Virus record (IMG/VR): IMGVR_UViG_3300020463_001735
Span: 16,187 to 80,186 of that record
Source: a virus
Direction: 5' to 3' (one strand)
DNA: 64,000 nt
In this document: positions 1-64,000 of the stretch, one piece after another
How the letters are laid out: each line of letters opens with the position of its first letter
How positions within the stretch are numbered: position 1 is the stretch's first letter
Position numbers and translations under genes: made by a program
The notes under the pieces: model-generated
The model's input: only the letters and a program-made list of their open reading frames with translations
Told to the model about the DNA's origin: nothing
The model's database searches: none

Positions 1-167
1 ATACAAAAGAAACATTCGATCCTGCGCCAAGGATTATACAAGAGTGTAAATACTATGATAAAGAAATAATTTACTTTAGAGATAAGAATATTGTAGATGG
101 TGGGAGTGTATATTGGAATAGAGATATTATTGAGCCTGATATTTCTCCAATTGTAGAAGCGTTATGA
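1..167 (+). CDS. 3' end of an unidentified accessory protein (partial)
   Basis: An open frame enters from the left edge and ends at a TGA that overlaps the next ATG (ATGA). The visible 54 residues include a segment reading YFRDKNIVDGGSVYWNRD. That is reminiscent of the C-terminal part of small sugar- or nucleotide-transfer proteins, but it is too short to place in a family. It is the first visible gene of the plus-strand accessory operon and is translationally coupled to the gene behind it. The function is not recognised. Confidence 0.6.
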   Translation, partial: TKETFDPAPRIIQECKYYDKEIIYFRDKNIVDGGSVYWNRDIIEPDISPIVEAL

Positions 168-670
168 AAAAATATCTTAATGAAAGATCTATGTGCTTAC
201 ATAGCCAAAGCGGGTTTACTCCTAAAGAGTGGTTTACTTTGTATACAAAATTTCAGAATATTGAACCAAGACTAGTTCAGATATACAATTTTAATAAAAA
301 GGAACTTTCTTTTGAGATGGAAGATATTGAAGGTTTCGTGTTGTCTGATACTGACGAAGTTAAGAAACTAGAAAGATGGAAACGTAGAAAGATACAATCT
401 GAAGTGATAAGCATATGGGGAACCATACAAACTTTTAGTGTAGATGATAAACATGGTACTGGTACAGCAACATTTATACATAAAGATTATTGTACGAATA
501 ATTTAATGTATGATACAAACAAAAAACAAGTAAGATTGATCGACCCTGATGCTTTTCACAAAGAATCGCCAGGAGAATTTCCCCCTATTTGGCACGGACT
601 ATTTATAGACACCCTGTATAATACTAGCCAATGGGAAAAATACGATCATAGACTATGGGACCAACCATGA
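164..670 (+). CDS. Small kinase-like protein (APH/protein-kinase-fold C-lobe motifs)
   Basis: This 168-residue protein carries the core signature of aminoglycoside/choline-kinase-like phosphotransferases. A catalytic-loop-like HKDYCTNN (H106, D108, N112/N113) is followed about 15 residues later by LIDPD (D127), the usual metal-binding position. No glycine-rich loop or clear N-lobe lysine could be identified, and the protein is shorter than usual APH enzymes (250-300 aa). It may therefore be a minimal kinase or a non-catalytic relative. It overlaps its neighbours by ATGA junctions at both ends. In this setting a small-molecule or sugar kinase is plausible, but the substrate is unknown. Confidence 0.5.
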   Translation: MKKYLNERSMCLHSQSGFTPKEWFTLYTKFQNIEPRLVQIYNFNKKELSFEMEDIEGFVLSDTDEVKKLERWKRRKIQSEVISIWGTIQTFSVDDKHGTGTATFIHKDYCTNNLMYDTNKKQVRLIDPDAFHKESPGEFPPIWHGLFIDTLYNTSQWEKYDHRLWDQP

Positions 671-1017
671 AGATACAACCTAGATGTTTAGCATTTAATA
701 CTAGAGACAATAAAGGAGCCGCATATACTTCAGACGGCTTTATGTTACCATGTTGTTGGATGGATGACCCTCCTGTATATAGATATGTAAAAGCATGTGG
801 ATTGAAAGACGAAGAATTACTTCTGTCAAACAACAAAAATTTAGATGATATATTCACATCAGATCAGTGGGAAAATTTTTTTCAAACACTTTTGAATGAT
901 CCAGAAAATGCTTCATATATGTGTAAAAAGAAATGTGGCATAGATATTGATAAAGATAAAGTTAGAGAAGAAGAACGTAGAGAAGTAAAGGCACAGGCAA
1001 ATGGCGCGGATTACTGA
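667..1017 (+). CDS. Stand-alone twitch-like cysteine domain (partner of the radical SAM protein behind it)
   Basis: The start is placed at ATG 667, which makes an ATGA overlap like its neighbours; an in-frame ATG also exists at 655. The 116-residue protein has a cysteine pattern (RCLAFN, then LPCCWMDD, then CKKKCG). This matches the N-terminal part of the larger radical SAM protein at 4537, which has YTSTRGELLPCSWA where this one has YTSDGFMLPCCWM. In the larger protein that region precedes the radical SAM core, so this gene looks like the auxiliary twitch module encoded separately. The next gene, starting 17 nt before this stop, supplies the core. It probably binds an auxiliary iron-sulfur cluster; this is inference from cysteines and similarity. 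Confidence 0.55.
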   Translation: MKIQPRCLAFNTRDNKGAAYTSDGFMLPCCWMDDPPVYRYVKACGLKDEELLLSNNKNLDDIFTSDQWENFFQTLLNDPENASYMCKKKCGIDIDKDKVREEERREVKAQANGADY

Positions 1018-1756
1018 CGAATACGTAATAATGCAAAAACGTTGTAGGCCTAATATAGATGCATCGCATCGTTGTATATTTAGATGTCCACAATGTATTA
1101 GGCAAAAAACATCTAGTCAAGAACAGATACGCAGAAGTTTTGATCTTGAAGAGGATCAATTTAAAAAAATATTAGACTACTATGATTTTGGTATAACATT
1201 TTGTGGACAAATATCAGATCCAATCTATCATCCTAAGTTTTTAGACCTGCTTAAAATGTGTGACGGTCAAGGCAAGGCAGTACGTGTTGCAACAGTAGGT
1301 AGCGGAAAAAAAGATGCTTGGTGGGATGAAGCATATAGTTATGGCGTTGGAGAAAACGCTTGGTACTTTGGCGTAGACGGCATAGACGAAAAAAGCGAAC
1401 TATACAGGGTAGGTTCTAAGTTTCAAGATGTATGGAACAGAATGAAGCAAGGAAGAGATTTAGGTCATACCATTGTTTGGCAATATATTATTTTTGGATA
1501 CAACGAACATGAAGTAGATGACGCAATAGAAATAGCAAAACAAGAAAACTTCAGTTTATTGTTAATTAATACTAATAGAGGTTTTAATCCTGACAGTCCT
1601 TTGCTAAGAAAAAACGTAGATTTTAAATTGACTTCTCCAGATAAAAAACATTTACAAGAAAGAGTCAAAAAAGAATATTGGGGACACAAAACACAAAGTT
1701 TGGAAACTTGGCATAAGTTGCCAAGAAAACGTGCTGAAAGAATGGGTATTACATGA
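1001..1756 (+). CDS. Radical SAM enzyme core
   Basis: The 251-residue protein has the radical SAM cluster motif CX3CX2C at C25, C29 and C32 (RCIFRCPQC), directly after the first beta strand as is normal. The body matches a partial TIM barrel, with GITFCGQISDP in the place of the usual GGEP strand and FGVDGIDE further on. It lacks a C-terminal SPASM domain. The missing auxiliary domain is probably the separate cysteine-rich protein encoded just upstream. The start overlaps the upstream gene by 17 nt and the stop overlaps the next start. The substrate is unknown; the accessory operon context suggests modification of a sugar, peptide or nucleic acid. Confidence 0.75.
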   Translation: MARITDEYVIMQKRCRPNIDASHRCIFRCPQCIRQKTSSQEQIRRSFDLEEDQFKKILDYYDFGITFCGQISDPIYHPKFLDLLKMCDGQGKAVRVATVGSGKKDAWWDEAYSYGVGENAWYFGVDGIDEKSELYRVGSKFQDVWNRMKQGRDLGHTIVWQYIIFGYNEHEVDDAIEIAKQENFSLLLINTNRGFNPDSPLLRKNVDFKLTSPDKKHLQERVKKEYWGHKTQSLETWHKLPRKRAERMGIT

Positions 1757-2505
1757 ACCAAGATTTAATTGGAAGTGAACATAGAGATACTATTGTAAAA
1801 TGGGACGGTGGAAATGATACACTTAAATTATTTATACGGAACCAAAAAGAACTAGGTGGTCAGTGGTATTACAACAACAAAAAAATTACCTACAAATACA
1901 ACACAAATGGGTTTAGAGCACAAGAATTTAATAATATAGATTGGGCTAACAGTGTTTTAGTTTTAGGTTGTTCTAATGTTTTAGGAGTCGCAAATCGTAT
2001 AGAAGATAGTGTTCCTAGTGTTTTACAAGACATATTAGGAATCCCATGTATAAACTTAGGTATAAGTGGGTCAGCAGTAGATCATGCCTGTTGGAACAGT
2101 CTAATACTGCATGAGAACTATCCGCACCCAAAAGCAATAGTTCAAGTTTGGTCTAGTACACGTAGATATACAGATTTTTTAGATGTAGGGATGGTTAAAG
2201 CTGACTATCCTATTTTTGGTGTTCCAATGTGTCCAAGCAATGTACAACCTTGGAAGTCACATTACTGCGTAAAACATTCGTGGGAATTGCGTTCTAAATT
2301 TTATGTGGCCGCAGATAGAGCTTTATGGAAAGACAAAACTATTTACTTTGAGGCAACCTTTTTTGAACACAGTGCAAAGCAATTAGAAATCCCTTGGGTA
2401 AATGAATGCGATAAGGGCAGAGATTTTGATCACCCTGGATACGGTTCTTGCAAAGCGATGGCAGAATTAATTGGTAAAAATTTAAAAGAAAGAGGTATAA
2501 AATGA
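1753..2505 (+). CDS. SGNH/GDSL-like hydrolase-fold protein
   Basis: The 250-residue protein shows the block order of the SGNH superfamily. VLVLGCSNVLG carries the candidate nucleophile S74, NLGISGSA gives the glycine block, and FDHPG near the C-terminus gives the Asp/His pair (D226, H227). The N-terminal 60 residues are an extra segment with aromatic beta-strand character. SGNH proteins commonly add or remove acyl groups on glycans. Two further SGNH proteins lie at 12.1-13.4 kb on the other strand. Overlaps at both ends place it inside the operon. The fold is likely; the substrate is not known. Confidence 0.65.
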   Translation: MNQDLIGSEHRDTIVKWDGGNDTLKLFIRNQKELGGQWYYNNKKITYKYNTNGFRAQEFNNIDWANSVLVLGCSNVLGVANRIEDSVPSVLQDILGIPCINLGISGSAVDHACWNSLILHENYPHPKAIVQVWSSTRRYTDFLDVGMVKADYPIFGVPMCPSNVQPWKSHYCVKHSWELRSKFYVAADRALWKDKTIYFEATFFEHSAKQLEIPWVNECDKGRDFDHPGYGSCKAMAELIGKNLKERGIK

Positions 2506-2816
2506 TTTTTTGGTTAGGATATACAATAATGTTTTTTAATGAGGGCTTTGTAATAATGCGTCATATAAGTCCTTGGTTTGCAAATAAACGTAAAAAACTA
2601 CACGAAAAATTTGGCAGAGAAAAAGTAAAACGTATACATGGATTTACTGATTGGACTTGGATAATACTAATTGCGATAGGCACATACTTAGAATATGAAA
2701 ACTGGAAACTATATGCAAGTGTTGTTCTCGGCTTTTGGTTGATCGTTGCAGTTGGAGTATATCTACCTATGTTAATAAGAAAATTAATGAAGAAAGAAAC
2801 AGGATACGTAAAATGA
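2502..2816 (+). CDS. Small integral membrane protein, unknown function
   Basis: The 104-residue protein has a hydrophobic N-terminus (about residues 1-19), a basic central stretch (KRKKLHEKFGREKVKR) and two further hydrophobic segments at about 50-62 and 68-92. It overlaps the upstream gene by ATGA and its own stop overlaps the likely start of the aminotransferase. No family was recognised. It could anchor an enzyme complex to the inner membrane, but nothing in the sequence shows this. Confidence 0.55.
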   Translation: MIFWLGYTIMFFNEGFVIMRHISPWFANKRKKLHEKFGREKVKRIHGFTDWTWIILIAIGTYLEYENWKLYASVVLGFWLIVAVGVYLPMLIRKLMKKETGYVK

Positions 2817-3886
2817 TATCATATGATGGTTGGGATAGAGAATATAAACAACATAAGTCTGCATACTTAGATATTTTTGATTCATTTATGTCTCAAGCAA
2901 ACTACGAGAATAATGAGGAATTTGAAGAATATTTTGCAAACTTTATAGGCAGAAAACATGTTGTCAGTGTAGCAAGTGCAACAGATGCTTTGCATTTTAC
3001 ACTTCAAGCATACGGAATTTCTGCTAATAATGAAGTTCTTGTTACAGATTTTAGTTGGATAAGCAGTAGTGCTTGTGTCAACATGGTAGGTGCAATACCT
3101 ATATTTTGTGATATTGACATTAACACATATCATATAGATATAGAAAGTGTTAGACGTATGATCACACCAAATACAAAAGCAATAGTGTATCCACACTTGT
3201 TTGGTAGCATGTCAGACACATCTGAATTAGAAAAATTTTGTAAAGAGAAAAAAATAATTTTCATTGAAGATTCAGCACAAAGTTTAGGAAGCAGTCTTAA
3301 TGGACAAAAAGCAGGCACTATCGGAGATACTAGTGTTTTTAGTTTTAACAGTAACAAAGTCATTGCCGGTGTAAATGGTGGTGGTGTTGTAATGACAGAC
3401 GATGAAGAACTTGCCAAGCGTATAAAAATGATTAGGCGACATGGAAAAAATAAAGATTTTAGTATGCTAGGGTATAATAGTCGTATGTATGTACTTAATG
3501 CAATGATTATAAAACAAAGACTAAAATTTTACAAAGAAAATCAACTGGTGAGACAAAATATAGCAAATATCTACAACGAAGCTTTTGCAGATTTGCCATT
3601 GAAAATACAAGAAAATGGCAACGGACTTAATCATAATTATCACAAATATGTAATAAGGACAGAAAATAAAGATACTAGAAAAATGTTAAAGAACGCTTTA
3701 AAAGCAAGTATTCATTATGAAACACCTTTGTCTAAAAATAGTATGTACAATACTATGAATATGCGAAAAGATGATTGTGTAAGTTCCAAGATTGCTTCTG
3801 AAACAGTTCTGTCACTTCCTGTACATGCATGGCTAGAAGAACACGAAGTTAATTATGTAATAGACACTGTAAAAAATGCTTTATAA
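2813..3886 (+). CDS. DegT/DnrJ/EryC1-family PLP-dependent sugar aminotransferase
   Basis: The start is set at ATG 2813, which forms the ATGA overlap typical of this operon and gives 357 residues, the family's usual size. A longer reading from GTG 2735 lies inside the upstream gene. Family features are clear: VASATDALHF near the N-terminus for cofactor phosphate binding, IFIEDSAQSLG for the PLP ring contact, and SFNSNKVI with catalytic lysine K182 followed by GVNGGGVV. These enzymes transfer an amino group from glutamate to a nucleotide-linked keto-sugar. It implies that an amino sugar is made, consistent with the sugar-transfer genes in the neighbouring operon. Confidence 0.9.
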   Translation: MISYDGWDREYKQHKSAYLDIFDSFMSQANYENNEEFEEYFANFIGRKHVVSVASATDALHFTLQAYGISANNEVLVTDFSWISSSACVNMVGAIPIFCDIDINTYHIDIESVRRMITPNTKAIVYPHLFGSMSDTSELEKFCKEKKIIFIEDSAQSLGSSLNGQKAGTIGDTSVFSFNSNKVIAGVNGGGVVMTDDEELAKRIKMIRRHGKNKDFSMLGYNSRMYVLNAMIIKQRLKFYKENQLVRQNIANIYNEAFADLPLKIQENGNGLNHNYHKYVIRTENKDTRKMLKNALKASIHYETPLSKNSMYNTMNMRKDDCVSSKIASETVLSLPVHAWLEEHEVNYVIDTVKNAL

Positions 3887-4529
3887 AAATAAATTCGGCG
3901 AAGTAAAAATACTTGAGCCTATCGAATTGTATGATGGAAAATCTATCGGCATATCTATGTCAGGTGGGGCAGACAGCACAATGTTGTGTTACTTATTAGC
4001 AAATACAATTACCTATCAAAAACTTAATATAGAAATACAACCTTACAATGGATATGATATTTCTGTACCTACTGATTCGGCTGGTCTTCCTATTATAATA
4101 AAATATATTCAAAAAAAGTTTCCTGATGTAAAATTACATTGGCCTATTGCTTGTGTATTTGACACTAATGGAGATGATATAAAAAATACATATATAAGAC
4201 CTTTAATAGAAAGACTATACGATAAAGGTGTAGTAGATGAAGTAATACAGGCAGTATGTCTTGGACCTCCTAAAGATGTACAAGAAAGTTTTATTGGAAA
4301 TGATTATTTTAGAAGACCCGGGTATCAATTATGGGAAGAAGTAGCCCAAGCTAAGAATCATGCCCCGTTTGTAAACGTAGATAAAAGATTTATTATGCAG
4401 TGTTATAAAAGTTTTGATATTGAGGAATTAAGAGAACTAACAAATAGTTGCACAGTACCGATTGGAAATTGCGGAGAGTGTTGGTGGTGTCAGGAACGAA
4501 CTTGGGCTATAAACGAGGTAAATAAATAA
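3876..4529 (+). CDS. PP-loop ATPase, QueC-like (copy A)
   Basis: The 217-residue protein has the PP-loop SGGADS at residues 29-34. Its C-terminus has a four-cysteine zinc site (C192, C199, C202, C205, in NCGECWWCQE). Both are arranged as in QueC, which makes 7-cyano-7-deazaguanine by ATP-dependent ligation of ammonia to a carboxylate. QueC-like proteins also occur in phage 7-deazaguanine DNA modification. No QueD, QueE, FolE or DpdA is present in the window, and a second copy lies at 7147. A related amidation on another substrate is therefore equally possible. It overlaps the aminotransferase end by 11 nt. Confidence 0.75.
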   Translation: MLYKNKFGEVKILEPIELYDGKSIGISMSGGADSTMLCYLLANTITYQKLNIEIQPYNGYDISVPTDSAGLPIIIKYIQKKFPDVKLHWPIACVFDTNGDDIKNTYIRPLIERLYDKGVVDEVIQAVCLGPPKDVQESFIGNDYFRRPGYQLWEEVAQAKNHAPFVNVDKRFIMQCYKSFDIEELRELTNSCTVPIGNCGECWWCQERTWAINEVNK

Positions 4530-4536
4530 TTTCATA

Positions 4537-5889
4537 ATGTCAGATCAAATTGCCAAACACATTACAAAAGGTGGTCCAGGAGATAGATATCTTGGAGGCG
4601 GAAAAGTAGACACAAGTTCATGGTTTAATGAATTTCCTTTACTAGAAGATCAAATTAGAAATCAAGATATCTGGTTTTGTAGTGCTCCTTTTCAGTTGCT
4701 TTACACAAGCACAAGAGGAGAACTATTGCCCTGCTCTTGGGCTAAAGAAGGTCTTGGACCTAATATTAAGAATGTTAAATTAGCAGACTATTTTGTTCAT
4801 GATAAAGCACTGAATAAAATGCGTAAAGAAATGACCACTCCAGGAAGCAATTTAGAAACTTGTAAAATAATGTGTAAAAATTGTTTATATCAAGAAGAAA
4901 AATATGGTAGATCGAGAAGACAAGCAAGTTTAAAAATACAAACCAACGATGTAGGTATTTGGCCCGGTATTAGTAGAGCTGTGCAAACTTTTAAAGATAC
5001 AGGAAAAGGTAGAATTACTGAACAAATATTTGAAGTACAGGTGAAAGCATTTGGCAATCAATGTAACCTTGACTGCTATATGTGTATCCCGTATGATTCA
5101 AGCACAAGATTAAAGACCATACATTCAACTGAACTTGAAGAGGAAAATATCTTTTCACAATATGCAAAAACACCAATTGAATCATTTAGAGATGAAAGAT
5201 TAGAAAATGTTATAGATCAAATTGTTGATGTAGCTCCGTATATAAAAAACTTAAAGTTCATCGGTGGCGAACCTTTGGTAATGAAACAGTTTTATGATCT
5301 CTTAGAGAAAATTGTAGCCACAGGGTATGCTAAAAACATGCTTGTCAAATATCAAACAAACATGACCGTACTTCAATTAGAAAAAATAAAACTTACAAAA
5401 TTTATTCCAGAATTTGAACTTTTTGAATTTACAGTATCTGTAGATGGTGTAGGCAAATGGAACGACTACATTAGGCGTAGATCATCATGGGACAACATAA
5501 CAGGAAACATAGATACTGTACTAAAATATCCTAATGTAAAAGTAAATATTAACGGAACTATAAGTTTCTTAAGTGTGTTAAAGTTTTATAAACTAATAGA
5601 ATGGTTTGAACAAAATGATCATAGACTAGAACAAGTAAATTGGTCAAACATAAGAGGACCAGCTAAATTGTGTGCAAATGTGTTACCTGAAAAAATTAAA
5701 CAAAAATTAATTCCAATGTATACAAATTTTCCTGATATTGTTAATGTATTGAAACAAGATAACGGTGGATTAGATTTTCAAGACACGCTTAAATACTTGC
5801 TAATGATTGATAATCATTACAGAGGAACAAAATGGGGGATGGAACTGTTTGACGTGTTTCCAGAACTAGAGGAGTTTTACAATGAGTAA
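4537..5889 (+). CDS. Radical SAM enzyme with N-terminal twitch domain
   Basis: The 450-residue protein begins with a cysteine-rich twitch-like module (FCSAPF at about 46, LLPCSWA, then CKIMCKNC), followed by the radical SAM core. The cluster motif is C176, C180, C183 (QCNLDCYMC) and the SAM-binding strand is KFIGGEPLV. The auxiliary domain before the core is the reverse of SPASM enzymes and fits the N-terminal-twitch radical SAM family found in T4-like phages. Residues 10-16 (TKGGPGD) repeat a peptide found at the extreme C-terminus of PP-loop copy B. Its place directly after PP-loop copy A and before a nitroreductase-fold gene suggests one pathway. Substrate unknown. Confidence 0.85.
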   Translation: MSDQIAKHITKGGPGDRYLGGGKVDTSSWFNEFPLLEDQIRNQDIWFCSAPFQLLYTSTRGELLPCSWAKEGLGPNIKNVKLADYFVHDKALNKMRKEMTTPGSNLETCKIMCKNCLYQEEKYGRSRRQASLKIQTNDVGIWPGISRAVQTFKDTGKGRITEQIFEVQVKAFGNQCNLDCYMCIPYDSSTRLKTIHSTELEEENIFSQYAKTPIESFRDERLENVIDQIVDVAPYIKNLKFIGGEPLVMKQFYDLLEKIVATGYAKNMLVKYQTNMTVLQLEKIKLTKFIPEFELFEFTVSVDGVGKWNDYIRRRSSWDNITGNIDTVLKYPNVKVNINGTISFLSVLKFYKLIEWFEQNDHRLEQVNWSNIRGPAKLCANVLPEKIKQKLIPMYTNFPDIVNVLKQDNGGLDFQDTLKYLLMIDNHYRGTKWGMELFDVFPELEEFYNE

Positions 5890-6580
5890 AATGGAGAAAA
5901 AACTTTTAAAGCTATTAGATAGTAGAAAGCATGTGTGGGAGTTTGATACTGAAAATATTCCAGAACAAAGCCTAGTGAAGGAATGCTTAACCAATGCATG
6001 GAAAGTTACACCGTCAAAAAATAATTTTATGCCTTATCATGTAAATGTAATAGGACCAAAGGATCAAGTTTTAAAAGATAAAATACATGCTTTGTCGAGA
6101 CTTAATAAGAAAAGAACTAACGAAAGAGCAAATGTGAATAACATAGAAAATTTTGAAGAAGACGGTTCTAACCCTAATTTTTCATTCTACAATACAGCTC
6201 CTTATGTTTTAGTTTTTAGTCAAAGAGTAGCAGAGCCAAATCCATACATTGCTAATGCTATAATTGAACAAAATGATATCTATGAACAGATGCACGAACA
6301 TCTGTTCGATGACATTCTAAGCACTACCTGTATAGAAATTGGTATGTTTATGCAGAATGCTACTGCATTCTTGTTGGAAAAAGGAATAGATACTACCTAC
6401 ATAAAATGTTATCCCTATGAATATTCGCTTTGGAAGCCTGATTTTCCTTTATTAGCAGGGCCTGTTATGCTTATTGCAGGATTAGGATATAGCAAACTTT
6501 CTAGAAGAGATGCGATGACCAACGAACAAAAAAAGCAAGATTATAAACCAGAACCTGAAGAAATTGTGAGGTGGTTTTGA
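5882..6580 (+). CDS. Nitroreductase-fold flavoprotein-like protein (copy A)
   Basis: The 232-residue protein resembles the nitroreductase (FMN) family. It has an early arginine-led segment (SRKHVWEFD), then a helix and PSKNNFMPYHVNV, matching the conserved PS..N.Q.W region. A glycine-rich late strand (LAGPVMLIAGLGYS) is where family members have G.P......GY. Typical members reduce nitro groups, quinones or pterins, or break C-C bonds, using FMN. It lies between a radical SAM gene and a hydrolase gene with overlaps on both sides. A diverged paralogue lies at 7979. Flavin binding is inferred. Confidence 0.65.
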   Translation: MSKMEKKLLKLLDSRKHVWEFDTENIPEQSLVKECLTNAWKVTPSKNNFMPYHVNVIGPKDQVLKDKIHALSRLNKKRTNERANVNNIENFEEDGSNPNFSFYNTAPYVLVFSQRVAEPNPYIANAIIEQNDIYEQMHEHLFDDILSTTCIEIGMFMQNATAFLLEKGIDTTYIKCYPYEYSLWKPDFPLLAGPVMLIAGLGYSKLSRRDAMTNEQKKQDYKPEPEEIVRWF

Positions 6581-7146
6581 AAAATCTAAGACACTTGATA
6601 TTGTTAATAGATTTCACGGGACATCCGCCTTTGGGGGATGAACATACAAACAATTTAAGATACAGTGCATTAAACACACTAGCATTTGGACTACCAGAAG
6701 ATTTGACAGAAGACTATGTGATTATATCTGATCATTTCGATCACCGTGCATCTCATGAAAAAATTTCTGAAGTCAAAAAAATGGTTACAATAGAAAAAAG
6801 ACATACTTGGATAAACATTAATCCAGATGAACCTATTACTCCGCCAGAAATTGTAGATATGTTAAAAGAAAAATCAATTTATATTAACAATGTGATTATT
6901 GGGGGAACAAACACAGCAGGATGTGTGCTACGCAGTAGGCCTTACTCGGCCATACACTGGGCAAAATGTGGATATGATGTAAAAATATTTCTGCAGATGT
7001 GTGCAGAATATCAAATGCCAGGACACAATCAAGCTGAAAGAAATATGTATGCGTTTACAGAAATGTGGAATGAAATTAAAACACAAGGATTAACACACAA
7101 AATAGATCCGGTGACTAACATAAAAGAATTATTTAAGGAGAAATAA
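6577..7146 (+). CDS. Isochorismatase-like cysteine hydrolase
   Basis: The preferred start is TTG 6577: it forms a TTGA overlap with the upstream stop and has GAGG six bases before it. A GTG at 6571 is the alternative. The 189-residue protein carries the family's triad pattern: D12 in LLIDFTG, K74 in IEKRHTW and C116 in GTNTAGCVLRS, with the typical NVIIGG strand before the cysteine. Family members hydrolyse isochorismate, nicotinamide, N-carbamoyl compounds or related amides. A role in supplying ammonia or trimming an intermediate for the adjacent PP-loop enzymes is only a guess. Confidence 0.6.
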   Translation: MKNLRHLILLIDFTGHPPLGDEHTNNLRYSALNTLAFGLPEDLTEDYVIISDHFDHRASHEKISEVKKMVTIEKRHTWININPDEPITPPEIVDMLKEKSIYINNVIIGGTNTAGCVLRSRPYSAIHWAKCGYDVKIFLQMCAEYQMPGHNQAERNMYAFTEMWNEIKTQGLTHKIDPVTNIKELFKEK

Positions 7147-7986
7147 ATGAAGATCACACACGGTAATCAAACTATAGACCTTTTTCCAGGAGAACTACCT
7201 AAAGTTTGTCCTATATCTTTGTCAGGAGGACTTGATAGTGCTAGTTTAATGTTTTTAGTTTCTAAACATTTTCCGCAAGTACAAATTATTCCTTACACAG
7301 TTAGAGACTTAAATGCACCTTTAGACGCAGATGCGGCGGCTGATATTATAAAATGGTTTCAAAAAGAATTTCCAAACAACAATATACCTGATATTGAAAT
7401 TTATGAATTTAACGATCGCACAGAGGACTTTGTTACCTGGGCCGAATGTGACGAAGCAATGGAAAAACATCCGCAACTTGCAGGTATGCGTAGGATACAA
7501 GTATCAAAAATAATACAACTTGATCGAATATCTTGGAATTTAATGAAACGTTTTCCAGGCGGAATCAGACTAGATGGTATGACACGTAATCCGCCAACTG
7601 AAGATATGGTTATAGGCGGATTTTATGATATTGCTGAACGTCGTAGAGATAAAGAGTTAGATGAAGTTGAAACTTATAGGCCAAACGAAAACAATCCTCC
7701 ATTAGGTATATACCAGGCATATGCAAATGTAGATAAAAAATTTGTAGCAGGCGTGTATTTTGATTATGGGTTAATGGACAGTTTGTTTCCTATGACTAGA
7801 TCATGTGTTGGTACTAGAACACAAACTGAAAACTTTACTCAAGAGTGTAGTAAATGTTTTTGGTGTCATGAAAAGGCATGGGCATTTGGATGGGATGTAA
7901 AGAATTTGCCTATTATTTGGAATCCTGATACACCTACCTATCTAACAAAAGGTGGTCCAGGTGATAAAAAATTAGAGTATGCATGA
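7147..7986 (+). CDS. PP-loop ATPase, QueC-like (copy B)
   Basis: The 279-residue protein repeats the design of copy A: PP-loop SGGLDS at 26-31 and zinc cysteines C220, C234, C237, C240 (ECSKCFWCHEKAWA). It has longer inserts in the middle and a 30-residue tail after the zinc site that ends with TKGGPGD (267-273). The same peptide stands at the start of the radical SAM protein that follows copy A. AAGGAG lies about 8 nt before the ATG. By family it activates a carboxylate or carbonyl by adenylation for ligation to ammonia or another amine. The presence of two QueC-like copies argues against simple preQ0 synthesis. Confidence 0.75.
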   Translation: MKITHGNQTIDLFPGELPKVCPISLSGGLDSASLMFLVSKHFPQVQIIPYTVRDLNAPLDADAAADIIKWFQKEFPNNNIPDIEIYEFNDRTEDFVTWAECDEAMEKHPQLAGMRRIQVSKIIQLDRISWNLMKRFPGGIRLDGMTRNPPTEDMVIGGFYDIAERRRDKELDEVETYRPNENNPPLGIYQAYANVDKKFVAGVYFDYGLMDSLFPMTRSCVGTRTQTENFTQECSKCFWCHEKAWAFGWDVKNLPIIWNPDTPTYLTKGGPGDKKLEYA

Positions 7987-8698
7987 TAAAATTAAAGAAG
8001 CCGTAAGAGTTACGCAAAGAGCACAGCGTAACTATGACCTAACAAAAAGTATTCCAGCACAAGATCTTGATACTATAATTTTTGCCGCGGCTAATAGTCC
8101 TAGTAAGCAAAACGAAACCCACTATAGATTGCATGTGTATACAGATCCATCAATGATAAAAAAAATACATGAATGTACAAAAAAATTTACACTAGGTATA
8201 CATCAAGCTCTTGAAGAAGGAAAAGGCGAAAACTGGTTATATGAAAATAGATCAGTAACAAATTCACAAATTTATGCAAATGCACTTTTTATCTACGAAG
8301 AAATAAAAGGTAAACCAAGGGGTGCTACCCATTTAAGAGCTGAAAGTGGTGATGACAAAAGCCGGGAATACTATGCAGAACAGAGATATTACAGTATTGG
8401 AACAAGTATAGGTAACCTTACATTGACAGCAGGTTTGTTAGGATACAAAACAGGAATATGTTCTGCTATGGATGATGATACAATAAGAGACTTGACAAAC
8501 ATACAAAATGATGTTAAAGTACTAGTAGGAGTTGGATATGCTAATGAAGGTGTTGATAGAAGATTACATCCAGAAGTATTAAATAAGCATGTACCACAAG
8601 ACAGCAGAACTGGAGGACTAAAAGAAAACTGGCGTTTTCCTAGTTTTGATAGACAATTAGAAGTGGTACTTAACAATGAGGAATACCAAGGTATATGA
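7979..8698 (+). CDS. Nitroreductase-fold flavoprotein-like protein (copy B)
   Basis: The 239-residue protein has the nitroreductase N-terminal signature RAQRNYDLTKSIP and then AAANSPSKQNETHY, with the invariant-type SPSKQN block for FMN and the dimer partner. A long helix-rich middle carries YYSIGTSIGNLTLTA, which corresponds to the family's G.A..N..L.A helix. GYKTGIC and VGVGYANEG close the flavin site. It is closer to the family consensus than copy A. It overlaps PP-loop copy B at its start and the next radical SAM at its stop, repeating the PP-loop plus nitroreductase pairing seen upstream. Confidence 0.75.
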   Translation: MHDKIKEAVRVTQRAQRNYDLTKSIPAQDLDTIIFAAANSPSKQNETHYRLHVYTDPSMIKKIHECTKKFTLGIHQALEEGKGENWLYENRSVTNSQIYANALFIYEEIKGKPRGATHLRAESGDDKSREYYAEQRYYSIGTSIGNLTLTAGLLGYKTGICSAMDDDTIRDLTNIQNDVKVLVGVGYANEGVDRRLHPEVLNKHVPQDSRTGGLKENWRFPSFDRQLEVVLNNEEYQGI

Positions 8699-9549
8699 CG
8701 CCTACACTAAAAGAACTTAAAGGATCACCATATCGCACAGTAGATTTCTATCTTTCTAAGTCATGCAACAAAAGTTGCCACTATTGTACTGCATGGACTT
8801 TACAGATGCGTAATTTAAATGTGGATATGGATTTAGTGCGTACAATATTAAAAGGACTAGCACCTTACAAAACAAGAATATGTTTACTAGGTGGAGAGCC
8901 TGGCCTTGCAAAAAATTTAGATGAAGTAATTGCAGAAATAAAAAAACATGAAAACTTGATTCCGCAAGTATTAAGCAACAGTTTAGTAAGAAAATTTTAT
9001 CCTCACATACTAGAGGATAGAGATATAATATATATTGAACATTTGGTTTTAGATTTTTATCAGGATAAAATAGAAAAATTAGGCAATTATCCTTTTTTGC
9101 CAAAAAATGATTTAAACAATTATAATCTTATAATTGAAACTCCTGGATATTTTAAATACAGGGATAATTTTGATCTAACAGAAATAGATCATGAAAATAC
9201 AGAATTTAAAGAATACAATTCAAGATCACCAGATTTTTTTACAGATCATGAACTTGTACAAGCTCCAGAATTAGAAAGACGTGTGTGTGCAAAGTTTCCT
9301 CAAGTACCTGTATTTGATTTTGAAATACGTAAGATTAGACATTGTAGTAGAAAAGCAATCAACGGTAGCAGTGAATTTGACATCACAGTAGAAAATATTA
9401 CAAAGATGATGAACTATGAATTATTTAATTTTGAGAAATATTGTACAACATGTATGGATATTATTCCTAAACGTCCTAAAATGCGTAGAGACGAGATTAC
9501 AGCACTTATTTCTAACGAAGTTAACTTACTAGATTTAATGGATGCATAA
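8695..9549 (+). CDS. Radical SAM enzyme
   Basis: The 284-residue protein has the cluster motif CX3CX2C at C24, C28, C31 (SCNKSCHYC) and the SAM-binding LLGGEPGLA. Near the C-terminus there are extra cysteines (RRVCAKF, RHCSRK, YCTTCMD) that could bind an auxiliary cluster. Its compact size and N-terminal core resemble peptide-, sugar- or base-modifying radical SAM enzymes. It starts in an ATGA overlap with the nitroreductase-fold gene and its stop overlaps the carbamoyltransferase start (TAATG), so the three are likely co-translated. Confidence 0.85.
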   Translation: MTPTLKELKGSPYRTVDFYLSKSCNKSCHYCTAWTLQMRNLNVDMDLVRTILKGLAPYKTRICLLGGEPGLAKNLDEVIAEIKKHENLIPQVLSNSLVRKFYPHILEDRDIIYIEHLVLDFYQDKIEKLGNYPFLPKNDLNNYNLIIETPGYFKYRDNFDLTEIDHENTEFKEYNSRSPDFFTDHELVQAPELERRVCAKFPQVPVFDFEIRKIRHCSRKAINGSSEFDITVENITKMMNYELFNFEKYCTTCMDIIPKRPKMRRDEITALISNEVNLLDLMDA

Positions 9550-11054
9550 TGAAAATTTTCGCAGTAGCAGTTAACATTCATGATCATAACACCTATGATG
9601 GTAAGACGCATTTTCTTGCAGAGAGATATACTAGAGCAAAGCATAATCTTAATAGAGAAAATCCGCACGATCCAACTCCTAGTAGAATATTTTACAAAGA
9701 ATATATTGAACCTAAATATGGAAAACAAAATGAAATATTTGCTTTCACAGTTAGCAATCTCGGACAAGAATTTGTTATTGATTATTTAGAAGAAAATTTG
9801 CCTGATAAAAGTTTTTTAGATTTTAATCCTACAAAACTTTGGGACTATTATAAGACAGACAACTACTACTACATTGATCATCACCAAAGTCATGCCGCTT
9901 ATGCATTACTTACAAGCGAATTTAAAGAAAGTGATATTCTTGCTATAGATGGTAGAGGATGGCAATTTAATTGTATCTTCATAGATAAAAATGGATTAAT
10001 CCATAATATTAGCGATAAAGTTTCAATAGGTGGATTATGGAATAGACTATCACAAGATTTAGGCTTTGGATATTTAGGTGCAGGAAAAACAATGGGCTTA
10101 GCCGGATATGGCAAATTTGATTTTGATGTTTACAAAATGGTGCATGAATATATGAAAGATCCAAATCATAAATTACCTAAAGGATCTAGAGATATTTTAT
10201 CAAACATACCAAGAGAAGACATTGCATTTACTTTGCAAAAATATACAATAGATTTAATAAAAAAATATGTTTTTCCTTTAAAAACCTGTAACAATATTTG
10301 TATTGCAGGAGGTGTTGCATACAATGGTTATGTAAACGAAGAATTTACAAATTATTATGATAATGTCCATGTTCCTCCGGCTGCAGGAGATGAAGGTCAA
10401 TCATTAGGAACATATATGCATGCAGATTTTATGCTAAACAACAATGTTCACATACCAACTGTATATGCAGGCGCAGAACATCATATAGATGAAAAAATAT
10501 TCGAAGGTTTAAATTATGAAAAACTTCCTTTCGAAGAAATATGCACACAAGTTGCAGAGGCTATAGATAATGGACAAATAGTAGGATGGTACCAAGGATG
10601 TAGCGAAAGCGGCAACAGAGCTTTAGGCAACAGAAGCATATTAGCAGACCCAAGAGCAGATTACATACAAAAACAAATCAACAATAACGTAAAATTAAGA
10701 GAAGATTTTAGGCCATTTGCACCAAGTGTTTTAGAAGAATATTATCAAGATTACTTTGACACTAATCAACCTAGTCCGTATATGAGTAGAATTATGCCTG
10801 TAAAATCTGACAAGATACCAGGTGTAACACACGTAGACGGAACAGCAAGAATACAAACTGTGAATAGAAAATTTAATCAAAGATACTACGATGTTATTGA
10901 AGCATTTTTCAAATTGACAGGTATACCCATGTTACTGAATACTAGTTTCAATTGCCAAGAACCAATTGTAGAAACTCCTCAAGATGCAGTAAACACTTTT
11001 AACAAATGTGGTTTGACTGTTCTTGTAATAAATGATTATATTGTGAGGAAATAA
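9549..11054 (+). CDS. NodU/CmcH/TobZ-family O-carbamoyltransferase
   Basis: The 501-residue protein is full length for this family. HHQSHA (111-116) and GGVAYNG belong to the Kae1-like N-terminal domain, which makes carbamoyl-adenylate from carbamoyl phosphate and ATP. ESGNRALGNRSILADPR, RPFAPSVL and LNTSFN..EPIVETP belong to the C-terminal transfer domain. Known members carbamoylate hydroxyl groups on sugars (NodU), antibiotics (CmcH, TobZ) and, in some phages, hydroxymethylated DNA bases. No hydroxymethylase or base-modification partner is seen here, while a sugar aminotransferase and glycosyltransferases are. A glycan target is therefore slightly favoured, without proof. Confidence 0.92.
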   Translation: MKIFAVAVNIHDHNTYDGKTHFLAERYTRAKHNLNRENPHDPTPSRIFYKEYIEPKYGKQNEIFAFTVSNLGQEFVIDYLEENLPDKSFLDFNPTKLWDYYKTDNYYYIDHHQSHAAYALLTSEFKESDILAIDGRGWQFNCIFIDKNGLIHNISDKVSIGGLWNRLSQDLGFGYLGAGKTMGLAGYGKFDFDVYKMVHEYMKDPNHKLPKGSRDILSNIPREDIAFTLQKYTIDLIKKYVFPLKTCNNICIAGGVAYNGYVNEEFTNYYDNVHVPPAAGDEGQSLGTYMHADFMLNNNVHIPTVYAGAEHHIDEKIFEGLNYEKLPFEEICTQVAEAIDNGQIVGWYQGCSESGNRALGNRSILADPRADYIQKQINNNVKLREDFRPFAPSVLEEYYQDYFDTNQPSPYMSRIMPVKSDKIPGVTHVDGTARIQTVNRKFNQRYYDVIEAFFKLTGIPMLLNTSFNCQEPIVETPQDAVNTFNKCGLTVLVINDYIVRK

Positions 11055-12112
11055 TGTTAGATAAAGAAAATTTAAAATTTGTAAAGAATATACTAAGCGT
11101 TACAAATAAAAATGTTGAGTTAGATACAGTAGATAAAATAATGACTTATGCACGTGATGAAGATTATCCGTCATTCTTTAACACTGTGCTTGATTGTTTA
11201 GATAATGATCCTACATTTAGAATAAAATACTTACGTATACTACATAGTATAAAAGATAACAACCAATATGAACTTTTTAAAGACATAATAGGTATAAAAG
11301 ACAATGAAAAAACAGTAACCGAACTTGTAAAAATATTACCTATAATAAAAGCAATTACTGATCAAAACGAATTAGACTTTTTTAATTCTACACTTACTGT
11401 GACAAATCCTACACTTGATGTAGAAACTTTATATAATATACTTAAGACAGTAAAAGATCAGCCAGAACTTAAAGAAGATATATTTGATAGTTTTAGTGAC
11501 AATCAAATTGCATCTAAAACAGCATTATTAAGTCAAATTGATGAATTAAATTTTTTGAACAAAGATAGTAATGTTGTAATTTGGGGTAGTTGGTATGGCA
11601 GTATACTGATTCCACAACTAGTAAATCGTGTGAACAAAGTTGTGTGTATGGACATTGATGAGAAACCTTTAAATATTGCAAAGAATAGATTTTTTACAAA
11701 CTATAGAAACATAGATTATGTCAGCGGAGATGTTTTTGAAAACTACAAAGACATATATCAAAAAGTAAATTTAATTATAAACACATCATGCGAACACATG
11801 AGACCTATGGAAGAATGGCCCTGGTTTAGATTTAGTTCAATGGAGACAGATGCTGTACATCCTAAAGGATACGCTGACGACAAACCACACAGACGAAAAG
11901 TTTATCAATCAGCAAAACTATCAAGTGACTGTTACTTTGCTTTTCAATCTAACAATATGTTCGACATACAAGGACACATAAACTGTGTAAATAGTTTAGA
12001 AGAATTTAAAAAGCAATTACCAGAAAGAGCAGAAGTACTATACGAAGATGAAGTAGCCGACACAAGAGGTACTAGATATATGCTAATAGGAAAGTTCAAT
12101 CATTTAGTATAG
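11054..12112 (+). CDS. Methyltransferase-like protein with helical N-terminal arm
   Basis: The 352-residue protein has two parts. Residues 1 to about 165 are helical and charged, with repeated short helices and no recognised domain. The rest is Rossmann-like: VVIWGSWYGS near 175 in the place of the SAM-binding glycine loop, VVCMDIDE (about 197-203) for the acidic ribose contact, SGDVFE, and INTSCEHM in the motif IV position. These fit a SAM-dependent methyltransferase with a modified glycine loop. Marine T4-like phages often carry such a protein beside glycan or radical SAM genes. It is the last gene of the plus operon and its end overlaps the convergent SGNH gene by 17 bp. Confidence 0.6.
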   Translation: MLDKENLKFVKNILSVTNKNVELDTVDKIMTYARDEDYPSFFNTVLDCLDNDPTFRIKYLRILHSIKDNNQYELFKDIIGIKDNEKTVTELVKILPIIKAITDQNELDFFNSTLTVTNPTLDVETLYNILKTVKDQPELKEDIFDSFSDNQIASKTALLSQIDELNFLNKDSNVVIWGSWYGSILIPQLVNRVNKVVCMDIDEKPLNIAKNRFFTNYRNIDYVSGDVFENYKDIYQKVNLIINTSCEHMRPMEEWPWFRFSSMETDAVHPKGYADDKPHRRKVYQSAKLSSDCYFAFQSNNMFDIQGHINCVNSLEEFKKQLPERAEVLYEDEVADTRGTRYMLIGKFNHLV

Positions 12113-12758
12113 TATTATACATATTGTAAGCAATAAGATTTTGTGTTTGTGGTCCAGGATGTCTACCATCGCTGGCATGATCTAAAAAAATATATTCAGG
12201 ATTATGAGTTTCACAAAAATTAATATATCGTATATTCACTTCATTCCAATCCGGTTCTTGAATATTGTTAAACGGTAATTCTGTCCAAATAAAATGATAA
12301 TTTTTTACACCTTTTTTATCTAGAAACAATTTTGAAAAATTAATGGCTGAATAGCTTTCTACATTTTGATTTAGATCAAAATATAAAGTTTTATAAAATG
12401 ATTTTGCCATTTTTCTTTTCAATGGATTTTTTTGTAATGTAATAGAAGATGGTTGTATGTCAATCCATCTTTTTTCATCTGTATAAAAAGTAGTTCTAGC
12501 AAAATCTGTCCAAAGTATTACAGCAATGTCATCTTTTTTATATTTTTGTTGTACAATTAAATTACAAATGTTTTTATTGCTAGTTCCAGGAAATCCTAAA
12601 TTTTTTACCGGCATCATATTTAAGAATTTACTTAGACAGGTAGGCCAAGCATATTTACTTGGATAGGGAGATCTCCCATTATTACTATTAAGACAGTCTA
12701 TCAAACCCTCACCATAAGTAATACTACATCCGAATGCCATTATTCTTTCAATGTTCAT
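12096..12758 (-). CDS. SGNH/GDSL-like hydrolase (copy 2)
   Basis: The 220-residue protein has FGCSITYGEG with candidate nucleophile S12, the glycine block NLGFPGTSN, and the C-terminal DGRHPG with D197 and H200 in the catalytic Asp-x-x-His spacing. It is closely related in layout to the adjacent 217-residue protein, which also reads FGCS.TYGEGL, so the two look like a tandem duplication. Its start overlaps the upstream gene by ATGA. It is the last gene of the minus-strand accessory operon. A deacylase or acyltransferase role on a glycan is the usual expectation. Confidence 0.7.
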   Translation of the reverse strand: MNIERIMAFGCSITYGEGLIDCLNSNNGRSPYPSKYAWPTCLSKFLNMMPVKNLGFPGTSNKNICNLIVQQKYKKDDIAVILWTDFARTTFYTDEKRWIDIQPSSITLQKNPLKRKMAKSFYKTLYFDLNQNVESYSAINFSKLFLDKKGVKNYHFIWTELPFNNIQEPDWNEVNIRYINFCETHNPEYIFLDHASDGRHPGPQTQNLIAYNMYNTILND

Positions 12759-13408
12759 TTTATAATTCCATATACTTGTGAGGCTAGATTATCATGTGCT
12801 TTTAAACCTGGATGCATATTATCTGCTCCATAATCATCTAATAACTTTAAATTTTTTATAGGAGATAAAAACCAATTAGGAACAAAATCAAGTTCTGATG
12901 ATATCATTTTTTTATCTCTACTAAAAGTAAAGTTATAAACTTTTACACCATAATTAATTAAATATCTATAACTATGATCGATAGCTACATATGTTTCATT
13001 TTGTGAATTAAATTCATTAAAAAGATGTGTATAAAATATTTTATTTAAATTTCTTCTAGCTGGTAGATTTCCTTTTCTTTTCTCAGTATAACTAGGCATA
13101 AACTGATAAGGGCTCTTTTTTTTGCTATGTAAAAAACAAGTTCTATTATGGTGTGTCCATAACACAACCACTGTATCATTTTTGTTTAAATCTGCATCTA
13201 ATATAGAATGCTGTATTTCTTTGTTTGATGCACCACACACTGCATAATTTATACACTCTAAAGATAACTTGTCGGCAAGTAAGTATGGCCAAGAAAATTT
13301 GCTTGGAGGTGGAATAGGTATACCTGGTTTATTTAATGTGCCAATGCAATCTGGTAAACCCTCTCCGTATGTATGACTACATCCGAATGCTATGAGTCTA
13401 TTCATCAA
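12755..13408 (-). CDS. SGNH/GDSL-like hydrolase (copy 3)
   Basis: The 217-residue protein has FGCSHTYGEGLPDC with S11 as candidate nucleophile, YAVCGASN as the glycine/asparagine block and ADNMHPG with D196 and H199. It parallels the downstream copy over the whole length. Between the blocks it has a basic insert (SEKKRKG-type stretch) not shared with its neighbour. Overlaps at both ends show it is translated with the glycosyltransferase-like gene upstream. Confidence 0.7.
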   Translation of the reverse strand: MMNRLIAFGCSHTYGEGLPDCIGTLNKPGIPIPPPSKFSWPYLLADKLSLECINYAVCGASNKEIQHSILDADLNKNDTVVVLWTHHNRTCFLHSKKKSPYQFMPSYTEKRKGNLPARRNLNKIFYTHLFNEFNSQNETYVAIDHSYRYLINYGVKVYNFTFSRDKKMISSELDFVPNWFLSPIKNLKLLDDYGADNMHPGLKAHDNLASQVYGIIK

Positions 13409-14072
13409 ACTTTTCCCTCAACCATTCAAAATTATTAATTAACCCAAGATCAGACCTCCTAGAAAGGCCAAACTCCATACCAGCGGTAGCGCCTGCCAAA
13501 GCGTATTCGCCATATGGTCTATCGTGTCCCACGGTTGTCCAAGTTTTGAGTCTTTCTTCAGTTTCATTATGTACCTGCCTTTCTATTGTTTTACTTGCTA
13601 ATTTTGCACATTCTCTAAAAGCACTGCGCCATGTGCTAAATTTGTCTGTATTAAAACACGTGATATTGCTTATTTTTTCAACCACACAGAAGTTTTTGCT
13701 AATACTTGTTGTCATATCATTAGTATTTTTATCCATTTCTAAAACTAATTTTCTTGGAAGTAATTTAATACCACCGTATCCGTAGACTAAATTATTTATT
13801 GGATTTATACTTTGCCAAACATATACAGTGTCATAACAAACATTAAAATTTTGTTTGAAATTTTCATCAAAATTAAAACTAGGCACGATATCTGCATCAC
13901 CATCTATTACATAAAACATTTTTGTATCACAAAGTTCTGCGGCTTTTACATGTGCATTATGTATTCCTTGTACATTGTCAATACGTTTTATAAAAGGAAT
14001 TATTTTTTTAAGTTTGCTAAACCTTTGTTCTTTGTCTGGTTCTTTGTAACTTATGTATACAACATCAAACAT
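13398..14072 (-). CDS. GT-A-fold glycosyltransferase-like protein (family 1, copy a)
   Basis: The 224-residue protein begins with DVVYISYKEPD (first strand) and has a DGDAD cluster at 57-61 (FYVIDGDAD), the usual place of the DxD motif that holds the metal and nucleotide-sugar. STWRSAFRECAKLA further on is shared with the larger paralogue at 15495, which reads QAWRAGFREGVKM. The pair flank a twitch radical SAM gene. The donor and acceptor are unknown. No membrane segment is seen, so it would act in the cytoplasm. Confidence 0.6.
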   Translation of the reverse strand: MFDVVYISYKEPDKEQRFSKLKKIIPFIKRIDNVQGIHNAHVKAAELCDTKMFYVIDGDADIVPSFNFDENFKQNFNVCYDTVYVWQSINPINNLVYGYGGIKLLPRKLVLEMDKNTNDMTTSISKNFCVVEKISNITCFNTDKFSTWRSAFRECAKLASKTIERQVHNETEERLKTWTTVGHDRPYGEYALAGATAGMEFGLSRRSDLGLINNFEWLREKFDE

Positions 14073-15498
14073 TTACAAAAGCCCATTCGTCAAAGTAAGA
14101 TACAAATTCAGGAAATGTTTGTTTAAAATTAGTGCCTCTTCGCTTGTCATACTCTGTAATATATTCAACAAAGTTGTATCTTGTAAGTTGTAAATCTTTA
14201 GGATCTGCTTTGTTTTGTAACTCAATTACACTGTTATATATACGCATAATTTTTTCACTTTCATTCGGCCATTGATCAGTAGGAGCTGAATCATATGCAT
14301 CTTGTAGTGTTTTTATAATTTTTTTCATATATCTATCTAATATCTTTCTTGGTGTAATCATTATATCTAAAAATTTAGGATTTCTTACATAGGCAAAATC
14401 CATGGTAATAGTAGGTGAATGTTTTCTTAAATCATTAATATCGTTTATCATTAGATGCAGTGTAGTTGTGCTTAACATATTGACTGCACACATAATGCTT
14501 AGTTTAACACTTTTTGTATTACTTACAAGCATTTTTAAGTTTTTCAACCATAGGTCATAGTCCATACCAAATCTTACATAATTATTTTGTTCACCTTTTG
14601 CTTCTGCACTAGTATAAATTGTAAAACTTTTAATACTTTTAGTATCTTCTAAAATGTTAATTTTGTTAATAAAACTTTTCCATATTTTATGGGGAGGACA
14701 TGCATTAGTATTGATAGCGAACTCTAAATTAGGTTGAGGATTCTCTAGAAGATAGTCTATTACTTTCATAGTGTGTTTACTTAATAAAGGTTCTCCACCT
14801 GTAATTCTAAATACATGCATGTGTTTTACTGCTTCAGGAAACCATTTCCAAAATGCCTCTATATAAGGATTGTGTTCTCTTTCCAAATATTGTACCTCAT
14901 CAGGATTTATAAAACCAAATTCTCTTTTGTTTCCTTTGTAATCTGTATATTTGTAAGTTCCTTTTTCTTTTACTTCTTCAGTCCATTTGCTACTAAAAGC
15001 TGGTCCGCAGTAAGCACACTTAAAATTACACACATTACTAAAACTTATTTCAACATATTTCGGAAATATATTTTCATTGCCCTTGCTTTCCATTATTTCA
15101 TGTAAATAGGGAATACTCCAGTCTTGTATGCTTTTTGTAATTCGATCACTAAAATGATTGCTGTTATCTTCAATACGCCAACAGTAATCACATTCTACAG
15201 GACGTTCACCGTTAAGCATTTCTTGTCTTCGTTCTTTTTTAAATTCTGTATTATGTAATGCACCTGGATCTTTTTCAAGCTCGTCAAGTTTAATTTTATG
15301 TGCACCTACGTGATGACAACTGTGTGTGATACCACTACCTAAATGTGTTGTCACTTGAGTCCATTTTGCTAAACAAAATCCAGGACCAACGGCATCTAAA
15401 GAATCTTTAAGTAATTCTAATTTACGCGGATCATTTTTGTCAAATTTAAGTCGTTTTGCAAGACTTTTTGCTTTTACACGTTGCCATTCAGCTTTCAC
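14065..15498 (-). CDS. N-terminal-twitch radical SAM protein
   Basis: The 477-residue protein has an N-terminal cysteine module (GFCLAKW, SCHHVGAH, ECDYCW) before the radical SAM core. The cluster motif is C157, C161, C164 (NVCNFKCAYC) and the SAM-binding strand is RITGGEPLL. The order, with the auxiliary domain first, identifies the N-twitch radical SAM family seen in T4-like phages. The C-terminal 150 residues are helical. It lies between two glycosyltransferase-like paralogues with stop/start overlaps on both sides, suggesting it acts on the same product. The reaction is unknown. Confidence 0.9.
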   Translation of the reverse strand: MKAEWQRVKAKSLAKRLKFDKNDPRKLELLKDSLDAVGPGFCLAKWTQVTTHLGSGITHSCHHVGAHKIKLDELEKDPGALHNTEFKKERRQEMLNGERPVECDYCWRIEDNSNHFSDRITKSIQDWSIPYLHEIMESKGNENIFPKYVEISFSNVCNFKCAYCGPAFSSKWTEEVKEKGTYKYTDYKGNKREFGFINPDEVQYLEREHNPYIEAFWKWFPEAVKHMHVFRITGGEPLLSKHTMKVIDYLLENPQPNLEFAINTNACPPHKIWKSFINKINILEDTKSIKSFTIYTSAEAKGEQNNYVRFGMDYDLWLKNLKMLVSNTKSVKLSIMCAVNMLSTTTLHLMINDINDLRKHSPTITMDFAYVRNPKFLDIMITPRKILDRYMKKIIKTLQDAYDSAPTDQWPNESEKIMRIYNSVIELQNKADPKDLQLTRYNFVEYITEYDKRRGTNFKQTFPEFVSYFDEWAFVNV

Positions 15499-16376
15499 CG
15501 TATTCTCCTAGCTGGAGGTGCGTACACTGTTTTAAAGAATTTACTTTGTTCCTCATCTAATGCAACTTTACTGATAGGTAATCCTTGCTGTTGTAATACT
15601 TCGCCATATTCAGCAATCTTTTGTTCTACAGGACAATCTTTAATCTCATTCCAGTATTCATTAAGCCATTTGAAATCTCTTGTTACAGAATGATCCCAAT
15701 CGGTTGCAAGTATCTTTTGGCAACCATCTCTAGCACCCATTATAGCATAAAGTCCATTATTAACATCTGCACCAACATTCAACCAAACAAGTAGTCTATT
15801 GTAATTTTGCCACCAAGTATTATTTGCAAGATCCTCTACCTTTGCACCTCTGTTTAGCGACATTTTGACACCTTCTCGAAATCCTGCTCTCCAAGCCTGA
15901 TGTGGTGTTGCACTAATAATGCTGGTTGAATAGTTTTCGTTTAGTTGGTAATAGTTATCAAAGTAACAAAATTCTATTAATGTATCGTCAGACCCGTCTG
16001 TGTTTTCATGTGTCTTCATATTCGCAACAAAATCCTTTGTCCACATTTTTAAACTTCCGTTACCGTATCTCAAACCATTTATGTCAATGTTACCACACCA
16101 GCTGAATTGGTAATCATCATCTACTCCCAATTCATCTAAGTCTAAAACAACATTTAAAAATTTTGGATCAATAACAGTATCACCATCTACGGTTACAAAG
16201 TGTTTTGTTTCTGATATATCTGCACAGGCTTTATGTGCCGCATCTGAGCCGTCTACTCCGTGTATGCGTTTGGCATAAGGCACTTTCGTAAGTATATCTG
16301 CATAATTTTTTTCTGCATTAGGCTCATCATATGAAAGAAAAACAATATCACAATCTCCAACTTTTATATTATTCAA
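15495..16376 (-). CDS. GT-A-fold glycosyltransferase-like protein (family 1, copy b)
   Basis: The 293-residue protein starts with CDIVFLSYDEPN and carries VTVDGDTVID (DGD at 64-66), the likely DxD motif. HQAWRAGFREGVKMSL matches the shorter paralogue at 13398. A C-terminal extension (about 230-293) ends in a basic tail (PPARRIR). The N-terminal repeat pattern (Y.EP...) and the conserved WR..FRE block support a small phage family of sugar-transfer proteins. It is co-translated with the radical SAM gene behind it, with a 4-bp overlap. Confidence 0.6.
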   Translation of the reverse strand: MNNIKVGDCDIVFLSYDEPNAEKNYADILTKVPYAKRIHGVDGSDAAHKACADISETKHFVTVDGDTVIDPKFLNVVLDLDELGVDDDYQFSWCGNIDINGLRYGNGSLKMWTKDFVANMKTHENTDGSDDTLIEFCYFDNYYQLNENYSTSIISATPHQAWRAGFREGVKMSLNRGAKVEDLANNTWWQNYNRLLVWLNVGADVNNGLYAIMGARDGCQKILATDWDHSVTRDFKWLNEYWNEIKDCPVEQKIAEYGEVLQQQGLPISKVALDEEQSKFFKTVYAPPARRIR

Positions 16377-16884
16377 TTGTTTCTCCTATTGTGTGATAGT
16401 AACTTTGCATATCGGGTTGTGTTATAATCCTGCAATTATCAAAATATTTTGTATCAAACGTAAATGGTCCATCAAAGAAATCTTGATATCTACATTCTAG
16501 TGTACAGTACAATTTGTTTGCGTTATTTAAGTGTATTACAAAAAACTTTTTAAAAGTTTGAGAAGGCGGCAGTTTATCAATGCTAAATGTATGTGTAATG
16601 CTGTAACATTTTAATTTTGGATTTTGAATAATATATATGCTGTTGGGTTTTTTATTATCCGACATTTCTACTGTGAATACATTGCTGTGTAAAGTTTGTT
16701 TGCCGTCTTTTTTCTCCATTACATAGTCATGTTTTTTCACAACTATATAATCATCAATATTTTCTACTGCATCTGCAAACTTTTCATACATCTCAGCACT
16801 TATTTCTAAATACTGCAATATGTTATCAGTTTCATTAGTAATTTTTAATATTTTACCTGTGCTATCAAAACCAACATACAACAT
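16369..16884 (-). CDS. Unknown protein in the glycosyltransferase operon
   Basis: The 171-residue protein has alternating short beta strands (LYVGFDSTGKILKITN, NVFTVEMSD, YCTLECRYQDFFDGPFTF) and no cysteine clusters, membrane segments or known motif. Its ends overlap both neighbours. The beta-rich character suggests a binding or structural role rather than an enzyme. No family was recognised. Confidence 0.6.
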   Translation of the reverse strand: MLYVGFDSTGKILKITNETDNILQYLEISAEMYEKFADAVENIDDYIVVKKHDYVMEKKDGKQTLHSNVFTVEMSDNKKPNSIYIIQNPKLKCYSITHTFSIDKLPPSQTFKKFFVIHLNNANKLYCTLECRYQDFFDGPFTFDTKYFDNCRIITQPDMQSYYHTIGETIE

Positions 16885-17693
16885 TATTTAAAATGCTCCA
16901 ACAATTCATCTGTGAGAAATTCATCTTCCACATAATGTAACACACCTTTTTGTGTGAAGTTACCTAAATATATATTATCATCCAAATAGACATCAAGATA
17001 ATCAGTCCATTTTTCTGGAACATTTTCCCAATGTTGTGCGTGGGGTTTCATATGTGTAAAAGTAAGTGGCATTTTTAAATTAGGTAAGTCTAAAAGTTTA
17101 TATGCAATAGCACAATTCAAATCAAAACTTTGCCAATTTTGTTTTCTCTTAGGTGCAAATTGTTTATAAAAAATTTGCCAGTCTTTGCTGATAATTTCCA
17201 CTAATAGGAAAAATTCTTTTGCAATATTATTTTTTTTAAAATAGTACAATCCACTATACAAATTAGGTAAATTATTTGCAACAAAAGTTTTTCTATAGTA
17301 ATTTGTCGATACAACATCTTTTCTGTACGTAACGACATCTGTTGTAAATGCTACACTGTGTTCACTACATTTATACCACCAATCAGATATATCTTCAAGA
17401 ATTAACATGTCTGCATCCATTACGATAGTATTTTCATAAGGTGTTAAATGATAAACTTTCCATCTATTTTCTATTTTCCAGTCACTATTCACTGCAAGAT
17501 TTCCCCAAGGAATAGGAATAATTTTGTCAAATACATCTTTATATTCATTCGGTACGTTATCGTCTGTAATTAAGCTAACATTTTGATTTCTATTGTTTTT
17601 GTGTATACTACATGCTAATGCATATGCTTGTCGTACATAGTCTGTTTTATAATTATTTTCTGCTAGTATACAAAATCCATTATTCATTTGCAA
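16884..17693 (-). CDS. Glycosyltransferase, GT8-like (family 2, copy a)
   Basis: The 269-residue protein has VSLITDDNVP, then YENTIVMDADMLILED with DAD at 93-95. This is the metal-binding DxD in the setting typical of GT8-type retaining transferases (hydrophobic strand, D.D, then L/I). Later blocks include NLPNLYSGLYYFKKN and a C-terminal LTFTHMKPHAQHW, where family members place a metal-binding histidine. A diverged paralogue lies directly upstream. It would transfer a sugar from a nucleotide donor in the cytoplasm; the acceptor is unknown. Confidence 0.75.
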   Translation of the reverse strand: MQMNNGFCILAENNYKTDYVRQAYALACSIHKNNRNQNVSLITDDNVPNEYKDVFDKIIPIPWGNLAVNSDWKIENRWKVYHLTPYENTIVMDADMLILEDISDWWYKCSEHSVAFTTDVVTYRKDVVSTNYYRKTFVANNLPNLYSGLYYFKKNNIAKEFFLLVEIISKDWQIFYKQFAPKRKQNWQSFDLNCAIAYKLLDLPNLKMPLTFTHMKPHAQHWENVPEKWTDYLDVYLDDNIYLGNFTQKGVLHYVEDEFLTDELLEHFK

Positions 17694-18519
17694 AATCCTT
17701 ATCTATGTATCTATCCAAACTAAATTTATTCATTACATGCAAATCAGATCCTTTTATTGTACAAGCAAGTTCATTTTTGTCTTGTTGTAAAAGTAAAATC
17801 ATTTTTGTATCTTCTATATCTATAAGTGTATCTTTTCCTGTAATCATATACAGTGTAGGTAATACTTTGGGCCAGGCAACTGATTCATGGTTACTAAGTA
17901 TGTGGAGTGCAATGCTAAATGCAAAATCATTTCTGTATGTGTTAGAAACAATATTATACAATAATTTATAATAGCTCCAATTATCTCTTATATGTTCTAT
18001 TAGATTAAAAAGTATTTTAGTTTTGTTTGTTTTTTTAAAATAAAATACTGTAGCCCAATACATTGGAATACTTGTGTTGCTTACTAATAATTCTGCAGAA
18101 TTGTCTCTTGTGGTATTACAATCAAATGCTAATCTGTTAATTAAAAAATTGTGATTAGTTTTGAAGCATTGTAAAATACTTTTACTATTAACAACAAAGT
18201 CTGTATCTATTACCAATGTATGTTCATAAGGTGTTAAATCATAGCAAGATGCACGAGAAAAATTTTTCCAAGTAGCATCTATATATGAACTTCCGTCATA
18301 AAATTTTTTTTGTTGTGTTTCATAAGATGGTTCTACTTGTATTACTTTGTTGATATATTTTTTATAAAAAGGAAATTTTTTAAGTTGTTCAGCACTATCT
18401 GTAACTAGTGTGACGTGTAATTTTGTAAAACTTTTTACACGCTTCGCACAAAAGATTGCTTGCTTTACATAATCTATTTGTTCATTATTATTAGCAAACA
18501 GCAAAACACCTTTGTTCAT
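17680..18519 (-). CDS. Glycosyltransferase, GT8-like (family 2, copy b)
   Basis: The 279-residue protein is laid out like the next gene: KGVLLFANNNEQIDYVKQA at the N-terminus, HVTLVTDSAEQ, and YEHTLVIDTDFVV with DTD at 105-107. Both share the phrase LTPYE-(N/H)-T just before the DxD strand, showing a common origin. The C-terminal part is less conserved, with LPTLYMITGKDTL replacing the histidine block, so activity or donor may differ. It overlaps the downstream copy by 14 nt. Confidence 0.7.
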   Translation of the reverse strand: MNKGVLLFANNNEQIDYVKQAIFCAKRVKSFTKLHVTLVTDSAEQLKKFPFYKKYINKVIQVEPSYETQQKKFYDGSSYIDATWKNFSRASCYDLTPYEHTLVIDTDFVVNSKSILQCFKTNHNFLINRLAFDCNTTRDNSAELLVSNTSIPMYWATVFYFKKTNKTKILFNLIEHIRDNWSYYKLLYNIVSNTYRNDFAFSIALHILSNHESVAWPKVLPTLYMITGKDTLIDIEDTKMILLLQQDKNELACTIKGSDLHVMNKFSLDRYIDKDFANE

Positions 18520-18860
18520 TAATCTAATAATCCCTTAATTTTTTTATTACTTTTAAACTTGTTGTATGCAATTAAATATTTGTTAGTGCTTTGTATATAA
18601 ACATCAACAATATCATCAATAAATTGTTTTGGATTTTTAATTTCTACAGGTATGCTGTTACTATCAAGTAATACTAAAGGTTTTTCTTTTGAAAGTATAA
18701 AATTGCAAAATGTAATTAAGTCAGGAGTAACTTCAAACGCACAACCATCTTGATAATGATAACAATTATCTTGGTATTGTTTTAAAAGTATATTTTTTTG
18801 ATTTTGTAATGTTTGCGAAAAATTAGCAAACTCTAATGCTTTTTCTAACTTTGAATCCAT
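18519..18860 (-). CDS. Small unknown protein opening the minus-strand accessory operon
   Basis: The 113-residue, mostly helical protein has no recognised motif. It has the strongest ribosome-binding site seen in the region (AGGAGG, six bases before the ATG). A consensus sigma70-type promoter lies just before that, so it is the first gene of an operon that continues through overlapping genes to 12096. Strong early expression is expected; the function is unknown. Confidence 0.6.
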   Translation of the reverse strand: MDSKLEKALEFANFSQTLQNQKNILLKQYQDNCYHYQDGCAFEVTPDLITFCNFILSKEKPLVLLDSNSIPVEIKNPKQFIDDIVDVYIQSTNKYLIAYNKFKSNKKIKGLLD

Positions 18861-18879
18861 AAAATCCTCCTATAGCTAT

Positions 18880-18908
18880 AGTATACAGGAAGTAATGATA
18901 AAAGTCAA
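18880..18908 (-). promoter_or_regulatory. Sigma70-type (probably early) promoter for the minus accessory operon
   Basis: Read on the minus strand: TTGACT (18908-18903), a 17-bp spacer, and TATACT (18885-18880), then AGGAGG and the ATG at 18860. It shares the extended TTGACTTT start and 17-bp spacing with three other promoters in the window. Confidence 0.8.
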
Positions 18909-18914
18909 GAATTA

Positions 18915-19751
18915 TTAAAGTGTAGATTGATTGGTATATGTTGGTGCTGATAAAGAAACGTTTGAACCAGATGCTCTTAAATGTTGTACATTACTTGTGG
19001 TTGTGCCTGTAACGTTTTCATCTGGATTACCACCTTTGTCGTCTTGTAAATATATTCTAAACAATATAGCACCAGTTTGACTTAGAGCTGAAATAATATA
19101 ATCATTTGCCGCATATACACCTGAGCCAGATTTTTGAAATATCTGTTGATAGCTACCAGTTAAATCTTGTTGACCTATACTTGTTCCTGAGCCAGATCCT
19201 GTAGATGTTGTATTGGTGTAGTTCATTTTTATAGTACCCATGTTTGCTAACATATTACGCCAATCAACATTAATTGAACTAGATCCGCCGGATTGACTAG
19301 CAGTAAACCTAATTTCTCCACCTGCTTTAAAAAATTGTGTTTTAGCAATATCAGAACCAAAACTTACTAATACCCTGTGTTCTAATGTTCCATTCCAAGG
19401 CGAAGTTCTTGAACTACTTGTTCCAGATTCAATTGAAAATTGTCCTGATCCAATTGAATATAAATTTGATTCAACAGTGGTCATTACTGTTGCATATTGA
19501 TTTAAATGAGCGGCTAGTATTGTATCGCCCACATCTACGTTAGTAATAGTAGGACCAGTGCCTTGTTGATGGGTATATGCTTTTGTAATATCTGTGCGTA
19601 AATTATCTAACTGATCGTCTGTAATTGTTTGGCCTACTGATACTTGTCCACTTAATAACGATTGTCCGTAGTCTGTACCCATTATGGTGTTAATTCGACT
19701 TTGAACTGTGTTATAATCGCCTGCTGTAATTGTTGCATTTTGGACTGGCAT
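18915..19751 (-). CDS. Virion structural protein (tail-associated), unknown role
   Basis: The 278-residue protein has an N-terminal third with GDYNTVQSRINTIMGTDYGQSL and a following DDQLDNLRTDITKAYTHQ. This arrangement is recognisable from structural proteins of marine T4-like phages. The rest is Ser/Thr/Gly-rich and beta-structured, as expected for a virion surface protein. It follows the fibre genes on the same strand but has its own sigma70-type promoter and a late motif. It has no glycine-histidine catalytic signature. It is probably a fibre or tail decoration; the exact position is unknown. Confidence 0.6.
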   Translation of the reverse strand: MPVQNATITAGDYNTVQSRINTIMGTDYGQSLLSGQVSVGQTITDDQLDNLRTDITKAYTHQQGTGPTITNVDVGDTILAAHLNQYATVMTTVESNLYSIGSGQFSIESGTSSSRTSPWNGTLEHRVLVSFGSDIAKTQFFKAGGEIRFTASQSGGSSSINVDWRNMLANMGTIKMNYTNTTSTGSGSGTSIGQQDLTGSYQQIFQKSGSGVYAANDYIISALSQTGAILFRIYLQDDKGGNPDENVTGTTTSNVQHLRASGSNVSLSAPTYTNQSTL

Positions 19752-19771
19752 ATAATATCTCCTATTCCTTA

Positions 19772-19800
19772 ATTATAGTACAAACAAAGATTAAAGTCAA
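19772..19800 (-). promoter_or_regulatory. Sigma70-type promoter upstream of the 278-residue structural gene
   Basis: On the minus strand, TTGACT (19800-19795), a 17-bp spacer and a perfect TATAAT (19777-19772) precede the ATG at 19751, with GGAG in between. This is a host-type promoter in front of a structural gene. Confidence 0.8.
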
Positions 19801-19822
19801 CACTTTTTATTAACTACGTATT

Positions 19823-19830
19823 TATTTATA
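19823..19830 (-). promoter_or_regulatory. T4-type late promoter motif TATAAATA
   Basis: A perfect TATAAATA reads on the minus strand, overlapping the stop codon of the upstream fibre gene and lying about 72 bp before the ATG at 19751. Together with the sigma70-type promoter it gives this gene a dual early/late control region. Confidence 0.65.
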
Positions 19831-21328
19831 CTTTCAACACACATTCAATCAATTTTTCCGATTCATCGTCACTTGATTCTAATGCTATGCCAACCATTGC
19901 CGTTGTATGGATTGTAGAACACACGCCGTCTTGCCATGCATATATTGGTTGTCCTTTTGCTACAATACCTTTTACTCTAACAGGAACACGACCTTTTAAT
20001 GCAATATATTGTCCATCAGATTCTGAATTCATCATTAAACCTGGATCTGTTGATACTACACCAATACAAATATCACTTACCTTAGCTGGTTCTATTTCAT
20101 GATCTGGATGACTGCATACTGCTACTGCTGTTCCTGCTGGTAATTCTTCTTTTGTAGTATATTTTTCTGCAAGGTCAGCAAAACGTGAACTTGTAGCAAT
20201 GCCGTCAAATACGTTTGCTGTAATATTTCCACTTGCGTTTCTGCATGCAATAGTGTTTGGTAATGTTGTAGACACAGAAGCAGCTCTATAACTGCCGCCA
20301 TCTACTTGTAATGTGTTGGCCTGAGTTGCTGTTCCTGTAAATGTTGTGGCAAATACATTATTAAATGTGTCTGTAGCAGAACCTATTGTAACAGTTTGTA
20401 TTGAAGTACCGTCTGATTGTAATCCTGGCAACAATGCAAGTGTAGCATCTGCTTGGACACGTAAGATATTTTCTGTTGTTCCACTTAATGGCTTTGCACT
20501 TAATTTAATAGTTTTGCCTACTTCGTTTGCAATACTACCTTCATTATCATTAATAATTTTAATTTTTAGATCACTACTATCACCTATAGCAATACCTACA
20601 TCAGCAAAACTTGTCAATGTTGTAAATGCCGCTAATCCAGTTTGTACAAAATTCGATGCTTCTATACCGCCTAATTTATCAGCATTTGTTGCTGTACCGT
20701 GAAATCTATGTCCTGTAGTAGTAACGCCGTTTGCACTATTTTGTGTATTTTTAAGTGTTAATCCTCTTCTAATGACATCATATCCAGTAATAGCATTTTC
20801 AGCATCAGTTGAATCAATAGTAAATTGTATTGCACTTATTGTAAATATTACTTCATCATTTACAGTGGCTGCAATTATAGATCTATTTGTTCCACCATCA
20901 TCACGCACTGTTTTGGATTGCATTTGAGTAATACCAGATCCTGCGTCTTGTGGTCCAACTAGGATAAAATCTGTTCCGTTATAGGCATATAATTGTTCGT
21001 TGGCAGTATCCCACCAAAAGTCGCCAGCCTTTAAGCCAGTTGGGGCACTTGCACTGACCTCGGCACCGCCTGTGGTACGCCATTTTGTTCCATCATAAAA
21101 CTTTAATTTTGAATTTCCGCTATCAAACCACATTTGTCCTGATATAGCTTTTGGCGGAGCATTTGCACCGCTAAAATTTTCTAGTAAGAATACAAAATTT
21201 TCATTTTGTATTTCTCCATAACCTGCATAGTTTTTTCCAACTAGTTTAAGGTCAGTGGTTTGATCTAGAGTACCGTCTTCGACTGTACTCAGTGTTGCAT
21301 TGTTGTATCTGTTTATCGTATATGCCAT
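19826..21328 (-). CDS. Tail fibre protein with C-terminal G2-like/chaperone domain (paralogue 1)
   Basis: In this 500-residue protein the first 120 residues repeat a module shared with the next two genes: TTDLKLVGKNYAGYGE, NFVFLLENFS, GQMWFDS, GDFWWDT and LVGPQ. The middle is a beta-rich shaft. From about residue 383, FADLAEKYTTKEELPAGT, GVVSTDPGLMMN and ALKGRVPVRVKG form a domain common at the ends of phage fibres. It is related to peptidase-G2-like/intramolecular-chaperone domains, some of which self-cleave. Probably it is a host-binding or fibre-tip component. A late motif precedes it. Confidence 0.75.
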   Translation of the reverse strand: MAYTINRYNNATLSTVEDGTLDQTTDLKLVGKNYAGYGEIQNENFVFLLENFSGANAPPKAISGQMWFDSGNSKLKFYDGTKWRTTGGAEVSASAPTGLKAGDFWWDTANEQLYAYNGTDFILVGPQDAGSGITQMQSKTVRDDGGTNRSIIAATVNDEVIFTISAIQFTIDSTDAENAITGYDVIRRGLTLKNTQNSANGVTTTGHRFHGTATNADKLGGIEASNFVQTGLAAFTTLTSFADVGIAIGDSSDLKIKIINDNEGSIANEVGKTIKLSAKPLSGTTENILRVQADATLALLPGLQSDGTSIQTVTIGSATDTFNNVFATTFTGTATQANTLQVDGGSYRAASVSTTLPNTIACRNASGNITANVFDGIATSSRFADLAEKYTTKEELPAGTAVAVCSHPDHEIEPAKVSDICIGVVSTDPGLMMNSESDGQYIALKGRVPVRVKGIVAKGQPIYAWQDGVCSTIHTTAMVGIALESSDDESEKLIECVLKV

Positions 21329-21353
21329 TTCTTATAACCCCTAATACATAATG

Positions 21354-21361
21354 TATTTATT
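21354..21361 (-). promoter_or_regulatory. T4-type late promoter motif AATAAATA
   Basis: AATAAATA on the minus strand lies 26 bp before the ATG at 21328 and just before the end of the upstream fibre gene, the expected place for a late promoter driving the last fibre gene. Confidence 0.6.
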
Positions 21362-21364
21362 CGT

Positions 21365-23281
21365 TTACGGTGTATATGTGTTTGTGCTTGTATGTGTCCA
21401 TGCTCCACCTGATACAGTAAACACCATTGTGTATCTGTTTGGAGTTAGGGTAGCGTTACCGCTTGCCGCAGAAAATGTCACGTCTTGCACAACTGATTGT
21501 GCATTTACTACATTATTTTTATCTACTGATACAGTAGATTTACTCATAGCGGCGTTAATATCAATACCACTAACTGATGCTGAACTATAATCAACTGCGT
21601 GTATCACTGCTTTTGCACCATTAGTTAATGTTTTAACACCCGCTGTATACATTGCTGTAAGTATAGCAATAATATTAGTTGTAGGTCCATCACCTGTTCC
21701 TGGTGGGTTTGGTGATGTCAAACCTGTAATATCTAAACTTAAAACTAGTGGTTCAATTTCCCTTGCATTATCGGTATAACCTTTAGTAGCTACGTGGCTG
21801 TCAGCTGTAGGTGATGCTACACCCGTAATTTTTTGCGTGTTAACAGCGATATCGCCACTTGTTGAAATCGATAATCCACTTGTTGATGTAATAGTTGAAC
21901 CGTTTATATTAATATTATCAACATCTAGTTGTGTCAAAGTGCCTAGTCTTGTTAAGCCGGTTGCTTGTGTTACTGTGTTATGTAATTCTGTATCAGAAAG
22001 TTTTTTTACTCCCTTGATATGATATGCAGGATTTCCTATTGTATCAGTAGCGGCTAAATCTACATTTTGATTAAATGTCCACGCTGATGTTGCATTACGC
22101 CATAAAATATCCTTAGATCCGGTTATACTATTTAAAATTACGCCTCCTTGGTCTATGGCGGCGTCAGTAGGAAGTGTACTATCGCTTGTAATACCTAGTT
22201 CTAAATTTTTTCCTTCAATCTTAAAATTAGATACATCAAATGAAAGTGTAGTACCTGTTACAGTTAAATTTCCTACAACGTCTAAATTTCCGCTTATTTT
22301 ACCATTACCTGTAACATCTAATGCCGCTGTAGGAGTTGAATTAAAAAAACCAAGGTACTGATTTGTAGAATCTATATAAAGAGCACTGTTAGTAGAGTTC
22401 CCTACTCTTATTCTCATATCAATATCGGAATCACCTGCTTGATTTTCAAATACTGTTGTTGTACCATCTATTTTTATAGCATGATATTTAGTATCTCCTA
22501 CACCAATAGCAAGTCCACCACTGTTTTTAACAAACAAACTTCCTGTCATATTTTGGTTACCAGTGGTGGCAACAAATTTTGACACATCATATTTTGTGCC
22601 AGCACCATCTACTAATGCATCTGCAGACTCTGCAGTTCCGTTGTATTTGTAAATTTCTCCTGTAGGATTGACAGGATTAAATCCAACTTTAATTAATTGT
22701 CGTTGCGGTGATTGAGAATCATTTGCATCTACAGGATATCCTGGTATTTCAAAATTATTACCTGGACGAAATTGTACACGAGAATGCACACCTGCAAGTA
22801 CACCTCCAACGAATAGTTTAAGTACTGTTCTTGTAACGTTACCATCATCAACAACACTATCTGCTTCGAATCCTGTTTTCCCTTGCCTCTGTGTGTACAT
22901 AGGTCCCACAAGTACAAGATCTGTTCCATCATAGAAATATAGTCTATTCTTAGCATCATCTATCCATAAATCACCAGCTACTAAATTTGTAGGCTCTTGG
23001 TTACTTACAATTGGTCCGCCTGCTACTTTCCAAGCACTACCATTAAAAATTTTTAATCTTGCACTTGCTGTGTCATACCATAATTGTCCTTTCAACGGGT
23101 TTGTTGGTGCACTACTGCTAGAAAAGTTTTCAAGCATTTTAATATAATTTTCATTGATGAATTCACCAAAACCTTTATAGTTTCTTCCCACTAATGTAAT
23201 GTCAGTGCTTGTTGTATCAATAGAACCATCTACAAGCGTTACTAAAAGCGTGCCATCTGTTTTGTTTAGAATGTAACTCAT
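21365..23281 (-). CDS. Tail fibre protein (paralogue 2)
   Basis: The 638-residue protein shares the N-terminal module of its neighbours (STDITLVGRNYKGFGE, MLENFSSSSAPTNPLKGQLWYDT, GDLWIDD, LVGP). A long shaft follows with STPTAALDVTGNGKISGNLDVVGNLTVTG, a phrase typical of phage fibre shafts that carry peptidase/collar ends. The C-terminal 120 residues (from about LVLSLDITGL) differ from both other copies and have no recognised domain. They are a likely receptor-contact or assembly segment. Its start overlaps the stop of the next gene upstream. Confidence 0.75.
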   Translation of the reverse strand: MSYILNKTDGTLLVTLVDGSIDTTSTDITLVGRNYKGFGEFINENYIKMLENFSSSSAPTNPLKGQLWYDTASARLKIFNGSAWKVAGGPIVSNQEPTNLVAGDLWIDDAKNRLYFYDGTDLVLVGPMYTQRQGKTGFEADSVVDDGNVTRTVLKLFVGGVLAGVHSRVQFRPGNNFEIPGYPVDANDSQSPQRQLIKVGFNPVNPTGEIYKYNGTAESADALVDGAGTKYDVSKFVATTGNQNMTGSLFVKNSGGLAIGVGDTKYHAIKIDGTTTVFENQAGDSDIDMRIRVGNSTNSALYIDSTNQYLGFFNSTPTAALDVTGNGKISGNLDVVGNLTVTGTTLSFDVSNFKIEGKNLELGITSDSTLPTDAAIDQGGVILNSITGSKDILWRNATSAWTFNQNVDLAATDTIGNPAYHIKGVKKLSDTELHNTVTQATGLTRLGTLTQLDVDNININGSTITSTSGLSISTSGDIAVNTQKITGVASPTADSHVATKGYTDNAREIEPLVLSLDITGLTSPNPPGTGDGPTTNIIAILTAMYTAGVKTLTNGAKAVIHAVDYSSASVSGIDINAAMSKSTVSVDKNNVVNAQSVVQDVTFSAASGNATLTPNRYTMVFTVSGGAWTHTSTNTYTP

Positions 23282-25302
23282 TACGCACTCCTACCTGTAT
23301 AAATGATATACTTCATACTCATATAAGGATTCATTACATCTAACGGGTCGCCGTCACCTCCGTCAAGAACACCACCACTTGTTAATATACGTTGGCTATT
23401 TTGTTGTGACGCAATATCAACTGTTGATCTTTGAATTCCAGTTAGTAACGTATCTCCTGTGTTTATTTCTCGCACTGCATAAAATTGTTCTCCTGTAGGC
23501 GAACGTAGATCATGTTCATGCTCAGGTAAATTTTTTGTTGTAACAGTTTTAGTTTCGCTTCCGCCTATGCCGCCTAATGTGTCTGCTGAGTTGTTAGTGA
23601 CTGTATTTGCACTTACACCATTCATGTTATCTAATCCTAAAGGAAATCTACCTCTTAAATCCGGCACAGCAAATTTTCCAGATTCTGGAGAATCTTTAAA
23701 TGAAAAAAGAATAGCATCATATAAAGCCTGATACTCTGCTATAAGATACTCTGCTCCGTCACATAGCAACCAACCTGCAGGAGTAGCTATACCTGCATAT
23801 GGCACAATCACACCCGGCGGATTTGTTGGTACAGCTTTTAACAAATTACGTCTTGATACTTTTTTAAGTCCTGTCTGGCCTGACGTTCTATTAATTAATA
23901 TTTCATCATCTACTTGTGTTTCTGTAACACTTGTTTTGTTTGAAACAATAGTATTACTAATACTTGTTGTAAATGTTTTTACACTTCCGCCAACTTGTCC
24001 ATCAAATACAAAATCGTCAGCACTTACATCACCTGTCAACCTAAATGTTGTTGAACTTGTTAATTTATCTGCAGATCCTGCTCTACCGGATACAGTACCA
24101 CTTACATTTCCTGTAAGGTTTCCAATAAATGTTGTAGCATACATAGTCTTATATTTGTTTAATGCAGCTCCTATATTTCTAACGTTACTTTGATCAGGTT
24201 CAATATTACGTGTGTTTAAAGTATTTTCTAGTTCTGTTTGGCCACCTACAAATAAATTTTTTGCTATACCTACACCACCTTTGATAATTGCACTACCTGT
24301 ACCTATAGTTGTTGCATCTGTCGTATCATTTATTTTTAACACACCACTTTGTTGTATGTTACCTGTAACATCTAATGCTTCTTCTGGTGCTTCGTTGTTG
24401 ATACCCACTTTTAGATCACTATCAACTCTCACTACAGTTTTAGAAGTACCAGCATTTTTTACTCTTAAGTCAATGTTAGACCCTGCAACTTGATGTTGTA
24501 ATATACCAGCATTTCCTTCAATACCTATATTCATTTCTGAATTGATACCATAATTAATACCTGCGTTATTTTGAACATTAAGTCCATTTAATGTTGTGCT
24601 TACAATATCGCTTCTTAAAAAATTTCCTGCACTAACATTAACATTGTTTACAATTAAAGATTCTGCTTTTTCTGCTGTTCCGTAAAATTTTGCTGCACCG
24701 TCTCCTTTTATATCCCTAGAAGATAACGTAACACCTGGTTTAATCACAGTAAAACCTGGTATAGTTGTTTTAGGTGTAAATTCGTCCGTAGCAATTATTG
24801 CAATAGGTTGTGCATCCACTTCTATCTGTACAACATTATAAACAAGATTATCAGTTCCAGTCAGCGATACTGGTATAGGTCCTGTGTTAAGGCCATCACT
24901 AAATGTGGGGCCTACAAGCACCCACCCAGATCCGCTAAACAAGTATAACTGTTGGTTATCTGTGTCAGTCCATAAATCGCCTATTTGACTGTTCGCCGCT
25001 TCTGGTTCTGTTGTTCCTCTAATAATACCACCTACAGGAACCCAATCAGGAAGATTGTATACCTTAAGTTGTTCTTTTCCTGGAGTGCTATCATACCAAA
25101 GTTGACCTTCAACAGGGTTGCTAGGTTGTGTGGCACTTGCAAAATTTTCTAACAGATGCAAAAAGTTTTCTGCAATAGCAGTACCATATGCAGTTGTGTT
25201 TCTACCAGGAATTTTTAAATCTGTTGTTGTGTTAAGAGTGTTATCCTCAATAGTAATAGTGCCTTTGTTGGCCTGGTCTGTATATGCAATAGTATAAGCC
25301 AT
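23281..25302 (-). CDS. Tail fibre protein with C-terminal tail-collar domain (paralogue 3)
   Basis: The 673-residue protein begins with the shared fibre module (NTTTDLKIPGRNTTAYGT, LLENFASATQPSNPVEGQLWYDS, GDLWTDT, LVGP). Its shaft includes APEEALDVTGNIQQSGVL. From about residue 490, VIVPYAGIATPAGWLLCDGAEY, KFAVPDLRGRFPLG, LPEHEHDL and a final NPYMSMKYIIYTG form a complete phage tail-collar domain, as in T4 gp12-like and short-fibre proteins. It is the fibre most likely to act like a short tail fibre or to nucleate assembly. Confidence 0.85.
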   Translation of the reverse strand: MAYTIAYTDQANKGTITIEDNTLNTTTDLKIPGRNTTAYGTAIAENFLHLLENFASATQPSNPVEGQLWYDSTPGKEQLKVYNLPDWVPVGGIIRGTTEPEAANSQIGDLWTDTDNQQLYLFSGSGWVLVGPTFSDGLNTGPIPVSLTGTDNLVYNVVQIEVDAQPIAIIATDEFTPKTTIPGFTVIKPGVTLSSRDIKGDGAAKFYGTAEKAESLIVNNVNVSAGNFLRSDIVSTTLNGLNVQNNAGINYGINSEMNIGIEGNAGILQHQVAGSNIDLRVKNAGTSKTVVRVDSDLKVGINNEAPEEALDVTGNIQQSGVLKINDTTDATTIGTGSAIIKGGVGIAKNLFVGGQTELENTLNTRNIEPDQSNVRNIGAALNKYKTMYATTFIGNLTGNVSGTVSGRAGSADKLTSSTTFRLTGDVSADDFVFDGQVGGSVKTFTTSISNTIVSNKTSVTETQVDDEILINRTSGQTGLKKVSRRNLLKAVPTNPPGVIVPYAGIATPAGWLLCDGAEYLIAEYQALYDAILFSFKDSPESGKFAVPDLRGRFPLGLDNMNGVSANTVTNNSADTLGGIGGSETKTVTTKNLPEHEHDLRSPTGEQFYAVREINTGDTLLTGIQRSTVDIASQQNSQRILTSGGVLDGGDGDPLDVMNPYMSMKYIIYTGRSA

Positions 25303-25305
25303 TTA

Positions 25306-25920
25306 TTATCCCTCGTTGAATCCTGTTAAACTTTGAACTCTTACTGTATAATCAATTTGTACTAGTCTGTTCAAACTTTTTTGTACAGGATGAAATACAA
25401 CATGTGTTAACAATCTACCATTACCATCTTCCGCATATGCTTTTAAACCTAATTCATCAAATACGTATAAAGAATTTTGATCTGTAGCTGTATCAAATGC
25501 ATCTTGTCCGGCAGGTTCACCGTAATCAAGTAGACATGTAACTAATACATCTGTATAATTAGTACCACTAATATGTCTGGTTTCTATTTTATTACGAACA
25601 GGATCAATGTTTGACACGCTCCTATCATCTACAACTTTTTTAAAAGTTTGATTGTATAAACTTGCATTTGTTCCTGTACTGTTAGGTGTAAGATATGTAA
25701 TTATTCCTGTAGGATCTACACTAGTGCCACCATTTCCAAACGCCATTTCGTGTATCCAACCGTTTCCGCTATTTCCTAAACTTTCAGCGAGAGATAAACT
25801 TATGTTTTCATAATGTATAGCATTACGTTTATCTATAATGACTTGTCCACTTTCAGGATCATAAATTTTAATATGTCCTTGTATATACACACCTTGATGT
25901 TCGTTTATTTTATCTGTCAT
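25306..25920 (-). CDS. Baseplate/fibre-connector structural protein
   Basis: The 204-residue beta-rich protein has HVKI-type strand GHIKIYDPESGQVI, DKRNAIHYENISLSLAESL and MAFGNGGTSVDPTG. This layout is known from conserved structural proteins of marine T4-like phages placed between the large baseplate gene and the fibres. It may link fibres to the baseplate (the position of gp8/gp9 in T4), but no direct similarity to those is visible. It is preceded by a late motif and sits 3 bases upstream of the collar-fibre gene. Confidence 0.55.
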   Translation of the reverse strand: MTDKINEHQGVYIQGHIKIYDPESGQVIIDKRNAIHYENISLSLAESLGNSGNGWIHEMAFGNGGTSVDPTGIITYLTPNSTGTNASLYNQTFKKVVDDRSVSNIDPVRNKIETRHISGTNYTDVLVTCLLDYGEPAGQDAFDTATDQNSLYVFDELGLKAYAEDGNGRLLTHVVFHPVQKSLNRLVQIDYTVRVQSLTGFNEG

Positions 25921-25936
25921 TTTGTTTTCCTACATG

Positions 25937-25944
25937 TATTTATC
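25937..25944 (-). promoter_or_regulatory. T4-type late promoter motif GATAAATA
   Basis: GATAAATA on the minus strand lies about 17 bp before the ATG at 25920 and overlaps the stop of the giant gene. It would start a transcript for the connector and fibre genes. Confidence 0.6.
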
Positions 25945-28900
25945 GCGGCAAGTCAGTTGTTGAATTCCTTAAGAAACGAGCTATATTTCCTTTTGCTTTA
26001 CTTAGCTGTGTTCCTAAATCGCTCCAAGTTCTTCCTTGCTTTCTAATTATAATTACTTTGCTATTTTCTGGTGCAGATTGTGCAAGAGAAAGTGTTGTAC
26101 CTGATACAGTAAACTCTGGTGGAAGTGTTTGATCACCTTCTGGTGAATCCATTTGTGGAGCACTTACTGTGTTTCCACTTCCGTCAACTGTTTCAAATGT
26201 ATAACTATCAATACTATTCTTTCTCATACGCTTGCCTGCAACAAAAACTTCAAATTCGTTTACACTTGTAGGTGTCCAATCTAGTTGAAAATCTGTAGTA
26301 GTTCCGTCACCGTCTAGTGTAAGAGTAATAGTTTCATCTTTGTAAGGAATATTTTGATCTATACCTTGTTGATATATTTCTGTGCCTTCTTTATATACAT
26401 CCTTTGCACCTGTACCCATTGTAGCTCTTCTAAGTTGCTTGAGTGTATTTCCGTCTCTTACAAAATATTCAATACGTTCACCTTCAATAAAAATAATACT
26501 TGGCATATCAGGATTATCATTAGGTTGAGGTAGTTTATCGCCGTTTTCAACTTCTATAGTCTTATCCCATGGATATAAATCTCTTACAAGTAAAATATTT
26601 TCTGCTCCTGTGAGCCTTTTGTAGTGTGTCCTGTTAAGTATATCTTTAAACTGTCTCCAACCAAACTTTTGTATCAACGGTGGGTCAGCAAAATGTATAA
26701 TATCTATAGTGTCATTTTCTAATAAGTCATATGCAATTTTTATATATTTCTTATTATCTGTTACAAAGTAATCAACACTAGGTGTTAGCAGTATTCCATT
26801 TTTTACTACCCAAACATACTGAGCATCAGTAGCCGGTTTGCGTAATTCAATTAAGCCATTTCTTAAATGCCTTAGGTTATACCAACTAGCAGAGCCTTGT
26901 GTTAATTTAGTTCTTTCTACAATGTCAAATTCTTGTCTTTCTATTCCCTGTGCTTCATCGTTATTAAATGTATACACAGTAATAATATCACTTGACTCAT
27001 ATACATTATCCATGTATATCGTTCCAGGAGTGCTTATAAATTCACCTGCACTATCCCAATATCCATATGCATATTGTCCATCTTTAATTGCATATACTCT
27101 TAGCGTATCACCAGTTTCGCCTACACCAGGCAACAATGTTATTGTTGAACCTATTTGTTGATCGGGTACTGAAGAAATGTCAAATTCTCCGGCACTAACA
27201 TAATTCCATTGTACTCCATACGTAAGTTCAATATCATTCAAATATACTAACAAATCCTGATGATTGAATGTACCTAAAGGCACTTGCCATAAATCTAATC
27301 GATATTCTCTTACATCGGAAACAGCAAAATGTTGACTATATCCTGCTGTTAAGATAGTGTTATTAACTTTGACAATAGTATTATGTTGACTAGGTGTGCC
27401 ACTAAATGGAGTCTTTTCTAAAGTATATGTAAGCGAACTGCCATCTCCTATAAATGTATCAATCTGTACTGCACTATAGTTTTGTGTAGTGCCTTCGAAT
27501 ATTCCAAAATTAATTATTTTATCATTAGCAACAGGTGTTGCAAAACGTATTACAACATTTCCAGGCATATCGTGGGCACTGTCATCACTTTTAATAAGTA
27601 AAGTATCTTGTGTAACACCGTCAATAGTAGCATAATGTGTCATATTCTCTGTCCAACGAATATTTGTAAGATAATCTATTGTGCTACCATCGCCAACAAA
27701 AGTTCCATAATCTAAAACATTTTTTCCTGCTACATCTAAAGTTATGATATTTACTTTTGTATTTGCAGTAGGAGCAACATCTAAAATAATACTTTTTCTA
27801 TCTATAGAAAATATATAATCTTCCTTTGTTTTAATCTCGTTGCCTACCTTTAAAAATAGGTTATTATTAAAAGCAATATTTTGTCCAATTGCAAAAGTTT
27901 TTGTACTTCCGTCTCCAAGATAATTAAAACTTCTAATATTACTTGAACCACCTGTTGGTCTTTCGTATACTTGTATATCCACTGTATCTAAAACTTGTCC
28001 TGGAATAATTTCTTCCGGGCCTTTACTTGTGGTAGGAGTTACAAAGCCATCTCCATCTACAGTTATATCTTCTGCAGATAATCCACTAGCTGTTGTATAA
28101 GGAAAATCTCCGCCTTCTATTAATGTATCGTAACCATTAGGATCTGCTAAGAAACTTCCATCACTTGTTTTTTTACGTATTACAAGTGTATCTCCATCTG
28201 CTACTTTTATACCTAAGTTATCAAGATTAAGTATTTTTAAAGACCCGTCGCCGACAAGCGTTTCAATTATAGCGTTAGAATTTTCTATAAATGTACTACC
28301 ATCATAATTTGGATCGTCTATACGTACATTATTTTTGTAAACATTATATTCTACACCACTTTCTAAAGGTTTAGACAGTTCTATTAGTAGAGTGCTACCA
28401 TCAAAGTTAAATACTTCGTCTTCATAGGTATCATCATATGTATCCCATTTTCCGGTAAACCAACCTTCAGCATCAAATCCACCCTGATTTTCAAATCCAA
28501 AACTTTTTACTTCTACTCCACCATAATCTATACCATCCATTACTTGTGAAATATCTTTTCCTAACATACCAGTGGTAGGATCATAAAGTAAATTAACCCT
28601 GTCTTGTGCCACTAGTAAATCAGGATCTTTTTTGTATTCTATAGTAATAGCTTTTGTATCTGCAGGAGGAGTATCAAGTGTTATACGTCCTTTGAATCTT
28701 ACATAAGATTTTGTGTTATCTTGTAAATTAGTATAGGTATATTGACTATTTAAAAGCTCAGTACCACCAACTGTAATTTTTATGTTTGCAGGTTTTACAT
28801 CTATTGGCCACTTCAAATCAAATACATATTTGCTACCTGTACCAACAAAACTTTCGCTTTCATTTAACTTTGTAATTATGAAACTAGAGCTAATCCTATC

Positions 28901-31900
28901 AAATTTTACCCTTGTTAAAAAACTTCTAACAGTTTGATGACCAATTACTGCACTTATCTTTGCATCAGTTCCGTCTGGGTTGCTTCCATTTATATCTAAA
29001 GTAGGTGCACCAATGTAACCACTTCCTTCATTTACAACTTCGATTTTTACTATCTTTCCGTTAACACCTAAATAACTTTTAAATTTAGCACCTGTGCCAC
29101 CGCCTCCAACTGCTGTGATTACAGGTGGCTCAGTATATTTAGAACCGCCATCATAAATGTTTACGCTTTTAATTTCATAACTTGCGTTATCCAGCCAATG
29201 TCTATAAGGATATGTTGTAATATCTGATTCTGTACCAACTATCATATCCTGTAGTACTTGTGAAGGATGAGGTTGTATACCCCTACCTTCAACATATCTA
29301 GGTGCTAAATCAAAATCTGTAATCACTGTATTAGTAGGTTCTATCTTTTCATAACTAGAAAGATATTCACGTAATTTTGTTTTAAATGGTTTTACTTCTT
29401 CTAAATAATCCTCATAACTAGGTAAATTATCATTGTTAAATGTTATATCTTCTCTAAGTGTTCCAACATTATGTTGAGCTTTTACAAAACTAGTTTTAAA
29501 TGCCCAATCAATATAAGGTTGTTCACTAAATGCATATCTTATACTAGCAAAAAACAGTTGGTTATATTCTTCTTCAAGTTCTACAGTGAATATATCATCA
29601 CGTATTACTTCAAATATTCTACGTTGTTCTACTGTAGGTTGTGCATCATAAAACTGAACATCAAAACTTATACTATCAAACCCATTCAAATTAGCAGTAA
29701 CATCATATAAACCACGCTTAAATTGTATGGTTCCATTCTGTCTACCTATTGTTTTATAATTCACTGTGTAATCAGTTGTTATTTGTTCATCTATTTTTTG
29801 CAACAACAACCAACCACCTGTGCCTATAGTGCTTATTTTAACAATGTCACCAACTGAATCATTAAGTGGTTCTAATTGATAAGAATAATCAATTAAATAA
29901 TCTATATCAATTGTTTCATTAACACCTGTAGCGTACCAATCTGCATACTCCCAATATAGCGTTGTATTGTATGCTTGGCTTTTGATTCTGTTCCAGCTGT
30001 TTGTTTCGCTTAGTCTTTCGTAAATGGACCATTTTCCGTTAATAGTTTCATCTGCTTTTACAAGTGCCGCAAACTTTCTTACTTCTATAGTAGTAGCATC
30101 TTCATAATTTTGTCCTTGATTATTCACAACCACAGTTGTAATTTGGCCTGCATTATCTATTGTAAATGTAAAATCTGCACCTTCTCCGCTATCTCCTCTA
30201 ATAGTGTAGGTAGGCGAAACTAGATACCCTCGTCCAGGATCAGTAATAGTTACTCTTACTATTTTTCCATCCTCTATCACAGGAGTTAGAATTGCTTGTT
30301 TACTTTTTGCTACACCAATAAGTTCAATTTCTGCAAAAGTGTCTACAGATGTATCATATAATCTAGAAATAGTGCTTGGAAAATCTTCTTTATAATCTAA
30401 GCCCGTTAAGTTTTTATTTTCTACAATTAAATTTTTTATAAGCACACTGTTAACACGTTCAATGGTTTGTTTCATTGCTTCTGTGCTGTTAACAAATATA
30501 CTCTGTCTAGGTGTATTTAATATTCCATATTTCTTTTTTGCACCTAATGTAGTATCTGGTACTGGTCTGTTGTTTGTATCGTATCCTATTAAACTATCAA
30601 ACCATTTTCTTTCAATATCTCTATTAGGTTTACTGCTTGCAAGACCATCTGTCAAAATTTGATATTGATTATGCACGTTTGTATCTTGATTATCTAATGT
30701 ATAGTACTGTACACTGATTGCAACATCTTTTCCTGAAATAAGTGTATCGCAATTATTAATTGCAAATTGATTGTTACTAAAGAAACTAACAAATTTATAT
30801 CCATATGAATAAGGATCTGTAATTAATTGTGCAGTGTTAAAAGCACTTTCATTTCTAAATTCATTATTAGGTATAGTTTTCTTATCTTTTACCCAATAAA
30901 AATACTTGTCTACAGAACTTTGGCTTATACTATCATATACTTTTTTAAGAACATAGTTTGTAGTGCTTTTTGCTTGGCCACTAATTCCCTGTGATAACCC
31001 ATCATTTGTATCAGCTTGTGCATTCCATAACTCAGGAGTAAGTGTAGACTCTATCCATTCATATACATCTATCGATGCACCACTAAAAAGTTTGTTCCAA
31101 TTATTTGTACTGTATGTAACGTCATTTTGATAAGGATTTAAAAATTTTGCATTGTTTAAATCCCACCATAATTGTCCTACTTGTTCTGTGCCCCATGTGT
31201 TTAAGTTATCTACTACCACATTTGTACCTGTTGTGTACGTAGCAGGGTCATAGTATGTTTTGTATCTTAGTTCTTGTTCTGCTACTCCTGCAATTTTTCC
31301 TTGCAAGACATCAATATAATCTAAGTATGCAAGTAGCTCTTTTGTTTTTGTATCATACAAAATAACTTTTTTAATTTTATTAAGATCTACAGGATCTTTG
31401 GGTGTTCTAATATTATCATATACTGATCCTTGTATACTATAATCAACAAATGCTCCTAATTTACTTGCAGTTTCTAATCTAGGTAATCCGACATACACAT
31501 GATTTCCTCTTGCCTCTACATTTCTACCAAAATAATCTACATTTGCATTGTTTAATTGTATAATATCAGCATACAATAATTTTCCATTAAGATTTTCATA
31601 AACATAAACTACACCATCATCTACATTTGTTTTTCTAAACTTAGTAAAGCTATTATCAAACGTAGTTGGCGATCCAGTTGGAGGACTTGTAGGATCGTTT
31701 GTGTATGCAGATCCTATTTTTTTAATACTAAATACGTCTATTGTAGATTCAAAAATACTGTCTGCATTTTTACTACCAACAGCAAGCACATTTCCTGTAT
31801 ATGACACTGTTGTTCCAAATTGTTCTGCCCTTTCATTTTTTGGGCTATATAAATTTTGATCTAATACAAATTTTCCGTTTTGTTGTCTGTAAATATATAC

Positions 31901-34900
31901 AATTCCTTGATCTGCATCTTTCTGATCATCGTAAGGTGCACTTATTGCAATACTCATTCCGTCATCTGATATTGAAATACTATCTGCAAAACCTATCGTT
32001 TTGCTAGGTGCTTCTATTATCTCATCGAATTCAAAGAAACCATTGTTTACCCTATATACAACAACACCGTTTGGCTTAGATTGATCATATGTAACACTAA
32101 CAATAAGAACATCACCATTTGCATTTACATCAATTGTATTACCAAAAACTCCTAAGGCTTCTTGATTGAGCACTGTACTACCATCTGTACTATCATTAAT
32201 AACTGAAAGCGTGGTGTCATTTGGTAAGTATCCAACGTAATCTACAAGATCATCAGTGCTTGTCCAATCACTACTGTTAAAAGCACCTGCGGCTAAATTA
32301 GTACGTGCGACCAATAAAGAACCGCCTAAATAAACAATATCATTTTCTTTATATGTGCTAGAAGCACTAAACTCACCTTTAAATTTTTTATTTTTTGCAG
32401 TATCCCAATCAAACGTAACATTATTTTCTATACCTTTTTTATACTGATATATTTTTCCGTTATTACCATCTTGTGATGCATATACAAACAATCTATATAA
32501 ATCATTGTTTTTAGCACCTTTTACTGTTGTTCCTAAATATTGATTGCTTGCTCTATATTCGTTAATATAATATCCTACAGGATCATAAGTACCTGAAGGT
32601 TTACGTTCAAAAATACTAAACATACCTTCGTACAAAAGATCACTTAGATTATTTTGTGCATCAGCATCTACAGGAATAGCAAATACTTCTTCCCAATCAT
32701 TACTATCTGGTCCAGGTAAATTAGGTTGTCTAGGAATACCACTAACTTGTGCTTCGTCATAAAACCAATATTCTGACTCTAGTAAAATACTTTGTACTGT
32801 CAAAGGAATATTAGCACTATTTTGAAATACTAAAAACTTTCCTATACCAAACGGAGCATACGAAAATCCTACTGCATCAATTTGCCCAAATACACGATCT
32901 CCTTGATATATTGGATCGGCTCTACTAAGATCACCAATAAATTCTATTTCAACATTATCACCGTAATCGTTACCTAAACTAAATGTTCCATTTGTGTTTT
33001 TTACAAAGATAACACCATTTGATCCGTCTCGTATGTAAAATACAACGTCTGCTTCTGCTCCTGTACCTAGATCTCTTACACGTAAAGCATCGCCACCACC
33101 TAAAACTTTTGGTTCAAAAACATTACCGGTGGCCGGATCGGTCTTTGTAAAATTAAATTTTATATATCCATCCCAAACATCATACACTGTTTGTTCTTTA
33201 TTTGTTATTGTTGTAGTTAATCCAATATCATTTATATTTTTATATGTGTTATCACTCCATCTAGGCAGCTGATCTATAAAAAGATTAATTTTACTACCAG
33301 CACTAATATTATCGGTTAAAGTTTTAGGAGATTTCATTACGTATAAGTCACTTAACAAAGGATTGGTTGTTCCACCTGCTCCTGGTGCACCTTGATTAGT
33401 AAGTGTTCTAATATAGCTTCCTATTGTATTTTCACTGTTTATTGTGCTATCATCGTCTACATCTAATATATTAAAATATCTTCTATTTTGATTTGTTTGA
33501 CCGCTTGGAGTAAAATCTTCGTATATCAAACCTTTACCGCTATCTCCTAAAGAGCTTTCGGTAGGGCCAGTGTTATAACTTTGTCCAGCGTTTATTACCC
33601 AGTAACCTCCCCATTGTGCAGTGTAATCTGCGGCATCACTCTGTAATTTTTTCTCATATTCTCCTACAAAGTCACCGTTATTTAAAAATAGACTACCTGT
33701 GGCTGGAAAAGTTCCATTAACATCTTTCATATATATAGCTACTCTAGCTAGTTCATTGTATTTGTAAGCCACTGTACCGATAGCACCAGTGGTTTCTAAA
33801 ATATCTCCTACTATAGGCACATTAGTTGCGGCATCAACATATAATACTGCATCTACTTTATAAATAATCGGATGTTCTCCTGTTATAAAGTCTGTGCCAA
33901 CTATGGGATTATATATACTATTAAAAGGTGCAATATCTTGTATAGAACTTTTATTTTGATAAGCATTAGATCTTTGATTCCATTTTAAACTAATTGTATC
34001 ACCAATTTTTGAACCCTCGTATTGATTAAACGGAGCTCTTACTATTACATGATCTGTAGCTGTATTTGTAAAAGGATAATTACCAGTTGCTAGAACAACA
34101 GGCGCATCATCTGTTTCAGCTGTAAGTCCTAGAGCTAGTCTTATCTGTGTCACACTTGCAAAACTTTGAAAATCAATAGACGCTTCTGCGCCTTGTATGC
34201 CAACACCTGCTTTCCATATACTATTAGCATATTTTACAATGTCATTTTTAAGATAATTAGTTGTTGTAATAAATTCATCTTGATATCTAGTTTTTACTTT
34301 TGATGCATGAGGAGATCCTACGTAAATATATTTTCCATCTTCACTTACATCTACACTTGCACCAAATCTTTCTTTGTCCATAGCCGCGCCAGCTAAAGGT
34401 ACTAATTCTGCAATCAAAATAAAATTATTGCCTTGGCTGGATCTATTGTACACATTTACTTTTCCATTATCATAATCAGGTAACCCTACAGCAAGAACTG
34501 TATTCCGTTTGTTTACTGCAATACTACTTGCAAAATTATGTAATGCACTATCGTCACCGCTTTGATTTTCTACAGTCTGTTGTAAACTATAGTCTCTAGA
34601 ATTTTTTACAACAGCCCACTTATCATCTGCAGCTTTGTCTATCCAAAGAATATCTCCATCTTGTAAATTAGCTTGTGCAATCTTGTTTGCATCATCAACG
34701 TTAGAAGCCCTCACTTTTACAAAATTTGTTATATAACCAACACAACTTGCTATGTCCTCTATTTCTTCATCTGTATCATTTATCAGTGTAATTTTATCAC
34801 CTGTTACAGATTTTACTTTATAAAATCCATCTATACCAGTAACATCAAATACTCCTATAATATCGTCAACAGCTACACTACGGAATGTTTCTTTTAGATT

Positions 34901-37900
34901 CAAAGTAAAGTCATCTGTACCACCTGTAACGCTAGTAATAGCATTTGTTGTATTTGAATATTTGTATACACTCCAGGATAAGTTATCCGTTCCTACCCAT
35001 ACATAATCTCCTTGCCGCAAATTTTCAAATGTTAAATTTACAATATCATCATATGTTGAAGATATAACTTTTACATCATCTAAATCTACATAGCCTGCAT
35101 TTCTTACATATGTATCTTCTATGTATTTTGTTGGAAAAGGAGCATGTGTGTAATTATCAGTCTTTTGATATACTTCAAAAGGACGTATTTTATACACAAG
35201 GTCTGTAGAAGCACTATCAATAGTTTCAACAAGTTCTATTGGTTGAGGAGCAAGTCTAAATGAACTTTCATCTAGAATATAATCAACTTCCTGGAATGAC
35301 TCTACAGCGCCGTACTGGCCGTCCTTGATTGCCCATTCTTCATAAAATTGCAAACTATCTTTATCAGCACTTGCAAGGGCATCAAACATTTTAGTGAGAG
35401 AATTTTTCGTTCCTTTATCTTGTAACATGCCTTGATAAAATTTATATTGACTTACGTCATCATTTATAATATTTTCTAAATACTTACGCTTTTGATATCC
35501 TATCAGATGTTGAGCAAGTCTTTGTTGCTCTACATCAAAATTATCGCTATCTAAATCATAAAAATCTGTAAACTGGATTGCTTTATAATCCCAATTAGAA
35601 TATAATCCACCTACAGGTTTGTCAGTGAGCCTATTCCATTGCTTATCAATAAATGTTTCTGTGCCGGGTATCTTTTGATCGGCTGCATAATAAAATTCTT
35701 TATACTTTACAATGGCTCCTATATCATAATCTACCCAAGATTCCCATTGAACAATTTTTGCTCCGTCGTAAAAGAAACCAGGAATACTAATGCTGCCGTT
35801 CCATTCATCTGTTCTATAACCAGCAACCTTTATACGTTCTTGTCTGTATCCAGGTTCTTGATCATAAATTACATCACCAAACACTGTGCGGTTATCTAAT
35901 AACACAACATGTTCCTTTTGAACTAGAGGTAATGTTACAGCGTATATTCCGTCTGCTGTATTCCTTGTTTGTATGTAGAATTCATTTGGATTTTCTCTGC
36001 CCACTGCTAAATATTCAGAATTTAATTTTTTACCATCAGCTTTTACCAAACTGTATCCGTAAATTGTTTCATACACATTTGCAACTACACTATATTCACT
36101 TATAAATTTTAAGTATTGAGCTGCAGGTGATAATGTAATTAAAGTACCATTATCCCATCTTTGTGTAGACCAAAACATAAATTGTTTTGCACTATATTTC
36201 CAGTCTTGTACAACTGCCTCATTGCCTTCATAATTATCAAATACAAAACCTTGTTCTTCTAACCAGGATCCGTAACCTATCATAAAATCAACAACTTCTT
36301 GTAATGTGTCAAACGTAGTCCCGTATTCGACTTCTTTTATAATATCTCTGTTATAAAGTTTAGCAAAACTAGCTCTTACACCGCCGGTCATAGGTAATTC
36401 TGCTAACTTTACAGTTTTATCTCCATCTAGTGTAACTCCACTAGTATGGGACTCTGTAACTCTATAATATGCACTTTGAAATTCAACAATATATCCTTTT
36501 TCATAATACTTGTCAGAGGCCCATTTTAGAAAGTCTTCACTTATTCCTCCAATAGTTATTACAGGATCTTTTTGTTGTTTTATGACAGGATGGGTTTTAA
36601 AGGTTGCACTTGTATTGCTATATCCCTTTACTGTAAATCCTCCTATTACTTTTTCTACAATGACTCCAGAATATGCAACAGTTTTTACAGGTGTACTTGT
36701 ATTTAAAAATATTTCATAATTTTCATTTGGTATGAAAACATTACCTTCATTCGTTGGACTTCTACTATCAAGTATTAATTTAAATTTTGCCTTTTCTGTA
36801 AAAGCACCTATTTTTAATCCAATGTTGTTTTGTATAGATGATATGTTATTTTTATAATCTTCAAAACTTGTAGTCACATCAAGAAACATATAATCTGCAA
36901 CATAGTTTACAAATCCACTTGTGTATGTTTGTGCAATATCGGAAGTAGATGCAGGATAAACAATTTTATCTAGTTCTATCTGTTTACCAGTATCTTTGTA
37001 TACTAATACACCTGCTACATTCCTTATCTGTCTTTGTCTATCAAAAGCAGTAGCAAACATTTTTGATGGACAATTTAAAATGCAACTACTAATCAAACTA
37101 AATGGATACTCGCTTGACCTGCGCCAAGCACTTTCTACAGGTGCTCCGTCACCAAATTTAAAATTATCTTCTATACCTGTGCTTGTAAATCCTTGTGCAT
37201 ACCCACTAGCAAGTGGACTCAATAGTTCTCCGTTAGGACCAGATGGTATGTGATTAGTTAAACCTGGACGTTTGTATTCATCTACAAATTTAGCAACCTT
37301 GTTCGGTTCGGCTATTTTTCCTTTTTCTATATCTTGCCACATCACTAAGTTATCACCAGTGTAAGGTGCTGGACCATAATTAGTTTCCCACCATGTAGGT
37401 TTAACACTGAAGCCTAACATTTCCCAAGGATGTGTGTGAGGACGATCTGTGTCATATGCAACCATATATACTTGTCTCCAATAGCCTGGAAGAACTTTGC
37501 CAGAGGGACTCTGCATTGATTCGTAATTAAAAGTAAAAGTATCTGATCTAACAAAATTATTTTTTGTATATTCAGTATCAGCTATTTTAGTCCATTCTAT
37601 AAAATCACTTAGCATTGCTTTATCTAAATTTACTTTAGGAGTATCAACAACTCTACGGTCACCTTCGATATAGTCTGTCAAATCAAAAACAGTTGTATCG
37701 TAAGACATTTTTAAATTATTATAAATTCTATTTTCTAATTCTAGTAATAAATTATCTCTGTAATCGCCATATGCTTTTATAATACTACCATCATGTCCTT
37801 GGATTACATCTACTGTAGTTCTATATGTTGTATCTGTAAACTTAATTGGTTCATAACTTGGATATAATCCTAACTTAGTAGGAGTTGCTGGCACATAACT

Positions 37901-40807
37901 ACCATTTGTGTTTTCATATTCATATATGGAGACAATATCGTTTTCTGCCTTTGTGGCTGTAATAACAACAAATCCTTCTGTGTTAAATGTATAATCTTTT
38001 CCGTGAGTCAATTGTACTCCATTAAGATATACTGTAACTGCTTTTTTATCTAATATAGTTTTATCAAATACTTGACTTAAAGCAAAAAAAGTGTTATTAG
38101 GATCTTCTATCTCATATCTTAATTCTTTTGCTGCTCCTAATGGAACCATATCGCTAAAGAAAAACGGATTTGTTTCAGTTTTACTTTTATTCATTTCAGT
38201 AAAAATTAAATCAACATGTGTTTTTACGTCGCCTTCAAAACCTAATGTCTCCGCAACTTGCATAAATCTGCGTTTAAATTTACCATATTCTTTTCTTGCA
38301 AATTTAACACTGTTAATAACATTGCTTTCGTTGTTGGTCAAATGATAAAGAGAATGATTTATTAAACCACTGTGTTTAACAAATCTGTTTCCATATATTG
38401 TAACCTGACCTAAATCACGTAAATTACTTTTTCCAGGAAACGCACCGTCAAAATTATCTATCTCTTCAACTATAGTGCTAACATGGTCATTTACCTCACC
38501 GAGTGTAAATTCTGTTATATTCTTGTTTTTTGGATTTCTTTCTAAGTTTATAGGAAATTCATATGTGCCGTTATCATTTTTTTCTGTTGCTGATTTTGTT
38601 TTAATTAAAATCACATCATTTACTATTAGATCTTTTGTAAAAACAATTTGTTTTACATTGTTAACATCTTGTGTAGTAGTGTAATCCACACCTTGTTTTT
38701 GAATGTCATTATTTTTATAGACACGCAACCATAAGTCTGTTAATTTTGAACTTTCATTGTATTGATCAATATTAAATTCTGTTTGTGAGCCGTCATAAAC
38801 ATACTGTCTTTCTACTTTTTGTGTGCTTAGTGTTGCGGCTTTTTTATATCCTGTTTCAAATGTAAAACTATCTATTGTTGAATATTTTTTTAAAAATGCA
38901 ACATCAGAATTTATATCAACTAGACTGTTTTCAGTCTGGTATGTAAAAGTTTGTCCTAGTAGGTCAAAGTCAAAAAGTATATCACCACTATTAGTAATAT
39001 TTCTATATGACAATGCAAATCCTAGTTCAGTGTCATTTGCTCCTAATCCTTGTTTGTATGAAAATAATTTATTGCCTGTAAAGTTGCTTGAAGAGTATAC
39101 TGTTTTATCTCCATAACTTTTTCCATCTTTGTCAGATAGATCAAATAAAGGACTTACGTTTACATTTGTTTTATCTTGTCCGTTTTTCCATTGAGTACCA
39201 TTATAGAAAAACATTTTACCTTTATATACATCGCCTTGTCTAACTAGCACAGTTTCGTTTTCTATCGCATCTGTATCTGTTTCATCCACTAATGCAATTT
39301 GTGTTACACCTTGAAACGAAATAAATTTTACTTTAAAAATTTTACCATAAACACGTTCGTCTGTATCTCCTAAGAAAAGTATTCTCATACCTTCCGAAAG
39401 ATCTATGTTATCAATATTATATCCTGTTGAACCTTCAATTGTTGATCTAACATCAGAAGTAAAAATATCTACTAGGTCTACGTCTGTTTTATTTTTTGTA
39501 CCAAAATCAAAAAGTTTTATACCTGCCTCAAATTCTATAATAGGTCTACTTGCTCTATTTGTTTGATCTACTTCTATAGGTTGATTGTTTATAGATGCAC
39601 TTTTTTCAATCACATCTCGATGAAACCAACGATTATATCTACTCCATAAGTTTCCGTCTATTGCACTTCTGTTAATTAAAATGTAATCTCTTGTAAGTGG
39701 ATATCCTATGCTCTGTCCAAAAGGTAATCTATCAAATGCTCCATCATCAAAAGGATTTGTTATATTTGTTGTAAATGTTGTAGGTACATCCAATGCATCT
39801 TCTTTAATTAATTTAATTGCATTTCCTACACCTTCTACATAATATTCTCCTTCGGCGTATGTACTAGGTGTTACGTTACCAATAAAATAAATCTTCATTC
39901 CGTTTGTAAGTTCAAAACCATTTCCTGTTTTATATGTTTTTTTACCTACAACTTCAGCATCTACATCTATTTTTGTTGCTTCTTCTATGTTATAAACTTC
40001 TATCACTCCACTACTTCCAGGATCATTATCGCTAAGATAATAAATTACGTCTGGGGTACTTTGATCAAGTTTAAATTCTATCACACCTTTATCTGTTGCG
40101 TCGGATGAGTCTTGTATAATATTAAATGTTGGATCCTCTACACGCTTACTCCTAAATACTAAAGGTAATCCAGGAGCATCAACTTCAAATCTATATGTTA
40201 TGCCTCTATACAATTTTAATGTTGGATTTGGTGTTTTTCCATCAGGTGAAAATACATATGATCGATTGTCAAGATTTTCTTGAGCTGTAACAGTGTAAGT
40301 ACTAACTACATCTATAGTTTGTCCAGCAACCGGTACACTTTGCGGCCCGGTAGGCAACCAGTAGTATTCTCTAAAGTTTACAAATTTATCCCAATCAATA
40401 TGCGGATCCCAAGCATAATATTCTTGTGCATTTAGTTTGGCATGATTTTTATTGGCACCGTTAAAGTTTCCTATTTGATTTACATAATCATTATAATCTT
40501 TATAGTAGGTTGTGTTTCCTAAAGTATCTTTAATTAAACTAGCAGGTTCAAATTGATAGTCTTCACGCTGTTTTGATACATCGCCAACATAATTATCATC
40601 AGCTGTATATGCATTTGTAATTTTTCTTCCGTAGTAACCATTTACCTTTTCAGCTACGCCGGGGCGAATCATTTGATCAAATGTTGCACTTAAAAATTTT
40701 CTATTATATCTTGATCTAAAATATTTAGGTAAATGATTAATACTAGAACGTTTAATAGGCTTGTCTGCAGGAAGTGCAGGATCGTTTTGATTATCGTCGT
40801 AAGCCAT
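25940..40807 (-). CDS. Giant virion structural protein (gp7-position baseplate protein)
   Basis: A single uninterrupted frame of 4955 residues directly follows gp6, where T4 has gene 7 (1032 aa). The N-terminus (KYFRSRYNRKFL, YYAWDPHIDWDKFVNFREYYWLPTGP) is of the type seen in giant proteins of marine T4-like phages. FG-GAP/beta-propeller-like repeats occur near 2090-2170 and 2890-3100 (VLAVGLPDYDNGKV, VYVGSPH, MSIAISAPYDD, HVYVGLPRL). Gly-rich GSGY/GSKYTEPP-type modules lie near 3550-3620 and 3880-3950. The C-terminus ends RKQGRTWSDLGTQL. It probably forms a wedge-associated or peripheral baseplate structure that links fibres. It may fuse functions of gp7, gp8 and gp10; this is inferred from position and size only. 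Confidence 0.75.
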   Translation of the reverse strand: MAYDDNQNDPALPADKPIKRSSINHLPKYFRSRYNRKFLSATFDQMIRPGVAEKVNGYYGRKITNAYTADDNYVGDVSKQREDYQFEPASLIKDTLGNTTYYKDYNDYVNQIGNFNGANKNHAKLNAQEYYAWDPHIDWDKFVNFREYYWLPTGPQSVPVAGQTIDVVSTYTVTAQENLDNRSYVFSPDGKTPNPTLKLYRGITYRFEVDAPGLPLVFRSKRVEDPTFNIIQDSSDATDKGVIEFKLDQSTPDVIYYLSDNDPGSSGVIEVYNIEEATKIDVDAEVVGKKTYKTGNGFELTNGMKIYFIGNVTPSTYAEGEYYVEGVGNAIKLIKEDALDVPTTFTTNITNPFDDGAFDRLPFGQSIGYPLTRDYILINRSAIDGNLWSRYNRWFHRDVIEKSASINNQPIEVDQTNRASRPIIEFEAGIKLFDFGTKNKTDVDLVDIFTSDVRSTIEGSTGYNIDNIDLSEGMRILFLGDTDERVYGKIFKVKFISFQGVTQIALVDETDTDAIENETVLVRQGDVYKGKMFFYNGTQWKNGQDKTNVNVSPLFDLSDKDGKSYGDKTVYSSSNFTGNKLFSYKQGLGANDTELGFALSYRNITNSGDILFDFDLLGQTFTYQTENSLVDINSDVAFLKKYSTIDSFTFETGYKKAATLSTQKVERQYVYDGSQTEFNIDQYNESSKLTDLWLRVYKNNDIQKQGVDYTTTQDVNNVKQIVFTKDLIVNDVILIKTKSATEKNDNGTYEFPINLERNPKNKNITEFTLGEVNDHVSTIVEEIDNFDGAFPGKSNLRDLGQVTIYGNRFVKHSGLINHSLYHLTNNESNVINSVKFARKEYGKFKRRFMQVAETLGFEGDVKTHVDLIFTEMNKSKTETNPFFFSDMVPLGAAKELRYEIEDPNNTFFALSQVFDKTILDKKAVTVYLNGVQLTHGKDYTFNTEGFVVITATKAENDIVSIYEYENTNGSYVPATPTKLGLYPSYEPIKFTDTTYRTTVDVIQGHDGSIIKAYGDYRDNLLLELENRIYNNLKMSYDTTVFDLTDYIEGDRRVVDTPKVNLDKAMLSDFIEWTKIADTEYTKNNFVRSDTFTFNYESMQSPSGKVLPGYWRQVYMVAYDTDRPHTHPWEMLGFSVKPTWWETNYGPAPYTGDNLVMWQDIEKGKIAEPNKVAKFVDEYKRPGLTNHIPSGPNGELLSPLASGYAQGFTSTGIEDNFKFGDGAPVESAWRRSSEYPFSLISSCILNCPSKMFATAFDRQRQIRNVAGVLVYKDTGKQIELDKIVYPASTSDIAQTYTSGFVNYVADYMFLDVTTSFEDYKNNISSIQNNIGLKIGAFTEKAKFKLILDSRSPTNEGNVFIPNENYEIFLNTSTPVKTVAYSGVIVEKVIGGFTVKGYSNTSATFKTHPVIKQQKDPVITIGGISEDFLKWASDKYYEKGYIVEFQSAYYRVTESHTSGVTLDGDKTVKLAELPMTGGVRASFAKLYNRDIIKEVEYGTTFDTLQEVVDFMIGYGSWLEEQGFVFDNYEGNEAVVQDWKYSAKQFMFWSTQRWDNGTLITLSPAAQYLKFISEYSVVANVYETIYGYSLVKADGKKLNSEYLAVGRENPNEFYIQTRNTADGIYAVTLPLVQKEHVVLLDNRTVFGDVIYDQEPGYRQERIKVAGYRTDEWNGSISIPGFFYDGAKIVQWESWVDYDIGAIVKYKEFYYAADQKIPGTETFIDKQWNRLTDKPVGGLYSNWDYKAIQFTDFYDLDSDNFDVEQQRLAQHLIGYQKRKYLENIINDDVSQYKFYQGMLQDKGTKNSLTKMFDALASADKDSLQFYEEWAIKDGQYGAVESFQEVDYILDESSFRLAPQPIELVETIDSASTDLVYKIRPFEVYQKTDNYTHAPFPTKYIEDTYVRNAGYVDLDDVKVISSTYDDIVNLTFENLRQGDYVWVGTDNLSWSVYKYSNTTNAITSVTGGTDDFTLNLKETFRSVAVDDIIGVFDVTGIDGFYKVKSVTGDKITLINDTDEEIEDIASCVGYITNFVKVRASNVDDANKIAQANLQDGDILWIDKAADDKWAVVKNSRDYSLQQTVENQSGDDSALHNFASSIAVNKRNTVLAVGLPDYDNGKVNVYNRSSQGNNFILIAELVPLAGAAMDKERFGASVDVSEDGKYIYVGSPHASKVKTRYQDEFITTTNYLKNDIVKYANSIWKAGVGIQGAEASIDFQSFASVTQIRLALGLTAETDDAPVVLATGNYPFTNTATDHVIVRAPFNQYEGSKIGDTISLKWNQRSNAYQNKSSIQDIAPFNSIYNPIVGTDFITGEHPIIYKVDAVLYVDAATNVPIVGDILETTGAIGTVAYKYNELARVAIYMKDVNGTFPATGSLFLNNGDFVGEYEKKLQSDAADYTAQWGGYWVINAGQSYNTGPTESSLGDSGKGLIYEDFTPSGQTNQNRRYFNILDVDDDSTINSENTIGSYIRTLTNQGAPGAGGTTNPLLSDLYVMKSPKTLTDNISAGSKINLFIDQLPRWSDNTYKNINDIGLTTTITNKEQTVYDVWDGYIKFNFTKTDPATGNVFEPKVLGGGDALRVRDLGTGAEADVVFYIRDGSNGVIFVKNTNGTFSLGNDYGDNVEIEFIGDLSRADPIYQGDRVFGQIDAVGFSYAPFGIGKFLVFQNSANIPLTVQSILLESEYWFYDEAQVSGIPRQPNLPGPDSNDWEEVFAIPVDADAQNNLSDLLYEGMFSIFERKPSGTYDPVGYYINEYRASNQYLGTTVKGAKNNDLYRLFVYASQDGNNGKIYQYKKGIENNVTFDWDTAKNKKFKGEFSASSTYKENDIVYLGGSLLVARTNLAAGAFNSSDWTSTDDLVDYVGYLPNDTTLSVINDSTDGSTVLNQEALGVFGNTIDVNANGDVLIVSVTYDQSKPNGVVVYRVNNGFFEFDEIIEAPSKTIGFADSISISDDGMSIAISAPYDDQKDADQGIVYIYRQQNGKFVLDQNLYSPKNERAEQFGTTVSYTGNVLAVGSKNADSIFESTIDVFSIKKIGSAYTNDPTSPPTGSPTTFDNSFTKFRKTNVDDGVVYVYENLNGKLLYADIIQLNNANVDYFGRNVEARGNHVYVGLPRLETASKLGAFVDYSIQGSVYDNIRTPKDPVDLNKIKKVILYDTKTKELLAYLDYIDVLQGKIAGVAEQELRYKTYYDPATYTTGTNVVVDNLNTWGTEQVGQLWWDLNNAKFLNPYQNDVTYSTNNWNKLFSGASIDVYEWIESTLTPELWNAQADTNDGLSQGISGQAKSTTNYVLKKVYDSISQSSVDKYFYWVKDKKTIPNNEFRNESAFNTAQLITDPYSYGYKFVSFFSNNQFAINNCDTLISGKDVAISVQYYTLDNQDTNVHNQYQILTDGLASSKPNRDIERKWFDSLIGYDTNNRPVPDTTLGAKKKYGILNTPRQSIFVNSTEAMKQTIERVNSVLIKNLIVENKNLTGLDYKEDFPSTISRLYDTSVDTFAEIELIGVAKSKQAILTPVIEDGKIVRVTITDPGRGYLVSPTYTIRGDSGEGADFTFTIDNAGQITTVVVNNQGQNYEDATTIEVRKFAALVKADETINGKWSIYERLSETNSWNRIKSQAYNTTLYWEYADWYATGVNETIDIDYLIDYSYQLEPLNDSVGDIVKISTIGTGGWLLLQKIDEQITTDYTVNYKTIGRQNGTIQFKRGLYDVTANLNGFDSISFDVQFYDAQPTVEQRRIFEVIRDDIFTVELEEEYNQLFFASIRYAFSEQPYIDWAFKTSFVKAQHNVGTLREDITFNNDNLPSYEDYLEEVKPFKTKLREYLSSYEKIEPTNTVITDFDLAPRYVEGRGIQPHPSQVLQDMIVGTESDITTYPYRHWLDNASYEIKSVNIYDGGSKYTEPPVITAVGGGGTGAKFKSYLGVNGKIVKIEVVNEGSGYIGAPTLDINGSNPDGTDAKISAVIGHQTVRSFLTRVKFDRISSSFIITKLNESESFVGTGSKYVFDLKWPIDVKPANIKITVGGTELLNSQYTYTNLQDNTKSYVRFKGRITLDTPPADTKAITIEYKKDPDLLVAQDRVNLLYDPTTGMLGKDISQVMDGIDYGGVEVKSFGFENQGGFDAEGWFTGKWDTYDDTYEDEVFNFDGSTLLIELSKPLESGVEYNVYKNNVRIDDPNYDGSTFIENSNAIIETLVGDGSLKILNLDNLGIKVADGDTLVIRKKTSDGSFLADPNGYDTLIEGGDFPYTTASGLSAEDITVDGDGFVTPTTSKGPEEIIPGQVLDTVDIQVYERPTGGSSNIRSFNYLGDGSTKTFAIGQNIAFNNNLFLKVGNEIKTKEDYIFSIDRKSIILDVAPTANTKVNIITLDVAGKNVLDYGTFVGDGSTIDYLTNIRWTENMTHYATIDGVTQDTLLIKSDDSAHDMPGNVVIRFATPVANDKIINFGIFEGTTQNYSAVQIDTFIGDGSSLTYTLEKTPFSGTPSQHNTIVKVNNTILTAGYSQHFAVSDVREYRLDLWQVPLGTFNHQDLLVYLNDIELTYGVQWNYVSAGEFDISSVPDQQIGSTITLLPGVGETGDTLRVYAIKDGQYAYGYWDSAGEFISTPGTIYMDNVYESSDIITVYTFNNDEAQGIERQEFDIVERTKLTQGSASWYNLRHLRNGLIELRKPATDAQYVWVVKNGILLTPSVDYFVTDNKKYIKIAYDLLENDTIDIIHFADPPLIQKFGWRQFKDILNRTHYKRLTGAENILLVRDLYPWDKTIEVENGDKLPQPNDNPDMPSIIFIEGERIEYFVRDGNTLKQLRRATMGTGAKDVYKEGTEIYQQGIDQNIPYKDETITLTLDGDGTTTDFQLDWTPTSVNEFEVFVAGKRMRKNSIDSYTFETVDGSGNTVSAPQMDSPEGDQTLPPEFTVSGTTLSLAQSAPENSKVIIIRKQGRTWSDLGTQLSKAKGNIARFLRNSTTDLPR

Positions 40808-43800
40808 TAGTAACCATATCCTCCGCTGGAACCACCGCCGCCACTGCTACCAGAGCCGCCGCCGCCACTAGAACTGCTTGAACTGCTTGAGCTACTAGAA
40901 CTGCTTGAGCTACTAGAACTACTTGAACTACTTGAACTACTTGAACTAGTGCTTGTGCTTGTCCTATATGAAGAACTTGCACGGGTAGACGTAGTTGCTG
41001 TTGTTGCACTTGTAATACCTGCATTAGCAGTAGTGCTTTCTGTCACTACATTTCCTGCGGCTTTTAATCTGCTTGCTGTTATAGCATCAATAATATCTAT
41101 ATCTGTGACTTGTGCTCCACTTATAAATATTTCATCTGTTTCAGATTTTATTTCATATAAACTACCAAATGTTTGTGTATCATCTTGGGGAACAATTACA
41201 AATGTTGTGAGGTCGGGTGCAAGTTGACTCATAACATACGCACTCAATTCACTAAAATAAAATCTTTCTCCAAAGTCCCAATTTTCTAAACTAAAAAATT
41301 CATTTATTGCACTGATAACTCTTGATTTGACATCGTTATCATTTAACACTTTATCAGGATTTTTAACTAATTTAAATTGTGCTTGCAAATCACCACTCGC
41401 TTTGTCTCCAAATAATACTTTATACTTTACAGGATGATATATTATTTCATCACTTATAGATTTTACTTCATTTAGTTTAACACCAAAATTTTGAAATAAT
41501 GCATCACTGCTAGGAGGTAAAGGTTTAGCAGTAATAGCGCCATCTAACCATTGCCTAAATTGTGTGTCAAAACTACGTGTAAGTATGTATGTGTCTACAA
41601 TGTTACTAGCACTAGGATCGATACGTGTGCTTGCATCTGCGCCATGTACATAATGAAATTTTAAATCAGCTCTGCCGATTTGAGCTTTATAATCATCTGT
41701 AATTGACAATGTACTTGTTGTTTTATCTAATACTTTAAATACATTTTCATCAACAAGATAAAATACTTGACTATCATCATATGCACTATATGCACCTACA
41801 GCGTTTTGATTTTGCTTTATTTGTATTTTTAATATTGTGTTACTAACATAATTAAAATCTTCTACTCCGTCTGCAGATTTCAATTTGCGTAAAAATATAA
41901 ATTTATTTAAAGGATTAGTAGTTTCATCTACTATCTCATCAAAAATTTGAGGATCATCAACCACACCATCATCATCTTCGTCAAAGAAACTTACTTGTAT
42001 TTTTTTTGAATTTACATAGCCTTCTGCATCTCTAAACTCTTCTTTTATTTCCCAATCAAAATCTACAGTAAAATTTGCTATGCTATCTGGCTTTTTGTTA
42101 ATACTTAACACACTAATTTTATCTTTAATAGTCTTTCCTGTGAGATTATTGTAGATCTTATCGCTACTATCATAATAAAATTTTACTTCTTGATCACTTT
42201 CAAAAATATACCTGCTACCACGATATGTAATTGTATATTTTTCACCATCAGTTTGGAATAATAGCAACCAACTTGCATCCAACTTTTGTCCTGATACATC
42301 TCCTGTTTTACCTATACTAAATGGTGTATTCAATCGTAAGTTTTCTTCTGATATTAGTTTCCATTCGCCGCTGGTTCTATCAAAACGTAGTCCAAAAGCA
42401 TTGTATGCAGTGACTTGATCTATAATTTGTGTCTGAACTTCATTTGTTATTTCTGAAGCAATGAAAGGTCTAATTTCTGTAAGTTGTGCTCCAGTTGGAA
42501 TAATATCATTAAGCTGTACAGCACCTATACCATCTTCGTCTACTGTTGTTCCATCGCCGGTGACAGATACTACTTTAGTCCATTTATATAATACTGCTTG
42601 CGGATGATCGGCCGCGCCTGACATCAAACTATGACTATTATCTGCCATAAAGTGTTGACCTGAAGGTGCTACAAACTTAACTAACGAACCAGGTTTTACA
42701 AACTGTAGAGTAGAAGTAGTAAATGAACCTAGTTGTATTTTTACACCAGCAGTGCTTTCAAAAATACCAGTGTTAGTATTTGTTGCATTTGTTTTACCTT
42801 GCCATAAAATATTAAGGTCAGTGATATCAATTTTTGGAAAACTATTAGAGTAAAAGTTTTTAATTAGTGTATTTCGTAATATAGGTTGTATGGTGTTGTT
42901 AATAGCACCACTTATATCAGTAGTGGTTGTAAAACTAAACATAGCTTTTGAATCTAAAAAGTCTTTATAAATTACACCGTCTGTTGCAAACATATTTGTT
43001 TTACTATACTTTCCAGTTGCATCTAAAAGATCAAAATATCTTGATATACCACTAGCTGTTCTGTTTACACTTTTTGTTTTTACAATTTCTTGGGAAATTG
43101 TTAATGGAACAATTTGATAATCTTCTGCTGTAATCATTCTGTTTTGTGTGTAATATGTAGCAGGTGCATTATTTTTTATACTTTCGCTAGTTTCACTTAC
43201 AGTAGCATTATCAACTGTATACTCTAATGAATATATAAAAGTTAAAGTTTCAACTCCTCCTGTTTTAGAAATATAAGGAACTTTTATACTGATGCCTTTC
43301 ATTTCATCTGGTGTGATAATCATACGCTGATTTTTACTTGTTCTGTAATATGTTCTAAAAGTACCTTTTGGTAAATTACCAAACACACCGTCTGAAAATA
43401 CAACTGATATTCTATCTTCGACCCTTGTCAATACACTATAAAAATTTCTAACACTTTTACTCAAACTATTATAAATTACATTATTTCCTTGAGTTGAAGC
43501 AACTTTTGACCAAAGTTCAATTTCTTGACCGTTTGTATCTAATTTGTATAACCATACATCTGTATCATTTACATTTACAGCATCAATAGCAACCACTTGA
43601 TTAGTGGTTGGATTAGTAATTGTAAAAGGTCCTTGGTCTAATGCACCTTGACGGAAGTGACTAAAAAATCCTGTGTTAGTGCTTCCATTACCTCTACCAT
43701 CATTTCTAAATAATATTGCAAAATTGTTTCCAGGAAATGGTGCTTCTTCTTCAATAACTCCATCACCTATATCTGTGCTTACGATTTCAAATCTATTATT

Positions 43801-44424
43801 TGCACCATTGACAGCTTTGTTAAAACTAAAAACAGGCACATCCTGATTTGTTGAATTAAATCTATATTGTTCTGTTGGTACTCCGGCTATAGTATCTTTT
43901 TTAAACGGACGACCAAATGTTCCATTTACAGGTAGTCCTGCGTTCATTACTAAAATAAACTGTTCATACCAATCTGGATTTGATGGATCATTCCAAAGTA
44001 TTGTTTGATTTTCTAAGTTAGTGTTGTTTGAGTCTATTATTTCTTCTGTGGTAGAAATACTTTCTATTTTCAATAGTCCGTTAGCGGCTTGATTTCTCTT
44101 TGGATTGTATGAAAGTAAACGTGCAAGACGTAACACACTTTCTCTACGCTCTGCAAGTTCAAGGAAATTTTCTCTAGCGTTTAGTTCGGTACGGAATGCA
44201 AGATTCTGTCCTAAATAAGCAATTAGATCTATTAATGCAATGTATTCACTAGATTCTATATAATCATTAAAATCCTCAGGATAATTTTCCCTGAGGTAAT
44301 TTATCATTGTTCGCCTTAAATTATCAAAGTCATAACTTTGAAAATCTGCGTTTCTGTAGCTTTGATATACTCGCTTCCAATCTTCTGCTACAAGTAATCT
44401 ATTTTGCCTATCTGTTGACGACAT
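40807..44424 (-). CDS. 6: Baseplate wedge protein gp6 with C-terminal poly-Ser/Gly tail
   Basis: The 1205-residue protein begins with the conserved gp6 region (DFDNLRRTMINYLRENYPEDFNDYIESSEYIALIDL and NLAFRTELNARENFLELAERRESVLRLARLLSYNPKR when read in parts). This is the family's dimerisation and wedge core. T4 gp6 is 660 aa, so this one is nearly double, as in other marine relatives. The last 90 residues are unusual: a Ser/Thr-rich run, about 29 serines in a row, then GGGGSGSSGGGGSSGGYGY. A late motif precedes the gene and gp25 lies upstream, the standard wedge order. Confidence 0.92.
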   Translation of the reverse strand: MSSTDRQNRLLVAEDWKRVYQSYRNADFQSYDFDNLRRTMINYLRENYPEDFNDYIESSEYIALIDLIAYLGQNLAFRTELNARENFLELAERRESVLRLARLLSYNPKRNQAANGLLKIESISTTEEIIDSNNTNLENQTILWNDPSNPDWYEQFILVMNAGLPVNGTFGRPFKKDTIAGVPTEQYRFNSTNQDVPVFSFNKAVNGANNRFEIVSTDIGDGVIEEEAPFPGNNFAILFRNDGRGNGSTNTGFFSHFRQGALDQGPFTITNPTTNQVVAIDAVNVNDTDVWLYKLDTNGQEIELWSKVASTQGNNVIYNSLSKSVRNFYSVLTRVEDRISVVFSDGVFGNLPKGTFRTYYRTSKNQRMIITPDEMKGISIKVPYISKTGGVETLTFIYSLEYTVDNATVSETSESIKNNAPATYYTQNRMITAEDYQIVPLTISQEIVKTKSVNRTASGISRYFDLLDATGKYSKTNMFATDGVIYKDFLDSKAMFSFTTTTDISGAINNTIQPILRNTLIKNFYSNSFPKIDITDLNILWQGKTNATNTNTGIFESTAGVKIQLGSFTTSTLQFVKPGSLVKFVAPSGQHFMADNSHSLMSGAADHPQAVLYKWTKVVSVTGDGTTVDEDGIGAVQLNDIIPTGAQLTEIRPFIASEITNEVQTQIIDQVTAYNAFGLRFDRTSGEWKLISEENLRLNTPFSIGKTGDVSGQKLDASWLLLFQTDGEKYTITYRGSRYIFESDQEVKFYYDSSDKIYNNLTGKTIKDKISVLSINKKPDSIANFTVDFDWEIKEEFRDAEGYVNSKKIQVSFFDEDDDGVVDDPQIFDEIVDETTNPLNKFIFLRKLKSADGVEDFNYVSNTILKIQIKQNQNAVGAYSAYDDSQVFYLVDENVFKVLDKTTSTLSITDDYKAQIGRADLKFHYVHGADASTRIDPSASNIVDTYILTRSFDTQFRQWLDGAITAKPLPPSSDALFQNFGVKLNEVKSISDEIIYHPVKYKVLFGDKASGDLQAQFKLVKNPDKVLNDNDVKSRVISAINEFFSLENWDFGERFYFSELSAYVMSQLAPDLTTFVIVPQDDTQTFGSLYEIKSETDEIFISGAQVTDIDIIDAITASRLKAAGNVVTESTTANAGITSATTATTSTRASSSYRTSTSTSSSSSSSSSSSSSSSSSSSSSSSSSSSGGGGSGSSGGGGSSGGYGY
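40866..40950. repeat. Short tandem repeats encoding the poly-Ser tail of gp6
   Basis: On the minus strand an 18-bp unit, AGTTCTAGTAGCTCAAGC, repeats with small variants. It is flanked by 9-bp half units and encodes only serines. Such repeats can change length by polymerase slippage in steps that keep the frame. Confidence 0.7.
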
Positions 44425-44447
44425 ATTTGCTTCCTTGTTCTATATTG

Positions 44448-44455
44448 TATTTATT
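44448..44455 (-). promoter_or_regulatory. T4-type late promoter motif AATAAATA
   Basis: AATAAATA on the minus strand lies about 24 bp before the gp6 ATG at 44424, in the short gap after gp25. Confidence 0.65.
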
Positions 44456-44481
44456 ATGATTGGAAAAGTGCGTACTTTATT

Positions 44482-44931
44482 TTAGCCCAAAAAACCTGCA
44501 TTTTGATCAAACTGTAATTTTAAATTTTCAGATATATTATATGGCAAATATGATAGATCTATTTCTATTTGTAAACCACTTTCATATTGATCTATAGCAA
44601 CATTTGTTACTTGTACTCTTGGATCATAATTTACTATTGCTGTTACATTGTTAACTATTGCTTCTTTCAATTGTTCTGTTAAAGGATCGAATAATACGTC
44701 CCATATAATTGTTCCGAACTCAGGATCAGAAAGTTTTTCTCCTTGACGTATATGAAAATGATTTAATATATCTTGTTTAATAAGTGCAAGATCATAAAGC
44801 ACAGTTTCGTTATTTTCAGGGTTTACAGTAGAAATGCCTCTATACGCACGACTAGATACACCATATTGTGTACTTGTACCGGTGCCTTTTACCTCTATTT
44901 GTTTATAAAGTTGTTTTTCTTTTGTGCTCAT
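44482..44931 (-). CDS. 25: Baseplate wedge protein gp25
   Basis: The 149-residue protein belongs to the gp25/gpW-type wedge family. It has NHFHIRQGEKLSDPEFGTIIWDVLFDP, the family's signature block with the EF.G motif, followed by NYDPRVQVTNVAI and YEIEIDLSY-type strands. T4 gp25 is 132 aa. It joins gp6 and gp53 in the wedge and touches the sheath. It lies between gp5 and gp6, as in related phages. A weak late-like GGTAAATA lies just before its start. Confidence 0.9.
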   Translation of the reverse strand: MSTKEKQLYKQIEVKGTGTSTQYGVSSRAYRGISTVNPENNETVLYDLALIKQDILNHFHIRQGEKLSDPEFGTIIWDVLFDPLTEQLKEAIVNNVTAIVNYDPRVQVTNVAIDQYESGLQIEIDLSYLPYNISENLKLQFDQNAGFLG

Positions 44932-44939
44932 AGTACTAT

Positions 44940-47486
44940 TTACCTTGTCCCTTTAACCTCTTGTTTGTTAGTGTTAACAGGCGGTAAAGGTTCTGCTTTA
45001 ACATTTGTGCCATCTGGCTCTAATGTGAGACTTGCCAATCTAGTAATTTGACCATTAATTAAATTATAGAAGTAACCTCTACCTGTTTTTTGTCTAAGCC
45101 CTGTCTGTGTAAGACCAGTTTTTGGATCAACAGCATCTGCATATCCAACAGCACTTTTAAATTGATTAGCTAAACTACTAATACTAGAGCTTGACCAGGT
45201 TATACTTTTAGACTTCAAATACGCAACAGCAATATCAGTTGCAATTACTGGATCATTAGCAAGGTCTGGGTTTTGTACAATGTTTGGATGACCGGAGGCT
45301 TTACCATATGTAGTGTAGTTATTCTTGAACGTAATTTGTATCATTCCTCTACCTCTATATTTGTATCCTTCGTTTGCGGCATTTCCATATCTACCGCCAT
45401 ACACCGTATTACCTATAGTAGCTGGCTTACGTGCAATAGCATTTGCTATTCTAACCTTATCAGCTCTAGTGACTTTTTTCTTAGGTTTATTAAATTCTTT
45501 AGCTGCCGCAAGTTTAAGTCTATAATCAAAAACTCTTAATAATGCACTCGCACTATAATTTAAAATTTCACTTTTTGGTTCAAAAGTACATTCATGATGT
45601 ACTTGTGCCATAGCCATAGCTACTGCTTCTGCATTGCCACCTTGTTTAGCACTTTTTGTTTCATCAAGTCCTAAGGCACTACAAAGTTGATTGACAAAGT
45701 ATCTTTCCATATCTGAAGGTGCTACTGGTTTATTTGGTTGTTCACCTATTTCACCTTCTTGTCCTGGAACAATTCCGTTGCCTTCAACTTCAACAGTTTT
45801 TCCATCTATTGTTTCTGTCTTATCGTTAGCCTGTTCTCGCCATTGTGTTGTGGTAGGACGTTGATCTTGATCGGTTTCAATAGGAGGACTAGCATTTCTG
45901 TTTACATAACTAGGAGCATCATTTGCTTTTGTGTTAGTTGCTGTAAAAATTGTTGGATTCAAATGCTCATGACCTAACCAAGGTTCGTGTTCTGGTAGTC
46001 TTACCGGAAAGGCAGCATCTAGTGCTTTTTTGGCTTTTGGCGCTACAACAGCTTCTGCTGCCATTGCGGCTGGAATGCTAGGATTTAAATCAATAGTTGC
46101 ACCAGTAATCTTTGTTGCTTTTGTGGTGTTTATATCTAATGTTTCTCCTTGTGCAAAACGTGTTGATAAATCGCTTTTTATATCAAGCATACCTTGTGCG
46201 TGTATTCTTGTATTTGTTGTTGACTTTACATCTAAGGATTCTTCAACAGTCAACTTACCATTTGCAGTGACATTAATATTTAGGTCTTTACCTGTGCTTA
46301 AATTTGCTGTATCACCTACAAGCATATTCAGTTCTGCACCTACTTGAAAATTCATATCTATACCTGTTTTAATATCAGTGCGTTGCCCTGTCCTTATTTT
46401 AGTGTTATCACCTGTATTCACATTAAAGTTTTTTCCTGCATACATATTGATATCTCTATCAGCCGCAATGTTTAAATCTAATTCAGTGTGTATGCTAATA
46501 CTATCTCTACTGTAGATATCTATTTTGCCTAAACTGGTAAGTTCTATCCAAGCAGTTCCTTTGGCATTACCTATGTAAATTAAATCTTCAGAGTTATGCA
46601 TCAACAGCTGATGTCCTGTGCGTGTACGAAGTCTAACTAATTCGTTATGTGGTACATCAGCAAAACCTTTTTTGTCTTTATCTTCTTCTACACTAACATA
46701 TTCTGCTTTTGTTTCACTAGCATACCCTGTACGCAAAATTGCAGGGTCACCGTCGTCCATAACAAATGTGGAACCACCTAATCTGTTGTAAAATCTTTGT
46801 GTACCGCCGGTTCCAGGAGAACCATATTGTGTCCTTGGTGCTCCATCTCTACGATCTTCAGGACCAGGTGTACTCCAGCCAAATACCATACTAGGTACTT
46901 CTCGTCTTGCACTAGAAGTAGTTGTTCCTCTAATACTGTCTTCAAATAATCCTTGTGTTTTTAAATTAAATTCTGCATCATCACTGTGAGGCTTTATAAA
47001 TTTTGTAGGATTTTTTCCTGCACCAGTTTCAATTTTTTTGTTGTATTCGCCTACAGGATATGGTTTTGAAGTATCATCATCATTATAGAATGAACTTGCC
47101 ATTCCAGGCAACATAAAGTTCATATATTCATCTTGCACACAACCGATCCAGTAACCTCTGCTTCGATTACCTTCAGCAAAAATGACAAGTACTTGCGTGC
47201 CTATATCTGGTGGTACTGCCCACATACCATAACTTTTTTGTGTGTACTTGTAACCTTTATTTTTTGTTAATCCAGCAAAAGGTGTTACACCATAAAAAGG
47301 TGACATATATTTTACTGTAATTATTTCTCCAGTACCTTGAGTAGAATTACCACTTTCCACTACTTTCAGTAGCTCAACTTCTAGTGACCCCATATATTTT
47401 GCATCGAGGTGATTAACAACTTTTGCAAGAAAAGGACCAGGATCTTTTATTATCTGTCCAGAGGGGCTTCTAGTTTGTTCAGACAT
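44940..47486 (-). CDS. 5: Baseplate hub/spike protein gp5 with C-terminal GH19-type lytic domain
   Basis: The 848-residue protein has an N-terminal OB-fold (about 15-105; LGVPP-like WAVPPDIGTQVLVIFAEG, RGYWIGCV). Repeats at about 310-470 are of the spike beta-helix type (DLNIAADRDINMYAGKNFNV and further such units). From about 593 there is a glycoside hydrolase 19/endolysin-type domain (VHHECTFEP with candidate Glu632, GGRYGN, YRGRGMIQITFKNNY). It pierces the outer membrane and digests peptidoglycan during injection. In T4 the lysozyme lies between the OB-fold and the helix and is of another family; here it follows the helix. It starts in a TAATG overlap with the upstream hub gene. Confidence 0.9.
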   Translation of the reverse strand: MSEQTRSPSGQIIKDPGPFLAKVVNHLDAKYMGSLEVELLKVVESGNSTQGTGEIITVKYMSPFYGVTPFAGLTKNKGYKYTQKSYGMWAVPPDIGTQVLVIFAEGNRSRGYWIGCVQDEYMNFMLPGMASSFYNDDDTSKPYPVGEYNKKIETGAGKNPTKFIKPHSDDAEFNLKTQGLFEDSIRGTTTSSARREVPSMVFGWSTPGPEDRRDGAPRTQYGSPGTGGTQRFYNRLGGSTFVMDDGDPAILRTGYASETKAEYVSVEEDKDKKGFADVPHNELVRLRTRTGHQLLMHNSEDLIYIGNAKGTAWIELTSLGKIDIYSRDSISIHTELDLNIAADRDINMYAGKNFNVNTGDNTKIRTGQRTDIKTGIDMNFQVGAELNMLVGDTANLSTGKDLNINVTANGKLTVEESLDVKSTTNTRIHAQGMLDIKSDLSTRFAQGETLDINTTKATKITGATIDLNPSIPAAMAAEAVVAPKAKKALDAAFPVRLPEHEPWLGHEHLNPTIFTATNTKANDAPSYVNRNASPPIETDQDQRPTTTQWREQANDKTETIDGKTVEVEGNGIVPGQEGEIGEQPNKPVAPSDMERYFVNQLCSALGLDETKSAKQGGNAEAVAMAMAQVHHECTFEPKSEILNYSASALLRVFDYRLKLAAAKEFNKPKKKVTRADKVRIANAIARKPATIGNTVYGGRYGNAANEGYKYRGRGMIQITFKNNYTTYGKASGHPNIVQNPDLANDPVIATDIAVAYLKSKSITWSSSSISSLANQFKSAVGYADAVDPKTGLTQTGLRQKTGRGYFYNLINGQITRLASLTLEPDGTNVKAEPLPPVNTNKQEVKGTR

Positions 47487-50137
47487 TATAATGTTCCTCT
47501 AATTCTATTAACTACTGTCGTCTCTGTTGGTTTAGGTTTACTACCCTTGTTGGTATCAGCACTTGTTGTAGTCTGGCTTGCTCCTCCGCCAGTAGAATTA
47601 GTTTTGCTTGTTTTTTCATCTTTCTTTTTACTAGGCACTTGTGTAGGATTTCCTGTTGGATCTGTGCTTTCATTCAAATTGTTTTGTTTATCACCATCTT
47701 TAACCATTCCATTTCCGTCTTGTGCTGGAACCGCCTTTGTATCTGTATCTTGATTTTTTCTACGCATACACTTTAGGCGCTGTGTAAACTTGCCGTCGGA
47801 AAAATCATTTTCAACTAGCAATACTTTATATACTCCGCTAAATGCTCCTACTGGCTTAGTTCCGAGTCCTGGAAATTCCATCCAATTTTCACCAGTATCA
47901 ATTGGAGTTCTGAAATTAAGTGTAATATCAACTTCACTACGTTGATATTCTATTGTGCCGTCTTTTGTCAAATTAATTGTTGCTGGATCTGCTTCAGCAT
48001 TATAATTACCCATTCCGCTATCAGCAATGTAGTATGGATCTCCCATTATAGTGAGATGAATTAAAATTAAATCTGTACCATTTGTTATTGCTTCGTTATA
48101 TTGCCTAGCCACTTGGTTCTGTGCATGGGTCTCACCACCCCCACCACCTGATGAATTTTGTGCTCCTGTGGTTTCAATAGTAGGGCTTGTTCCGGAGTCA
48201 CTGTTAGCATTATTTCCTTCTGCGACAGCAGTTGGTTGCTCCTCATTTCCTGCAACACTATTATTTTGTCCTGCTAGTTTACTATCTGCGTTTAGTTGAC
48301 CTTTGTCTGCATTAATTGCAAGAAAATAAGCATAATTTATTTCAATATCAAAATCTAAAATATCTTTGTTAGCACCAGTATATATGTAATTGTATTCTTT
48401 ACAAGTTTGTTGTCTTATTTGATCTATCCCAGGTGTTGCTGTGTTAGGATTGGCCATTGCACTTACATGGACTTTGTAGGGCACTAATTGATATACATAA
48501 ACTTTAGGATACTTGCCGTTAAAATTAACCCCTTCAGGTTCATCAACCATATAGATGTTTACTTCAACTCTATACCAATCTACCATTCCATTTGCATCAG
48601 GGTTGTTTACATTTTCTGCAAGTTTCCTACCATAATCTGATAAAATTACGACTTCTTCTATTATGTCTTGTATTTTTGTACCGGCAGCAAATGTAAAAGT
48701 TCTTTGATCTTCACTAATTGTTAAACTACCTCTGCTGAATACGCCTGGTTTATCTTTTACTTCTGTAAATTTAGGTTTACCAAAAGGAACATCACCCCCA
48801 TCTAAAAAACTTTTGACTATTTTAGAATTTCCTATGGCGTTAACGTTTATACTATTTTCTGCATTAGATCTTATTTGTTCACCAAACTCGCTACGTTTCA
48901 ACACAAAGCCCTTAACATTTTGCAGTTCTCTTTCTGCTACTTCAAGCATTTCGTCATCTTCTATATCTCCAAAAGCAAGTTTTATAGCCTTGGCTTTATT
49001 TGCTTCAGAAAATTCTCTAATCTCTTCACCTGCTTGTGAAAGTTTTGACTTGGTTGTAGCTCCTTGTTGATTATCTAAAGCTCCTAGTAGTACTTCTGTC
49101 ACACTAGATAATTCTTGCGGGAAAGCAATTACAAACTGATCTCCTCTCGGTGTTTGTTTAGCTTCTTCTTGTCTTACTTCTCGATCATTAAGCACAGTGG
49201 CTAAACTTCTTGGTCCAGATTGTAGTAATTCACCCACTGTTGTGCCGGTCAAACTAATATCTGTTTTAACTTTCTGTACTTGATCAGATAATGCTGTTTC
49301 GTGATAAGGCACAGCCGTTACATTGTATGAACTTCCACCTTCTTGTACATTAAATGTTACATTCATAAAATGCAATGGAAAAATACGCCTTGCTTTTGCT
49401 GGACGCATGTATTTTCCATCGTCATCAAATCCTACAAATTCAACACTAAGTACATATGGTGAGCCAACATAATTCTCATATCCTGCTTGTTTTGCGGCAA
49501 GATTAATTGTTTGCAAAAACATTCCCATGCTGTAGGGTTCAAGCACTTCAAAAGTTATATTAGTGGCGTTAGTAGCCCTACTACCGTCAGTGGGTGCAAT
49601 TACAGTTTTTATGTTAACATTGTCTATAAAATATTCTACAGCGCCAGATTGTTCAAAAGCAGTTCTAACCTTTTTTGGTCCTGCTCCTCCTCCTGACTTT
49701 AATATTAATATCTCAGGATCTGCATATCTATAGGTCAAGTCTGGATAATTTAATTCATATGGTGTCAAACATCCTAGTGTGAAAATATAATTCATACTAG
49801 AAAAATCTTCTAATTGGTTGGGAAATGGTAGGCTACCGCCTAGATCATCTATAGCACTGGCGCCGCCTGCTTGACCTAAATTACCTAAACCTGTTATTCC
49901 TATTAAATCTAAGCCGCTAGGCAATTTTACTTTGCCTGCAAGACTTTGAACAGCACTATTAACTGCCGCTTGTGCCTGGCTTTGAACTCCTGATAGTGTT
50001 CCGTTTATGTCAATATTTGCCGCTTGTTGAAGATTAGGAACTTTCGACTGTATTTCGCTTACAGCATTATCTAAACTAAGTCCACCTGCCTTTGCTCTGT
50101 TTAACAGATTCTGTGGTTTAAAATTTCCAATTGGCAT
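47486..50137 (-). CDS. Baseplate hub protein, gp27-like by position
   Basis: The 883-residue protein follows gp53 and precedes gp5, where the hub ring protein would be. Its start has an amphipathic helical region, then FSSMNYIFTLGCLTPYELNYPDL. The C-terminal part has GVYKVLLVENDFSDGKFTQRLKCMRRKNQ, a phrase typical of the last tube-like domain of hub proteins of gp27 type. Pro/Ser/Thr/Asn-rich linkers (about 600-650 and the last 80 residues) look disordered. T4 gp27 is 391 aa, so this version is much enlarged. The call rests on gene order and the C-terminal phrase. Confidence 0.65.
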   Translation of the reverse strand: MPIGNFKPQNLLNRAKAGGLSLDNAVSEIQSKVPNLQQAANIDINGTLSGVQSQAQAAVNSAVQSLAGKVKLPSGLDLIGITGLGNLGQAGGASAIDDLGGSLPFPNQLEDFSSMNYIFTLGCLTPYELNYPDLTYRYADPEILILKSGGGAGPKKVRTAFEQSGAVEYFIDNVNIKTVIAPTDGSRATNATNITFEVLEPYSMGMFLQTINLAAKQAGYENYVGSPYVLSVEFVGFDDDGKYMRPAKARRIFPLHFMNVTFNVQEGGSSYNVTAVPYHETALSDQVQKVKTDISLTGTTVGELLQSGPRSLATVLNDREVRQEEAKQTPRGDQFVIAFPQELSSVTEVLLGALDNQQGATTKSKLSQAGEEIREFSEANKAKAIKLAFGDIEDDEMLEVAERELQNVKGFVLKRSEFGEQIRSNAENSINVNAIGNSKIVKSFLDGGDVPFGKPKFTEVKDKPGVFSRGSLTISEDQRTFTFAAGTKIQDIIEEVVILSDYGRKLAENVNNPDANGMVDWYRVEVNIYMVDEPEGVNFNGKYPKVYVYQLVPYKVHVSAMANPNTATPGIDQIRQQTCKEYNYIYTGANKDILDFDIEINYAYFLAINADKGQLNADSKLAGQNNSVAGNEEQPTAVAEGNNANSDSGTSPTIETTGAQNSSGGGGGETHAQNQVARQYNEAITNGTDLILIHLTIMGDPYYIADSGMGNYNAEADPATINLTKDGTIEYQRSEVDITLNFRTPIDTGENWMEFPGLGTKPVGAFSGVYKVLLVENDFSDGKFTQRLKCMRRKNQDTDTKAVPAQDGNGMVKDGDKQNNLNESTDPTGNPTQVPSKKKDEKTSKTNSTGGGASQTTTSADTNKGSKPKPTETTVVNRIRGTL

Positions 50138-50440
50138 TTATAGTCCCAATACTCTAAATAAAGACTCACCTTGCGGAATAAAAATTTCTATTCCTGGTTC
50201 CATATCATAAACCGGATCTTTAATAATATCCATGTTACGTTGTGCAAAAACCCAATACAAATTTTTATCACCGTAAAGGTCATATGCAAGTAAATCAGGT
50301 CGATATGCATATTGCGGTTCAATTGCATATCTAACATCATCTGAATTTTCAGGCACAGGCCTAATAGATAATAAATCTAGATACTGGTTGTTCTTAAAAT
50401 TTGTTTTAGCATATGCACTACTACTTCCGTATGTTGCCAT
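50138..50440 (-). CDS. 53: Baseplate wedge protein gp53-like (LysM-type fold)
   Basis: The 100-residue protein has YRPDLLAYDLYGDKNLYWVFAQRN and then DPVYDMEPGIEIFIP, the LysM-like pattern of gp53-type baseplate proteins (tyrosine/tryptophan block, then G..I.IP). T4 gp53 is 196 aa, and short versions are usual in marine relatives. It shares its first bases with the end of gp48. It would link gp25/gp6 wedges to the hub. Confidence 0.75.
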   Translation of the reverse strand: MATYGSSSAYAKTNFKNNQYLDLLSIRPVPENSDDVRYAIEPQYAYRPDLLAYDLYGDKNLYWVFAQRNMDIIKDPVYDMEPGIEIFIPQGESLFRVLGL

Positions 50441-51288
50441 TAGATGAATCCTCCATCTGCACCTTTTCCTAGTGATGCACCGCCTACAAAACTTGCTAGA
50501 CTAAATTGTTCTACTGCTTTCCTTGAATATATAGGTTGTAATGTAACTTGTATGTTGCTTTGTACAGGTACCCAAGCATTTATAGGTGATGGTACTTGTA
50601 TATAATCTACTTCTGAACCAAGTTCAACACTAAACTGTGTAATAACACAAGGCACATTATTAAACATAAAATCACCGTAACCTTTTACCTTTACTACAGG
50701 AGGTGGAGATCCTTGTTGATCTGTTGCTCCATACGCCATTTTAGTTGCACTTCGTAAAAAATGAACTGCCGCAACCCAATATGCACCTTCTCTTGCATTT
50801 TCAATGAAAAAATCTCCTACAATACTAAACTGTTCAACTCTACTGTTTTGGTATGCCATAAAGGGATAATTAGTATGTATAGGTTGTATTGCATTATAAC
50901 TAGCACTGTGGCTAATTAGTATCTGAGGAGTATAAGGAAAAATTAATCCGTTTGTTTCGTATAGGGGTTGTAAATATGGTGAAGATTCAAAGTTGTTACC
51001 TGATGGTAAACTGATTCTTACACGCCAATCATATTCATCACCTACAAAACCTACATCTGTAAATGGAGCAAATCTTTGTATTGGCATACCAAATCCTGGT
51101 AAGCCTCTACTACGTAATGCTTTACCAAATAGACTACCGGCAGCTTTAAGCGGATTTGCCTTAAAATCACTAAATGTTTTTGATAAATTTTGTTTAATAT
51201 TATTAGAACCTACAAGGCTTTCAACACTACCTTGAATGTTTCTTGCTTGTGATTTTAAGTTTGAGGCTACGGCCGGAAAATTTATCAT
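50440..51288 (-). CDS. 48: Baseplate tail-tube cap protein gp48
   Basis: The 282-residue protein has an N-terminal helical part (ASNLKSQARNIQGSVESLVG) and a tube-like body. The body includes DEYDWRVRISLP, LIFPYTPQILISHSASYN, YPFMAYQNSRVEQFSIVGDFF and EGAYWVAAVHFLRSATKMAYG, the pattern of gp48/gp54 tube-initiator proteins that copy the tail-tube fold. It starts the minus-strand baseplate operon (48, 53, hub, 5, 25, 6). The control region shared with gp55 on the other strand is short. Confidence 0.85.
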   Translation of the reverse strand: MINFPAVASNLKSQARNIQGSVESLVGSNNIKQNLSKTFSDFKANPLKAAGSLFGKALRSRGLPGFGMPIQRFAPFTDVGFVGDEYDWRVRISLPSGNNFESSPYLQPLYETNGLIFPYTPQILISHSASYNAIQPIHTNYPFMAYQNSRVEQFSIVGDFFIENAREGAYWVAAVHFLRSATKMAYGATDQQGSPPPVVKVKGYGDFMFNNVPCVITQFSVELGSEVDYIQVPSPINAWVPVQSNIQVTLQPIYSRKAVEQFSLASFVGGASLGKGADGGFI

Positions 51289-51310
51289 ATTTTTTGTACT
51301 CCTATGTAAG

Positions 51311-51318
51311 TATTTAGT
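51311..51318 (-). promoter_or_regulatory. Late-like promoter motif ACTAAATA
   Basis: ACTAAATA on the minus strand lies 23 bp before the gp48 ATG. It differs at one base from NATAAATA. The same 8-mer lies before the prohead core gene at 62954, which supports it as a variant late motif. Confidence 0.45.
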
Positions 51319-51346
51319 TGACTTTTTAATGTGCGTATATTATAAT
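51318..51346 (+). promoter_or_regulatory. Sigma70-type promoter for gp55
   Basis: TTGACT (51318-51323), a 17-bp spacer and TATAAT (51341-51346) precede a GGAGAG ribosome site and the gp55 ATG at 51370. The -35 box abuts the divergent late motif for gp48. Confidence 0.85.
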
Positions 51347-51369
51347 ATAACTATTAAATTGGAGAGAAA

Positions 51370-52200
51370 ATGGCAAGACGAATAAACTATTTAAACAATC
51401 GTGATATTTTATCTGAAATACACAAATCAAAAAGCACATTCTGTAGTTTTGTAGGAGATGAAGATCATCGATTTGATATAATACTTCCTAGTGTTGAAAA
51501 AATACACATAAGAACAATAGCAGAAGCAAAAAGAAATAAAGCAAAAAGATTAGCATTACATGCTTACGAGTCAGCAAAAGCAGAAGGACGCAAAGTAAAA
51601 CAAGCAGAATTCGAAATAGATTACAGAAAAATTGACAAGAAAGATTTAGTATTCAGAATAATGACGTTCGAGCATATTCCGGAAGAACCTGGTAGAAAGA
51701 AAAATCCCAAGACAGTAGCAGATACAAGAGTAAAATTAAACTTTCCTCCATTCCAACACTATAGATTTAATGAACAAGATCAACTGATTTGCGTAGGAAA
51801 GTCGCATTGGCAAGGTGGTATGGAAAACGGTGCTTTCGATCTAACACACGGAAAAGCAACAAACAAACTTGCAATGATGTGGATGAAACTTTGCGATCGT
51901 TATGCAACAAGAGGTAATGTACGTGGTTACACTTACAACGACGAAATGCGTGGACAAGCAATACTACAACTAGCACAAATAGGACTACAATTCGATGAAT
52001 CAAAATCAAACAACCCTTTTGCTTATTACACCGCTGCTGTTACTAATAGCTTTGTACGTGTTATAAACTTAGAAAAACGTAATCAAAATATTAGAGACGA
52101 CATTCTCGAAATGAATGATATGAATCCAAGTTACACTAGACAGCATGCAGGTGAATGGGAAGCGGCTATAAAAAGAGAAAAAGAGATGTCAAAAAAGTAG
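51370..52200 (+). CDS. 55: Late-transcription sigma factor gp55
   Basis: The C-terminal half of this 276-residue protein is the conserved gp55 region: FDLTHGKATNKLAMMWMKLCDRYA, RGYTYNDEMRGQAILQLAQIGLQFDESKS, NPFAYYTAAVTNSFVRV and IRDDILEMNDMNPSYTRQ. These correspond to sigma region 2 (DNA melting) of this minimal family. T4 gp55 is 185 aa; the extra N-terminal 100 residues are usual in marine phages. gp55 directs host RNA polymerase to TATAAATA-type late promoters, several of which lie in the window. Its own promoter is of the host type, consistent with early or middle synthesis. Confidence 0.92.
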   Translation: MARRINYLNNRDILSEIHKSKSTFCSFVGDEDHRFDIILPSVEKIHIRTIAEAKRNKAKRLALHAYESAKAEGRKVKQAEFEIDYRKIDKKDLVFRIMTFEHIPEEPGRKKNPKTVADTRVKLNFPPFQHYRFNEQDQLICVGKSHWQGGMENGAFDLTHGKATNKLAMMWMKLCDRYATRGNVRGYTYNDEMRGQAILQLAQIGLQFDESKSNNPFAYYTAAVTNSFVRVINLEKRNQNIRDDILEMNDMNPSYTRQHAGEWEAAIKREKEMSKK

Positions 52201-52229
52201 TTGACTTTATACACAAACTATTGTATAAT
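52201..52229 (+). promoter_or_regulatory. Sigma70-type promoter for gp47/gp46
   Basis: TTGACT begins directly after the gp55 stop codon, followed by a 17-bp spacer and TATAAT (52224-52229). GAGAGGA lies before the TTG start at 52256. Confidence 0.85.
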
Positions 52230-52255
52230 AAAGAAAAATACGAGAGGACTCTAAA

Positions 52256-53266
52256 TTGTTTAATAAAGCGGCTGTCTTTACCGACATTCATTTTGGTTTA
52301 AAAGGCAACTCTAAAGTACATAATGAAGATTGTGAACGTTTTATTGATTGGTATATAGAACAAGCACAAAAAAATAACTGTGACACTGGAATATTTTGTG
52401 GTGATTGGCACCACAATAGAAACAGTCTTAATTTAACTACAATGGATGTTACTATCCGATGTATGGAAAAACTAGGAGAAGTATTTGAAAATTTTTACTT
52501 CTTTGACGGCAATCACGATTTATACTATAAAGATCGACGTGATGTTAACTCTACTGCTTTTAGCAAATATATTCCTGGAATTACATTTATAGATAAAATT
52601 ACAACTATAGAAGATGTTACTCTTGTACCGTGGCTAGTAGGCGAAGAATGGAAAAAAATTCCTAAAATTAAAAGCAAGTATATGTTTGGTCATTTTGAAC
52701 TACCTAGTTTCTATATGAATGCAATGGTTCAAATGCCTGATACAGGAGAACTGCAAGCAAAGCATTTTGAACATCAAGAATATGTATTTTCAGGACATTT
52801 TCATAAAAGACAAAAACAAGGAAAAGTACATTATATTGGTAATGCACTTCCGCATAACTATGCAGATGCTTGGGATGATAATAGAGGAATGATGATCCTT
52901 GACAGAAAAAACAATGCTGAGCCAGAATATTTAAACTGGACAGCCTGTCCCAAGTATAGGACTACAACATTAAGTAAACTACTTGATCCAGATTCAGATA
53001 TAATTAAATCTGACATGTATCTGCGTGTAACACTTGACTTGCCTATCTCTTACGAAGAAGCACAATTTATAAAAGAAACATATATTAACAATCACAAGTG
53101 TAGAGAAATAACACTTATTCCACAAAAACAAATTGAAGAAATATCTACAGAACTTGACATCAGCAAATTTGAGTCAGTAGATGAAATTGTAAGTAAAGAA
53201 ATATCTGCTATTGACAGCGATAATTTTAACAAAAAAATGCTATTGGACATCTATAACGAACTATGA
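52256..53266 (+). CDS. 47: Recombination nuclease subunit gp47 (Mre11/SbcD-like)
   Basis: The 336-residue protein starts at TTG with a good ribosome site. Metallophosphoesterase motifs appear in order: FTDIHFG (D10, H12), GIFCGDWHHN, FDGNHD, MFGHFE and SGHFHKR. These hold the two metal ions of Mre11-type nucleases. T4 gp47 is 339 aa. With gp46 it resects DNA ends for recombination-dependent replication and host DNA breakdown. It overlaps gp46 by ATGA, giving coupled synthesis of the complex. Confidence 0.93.
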   Translation: MFNKAAVFTDIHFGLKGNSKVHNEDCERFIDWYIEQAQKNNCDTGIFCGDWHHNRNSLNLTTMDVTIRCMEKLGEVFENFYFFDGNHDLYYKDRRDVNSTAFSKYIPGITFIDKITTIEDVTLVPWLVGEEWKKIPKIKSKYMFGHFELPSFYMNAMVQMPDTGELQAKHFEHQEYVFSGHFHKRQKQGKVHYIGNALPHNYADAWDDNRGMMILDRKNNAEPEYLNWTACPKYRTTTLSKLLDPDSDIIKSDMYLRVTLDLPISYEEAQFIKETYINNHKCREITLIPQKQIEEISTELDISKFESVDEIVSKEISAIDSDNFNKKMLLDIYNEL

Positions 53267-55035
53267 TAAAAGTAAAAGATTTAACAGTAAAAAACTTTAT
53301 GAGTGTTGGTAATCAAACGCAGGCTGTTGATTTCAACAAAGAGCAACTGACACTCGTGCTTGGTGAAAATCTCGATCAAGGAGGTGACGATTCAGGCTCA
53401 CGTAACGGTACAGGCAAAACAACAATTATTAACGCATTGTCTTACGCACTGTACGGCCAAGCATTGACCAACATCAAACGAAATAATCTTATCAATAAGA
53501 CTAACTCTAAAGGTATGTTGGTCACTCTACACTTCGAAAAAGACAATCAAGATTTTCGAATAGAACGCGGACGTTCTCCTAATGTGTTAAGATTTTATAT
53601 AGACAATCAAGAACAAGAACTAATTGATGAATCACAAGGCGATAGCCGTAGAACACAAGAATATATAAATGACTTGTTAGGAATGAGTCATGACATGTTC
53701 AAACATGTTGTTGCACTTAACACTTACACAGAACCTTTTTTAAGCATGCGGCAAAATGATCAACGTGCTATTATTGAACAGCTATTAGGTATAACTATTC
53801 TGTCAGAAAAAGCTGAAAGCCTTAAGGATCAAATAAGACAAACGAAAGATGCAACAACACAAGAAACTCTTAAAATTGAAGCAATACAAACTGCTAATAG
53901 TAAAATTGAAACAACTATAAACAGTCTTAAAAATAATCAACGTGCCTGGCAAGCTAAAAAAATAAAAGATATAGAAAAACTACAAATTAGTATAGATGAA
54001 TTAGTGCGTGTTGACATTGAAAAAGAATTAGAAGCACATGAAAAATTACAAAATTGGACAGAGTTAAACAGTGCAATTACGGCTCTTAACAAAGAAAAAG
54101 GCACACTAGAGAGTGCATTACTACGTGCTACTAAGTCTGTAGATAAAGTTGAAAAAGACATCGCAAATTTACAAGACGCTGTATGTTATGCATGTGGTCA
54201 AGAGCTACATGAAGATAAAAAACAAGAAATTGTAGGAAATAAAAATAAAGAATTAAACGACGCAATGTCATATCAAGTAGAAGTTGCTGGTAAGTTAGAT
54301 GAAATTATTAGAGGTTTGAATGATATCGGAAACATTAACGGAAAACCGCAAACGTTTTATGAGACAATAAGAGAAGCATATGATCATAGAAATAACCTTG
54401 AAGGATTGCGTACAAGTTTAAGAAACAAAGAACAAGATAATGATCCATATCAACCACAGATAGACGAACTGTCAACAACGGCAATGCAGGAACTAGATTG
54501 GACACCTGTAAACGATTTAACAAATTATAAAGATCATCAAGAATTTTTACTTAAACTTCTTACTAACAAAGACTCTTTTATACGTAAAAAAATTATTGAT
54601 CAAAATCTTGCATATCTAAACAATAGATTAACCTATTACTTAGACAAATTAGGATTGCCGCATCAGGTTGTTTTTATGAATGATTTAAACGTTGAAATTA
54701 CACAACTTGGACAAGATCTTGACTTTGATAATTTGAGTAGAGGTGAACGTAACAGATTAATACTTGGTATGAGTTTTTCTTTTAGAGATGTTTGGGAAAG
54801 TTTATACCAGAATGTAAATTTATTGTTTATTGACGAATTGATAGATTCAGGAATGGATACAGCTGGTGTAGAAAGTTCTCTAGCTGTAATCAAAAAGATG
54901 GGCCGAGAGAGGGATAAAAATGTATTCCTTATTTCACATAAGGATGAACTAATAGGCAGAGTCAATCATTTAATGAAAGTTATAAAAGAAAATGGCTTTA
55001 CATCATATGAGAATGATATTGAGATAATAGAATGA
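53263..55035 (+). CDS. 46: Recombination ATPase subunit gp46 (Rad50/SbcC-like)
   Basis: The 590-residue protein has a Walker A region NGTGKTT ending at residue 54, long coiled coils around a zinc hook CYACGQ (C308, C311), the ABC signature LSRGERNRL, and Walker B NLLFIDELIDSGMD. All parts of the SMC-like family are present, and the length is close to T4 gp46 (560 aa). It binds gp47 and uses ATP to control its nuclease. Its stop overlaps the next small gene (ATGA). Confidence 0.94.
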   Translation: MIKVKDLTVKNFMSVGNQTQAVDFNKEQLTLVLGENLDQGGDDSGSRNGTGKTTIINALSYALYGQALTNIKRNNLINKTNSKGMLVTLHFEKDNQDFRIERGRSPNVLRFYIDNQEQELIDESQGDSRRTQEYINDLLGMSHDMFKHVVALNTYTEPFLSMRQNDQRAIIEQLLGITILSEKAESLKDQIRQTKDATTQETLKIEAIQTANSKIETTINSLKNNQRAWQAKKIKDIEKLQISIDELVRVDIEKELEAHEKLQNWTELNSAITALNKEKGTLESALLRATKSVDKVEKDIANLQDAVCYACGQELHEDKKQEIVGNKNKELNDAMSYQVEVAGKLDEIIRGLNDIGNINGKPQTFYETIREAYDHRNNLEGLRTSLRNKEQDNDPYQPQIDELSTTAMQELDWTPVNDLTNYKDHQEFLLKLLTNKDSFIRKKIIDQNLAYLNNRLTYYLDKLGLPHQVVFMNDLNVEITQLGQDLDFDNLSRGERNRLILGMSFSFRDVWESLYQNVNLLFIDELIDSGMDTAGVESSLAVIKKMGRERDKNVFLISHKDELIGRVNHLMKVIKENGFTSYENDIEIIE

Positions 55036-55244
55036 GTATAGAAGACGATATACACGATAAGTTGACGAAGGCTTATATGCAGTATTTCAAGGCTAACGAA
55101 AAATTTGAAAGCCGTAACTCTGTACGCACACATAGAGAAACAAGACGCTGGTTGCGTGAAATCAGAAGTCTTGCTAAGTTGCGTATGGATGAAATACACA
55201 TTAAGCACAACACAAGTCGTGTAACCAAAAAAGAAGGCAACTAA
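55032..55244 (+). CDS. Small conserved basic protein downstream of gp46
   Basis: The 70-residue, highly charged helical protein has THRETRRWLREIRSLAKLRMDEI. A similar small protein lies behind gp46 in other marine T4-like phages. The ATGA overlap with gp46 suggests it is made with the nuclease and may assist it. No motif gives a function. Confidence 0.65.
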   Translation: MSIEDDIHDKLTKAYMQYFKANEKFESRNSVRTHRETRRWLREIRSLAKLRMDEIHIKHNTSRVTKKEGN

Positions 55245-55268
55245 GGCTAAAGATCGGTATATAAGTTC

Positions 55269-55694
55269 ATGCAGTGGACTTATAACGGTAAAGTGATAGA
55301 CTCTATATCCGAAGAGTATGAAGGATTTGTGTATCTTATTACTAACACCACTACCGGGCAGAAATATGTAGGCAAAAAACTAGCAAAGTTTAAAACTACT
55401 AAGCCACCATTAAAAGGCAAAAAAAATAAAAGACGAGGCTACAAAGAAAGCGATTGGAGAGACTATTGGGGATCTTCAGATAGATTGCAACAAGACGTAG
55501 ACAAGTTAGGCCCAAAAAAATTCACAAGAGAAATACTTTATTTTTGTAAAAGCAGAGCAGAAATGAGTTACATAGAGGCTAGAGAACAATTTGACCGCCG
55601 TGTGTTAGAGACGAATGATTATTACAACGGTATTATAAATGTTAGAGTTGGCGGTTCAGATAAGTTGCGTAAGGCACTACTAGAAAAAAAATAG
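55269..55694 (+). CDS. GIY-YIG-type endonuclease-like protein
   Basis: The 141-residue protein has the GIY-YIG layout in variant form: GFVYLITN (19-26) and QKYVGKK (31-37), a lysine/arginine-rich stretch, YWGSSDRL and ILYFCKSRAEMSYIEAREQF. The glutamate in SYIEARE is in the place of the catalytic acid. Similar free-standing genes (Seg-like) are scattered in T4-type phages and can act as homing nucleases. It lies outside the tightly packed gp55-47-46 group and immediately before an unusual noncoding stretch, compatible with insertion as a mobile unit. Confidence 0.75.
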   Translation: MQWTYNGKVIDSISEEYEGFVYLITNTTTGQKYVGKKLAKFKTTKPPLKGKKNKRRGYKESDWRDYWGSSDRLQQDVDKLGPKKFTREILYFCKSRAEMSYIEAREQFDRRVLETNDYYNGIINVRVGGSDKLRKALLEKK

Positions 55695-55699
55695 GCAAA

Positions 55700-55979
55700 C
55701 CAGGACACTATTGATCGTATGATCCGCTTTGAGACTGCGTACCTCGCCGTCAGATACTAGCGAGTCCAATAAGCTGTATGCTACAAAAACCCTAAGCACT
55801 AGGAACGAAGCTAGGGATAGCACTATTAAGTGTGATGTCGACGTAGGTTGGGAAAGGTCAGAGCCCAGTAGCATAGTTAAATACCTACTTCCGATCTCGG
55901 CTGTGCGAACTCACATGAAGCTTGAGGTAGATGGAACCGCTGTTAGGTTCCGTCTGACTGAACAATCTACATGAAACGT
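55700..55979 (+). ncRNA. Candidate structured noncoding RNA (unknown family)
   Basis: This stretch has clearly higher GC than its surroundings and many possible helices. One pairs 55777-55784 with 55868-55875 (8 bp) and encloses CCCTaAGC/GCTAGGG (55790-55816) and a CACT/AGTG hairpin. GTAGGT 55843-55848 pairs with 55883-55888, and TGGG/CCCA (55849-55867) is stacked between, giving a contiguous pseudoknot. A 10-bp stem with 7-nt loop lies at 55929-55955. No tRNA, tmRNA, RNase P or group I core was recognised. An 81-codon reading frame from TTG 55729 to 55974 is the competing explanation. Confidence 0.4.
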
Positions 55980-56056
55980 AAGTGCTTCGCACTTATTATT
56001 AAACGAAGTTAATAGTTTGAGCGAAAGCGAAAACTAATTGCTACGAAGTAGCAATT
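55980..56056 (+). repeat. Array of four small hairpins with TTC/GAA-type loops
   Basis: Four back-to-back hairpins: AAGTGC-TTC-GCACTT (55980-55994); ATTAAAC-GAA-GTTAAT with one bulge (55998-56013); TAGTTT...AAACTA with a GC-GAAA-GC tip and tandem G-A mismatches (56013-56036); and the perfect AATTGCTAC-GAA-GTAGCAATT (56036-56056). The first could act as the 3' end or terminator of the RNA candidate. The last abuts a late promoter motif. Confidence 0.7.
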
Positions 56057-56064
56057 GATAAATA
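56057..56064 (+). promoter_or_regulatory. T4-type late promoter motif GATAAATA
   Basis: GATAAATA lies directly after the fourth hairpin and 22 bp before the ATG at 56087. Confidence 0.65.
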
Positions 56065-56086
56065 TATTAGCAACAAGGAACGCAGA

Positions 56087-57085
56087 ATGTTTGTGAGTGA
56101 AATACTAAGTGAAACCGAGTATAAGGTAACAGTGTCTGGTACTGGTCAAAGTAAAAGTTTTAATGTTATAAATGTAGATACTGGTGAAACTGTAGGTAGA
56201 CATAGAAACAGTGCTATGGCAAATAAACAGAAGCAATCACTTGTCAAAAAACTACCTACTCCTGCAGATAAACTTAAAAAAATAGCAAATACAAAAGGGC
56301 AAACTGTTGATAGAGCTAAAGGCGTCAGAGCAGCAGACCAATATCTAGACAAGAAAGATAAAGCTAAAGATATAGCTAAAAAGGGCAAAAATCCAAAAGA
56401 GCTAGGAAAAGGATTTTTAAAAAAATTAGGATTAGGTCCGCAGAAATGGTTTGGACCATTTCTACAATTCTACATATCGATTGATCAAATAGGAACTTTA
56501 ATTTATAATTTTAATGACATTTATATAAAATCAGGATGTAATGCTAGAGATCCATCAGTAAATGCTTATCACAGGGCTATAGGCCAGGAAGTGACAGGTA
56601 TTTTTATTGCTACTGCCGCATCTGCGTTAGCTGGCGGCGCCGCATCACGAGGACTTAAGAAGATAAAGGATCTTAAGACTACGCTCCAACTAATAGGAAA
56701 CATCACTGTTGCTGCACCTGTTGTTGGATGGATAGCTAGGGTAATTTCTTTTATAGGAATCGAAGCCGCTTTCTATGCACTAGGAAAAGCATTAGGTAGC
56801 AGTAAACTTGCAGAAGGAATGGCTGATTGGTTTATGACAACAGCTTTTACAAAAGCACAATTAGTAGACTATGTAGCAACTTTTGATCCTGAAACATATA
56901 AAGTTTGTCAAAGAAGAGATGAAAATTTTGTTGATTCAACAGATGAAGATGAATACTTTGTAGAACAAACAGTAAGCAAAACTGCTGTCAAAAATGATGT
57001 TATGAAGATTATCAAGGATGATCCTAAATTAATGTCAATGGTGAAAAAAATAAAATCTCAAAAAACTAAAGCAAAGGCAACTTAG
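56087..57085 (+). CDS. Unknown protein with basic N-terminus and two hydrophobic segments
   Basis: The 332-residue protein has three parts. A lysine-rich N-terminal third (about 40-115) could bind nucleic acid. Two hydrophobic, Ala/Gly-rich segments lie at about 168-185 and 201-236 (GIFIATAASALAGGAA; VAAPVVGWIARVISFIG). An acidic then basic C-terminus ends KKIKSQKTKAKAT. Late-type control and the position between hub genes suggest a virion protein, perhaps injected with DNA or linked to the tail. No family was recognised. AAGGAA lies before the ATG. Its end overlaps the convergent gp51-like frame by 20 bp. Confidence 0.6.
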   Translation: MFVSEILSETEYKVTVSGTGQSKSFNVINVDTGETVGRHRNSAMANKQKQSLVKKLPTPADKLKKIANTKGQTVDRAKGVRAADQYLDKKDKAKDIAKKGKNPKELGKGFLKKLGLGPQKWFGPFLQFYISIDQIGTLIYNFNDIYIKSGCNARDPSVNAYHRAIGQEVTGIFIATAASALAGGAASRGLKKIKDLKTTLQLIGNITVAAPVVGWIARVISFIGIEAAFYALGKALGSSKLAEGMADWFMTTAFTKAQLVDYVATFDPETYKVCQRRDENFVDSTDEDEYFVEQTVSKTAVKNDVMKIIKDDPKLMSMVKKIKSQKTKAKAT

Positions 57086-57299
57086 TTTCTTTTACAACTT
57101 CAATATTATCTTTAGCAATACGATTAAGAATGTCTCTATCTTCTTTAGTAATTCTAAACATTAAATCTTCGTAAGTAAAACTGCCACGCATATACCAACC
57201 TAGTCGATATACATCATCTTTGATTTGTTTGATTTCGTTTTCGTAATGTCTAGCTAATTCTAAGAGATCAGATTCCTCGAGCGTAACGATCGAACTCCG
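57066..57299 (-). CDS. 51: gp51-like hub-chaperone segment without a start codon, reached by -1 frameshift from gp26
   Basis: A 77-codon open frame overlaps the end of gp26 in the -1 frame and runs to a TAG at 57066-57068. It reads TLEESDLLELARHYENEI, then YRLGWYMRGSFTYEDL, KEDRDILNRIAKDN and ETKLPLL. This is the pattern of short gp51/tail-chaperone tails with a WYxRG motif in T4-like phages. No ATG, GTG or TTG occurs in the frame between its upstream stop (near 57329) and the conserved start of the domain. With the slip site at 57299-57308, gp26 residues 1-273 plus these 77 would give a 350-residue fusion. This parallels the G/GT tail-assembly chaperones. Confidence 0.75.
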   Translation of the reverse strand, partial: RSSIVTLEESDLLELARHYENEIKQIKDDVYRLGWYMRGSFTYEDLMFRITKEDRDILNRIAKDNIEVVKETKLPLL

Positions 57300-58117
57300 A
57301 AAAAATTTGAGTAATCCATGTCGAGTTGTGTTTTGTAAGTTTCTTTACAATCTTCGTTAGTGCATGTCACTTCAAATTTAGGCAATTTCCATGATTCTGT
57401 CATGCTCATGATTGTTTCTTTTATTTTGTTGTAAAACTCTACATCATTTTCACTTACCCATGCTTTTATTACTTCTGGATCAGCTTCTTTGTCTTCACCG
57501 TCTACAATTTCACTTATATGCGACAGTGCTACTTGTATGTTTAAATTAGCTGATGCATGAAGCAAATCATTTAGTTGCTTATCCCGTTCGGTATTTTCCA
57601 AAGGTAATTGATCTACAGATGCAATTTGTTTTTGTAATGTGTAGCTTTGTATAGAAAAATCTGTTGTTTGTTTATATGTGATAGGTTTCAGAAAAAACTC
57701 TAAATCTCTTATTACAAATGATTGCTTGATTTCGTATTCGTTAACTAATTTTAATAAATTTTGCAGATTAATCTCAGCTTCGTTTTCTGTGCCACACTTA
57801 GGACATTTTGTACTAATTGGAATAGTTTCTCCATATGTTGCTATTCTAATGGATAATAGTACATAATCAATATCATATCCTACCAATTGCCAAGGATCTA
57901 ATATATCAGGTATACAACTGTTAATAACTTGTGCTGTAGCTTCGCCTGAAAATAACGCATCAGGAGTTCGTAGTAACATTTCGTCCATTGCCGTCATACC
58001 GAACACAGGTAATGATTCAACTTTTTCACATACTGACGAATCGTAAAATTTTCCTTCTGTAGGTAAATCAATAAACAATCTAGGTTGTCTTTTGTGCTTG
58101 TCGAGAAAACTACTCAC
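57260..58117 (-). CDS. 26: Baseplate hub assembly protein gp26 (T4 baseplate-chaperone family)
   Basis: The 285-residue protein starts at GTG with CGGAG before it. It has LPTEGKFYD and LPVFGMTAMDEMLLRTPDALFSGEA, which are conserved in this family, a zinc-ribbon-like pair CPKCG (about 105) and CTNEDC (about 260), and a C-terminal YSNFFG. T4 gp26 is 208 aa. It helps assemble the baseplate hub and, by analogy with other tail chaperones, probably handles the tape-measure protein. Its end carries the slip site leading into the gp51-like frame. It diverges from the tape-measure candidate across a palindromic promoter region. Confidence 0.85.
   Translation of the reverse strand: MSSFLDKHKRQPRLFIDLPTEGKFYDSSVCEKVESLPVFGMTAMDEMLLRTPDALFSGEATAQVINSCIPDILDPWQLVGYDIDYVLLSIRIATYGETIPISTKCPKCGTENEAEINLQNLLKLVNEYEIKQSFVIRDLEFFLKPITYKQTTDFSIQSYTLQKQIASVDQLPLENTERDKQLNDLLHASANLNIQVALSHISEIVDGEDKEADPEVIKAWVSENDVEFYNKIKETIMSMTESWKLPKFEVTCTNEDCKETYKTQLDMDYSNFFGVRSLRSRNLIS
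57299..57308 (-). promoter_or_regulatory. Programmed -1 ribosomal frameshift site (two overlapping slippery heptamers)
   Basis: On the minus strand, in the gp26 frame, the bases read A AAT TTT TTC. That contains the canonical heptamers A-AAT-TTT (57308-57302) and T-TTT-TTC (57305-57299), each in the correct X-XXY-YYZ phase. A small stem-loop (TTCGA/TCGAG, 57294-57276) starts five bases downstream and could stimulate slipping. Slipping joins gp26 to the start-less gp51-like frame. Confidence 0.75.
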
Positions 58118-58128
58118 TTTATAACTCC

Positions 58129-58154
58129 GATAAATACTTTATAAAGTATTTACT
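58129..58154. promoter_or_regulatory. Bidirectional late promoter on a 22-bp perfect palindrome
   Basis: The stretch 58131-58152 is a perfect inverted repeat centred on TTTATAAA. Rightward it supplies GATAAATA (58129-58136), about 46 bp before GTG 58182. Leftward it supplies AGTAAATA (58154-58147), about 30 bp before the gp26 start. Late transcription of both genes can begin here. Confidence 0.6.
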
Positions 58155-58181
58155 AATATAAGTAATATAGGAGTATTATAA

Positions 58182-60155
58182 GTGGCTGAAGTAAGCGGTG
58201 CACAAATTGATGCACTTACAAGTGCATTAGAAAAACTTGAAGGTAAACTTGCATCAGGGGGACCTGCCCCTGGACAAGGAAGCACCAGCAATCCTATCAA
58301 AAACTCTAGTATCGGAAAAGATTTGTCAAATTTAGCAGGTGGCGTAGCTACAGGAACTGCTAAAATACGTGATTTTGGTAAAGCTATACCTCTTGGTTTG
58401 TTAGGTAGCTTTGGCGAAAACCTTTCAAATGCAGGACTTGCTGTAATAGACTATGTAGTAGGCACTAAAGCAGAATTTGAAGGTTTAAGCAAAGTTGGTG
58501 CTGGTTTAACTGGCGATTTGGGCTTGTTACAAGTAACGGCGGCAGAAACTCGCATGTCTTTACCCGAATTTTCAAAAATGATTAAAAGTAACAGCACTTT
58601 GCTGGCACAATTTGGTGGCGGTATGACAGACAGCGTTCAAAAATTTGCTAAATTAAGTGATGCAATGTTTAAGGGCGAAGATGCACCTATCAACACTTTT
58701 ATGCGTTTAGGCATGTCTATTGAAGAATCTAATGAATTTATGTTACAGTCACTGGCTGTAAATCAACGTTCTCAAAGATTTAGACAGATGGATGAAGCAA
58801 GTCAGTTAAGGACTGCTCAAGATTATGCAAAAAATTTAGACCTCATATCAAAACTGACAGGAAAAAGTGCTAAAGAACTTCAAAAAGAAGCTGATGCTAG
58901 AATGAATGAAGGCGACATAAACGCTACAATGCGTTTAGCCGAAAGACAAGGTGCTGAAGGTGTAACTGAAGCATTCCAAGCTGTTCAAGGAAATTTGAGT
59001 CAATTACCGCAAGCGGCGCAAGCAATGTTAAAACAAACATTGAATTTAGGCGGTCCTATAGATGCACAAACATCTATGTTTGCATCATTAAATCCAAAAA
59101 CGGCTCAGCTTGCTAGAGAATTTGATAAGATTGTTAAAGATACATCCATAAGTGGAGATGAACGTAAAAAGTTATTGGAAGCTAAAGCTAAAGAAATGAC
59201 TGCCGCGGCAGCACAAGAAAGTCAGTCTACACAAAACTTACAGATTGCAAGAACAGCGGCTGTAACCGAAGCTGGAGCGATAGCGGCTGGATCGTTACAA
59301 GAAATGGACAAATTAATTAATGCAATAGGACAACATGCAGATACTATTGGTAAAAATTTAGGCGAAACCGGCGCACATTTTTCAACGTTTAACAGTTTAA
59401 TGAACAAACTACAAACAGAACAAAACCAGCAATTATCTGATTCAGGATCTGCAACAGCGGCAATGAGAGCAGTAACAGAGACACAGCAGGCTATTGCTAA
59501 TACAAGTAGTGCAGTTAGAGTAACTATGGGTAAACAGTTAAAAGATAATACTACAATTACCGATGCTTTATCAACTGTAGCGAAATCGTTAGACGATGCA
59601 CAATTAGCAACAAAGCTAGATAATCTTTCAAATGCATTAGGGAACATTAATACAAGCCTTAATCAGAAAGCGGAAGCAAAAGGTTTGGGGCTACCTGAGG
59701 ATGCTGGTAAAGACGAAATAGCCAAAAAAATAAAAGAACTTGCTGATAAAGCTCCAGAAGGTGTTGTGGATCCAGGCGATACCTGGTATCAAAAGCTGGG
59801 CAAAAATATACTAGGATTTTTTAGTGATGACAAGCCAGCGGAAAGAGCAACAGGTGGTGGTATGACCTCTGGAGCATTGTACAATTACAATGAAGCTCAA
59901 CAACCACTCAGCGGAGAAATAATTAAAGCCACAGGTAGTGAAACAATGCTTAGTGCAGAACAGTCAAATAATTTGATTACACAAGCAGTTAGTCAAAGTA
60001 GCCAAGATTTTGGAAAACTAAACGAAACTATGTCTGCCGTAAGTGACAAGCTAGATGTAATGATAGCGATAAATACTACACAAAATAAAAATCAAAAGCA
60101 AACGATTGATGCAATCCATGCTAAAGGAAACATGCTAAGAGGTATAGGCGCATGA
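58182..60155 (+). CDS. Tape-measure protein candidate (gp29 position)
   Basis: The 657-residue protein starts at GTG with TAGGAG before it. It is Ala/Gly/Gln/Ser-rich and almost fully helical, with a central hydrophobic region (AIPLGLLGSFGENLSNAGLAVIDYVVG) and long amphipathic helices (SLPEFSKMIKSN, SQFRQMDEASQLRTAQDYAKNLD-type), typical of tail tape-measure proteins. T4 gp29 is 590 aa. It lies divergent to the gp26/gp51 chaperone, the partner expected for a tape measure, and just before the portal gene. No direct gp29 motif was recognised, so the call rests on composition and neighbours. Confidence 0.6.
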   Translation: MAEVSGAQIDALTSALEKLEGKLASGGPAPGQGSTSNPIKNSSIGKDLSNLAGGVATGTAKIRDFGKAIPLGLLGSFGENLSNAGLAVIDYVVGTKAEFEGLSKVGAGLTGDLGLLQVTAAETRMSLPEFSKMIKSNSTLLAQFGGGMTDSVQKFAKLSDAMFKGEDAPINTFMRLGMSIEESNEFMLQSLAVNQRSQRFRQMDEASQLRTAQDYAKNLDLISKLTGKSAKELQKEADARMNEGDINATMRLAERQGAEGVTEAFQAVQGNLSQLPQAAQAMLKQTLNLGGPIDAQTSMFASLNPKTAQLAREFDKIVKDTSISGDERKKLLEAKAKEMTAAAAQESQSTQNLQIARTAAVTEAGAIAAGSLQEMDKLINAIGQHADTIGKNLGETGAHFSTFNSLMNKLQTEQNQQLSDSGSATAAMRAVTETQQAIANTSSAVRVTMGKQLKDNTTITDALSTVAKSLDDAQLATKLDNLSNALGNINTSLNQKAEAKGLGLPEDAGKDEIAKKIKELADKAPEGVVDPGDTWYQKLGKNILGFFSDDKPAERATGGGMTSGALYNYNEAQQPLSGEIIKATGSETMLSAEQSNNLITQAVSQSSQDFGKLNETMSAVSDKLDVMIAINTTQNKNQKQTIDAIHAKGNMLRGIGA

Positions 60156-61900
60156 GTTGGAAAAAATATTTTACACCATTAGATGCAACAAACAATCCAG
60201 ACGGTGGCTACAGTGCCATGGGAGGCCCTTCTAGTGCTTCAGGAGTAGGACCTGCTAGATCAAACTATTCTAGTTTTTTGCCAGATGTATACGTAGGATC
60301 ACCAAATAGAGTAGAACGCTATGGGCAATACAACACAATGGATATGGATTCCGAAGTAAATGCCGCATTAGATATACTTGCAGAATTTTGCACACAACAA
60401 AGCGAAGAAAATGGAACTAATTTTACTTTTAATTTTAACAAGAGTGCAACAAATTCAGAAATAACAATACTAGGACAATATTTAAAACAATGGTGTAAAA
60501 TGAATCAATTCGAAACCAGAATGTTTCGAATTTTTCGTAATGTATTTAAAATGGGTGATGCATTCTTTATGCGTGATCCAGAAACAAAAAAACTTTTCCA
60601 TGTAGATTCTGCAAAAGTTACAAAAATTATTGTTAACGAGTCAGAAGGCAAAAAACCTGAACAATATATTATTAAAGATATTAATCTAAATTTTAGAGAT
60701 TTAGTTGCAACTAAACCTTATACTACAAATGGCGATGCAACAGCACCAGGTAGTTCTTACAATATTGGAGGCGCAAGGGGACAGGTAGGAAGCACAAGCA
60801 TATCAAACAGTTCAAGATTCAACAAAGAACAAGGTGAAATTGCTGTAGACGCAGATAACATGATGCATCTAAGTTTATCTGAAGGATTAGATAATAATGC
60901 ACCTTTTGGAAACAGCTTGCTTGAAAGCATTTTTAAAGTTTACAAACAAAAAGAATTACTAGAAGATGCTATAATTATATACAGAGTACAGAGAGCACCA
61001 GAACGCAGAGTATTCTACGTTGATGTGGGTAACATGCCGTCACACTTAGCTATGCAATTTGTAGAGCGTGTAAAGACAGAAATACATCAAAGACGTATTC
61101 CATCGTCAACAGGCGGAGGTACAAATGTCATAGACAGTTCTTATAATCCGCTGTCAATCAACGAAGATTACTTTTTCCCACAAACTGCAGAAGGACGTGG
61201 ATCAAAGGTTGAAACACTTCCTGGAGGTACTAACCTAGGAGAAATTGATGACCTTAGATATTTTACTAATAAGCTCGTACGCGGTTTACGAATACCTTCC
61301 AGCTATCTCCCTACAGGTGCTGATGAAGGCACTAATGCCTTCCAGGACGGAAGAGTCGGAACTGCATTTATACAAGAATTAAGATTTAACACATACTGTG
61401 AAAGACTACAGAACTTAATTATAGAAGATTTTAATCAAGAATTTAAAAGATATTTGTTGGAAAAAGGTGTTAATATTGATACATCAATGTTTGATCTAAA
61501 ATTTCTTCCACCTCAAAACTTTGCCGCGTATAGACAATCCGAAGTAGATAATGCAAGAGTACCAACATACCAACAAATGGCTCAAATTCCACATATTTCA
61601 AATAGATTTGCTATGAAGCGTTTCTTAGGTATGAGTGCAGAAGAGATTGCAGAAAATGAACGTATGTGGAAAGAAGAAAATGCAGAAAATATTACAGCAC
61701 CTCCGGTAGATGGAGCCGCAGAAATGAGAAGTGTAGGTATTAATTCAGCAGGTATTAGTGCAGATATTGCAGGTGCAGAAGATATTGCAACTGATGGAGA
61801 AGAACCTGAAGTAGGTGCAGATGACGCTGGGCCTGAAACAGCAACAGGAGATGCGCCGGCTGCTGGAGCAGCACCTCCAGCAACGGATCAAACGATATAA
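60152..61900 (+). CDS. 20: Portal vertex protein gp20
   Basis: The 582-residue protein matches T4-type portals: RYGQYNTMDMDSEVNAALDILAEFCTQ, KMGDAFFMRD, LEDAIIIYRVQRAPERRVFYVDVGNMP, FPQTAEGRGSKVETLPGG, DLRYFTNKLVRGLRIPSSYLP and FNQEFKRYLLEKG. The acidic, Ala/Pro-rich last 60 residues look disordered. T4 gp20 is 524 aa. It forms the 12-subunit ring where DNA enters and the tail attaches, and starts head assembly. It overlaps the upstream gene by ATGA. Confidence 0.95.
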   Translation: MSWKKYFTPLDATNNPDGGYSAMGGPSSASGVGPARSNYSSFLPDVYVGSPNRVERYGQYNTMDMDSEVNAALDILAEFCTQQSEENGTNFTFNFNKSATNSEITILGQYLKQWCKMNQFETRMFRIFRNVFKMGDAFFMRDPETKKLFHVDSAKVTKIIVNESEGKKPEQYIIKDINLNFRDLVATKPYTTNGDATAPGSSYNIGGARGQVGSTSISNSSRFNKEQGEIAVDADNMMHLSLSEGLDNNAPFGNSLLESIFKVYKQKELLEDAIIIYRVQRAPERRVFYVDVGNMPSHLAMQFVERVKTEIHQRRIPSSTGGGTNVIDSSYNPLSINEDYFFPQTAEGRGSKVETLPGGTNLGEIDDLRYFTNKLVRGLRIPSSYLPTGADEGTNAFQDGRVGTAFIQELRFNTYCERLQNLIIEDFNQEFKRYLLEKGVNIDTSMFDLKFLPPQNFAAYRQSEVDNARVPTYQQMAQIPHISNRFAMKRFLGMSAEEIAENERMWKEENAENITAPPVDGAAEMRSVGINSAGISADIAGAEDIATDGEEPEVGADDAGPETATGDAPAAGAAPPATDQTI

Positions 61901-61903
61901 ATA
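61896..61903 (+). promoter_or_regulatory. T4-type late promoter motif TATAAATA
   Basis: A perfect TATAAATA spans the portal stop codon and ends five bases before the next ATG. If active, transcription would begin at or just inside the 82-residue gene. It may mainly serve the genes further right. Confidence 0.5.
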
Positions 61904-61908
61904 ATACT

Positions 61909-62157
61909 ATGATACTAAGAGAACTATTTTATTACGATAAAGAAACTTTAGAACCTGTAGAAGACAACAGGTATGATCCTCTTAGCGACGATAGCATCTT
62001 AGATATCGACGATACAAGAAAAACAAGATTAACACTTAACCAAATCAACCGAGCAAGGAAAGCAAGCGAACTACATATTAAAGAAAAGCAAGAAGAACTT
62101 GACTTTATTAGACAAATGTATGGAATAGCCGCACAGCAAGCCGCAGCCGGGATGTAA
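61909..62157 (+). CDS. Small conserved protein between portal and scaffold genes
   Basis: The 82-residue charged helical protein has ILRELFYYD, DDTRKTRLTLNQINRARKASELH and LDFIRQMYGIAA. A similar small protein follows gp20 in other marine T4-like phages, in the place of small prohead core genes. No ribosome site is visible before the ATG, and TATAAATA lies directly before it. It probably takes part in head assembly; this is inferred from position. Confidence 0.6.
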   Translation: MILRELFYYDKETLEPVEDNRYDPLSDDSILDIDDTRKTRLTLNQINRARKASELHIKEKQEELDFIRQMYGIAAQQAAAGM

Positions 62158-62160
62158 GAT

Positions 62161-62889
62161 TTGGTAAAGATCGACAAGCACCAGTACACAAAAGAAGAAT
62201 GGCACCGTATTCGAGACGCAAGACGTCGAGAAAAAGCAATTAAGCGTGGGCTTACACCACCTCCTGTAAAAAATGATCCACATTCTAACCTAAAAAGAAG
62301 TAAACATCAAGCATTTGTACTAGGTAATGGTACTAGTAGGGTAGATATCATACCAGATGAACTTATACTTCATGGAAAAATTTACGGCTGTAACGCAATA
62401 TACAGAACTTTTGTTCCGGATTACTTGGTAGCTGTTGATGTAAAAATGGTTTTAGAAATAAACAAAGCCAAATATCAACATAAACACACAGTCTGGACCA
62501 ATCCAAACAAAGCATTTCAGTCTATGAAGGGATTAAATTTCTTTCAACCAAGTAAAGGATGGTCAAGTGGACCCACAGCATTATGGTTTGCTAGTCAGCA
62601 TGGATACGAAAAACTGTATATACTAGGATTTGATTATAAAGGACTAAATGACGGAAGCAAATTTAATAATATATACGCTGATACACCAAACTATAAAAAA
62701 AGTTTGGATGGAGCAACATTTTATGGTAATTGGCTTAGACAGACAAAACAAGTTATAAAAGAAAATCCAAATATTCAATATATTCGTGTTAAACTAGCTG
62801 ATAATTTTGAGCCAGAAGAACTAAATATTTTTCTAAATTACAAGACGATCACTGTCGATCAGTTCAAAAAACAGCTAAATCTTAGCTAA
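62161..62889 (+). CDS. Conserved protein with Rossmann-like fold (DUF115/MptE-like pattern)
   Basis: The start is TTG at 62161, the first possible start after the upstream stop. Residues 1-50 are basic. From about 50 the protein reads AFVLGNGTSR, IYGCNAIYR, PDYLVAVDVKMV and, later, PTALWFASQHGYEKLYILGFDYKG. This pattern (GNG.SR, GCN..Y, D..V..D) is known from MptE/DUF115-type and related nucleotide- or sugar-handling proteins. Its place among head genes is unusual for an enzyme, although such a gene is found there in related phages. Function unknown. Confidence 0.55.
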   Translation: MVKIDKHQYTKEEWHRIRDARRREKAIKRGLTPPPVKNDPHSNLKRSKHQAFVLGNGTSRVDIIPDELILHGKIYGCNAIYRTFVPDYLVAVDVKMVLEINKAKYQHKHTVWTNPNKAFQSMKGLNFFQPSKGWSSGPTALWFASQHGYEKLYILGFDYKGLNDGSKFNNIYADTPNYKKSLDGATFYGNWLRQTKQVIKENPNIQYIRVKLADNFEPEELNIFLNYKTITVDQFKKQLNLS

Positions 62890-62923
62890 AATCGGTCGGT
62901 GTAACAAAAACGGCCCATTTTTG

Positions 62924-62944
62924 GCGTATTTCTACGCACTTTTT
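62924..62944 (+). terminator. Weak Rho-independent terminator
   Basis: GCGTA-TTTC-TACGC is followed by ACTTTTT, in the gap between the Rossmann-like gene and the prohead core gene. The stem is only five pairs, so termination would be partial. Confidence 0.4.
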
Positions 62945-62953
62945 CTCCTCTTT

Positions 62954-62993
62954 ACTAAATACTATTGACAGCCTAGCCATAGGTACATTTAAA
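62954..62993 (+). promoter_or_regulatory. Control region before the prohead core gene
   Basis: The gap holds ACTAAATA (62954-62961), the variant late motif also found before gp48. It also holds TTGACA (62965-62970) with a 17-bp spacer to TTTAAA, a poor -10. A late promoter is more likely than a sigma70 one. AGGAGA precedes the ATG at 63015. Confidence 0.4.
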
Positions 62994-63014
62994 AAACATA
63001 AACAGGAGAAGAAA

Positions 63015-64000
63015 ATGGCAGATCGTAACAAGTTTGAAGAAATGCTTGAGCGCCTAGTCAATGAAGACAAAGCTGGTGCAGAAGAGCTATTTCACGAAAT
63101 TGTGGTTGAAAAATCACGTGATATTTATGAAGGACTACTAGAATCAGATCTAGAGGACGAAGTTGATGAAACAACTGATGAAGAAGTAGATGAGACAAAA
63201 GATGAAGAAGTCGATGAAGCTACTGACGAAGAAGTTGATGAAACAAAAGATGAAGAAGTAGACGAAGCTAACGACGAAGAAGTCGATGAAGCTAAGGATG
63301 AAGAGACAAATGAAGAATTTGATCTTGATGAGTTTGAAGTTGCTGAAGAAGATCCAACAGACGATATGATGTCAGACATGGAGCCAAAAGGCGATATGGA
63401 CATGGATATGGACATGGATATGGATGACGAAGAAGGCGACGGCGACGAAGATATCGAAGATCGTGTAGTTGATCTTGAAGACGCCCTTGATGATCTAAAG
63501 GCAGAATTTGAAAAAATGATGTCAGATGATGACGAAGGTGGCGAAGACGACATGGATGACATGGGTGACGACGAAGGTGAAGATGATGCAGAAGAAGAGT
63601 CATTTGAACTAGAAGCTGCTGATGAAGAAGTTGATGAAACAAAAGACGAAGAAGTTGACGAAGCATCAGATGAAGAAGTTGAAGAAGCACCTAAGTCAGA
63701 CGCAGAACAAATGCGTGAATATGTTGAGAAAGTAAACGTATCACACAGCGATACAGCAGACAATAAAAAGTCTCCAATAGCTGGTAAAAATGATATGGGT
63801 GGCTCAGCATCTAACATTGCCGCAGGTAGTTCAGATGAAAAAGGTCGCACTGCACCAACTTCAAAAGAAGATTCCGCTGGAAATAGAAATACTCCAGGCG
63901 GTATGAGTGCCAAAAAAGGCACTAAAAACGAACCTGGTCATGGCGCTGAAAAGAAGTCAAAGCCAGAGACAGCCGACAATAAAAAGCCAATAATTGGCGG
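63015..64000 (+). CDS. Prohead core/scaffold protein, gp67/gp68-like, partial at right edge
   Basis: The frame is open from ATG 63015 to the edge (328 codons). The N-terminus (KFEEMLERLVNEDKAGAEELFHEIVVEKSRDIYEGLLESD) resembles T4 prohead core proteins in having a short helical domain followed by a very acidic tail. The tail has seven eight-residue units of DEEVDETK type at residues 47-102, Met/Asp-rich repeats (DMDMDMDM), three more units at 203-226, and a Lys/Gly/Asn-rich end. Acidic core proteins fill the prohead and are cut by the gp21 protease. T4 gp67 is only 80 aa, so this form is much larger. Confidence 0.8.
   Translation, partial: MADRNKFEEMLERLVNEDKAGAEELFHEIVVEKSRDIYEGLLESDLEDEVDETTDEEVDETKDEEVDEATDEEVDETKDEEVDEANDEEVDEAKDEETNEEFDLDEFEVAEEDPTDDMMSDMEPKGDMDMDMDMDMDDEEGDGDEDIEDRVVDLEDALDDLKAEFEKMMSDDDEGGEDDMDDMGDDEGEDDAEEESFELEAADEEVDETKDEEVDEASDEEVEEAPKSDAEQMREYVEKVNVSHSDTADNKKSPIAGKNDMGGSASNIAAGSSDEKGRTAPTSKEDSAGNRNTPGGMSAKKGTKNEPGHGAEKKSKPETADNKKPIIG
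63153..63320. repeat. 24-bp tandem repeats in the scaffold gene
   Basis: Seven in-frame 24-bp units encode variants of DEEVDETK/DEEVDEAT. Three further units lie at 63621-63692. The unit count could change by recombination without breaking the frame. Confidence 0.8.

Follow-up and report, generated by a model that had tools for sequence, protein, structure and literature searches.

The region that we analysed, a window of 64,000 nucleotides of DNA from a marine T4-like phage, contains a gp26-type gene from which a pair of tail assembly chaperones (TACs) is probably made by -1 ribosomal frameshifting at U UUU UUC, a reading to which we give, on comparison of sequences, a probability of roughly 0.93. 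The slip site is conserved among relatives, the frame that it leads into is coding and has no start of its own, and there is homology to T4 gp26 (the short form) and T4 gp51 (the long form). The features concerned are collected in Table 1.

Table 1. Features of the chaperone locus and its surroundings, in window coordinates.
Feature	Position	Strand	Remarks
gp26-type gene, TAC-N (short tail assembly chaperone)	57260..58117	-	285 aa, GTG start, TAG stop
-1 frame, C-terminal domain of TAC-NC	57066..57299	-	77 codons (RSSIVTLEESD...KLPLL) and stop
Predicted TAC-NC (gp26-gp51 fusion)	57066..58117	-	350 aa = 273 + 77, from slip position
Slippery heptamer T TTT TTC	57299..57305	-	codons AAT TTT TTC, N271 F272 F273, in phase
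Second heptamer A AAT TTT	57302..57308	-	in phase in 49/115 distinct loci only
Palindrome, 22 bp, perfect, TAAATACTTTATAAAGTATTTA	58131..58152	.	between TAC-N and tape-measure candidate
Divergent 657-aa tape-measure candidate	58182..60155	+	from position and length; phrog_14121 weak

The product of the gp26-type gene, TAC-N, matches PF12322 in Pfam (E 5.8e-18, 65.8 bits against a cut-off of 24.5) and phrog_150 in PHROGs, labelled 'baseplate hub' (E 1.1e-17), and an SD-like GGAG lies 5' of its start. The heptamer T TTT TTC stands 12 codons ahead of the gp26 stop; the -1 frame can be read without interruption from 57344 as far as a stop at 57066, and its earliest ATG falls inside a conserved GWYMRG motif, with none before. 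A preliminary description of this DNA had placed a 77-codon -1 frame without a usable start behind gp26, and these reading frames are confirmed; the lengths that it predicted for the two products likewise agree with the position of the slip. An AF2 model of TAC-N (pLDDT 89.2) is confident to residue 273 and drops below 50 in residues 274-285, the zero-frame tail past the slip, the predicted fold in the model stopping at the slip site. The -1 domain is modelled as an all-helical unit of 79 residues (pLDDT 89.4). When searched with Foldseek, the TAC-N model is matched in BFVD by hub proteins of T4-like phages (best E 1.3e-18) and has no match in PDB at E<=0.001, while a viral fold search with the C-terminal domain (TAC-C) gave no matches. 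Weaker BFVD matches (E 1e-7 to 1e-4) are to proteins of 450-690 aa from other large phages, for example Ralstonia RSF1 and RP12 and Erwinia phiEaH2, and they suggest that TAC relatives exist at a greater distance.

Sequence support for a conserved -1 frameshift is about the strongest that comparison alone can give. Protein and profile searches of IMG/VR, together with cultured phages, were blind both to the heptamer and to the frame relation, and they returned 178 loci carrying both parts, 115 of them distinct by sequence around the stop, with 28-88% identity to the window protein and many of them kin to one another, such that counts over them are not independent. Every one of the 115 distinct loci has its two parts in a -1 relation, and 114 carry T TTT TTC in phase, T TTT TTT taking its place in the other (XacN1), a regularity that is far beyond chance. 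The codon preceding the slip ends in T in every distinct locus (115/115), and the second Phe of the slip is TTC in 114/115; Phe elsewhere in the same genes is TTT in 1082 of 1301 cases (83%). Where the extension is 77 codons long (94 loci), entropy is zero at every one of the seven slip positions, wobble bases included. Substitutions between close pairs in that subset, counted by phase, number 105/29/15 upstream of the slip; downstream of the overlap they number 135/45/467, and the wobble position thus moves by one frame. Aligning relatives was the check proposed in the preliminary description, and it upheld both the retention of the heptamer (114/115) and a first ATG that usually lies inside the conserved domain. 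Two perfect heptamers had been claimed, however, and only T TTT TTC stands; A AAT TTT is probably a by-product, because it is in phase only if the preceding residue is Asn (AAT), and we rejected it as a second slip signal on the count given in Table 1.

In the mechanism that we propose, most ribosomes would read gp26 through to its stop and produce TAC-N. A minority would stall when tRNA-Phe occupies both the UUU and the UUC codon of the heptamer, slip one base back onto UUU UUU and resume at CGG, thereby making TAC-NC with its additional helical domain. We infer both that it is ribosomes that slip and the frequency with which they do so. By analogy with G/GT of lambda and E/E' of P2, the two products would function as chaperones, TAC-N coating the tape-measure protein, for which the 657-aa neighbour would be the client, and TAC-NC recruiting tail-tube subunits.

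It is very unlikely that the -1 frame is instead gp51 as a gene in its own right, started independently and expressed through translational coupling, and that the T run is incidental. In cyanophage GenBank records a 'gp51' is indeed annotated apart, beginning at an internal ATG, and a TAATG overlap provides a start in the Ackermannvirus VP-1. In the main family, however, the first ATG is mostly inside the conserved domain and without an SD, lying most often at codon +36 (62/115), within WYMRG, and preceded by an SD-like sequence in 8/114; an own start codon for gp51 was rejected on these grounds. The slip heptamer is moreover invariant even at synonymous positions, conservation in the -1 frame starts at the slip, and the N-domain is also present in T4 gp51, all of which argue against a self-contained downstream gene. 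An in-frame near-start that follows the conserved GAGGAATCTGAT motif was inspected by eye and dropped as well, the codon being CTC in the window and not conserved.

Highly improbable too is that RNA polymerase, slipping on the T6 run, changes the frame by giving mixed transcripts. A homopolymer is present, with six T and in XacN1 seven, but T6 is short for bacterial transcriptional slippage, the retention of TTC as the second Phe (114/115 loci) caps the T run, and the covarying RNA hairpin at +6 in relatives fits ribosomal frameshifting. That an assembly or sequencing error has split one continuous gene, as the window's origin in a metagenomic virus record might invite one to suppose, is scarcely credible and is refuted by relatives, since the split recurs across the 115 distinct loci and cultured phages with finished genomes show it too.

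The elements that commonly accompany ribosomal frameshifting are unevenly distributed. A stem-loop had been described five bases downstream of the slip in the window, and this claim failed, the RNA 3' of the slip folding no better than dinucleotide shuffles (z +1.2 and +1.35); in the window's clade, where the stop comes 10-14 codons past the slip, the mean z is -0.45, with no structure signal. Loci with a stop 1-4 codons past the slip have a mean z of -2.1, and their long stems most often begin exactly 6 nt downstream. Over 30 of these loci, from a sister group, the pairing of an 11-bp stem reaches 72.4%, against 21.8-42.2% when the stem is slid, and its hairpin has a covariation of 0.344, against at most 0.179 when slid, and 47 double-changed cells, against 21.5 in shuffles. 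From this pairing and covariation, and from the z of the window's clade, it follows that the stimulatory hairpin truly exists in relatives but not in the clade of the window. SD-like 4-mers upstream of the slip occur in 5/115 loci, and an upstream SD stimulator was rejected as rare. Neither a downstream structure nor an upstream SD stimulator is an obligatory feature of -1 programmed ribosomal frameshifting; we have counted the want of a recognisable structure in the window and its clade, and the rarity of the SD, against the frameshift reading.

Both T4 gp26 (TAC-N) and T4 gp51 (TAC-NC) match the whole of PF12322 (E 8.8e-64 and 3.9e-52, respectively), a domain that T4 and the window have in common, gp26 ending with it and gp51 running on for about 48 residues. 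Residues 147-246 of T4 gp51 match phrog_634 ('hub assembly catalyst', E 1.2e-23), and so do the -1 frames of cyanophages and Vibrio phage PVA8 (E 3.4e-29 to 1.3e-21); the -1 domain of the window has no match to phrog_634 at E<=1. When compared by hhalign, the fusions predicted for the cyanophages and the Vibrio phage align with Straboviridae gp51 end to end (probability 98.9, E 1.2e-17) and with gp26 up to the slip only (99.1, E 7.1e-19), and therefore T4 gp26 corresponds to the short form and gp51 to the complete long form. The window family matches the cyanophage fusions across the N-domain and the first residues past the slip (probability 97.2, E 4.1e-11), a bridge that is needed because its direct profile match to T4 gp51 is weak (45%). 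The earlier proposal that gp26 and gp51 are a chaperone pair, for which the T4 genes are an alternative arrangement, is thus well supported in substance, but what was called the gp51 frame of the window is the C-terminal extension only and not the whole of gp51. The window is predicted to encode both the short and the long form from one gene with a -1 shift, whereas T4 has two separate paralogous genes.

The 3' end of T4 gp26 reads GAG TTC TTT GAG, without a slip site, and two paralogous genes without the heptamer are found in T4 and in Acinetobacter, Aeromonas, Slopekvirus, Pseudotevenvirus and Krischvirus genomes. When N-domains are placed in a tree, a branch (98/98) separates the two-gene proteins from every single-gene form, which is consistent with one duplication; the tree is unrooted and, for that reason, the polarity between frameshift and duplication is only inferred. 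Tentatively, and with a little less than even confidence, we propose that the frameshift in a single gene is ancestral to T4-like and related jumbo phages, that one duplication among the kin of T4 put a fixed short gene 26 and a fused long gene 51 in its place, and that the frameshifting lineages divide into those stimulated by a hairpin and those using a hairpin-free U UUU UUC. If this is true, the ratio of TAC-N to TAC-NC would be under selection, and a single protein family would have at least three different means of setting it.

The layout of the window recurs in all seven of the cultured jumbo phages first checked (7/7) and in Salicola phage SCTP-2, and T TTT TTC with a -1 frame is found in three cyanophages and Vibrio phage PVA8. 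The gp26/gp51 loci of Kyanoviridae and Schizotequatrovirus resemble that of the window in their in-phase T TTT TTC and -1 frame, and a long hub or tail-type gene comes next. They differ from it in that their TAC-C is of the phrog_634 type, the TAC-C sequence of the window being different, and in that the gene of their likely client is downstream and shares their strand, whereas the window's candidate is divergent. Lambda (G/GT) and P2 (E/E') have, like the pair predicted here, a short product and a long product of -1 frameshifting; theirs are encoded beside the tape-measure gene, and their heptamers, GGGAAAG and TTTTTTG, differ from T TTT TTC. Searches of Pfam and PHROGs at E<=1 matched the window proteins to none of the lambda-type TAC families, and in PDB no fold homology of TAC-N to non-T4 TACs was found at E<=0.001. 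In Vandenendeviridae and Andersonviridae, TAC loci shift -1 at a poly-T motif at the end of TAC-N, frameshifts that were missed in annotation (PMC12846349); these are other phage families, and the motif is GTTTTT rather than T TTT TTC.

The idea of T4-like TACs is not new, since the genes were reportedly identified already by Vladimirov, Gautam and Davidson in 2022 (Virology 566:9-15). A summary of that work (PMC10885494) describes some T4-like phages as having, instead of a frameshift, a short gene and a longer fused one. TAC-N genes of T4-like phages are known to carry poly-T signals for a -1 shift (PMC12846349), T4 gp26 and gp51 are listed among the hub assembly chaperones (PMC3004832), and the record of Acinetobacter phage Octan names both genes 'tape measure protein assembly chaperone'. 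In the literature that we consulted we have not found stated the extension to jumbo-phage and marine lineages, the limitation of the covarying +6 hairpin to some clades, or the wrong starts in cyanophage gp51 annotations; some of this may be in the 2022 paper.

In two cyanophage loci the annotated 'gp51' begins at an internal ATG (3235-3372 in L024, 3193-3324 in L031), and for this reason the first part of the conserved -1 domain is missing from it. The small cyanophage 'hub assembly catalyst gp51' annotations would gain both a role and an origin as the missing C-terminus of the long chaperone, and the same identity would apply to the ORFs that follow gp26 in jumbo phages, where they are called hypothetical or are not annotated. 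In Ackermannviridae (L026, L028, L193 and L194, L028 being VP-1, where the TAATG start is available) a -1 frame follows gp26 and the heptamer is replaced by DTT TTY, with GTT or ATT and then TTC or TTT at the slip position; these loci are possibly intermediate between a frameshift and a separate gene.

Of 106 testable loci, 105 have a divergent neighbour of more than 150 aa, mostly 600-800, beside TAC-N, and 98 of these neighbours fall in one profile with the 657-aa protein of the window, which itself has a weak match to phrog_14121 (virion structural protein). From its position and length, this protein is plausibly the tape-measure protein. Both it and TAC-N begin with GTG behind GGAG-type ribosome sites, and the palindromic region between them is possibly a pair of overlapping divergent late promoters, set back to back. 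Elsewhere in the window, positions 1-19000 hold by eye a dense cluster with radical-SAM-like, PP-loop ATPase-like, glycosyltransferase-like, nitroreductase-like and SGNH-like genes and a strand switch near 12100, a gene load that is unusual for a tail-gene region. A single ORF of 4955 codons, very large for a phage, occupies 25940-40807, between tail-fibre-like and baseplate-type genes.
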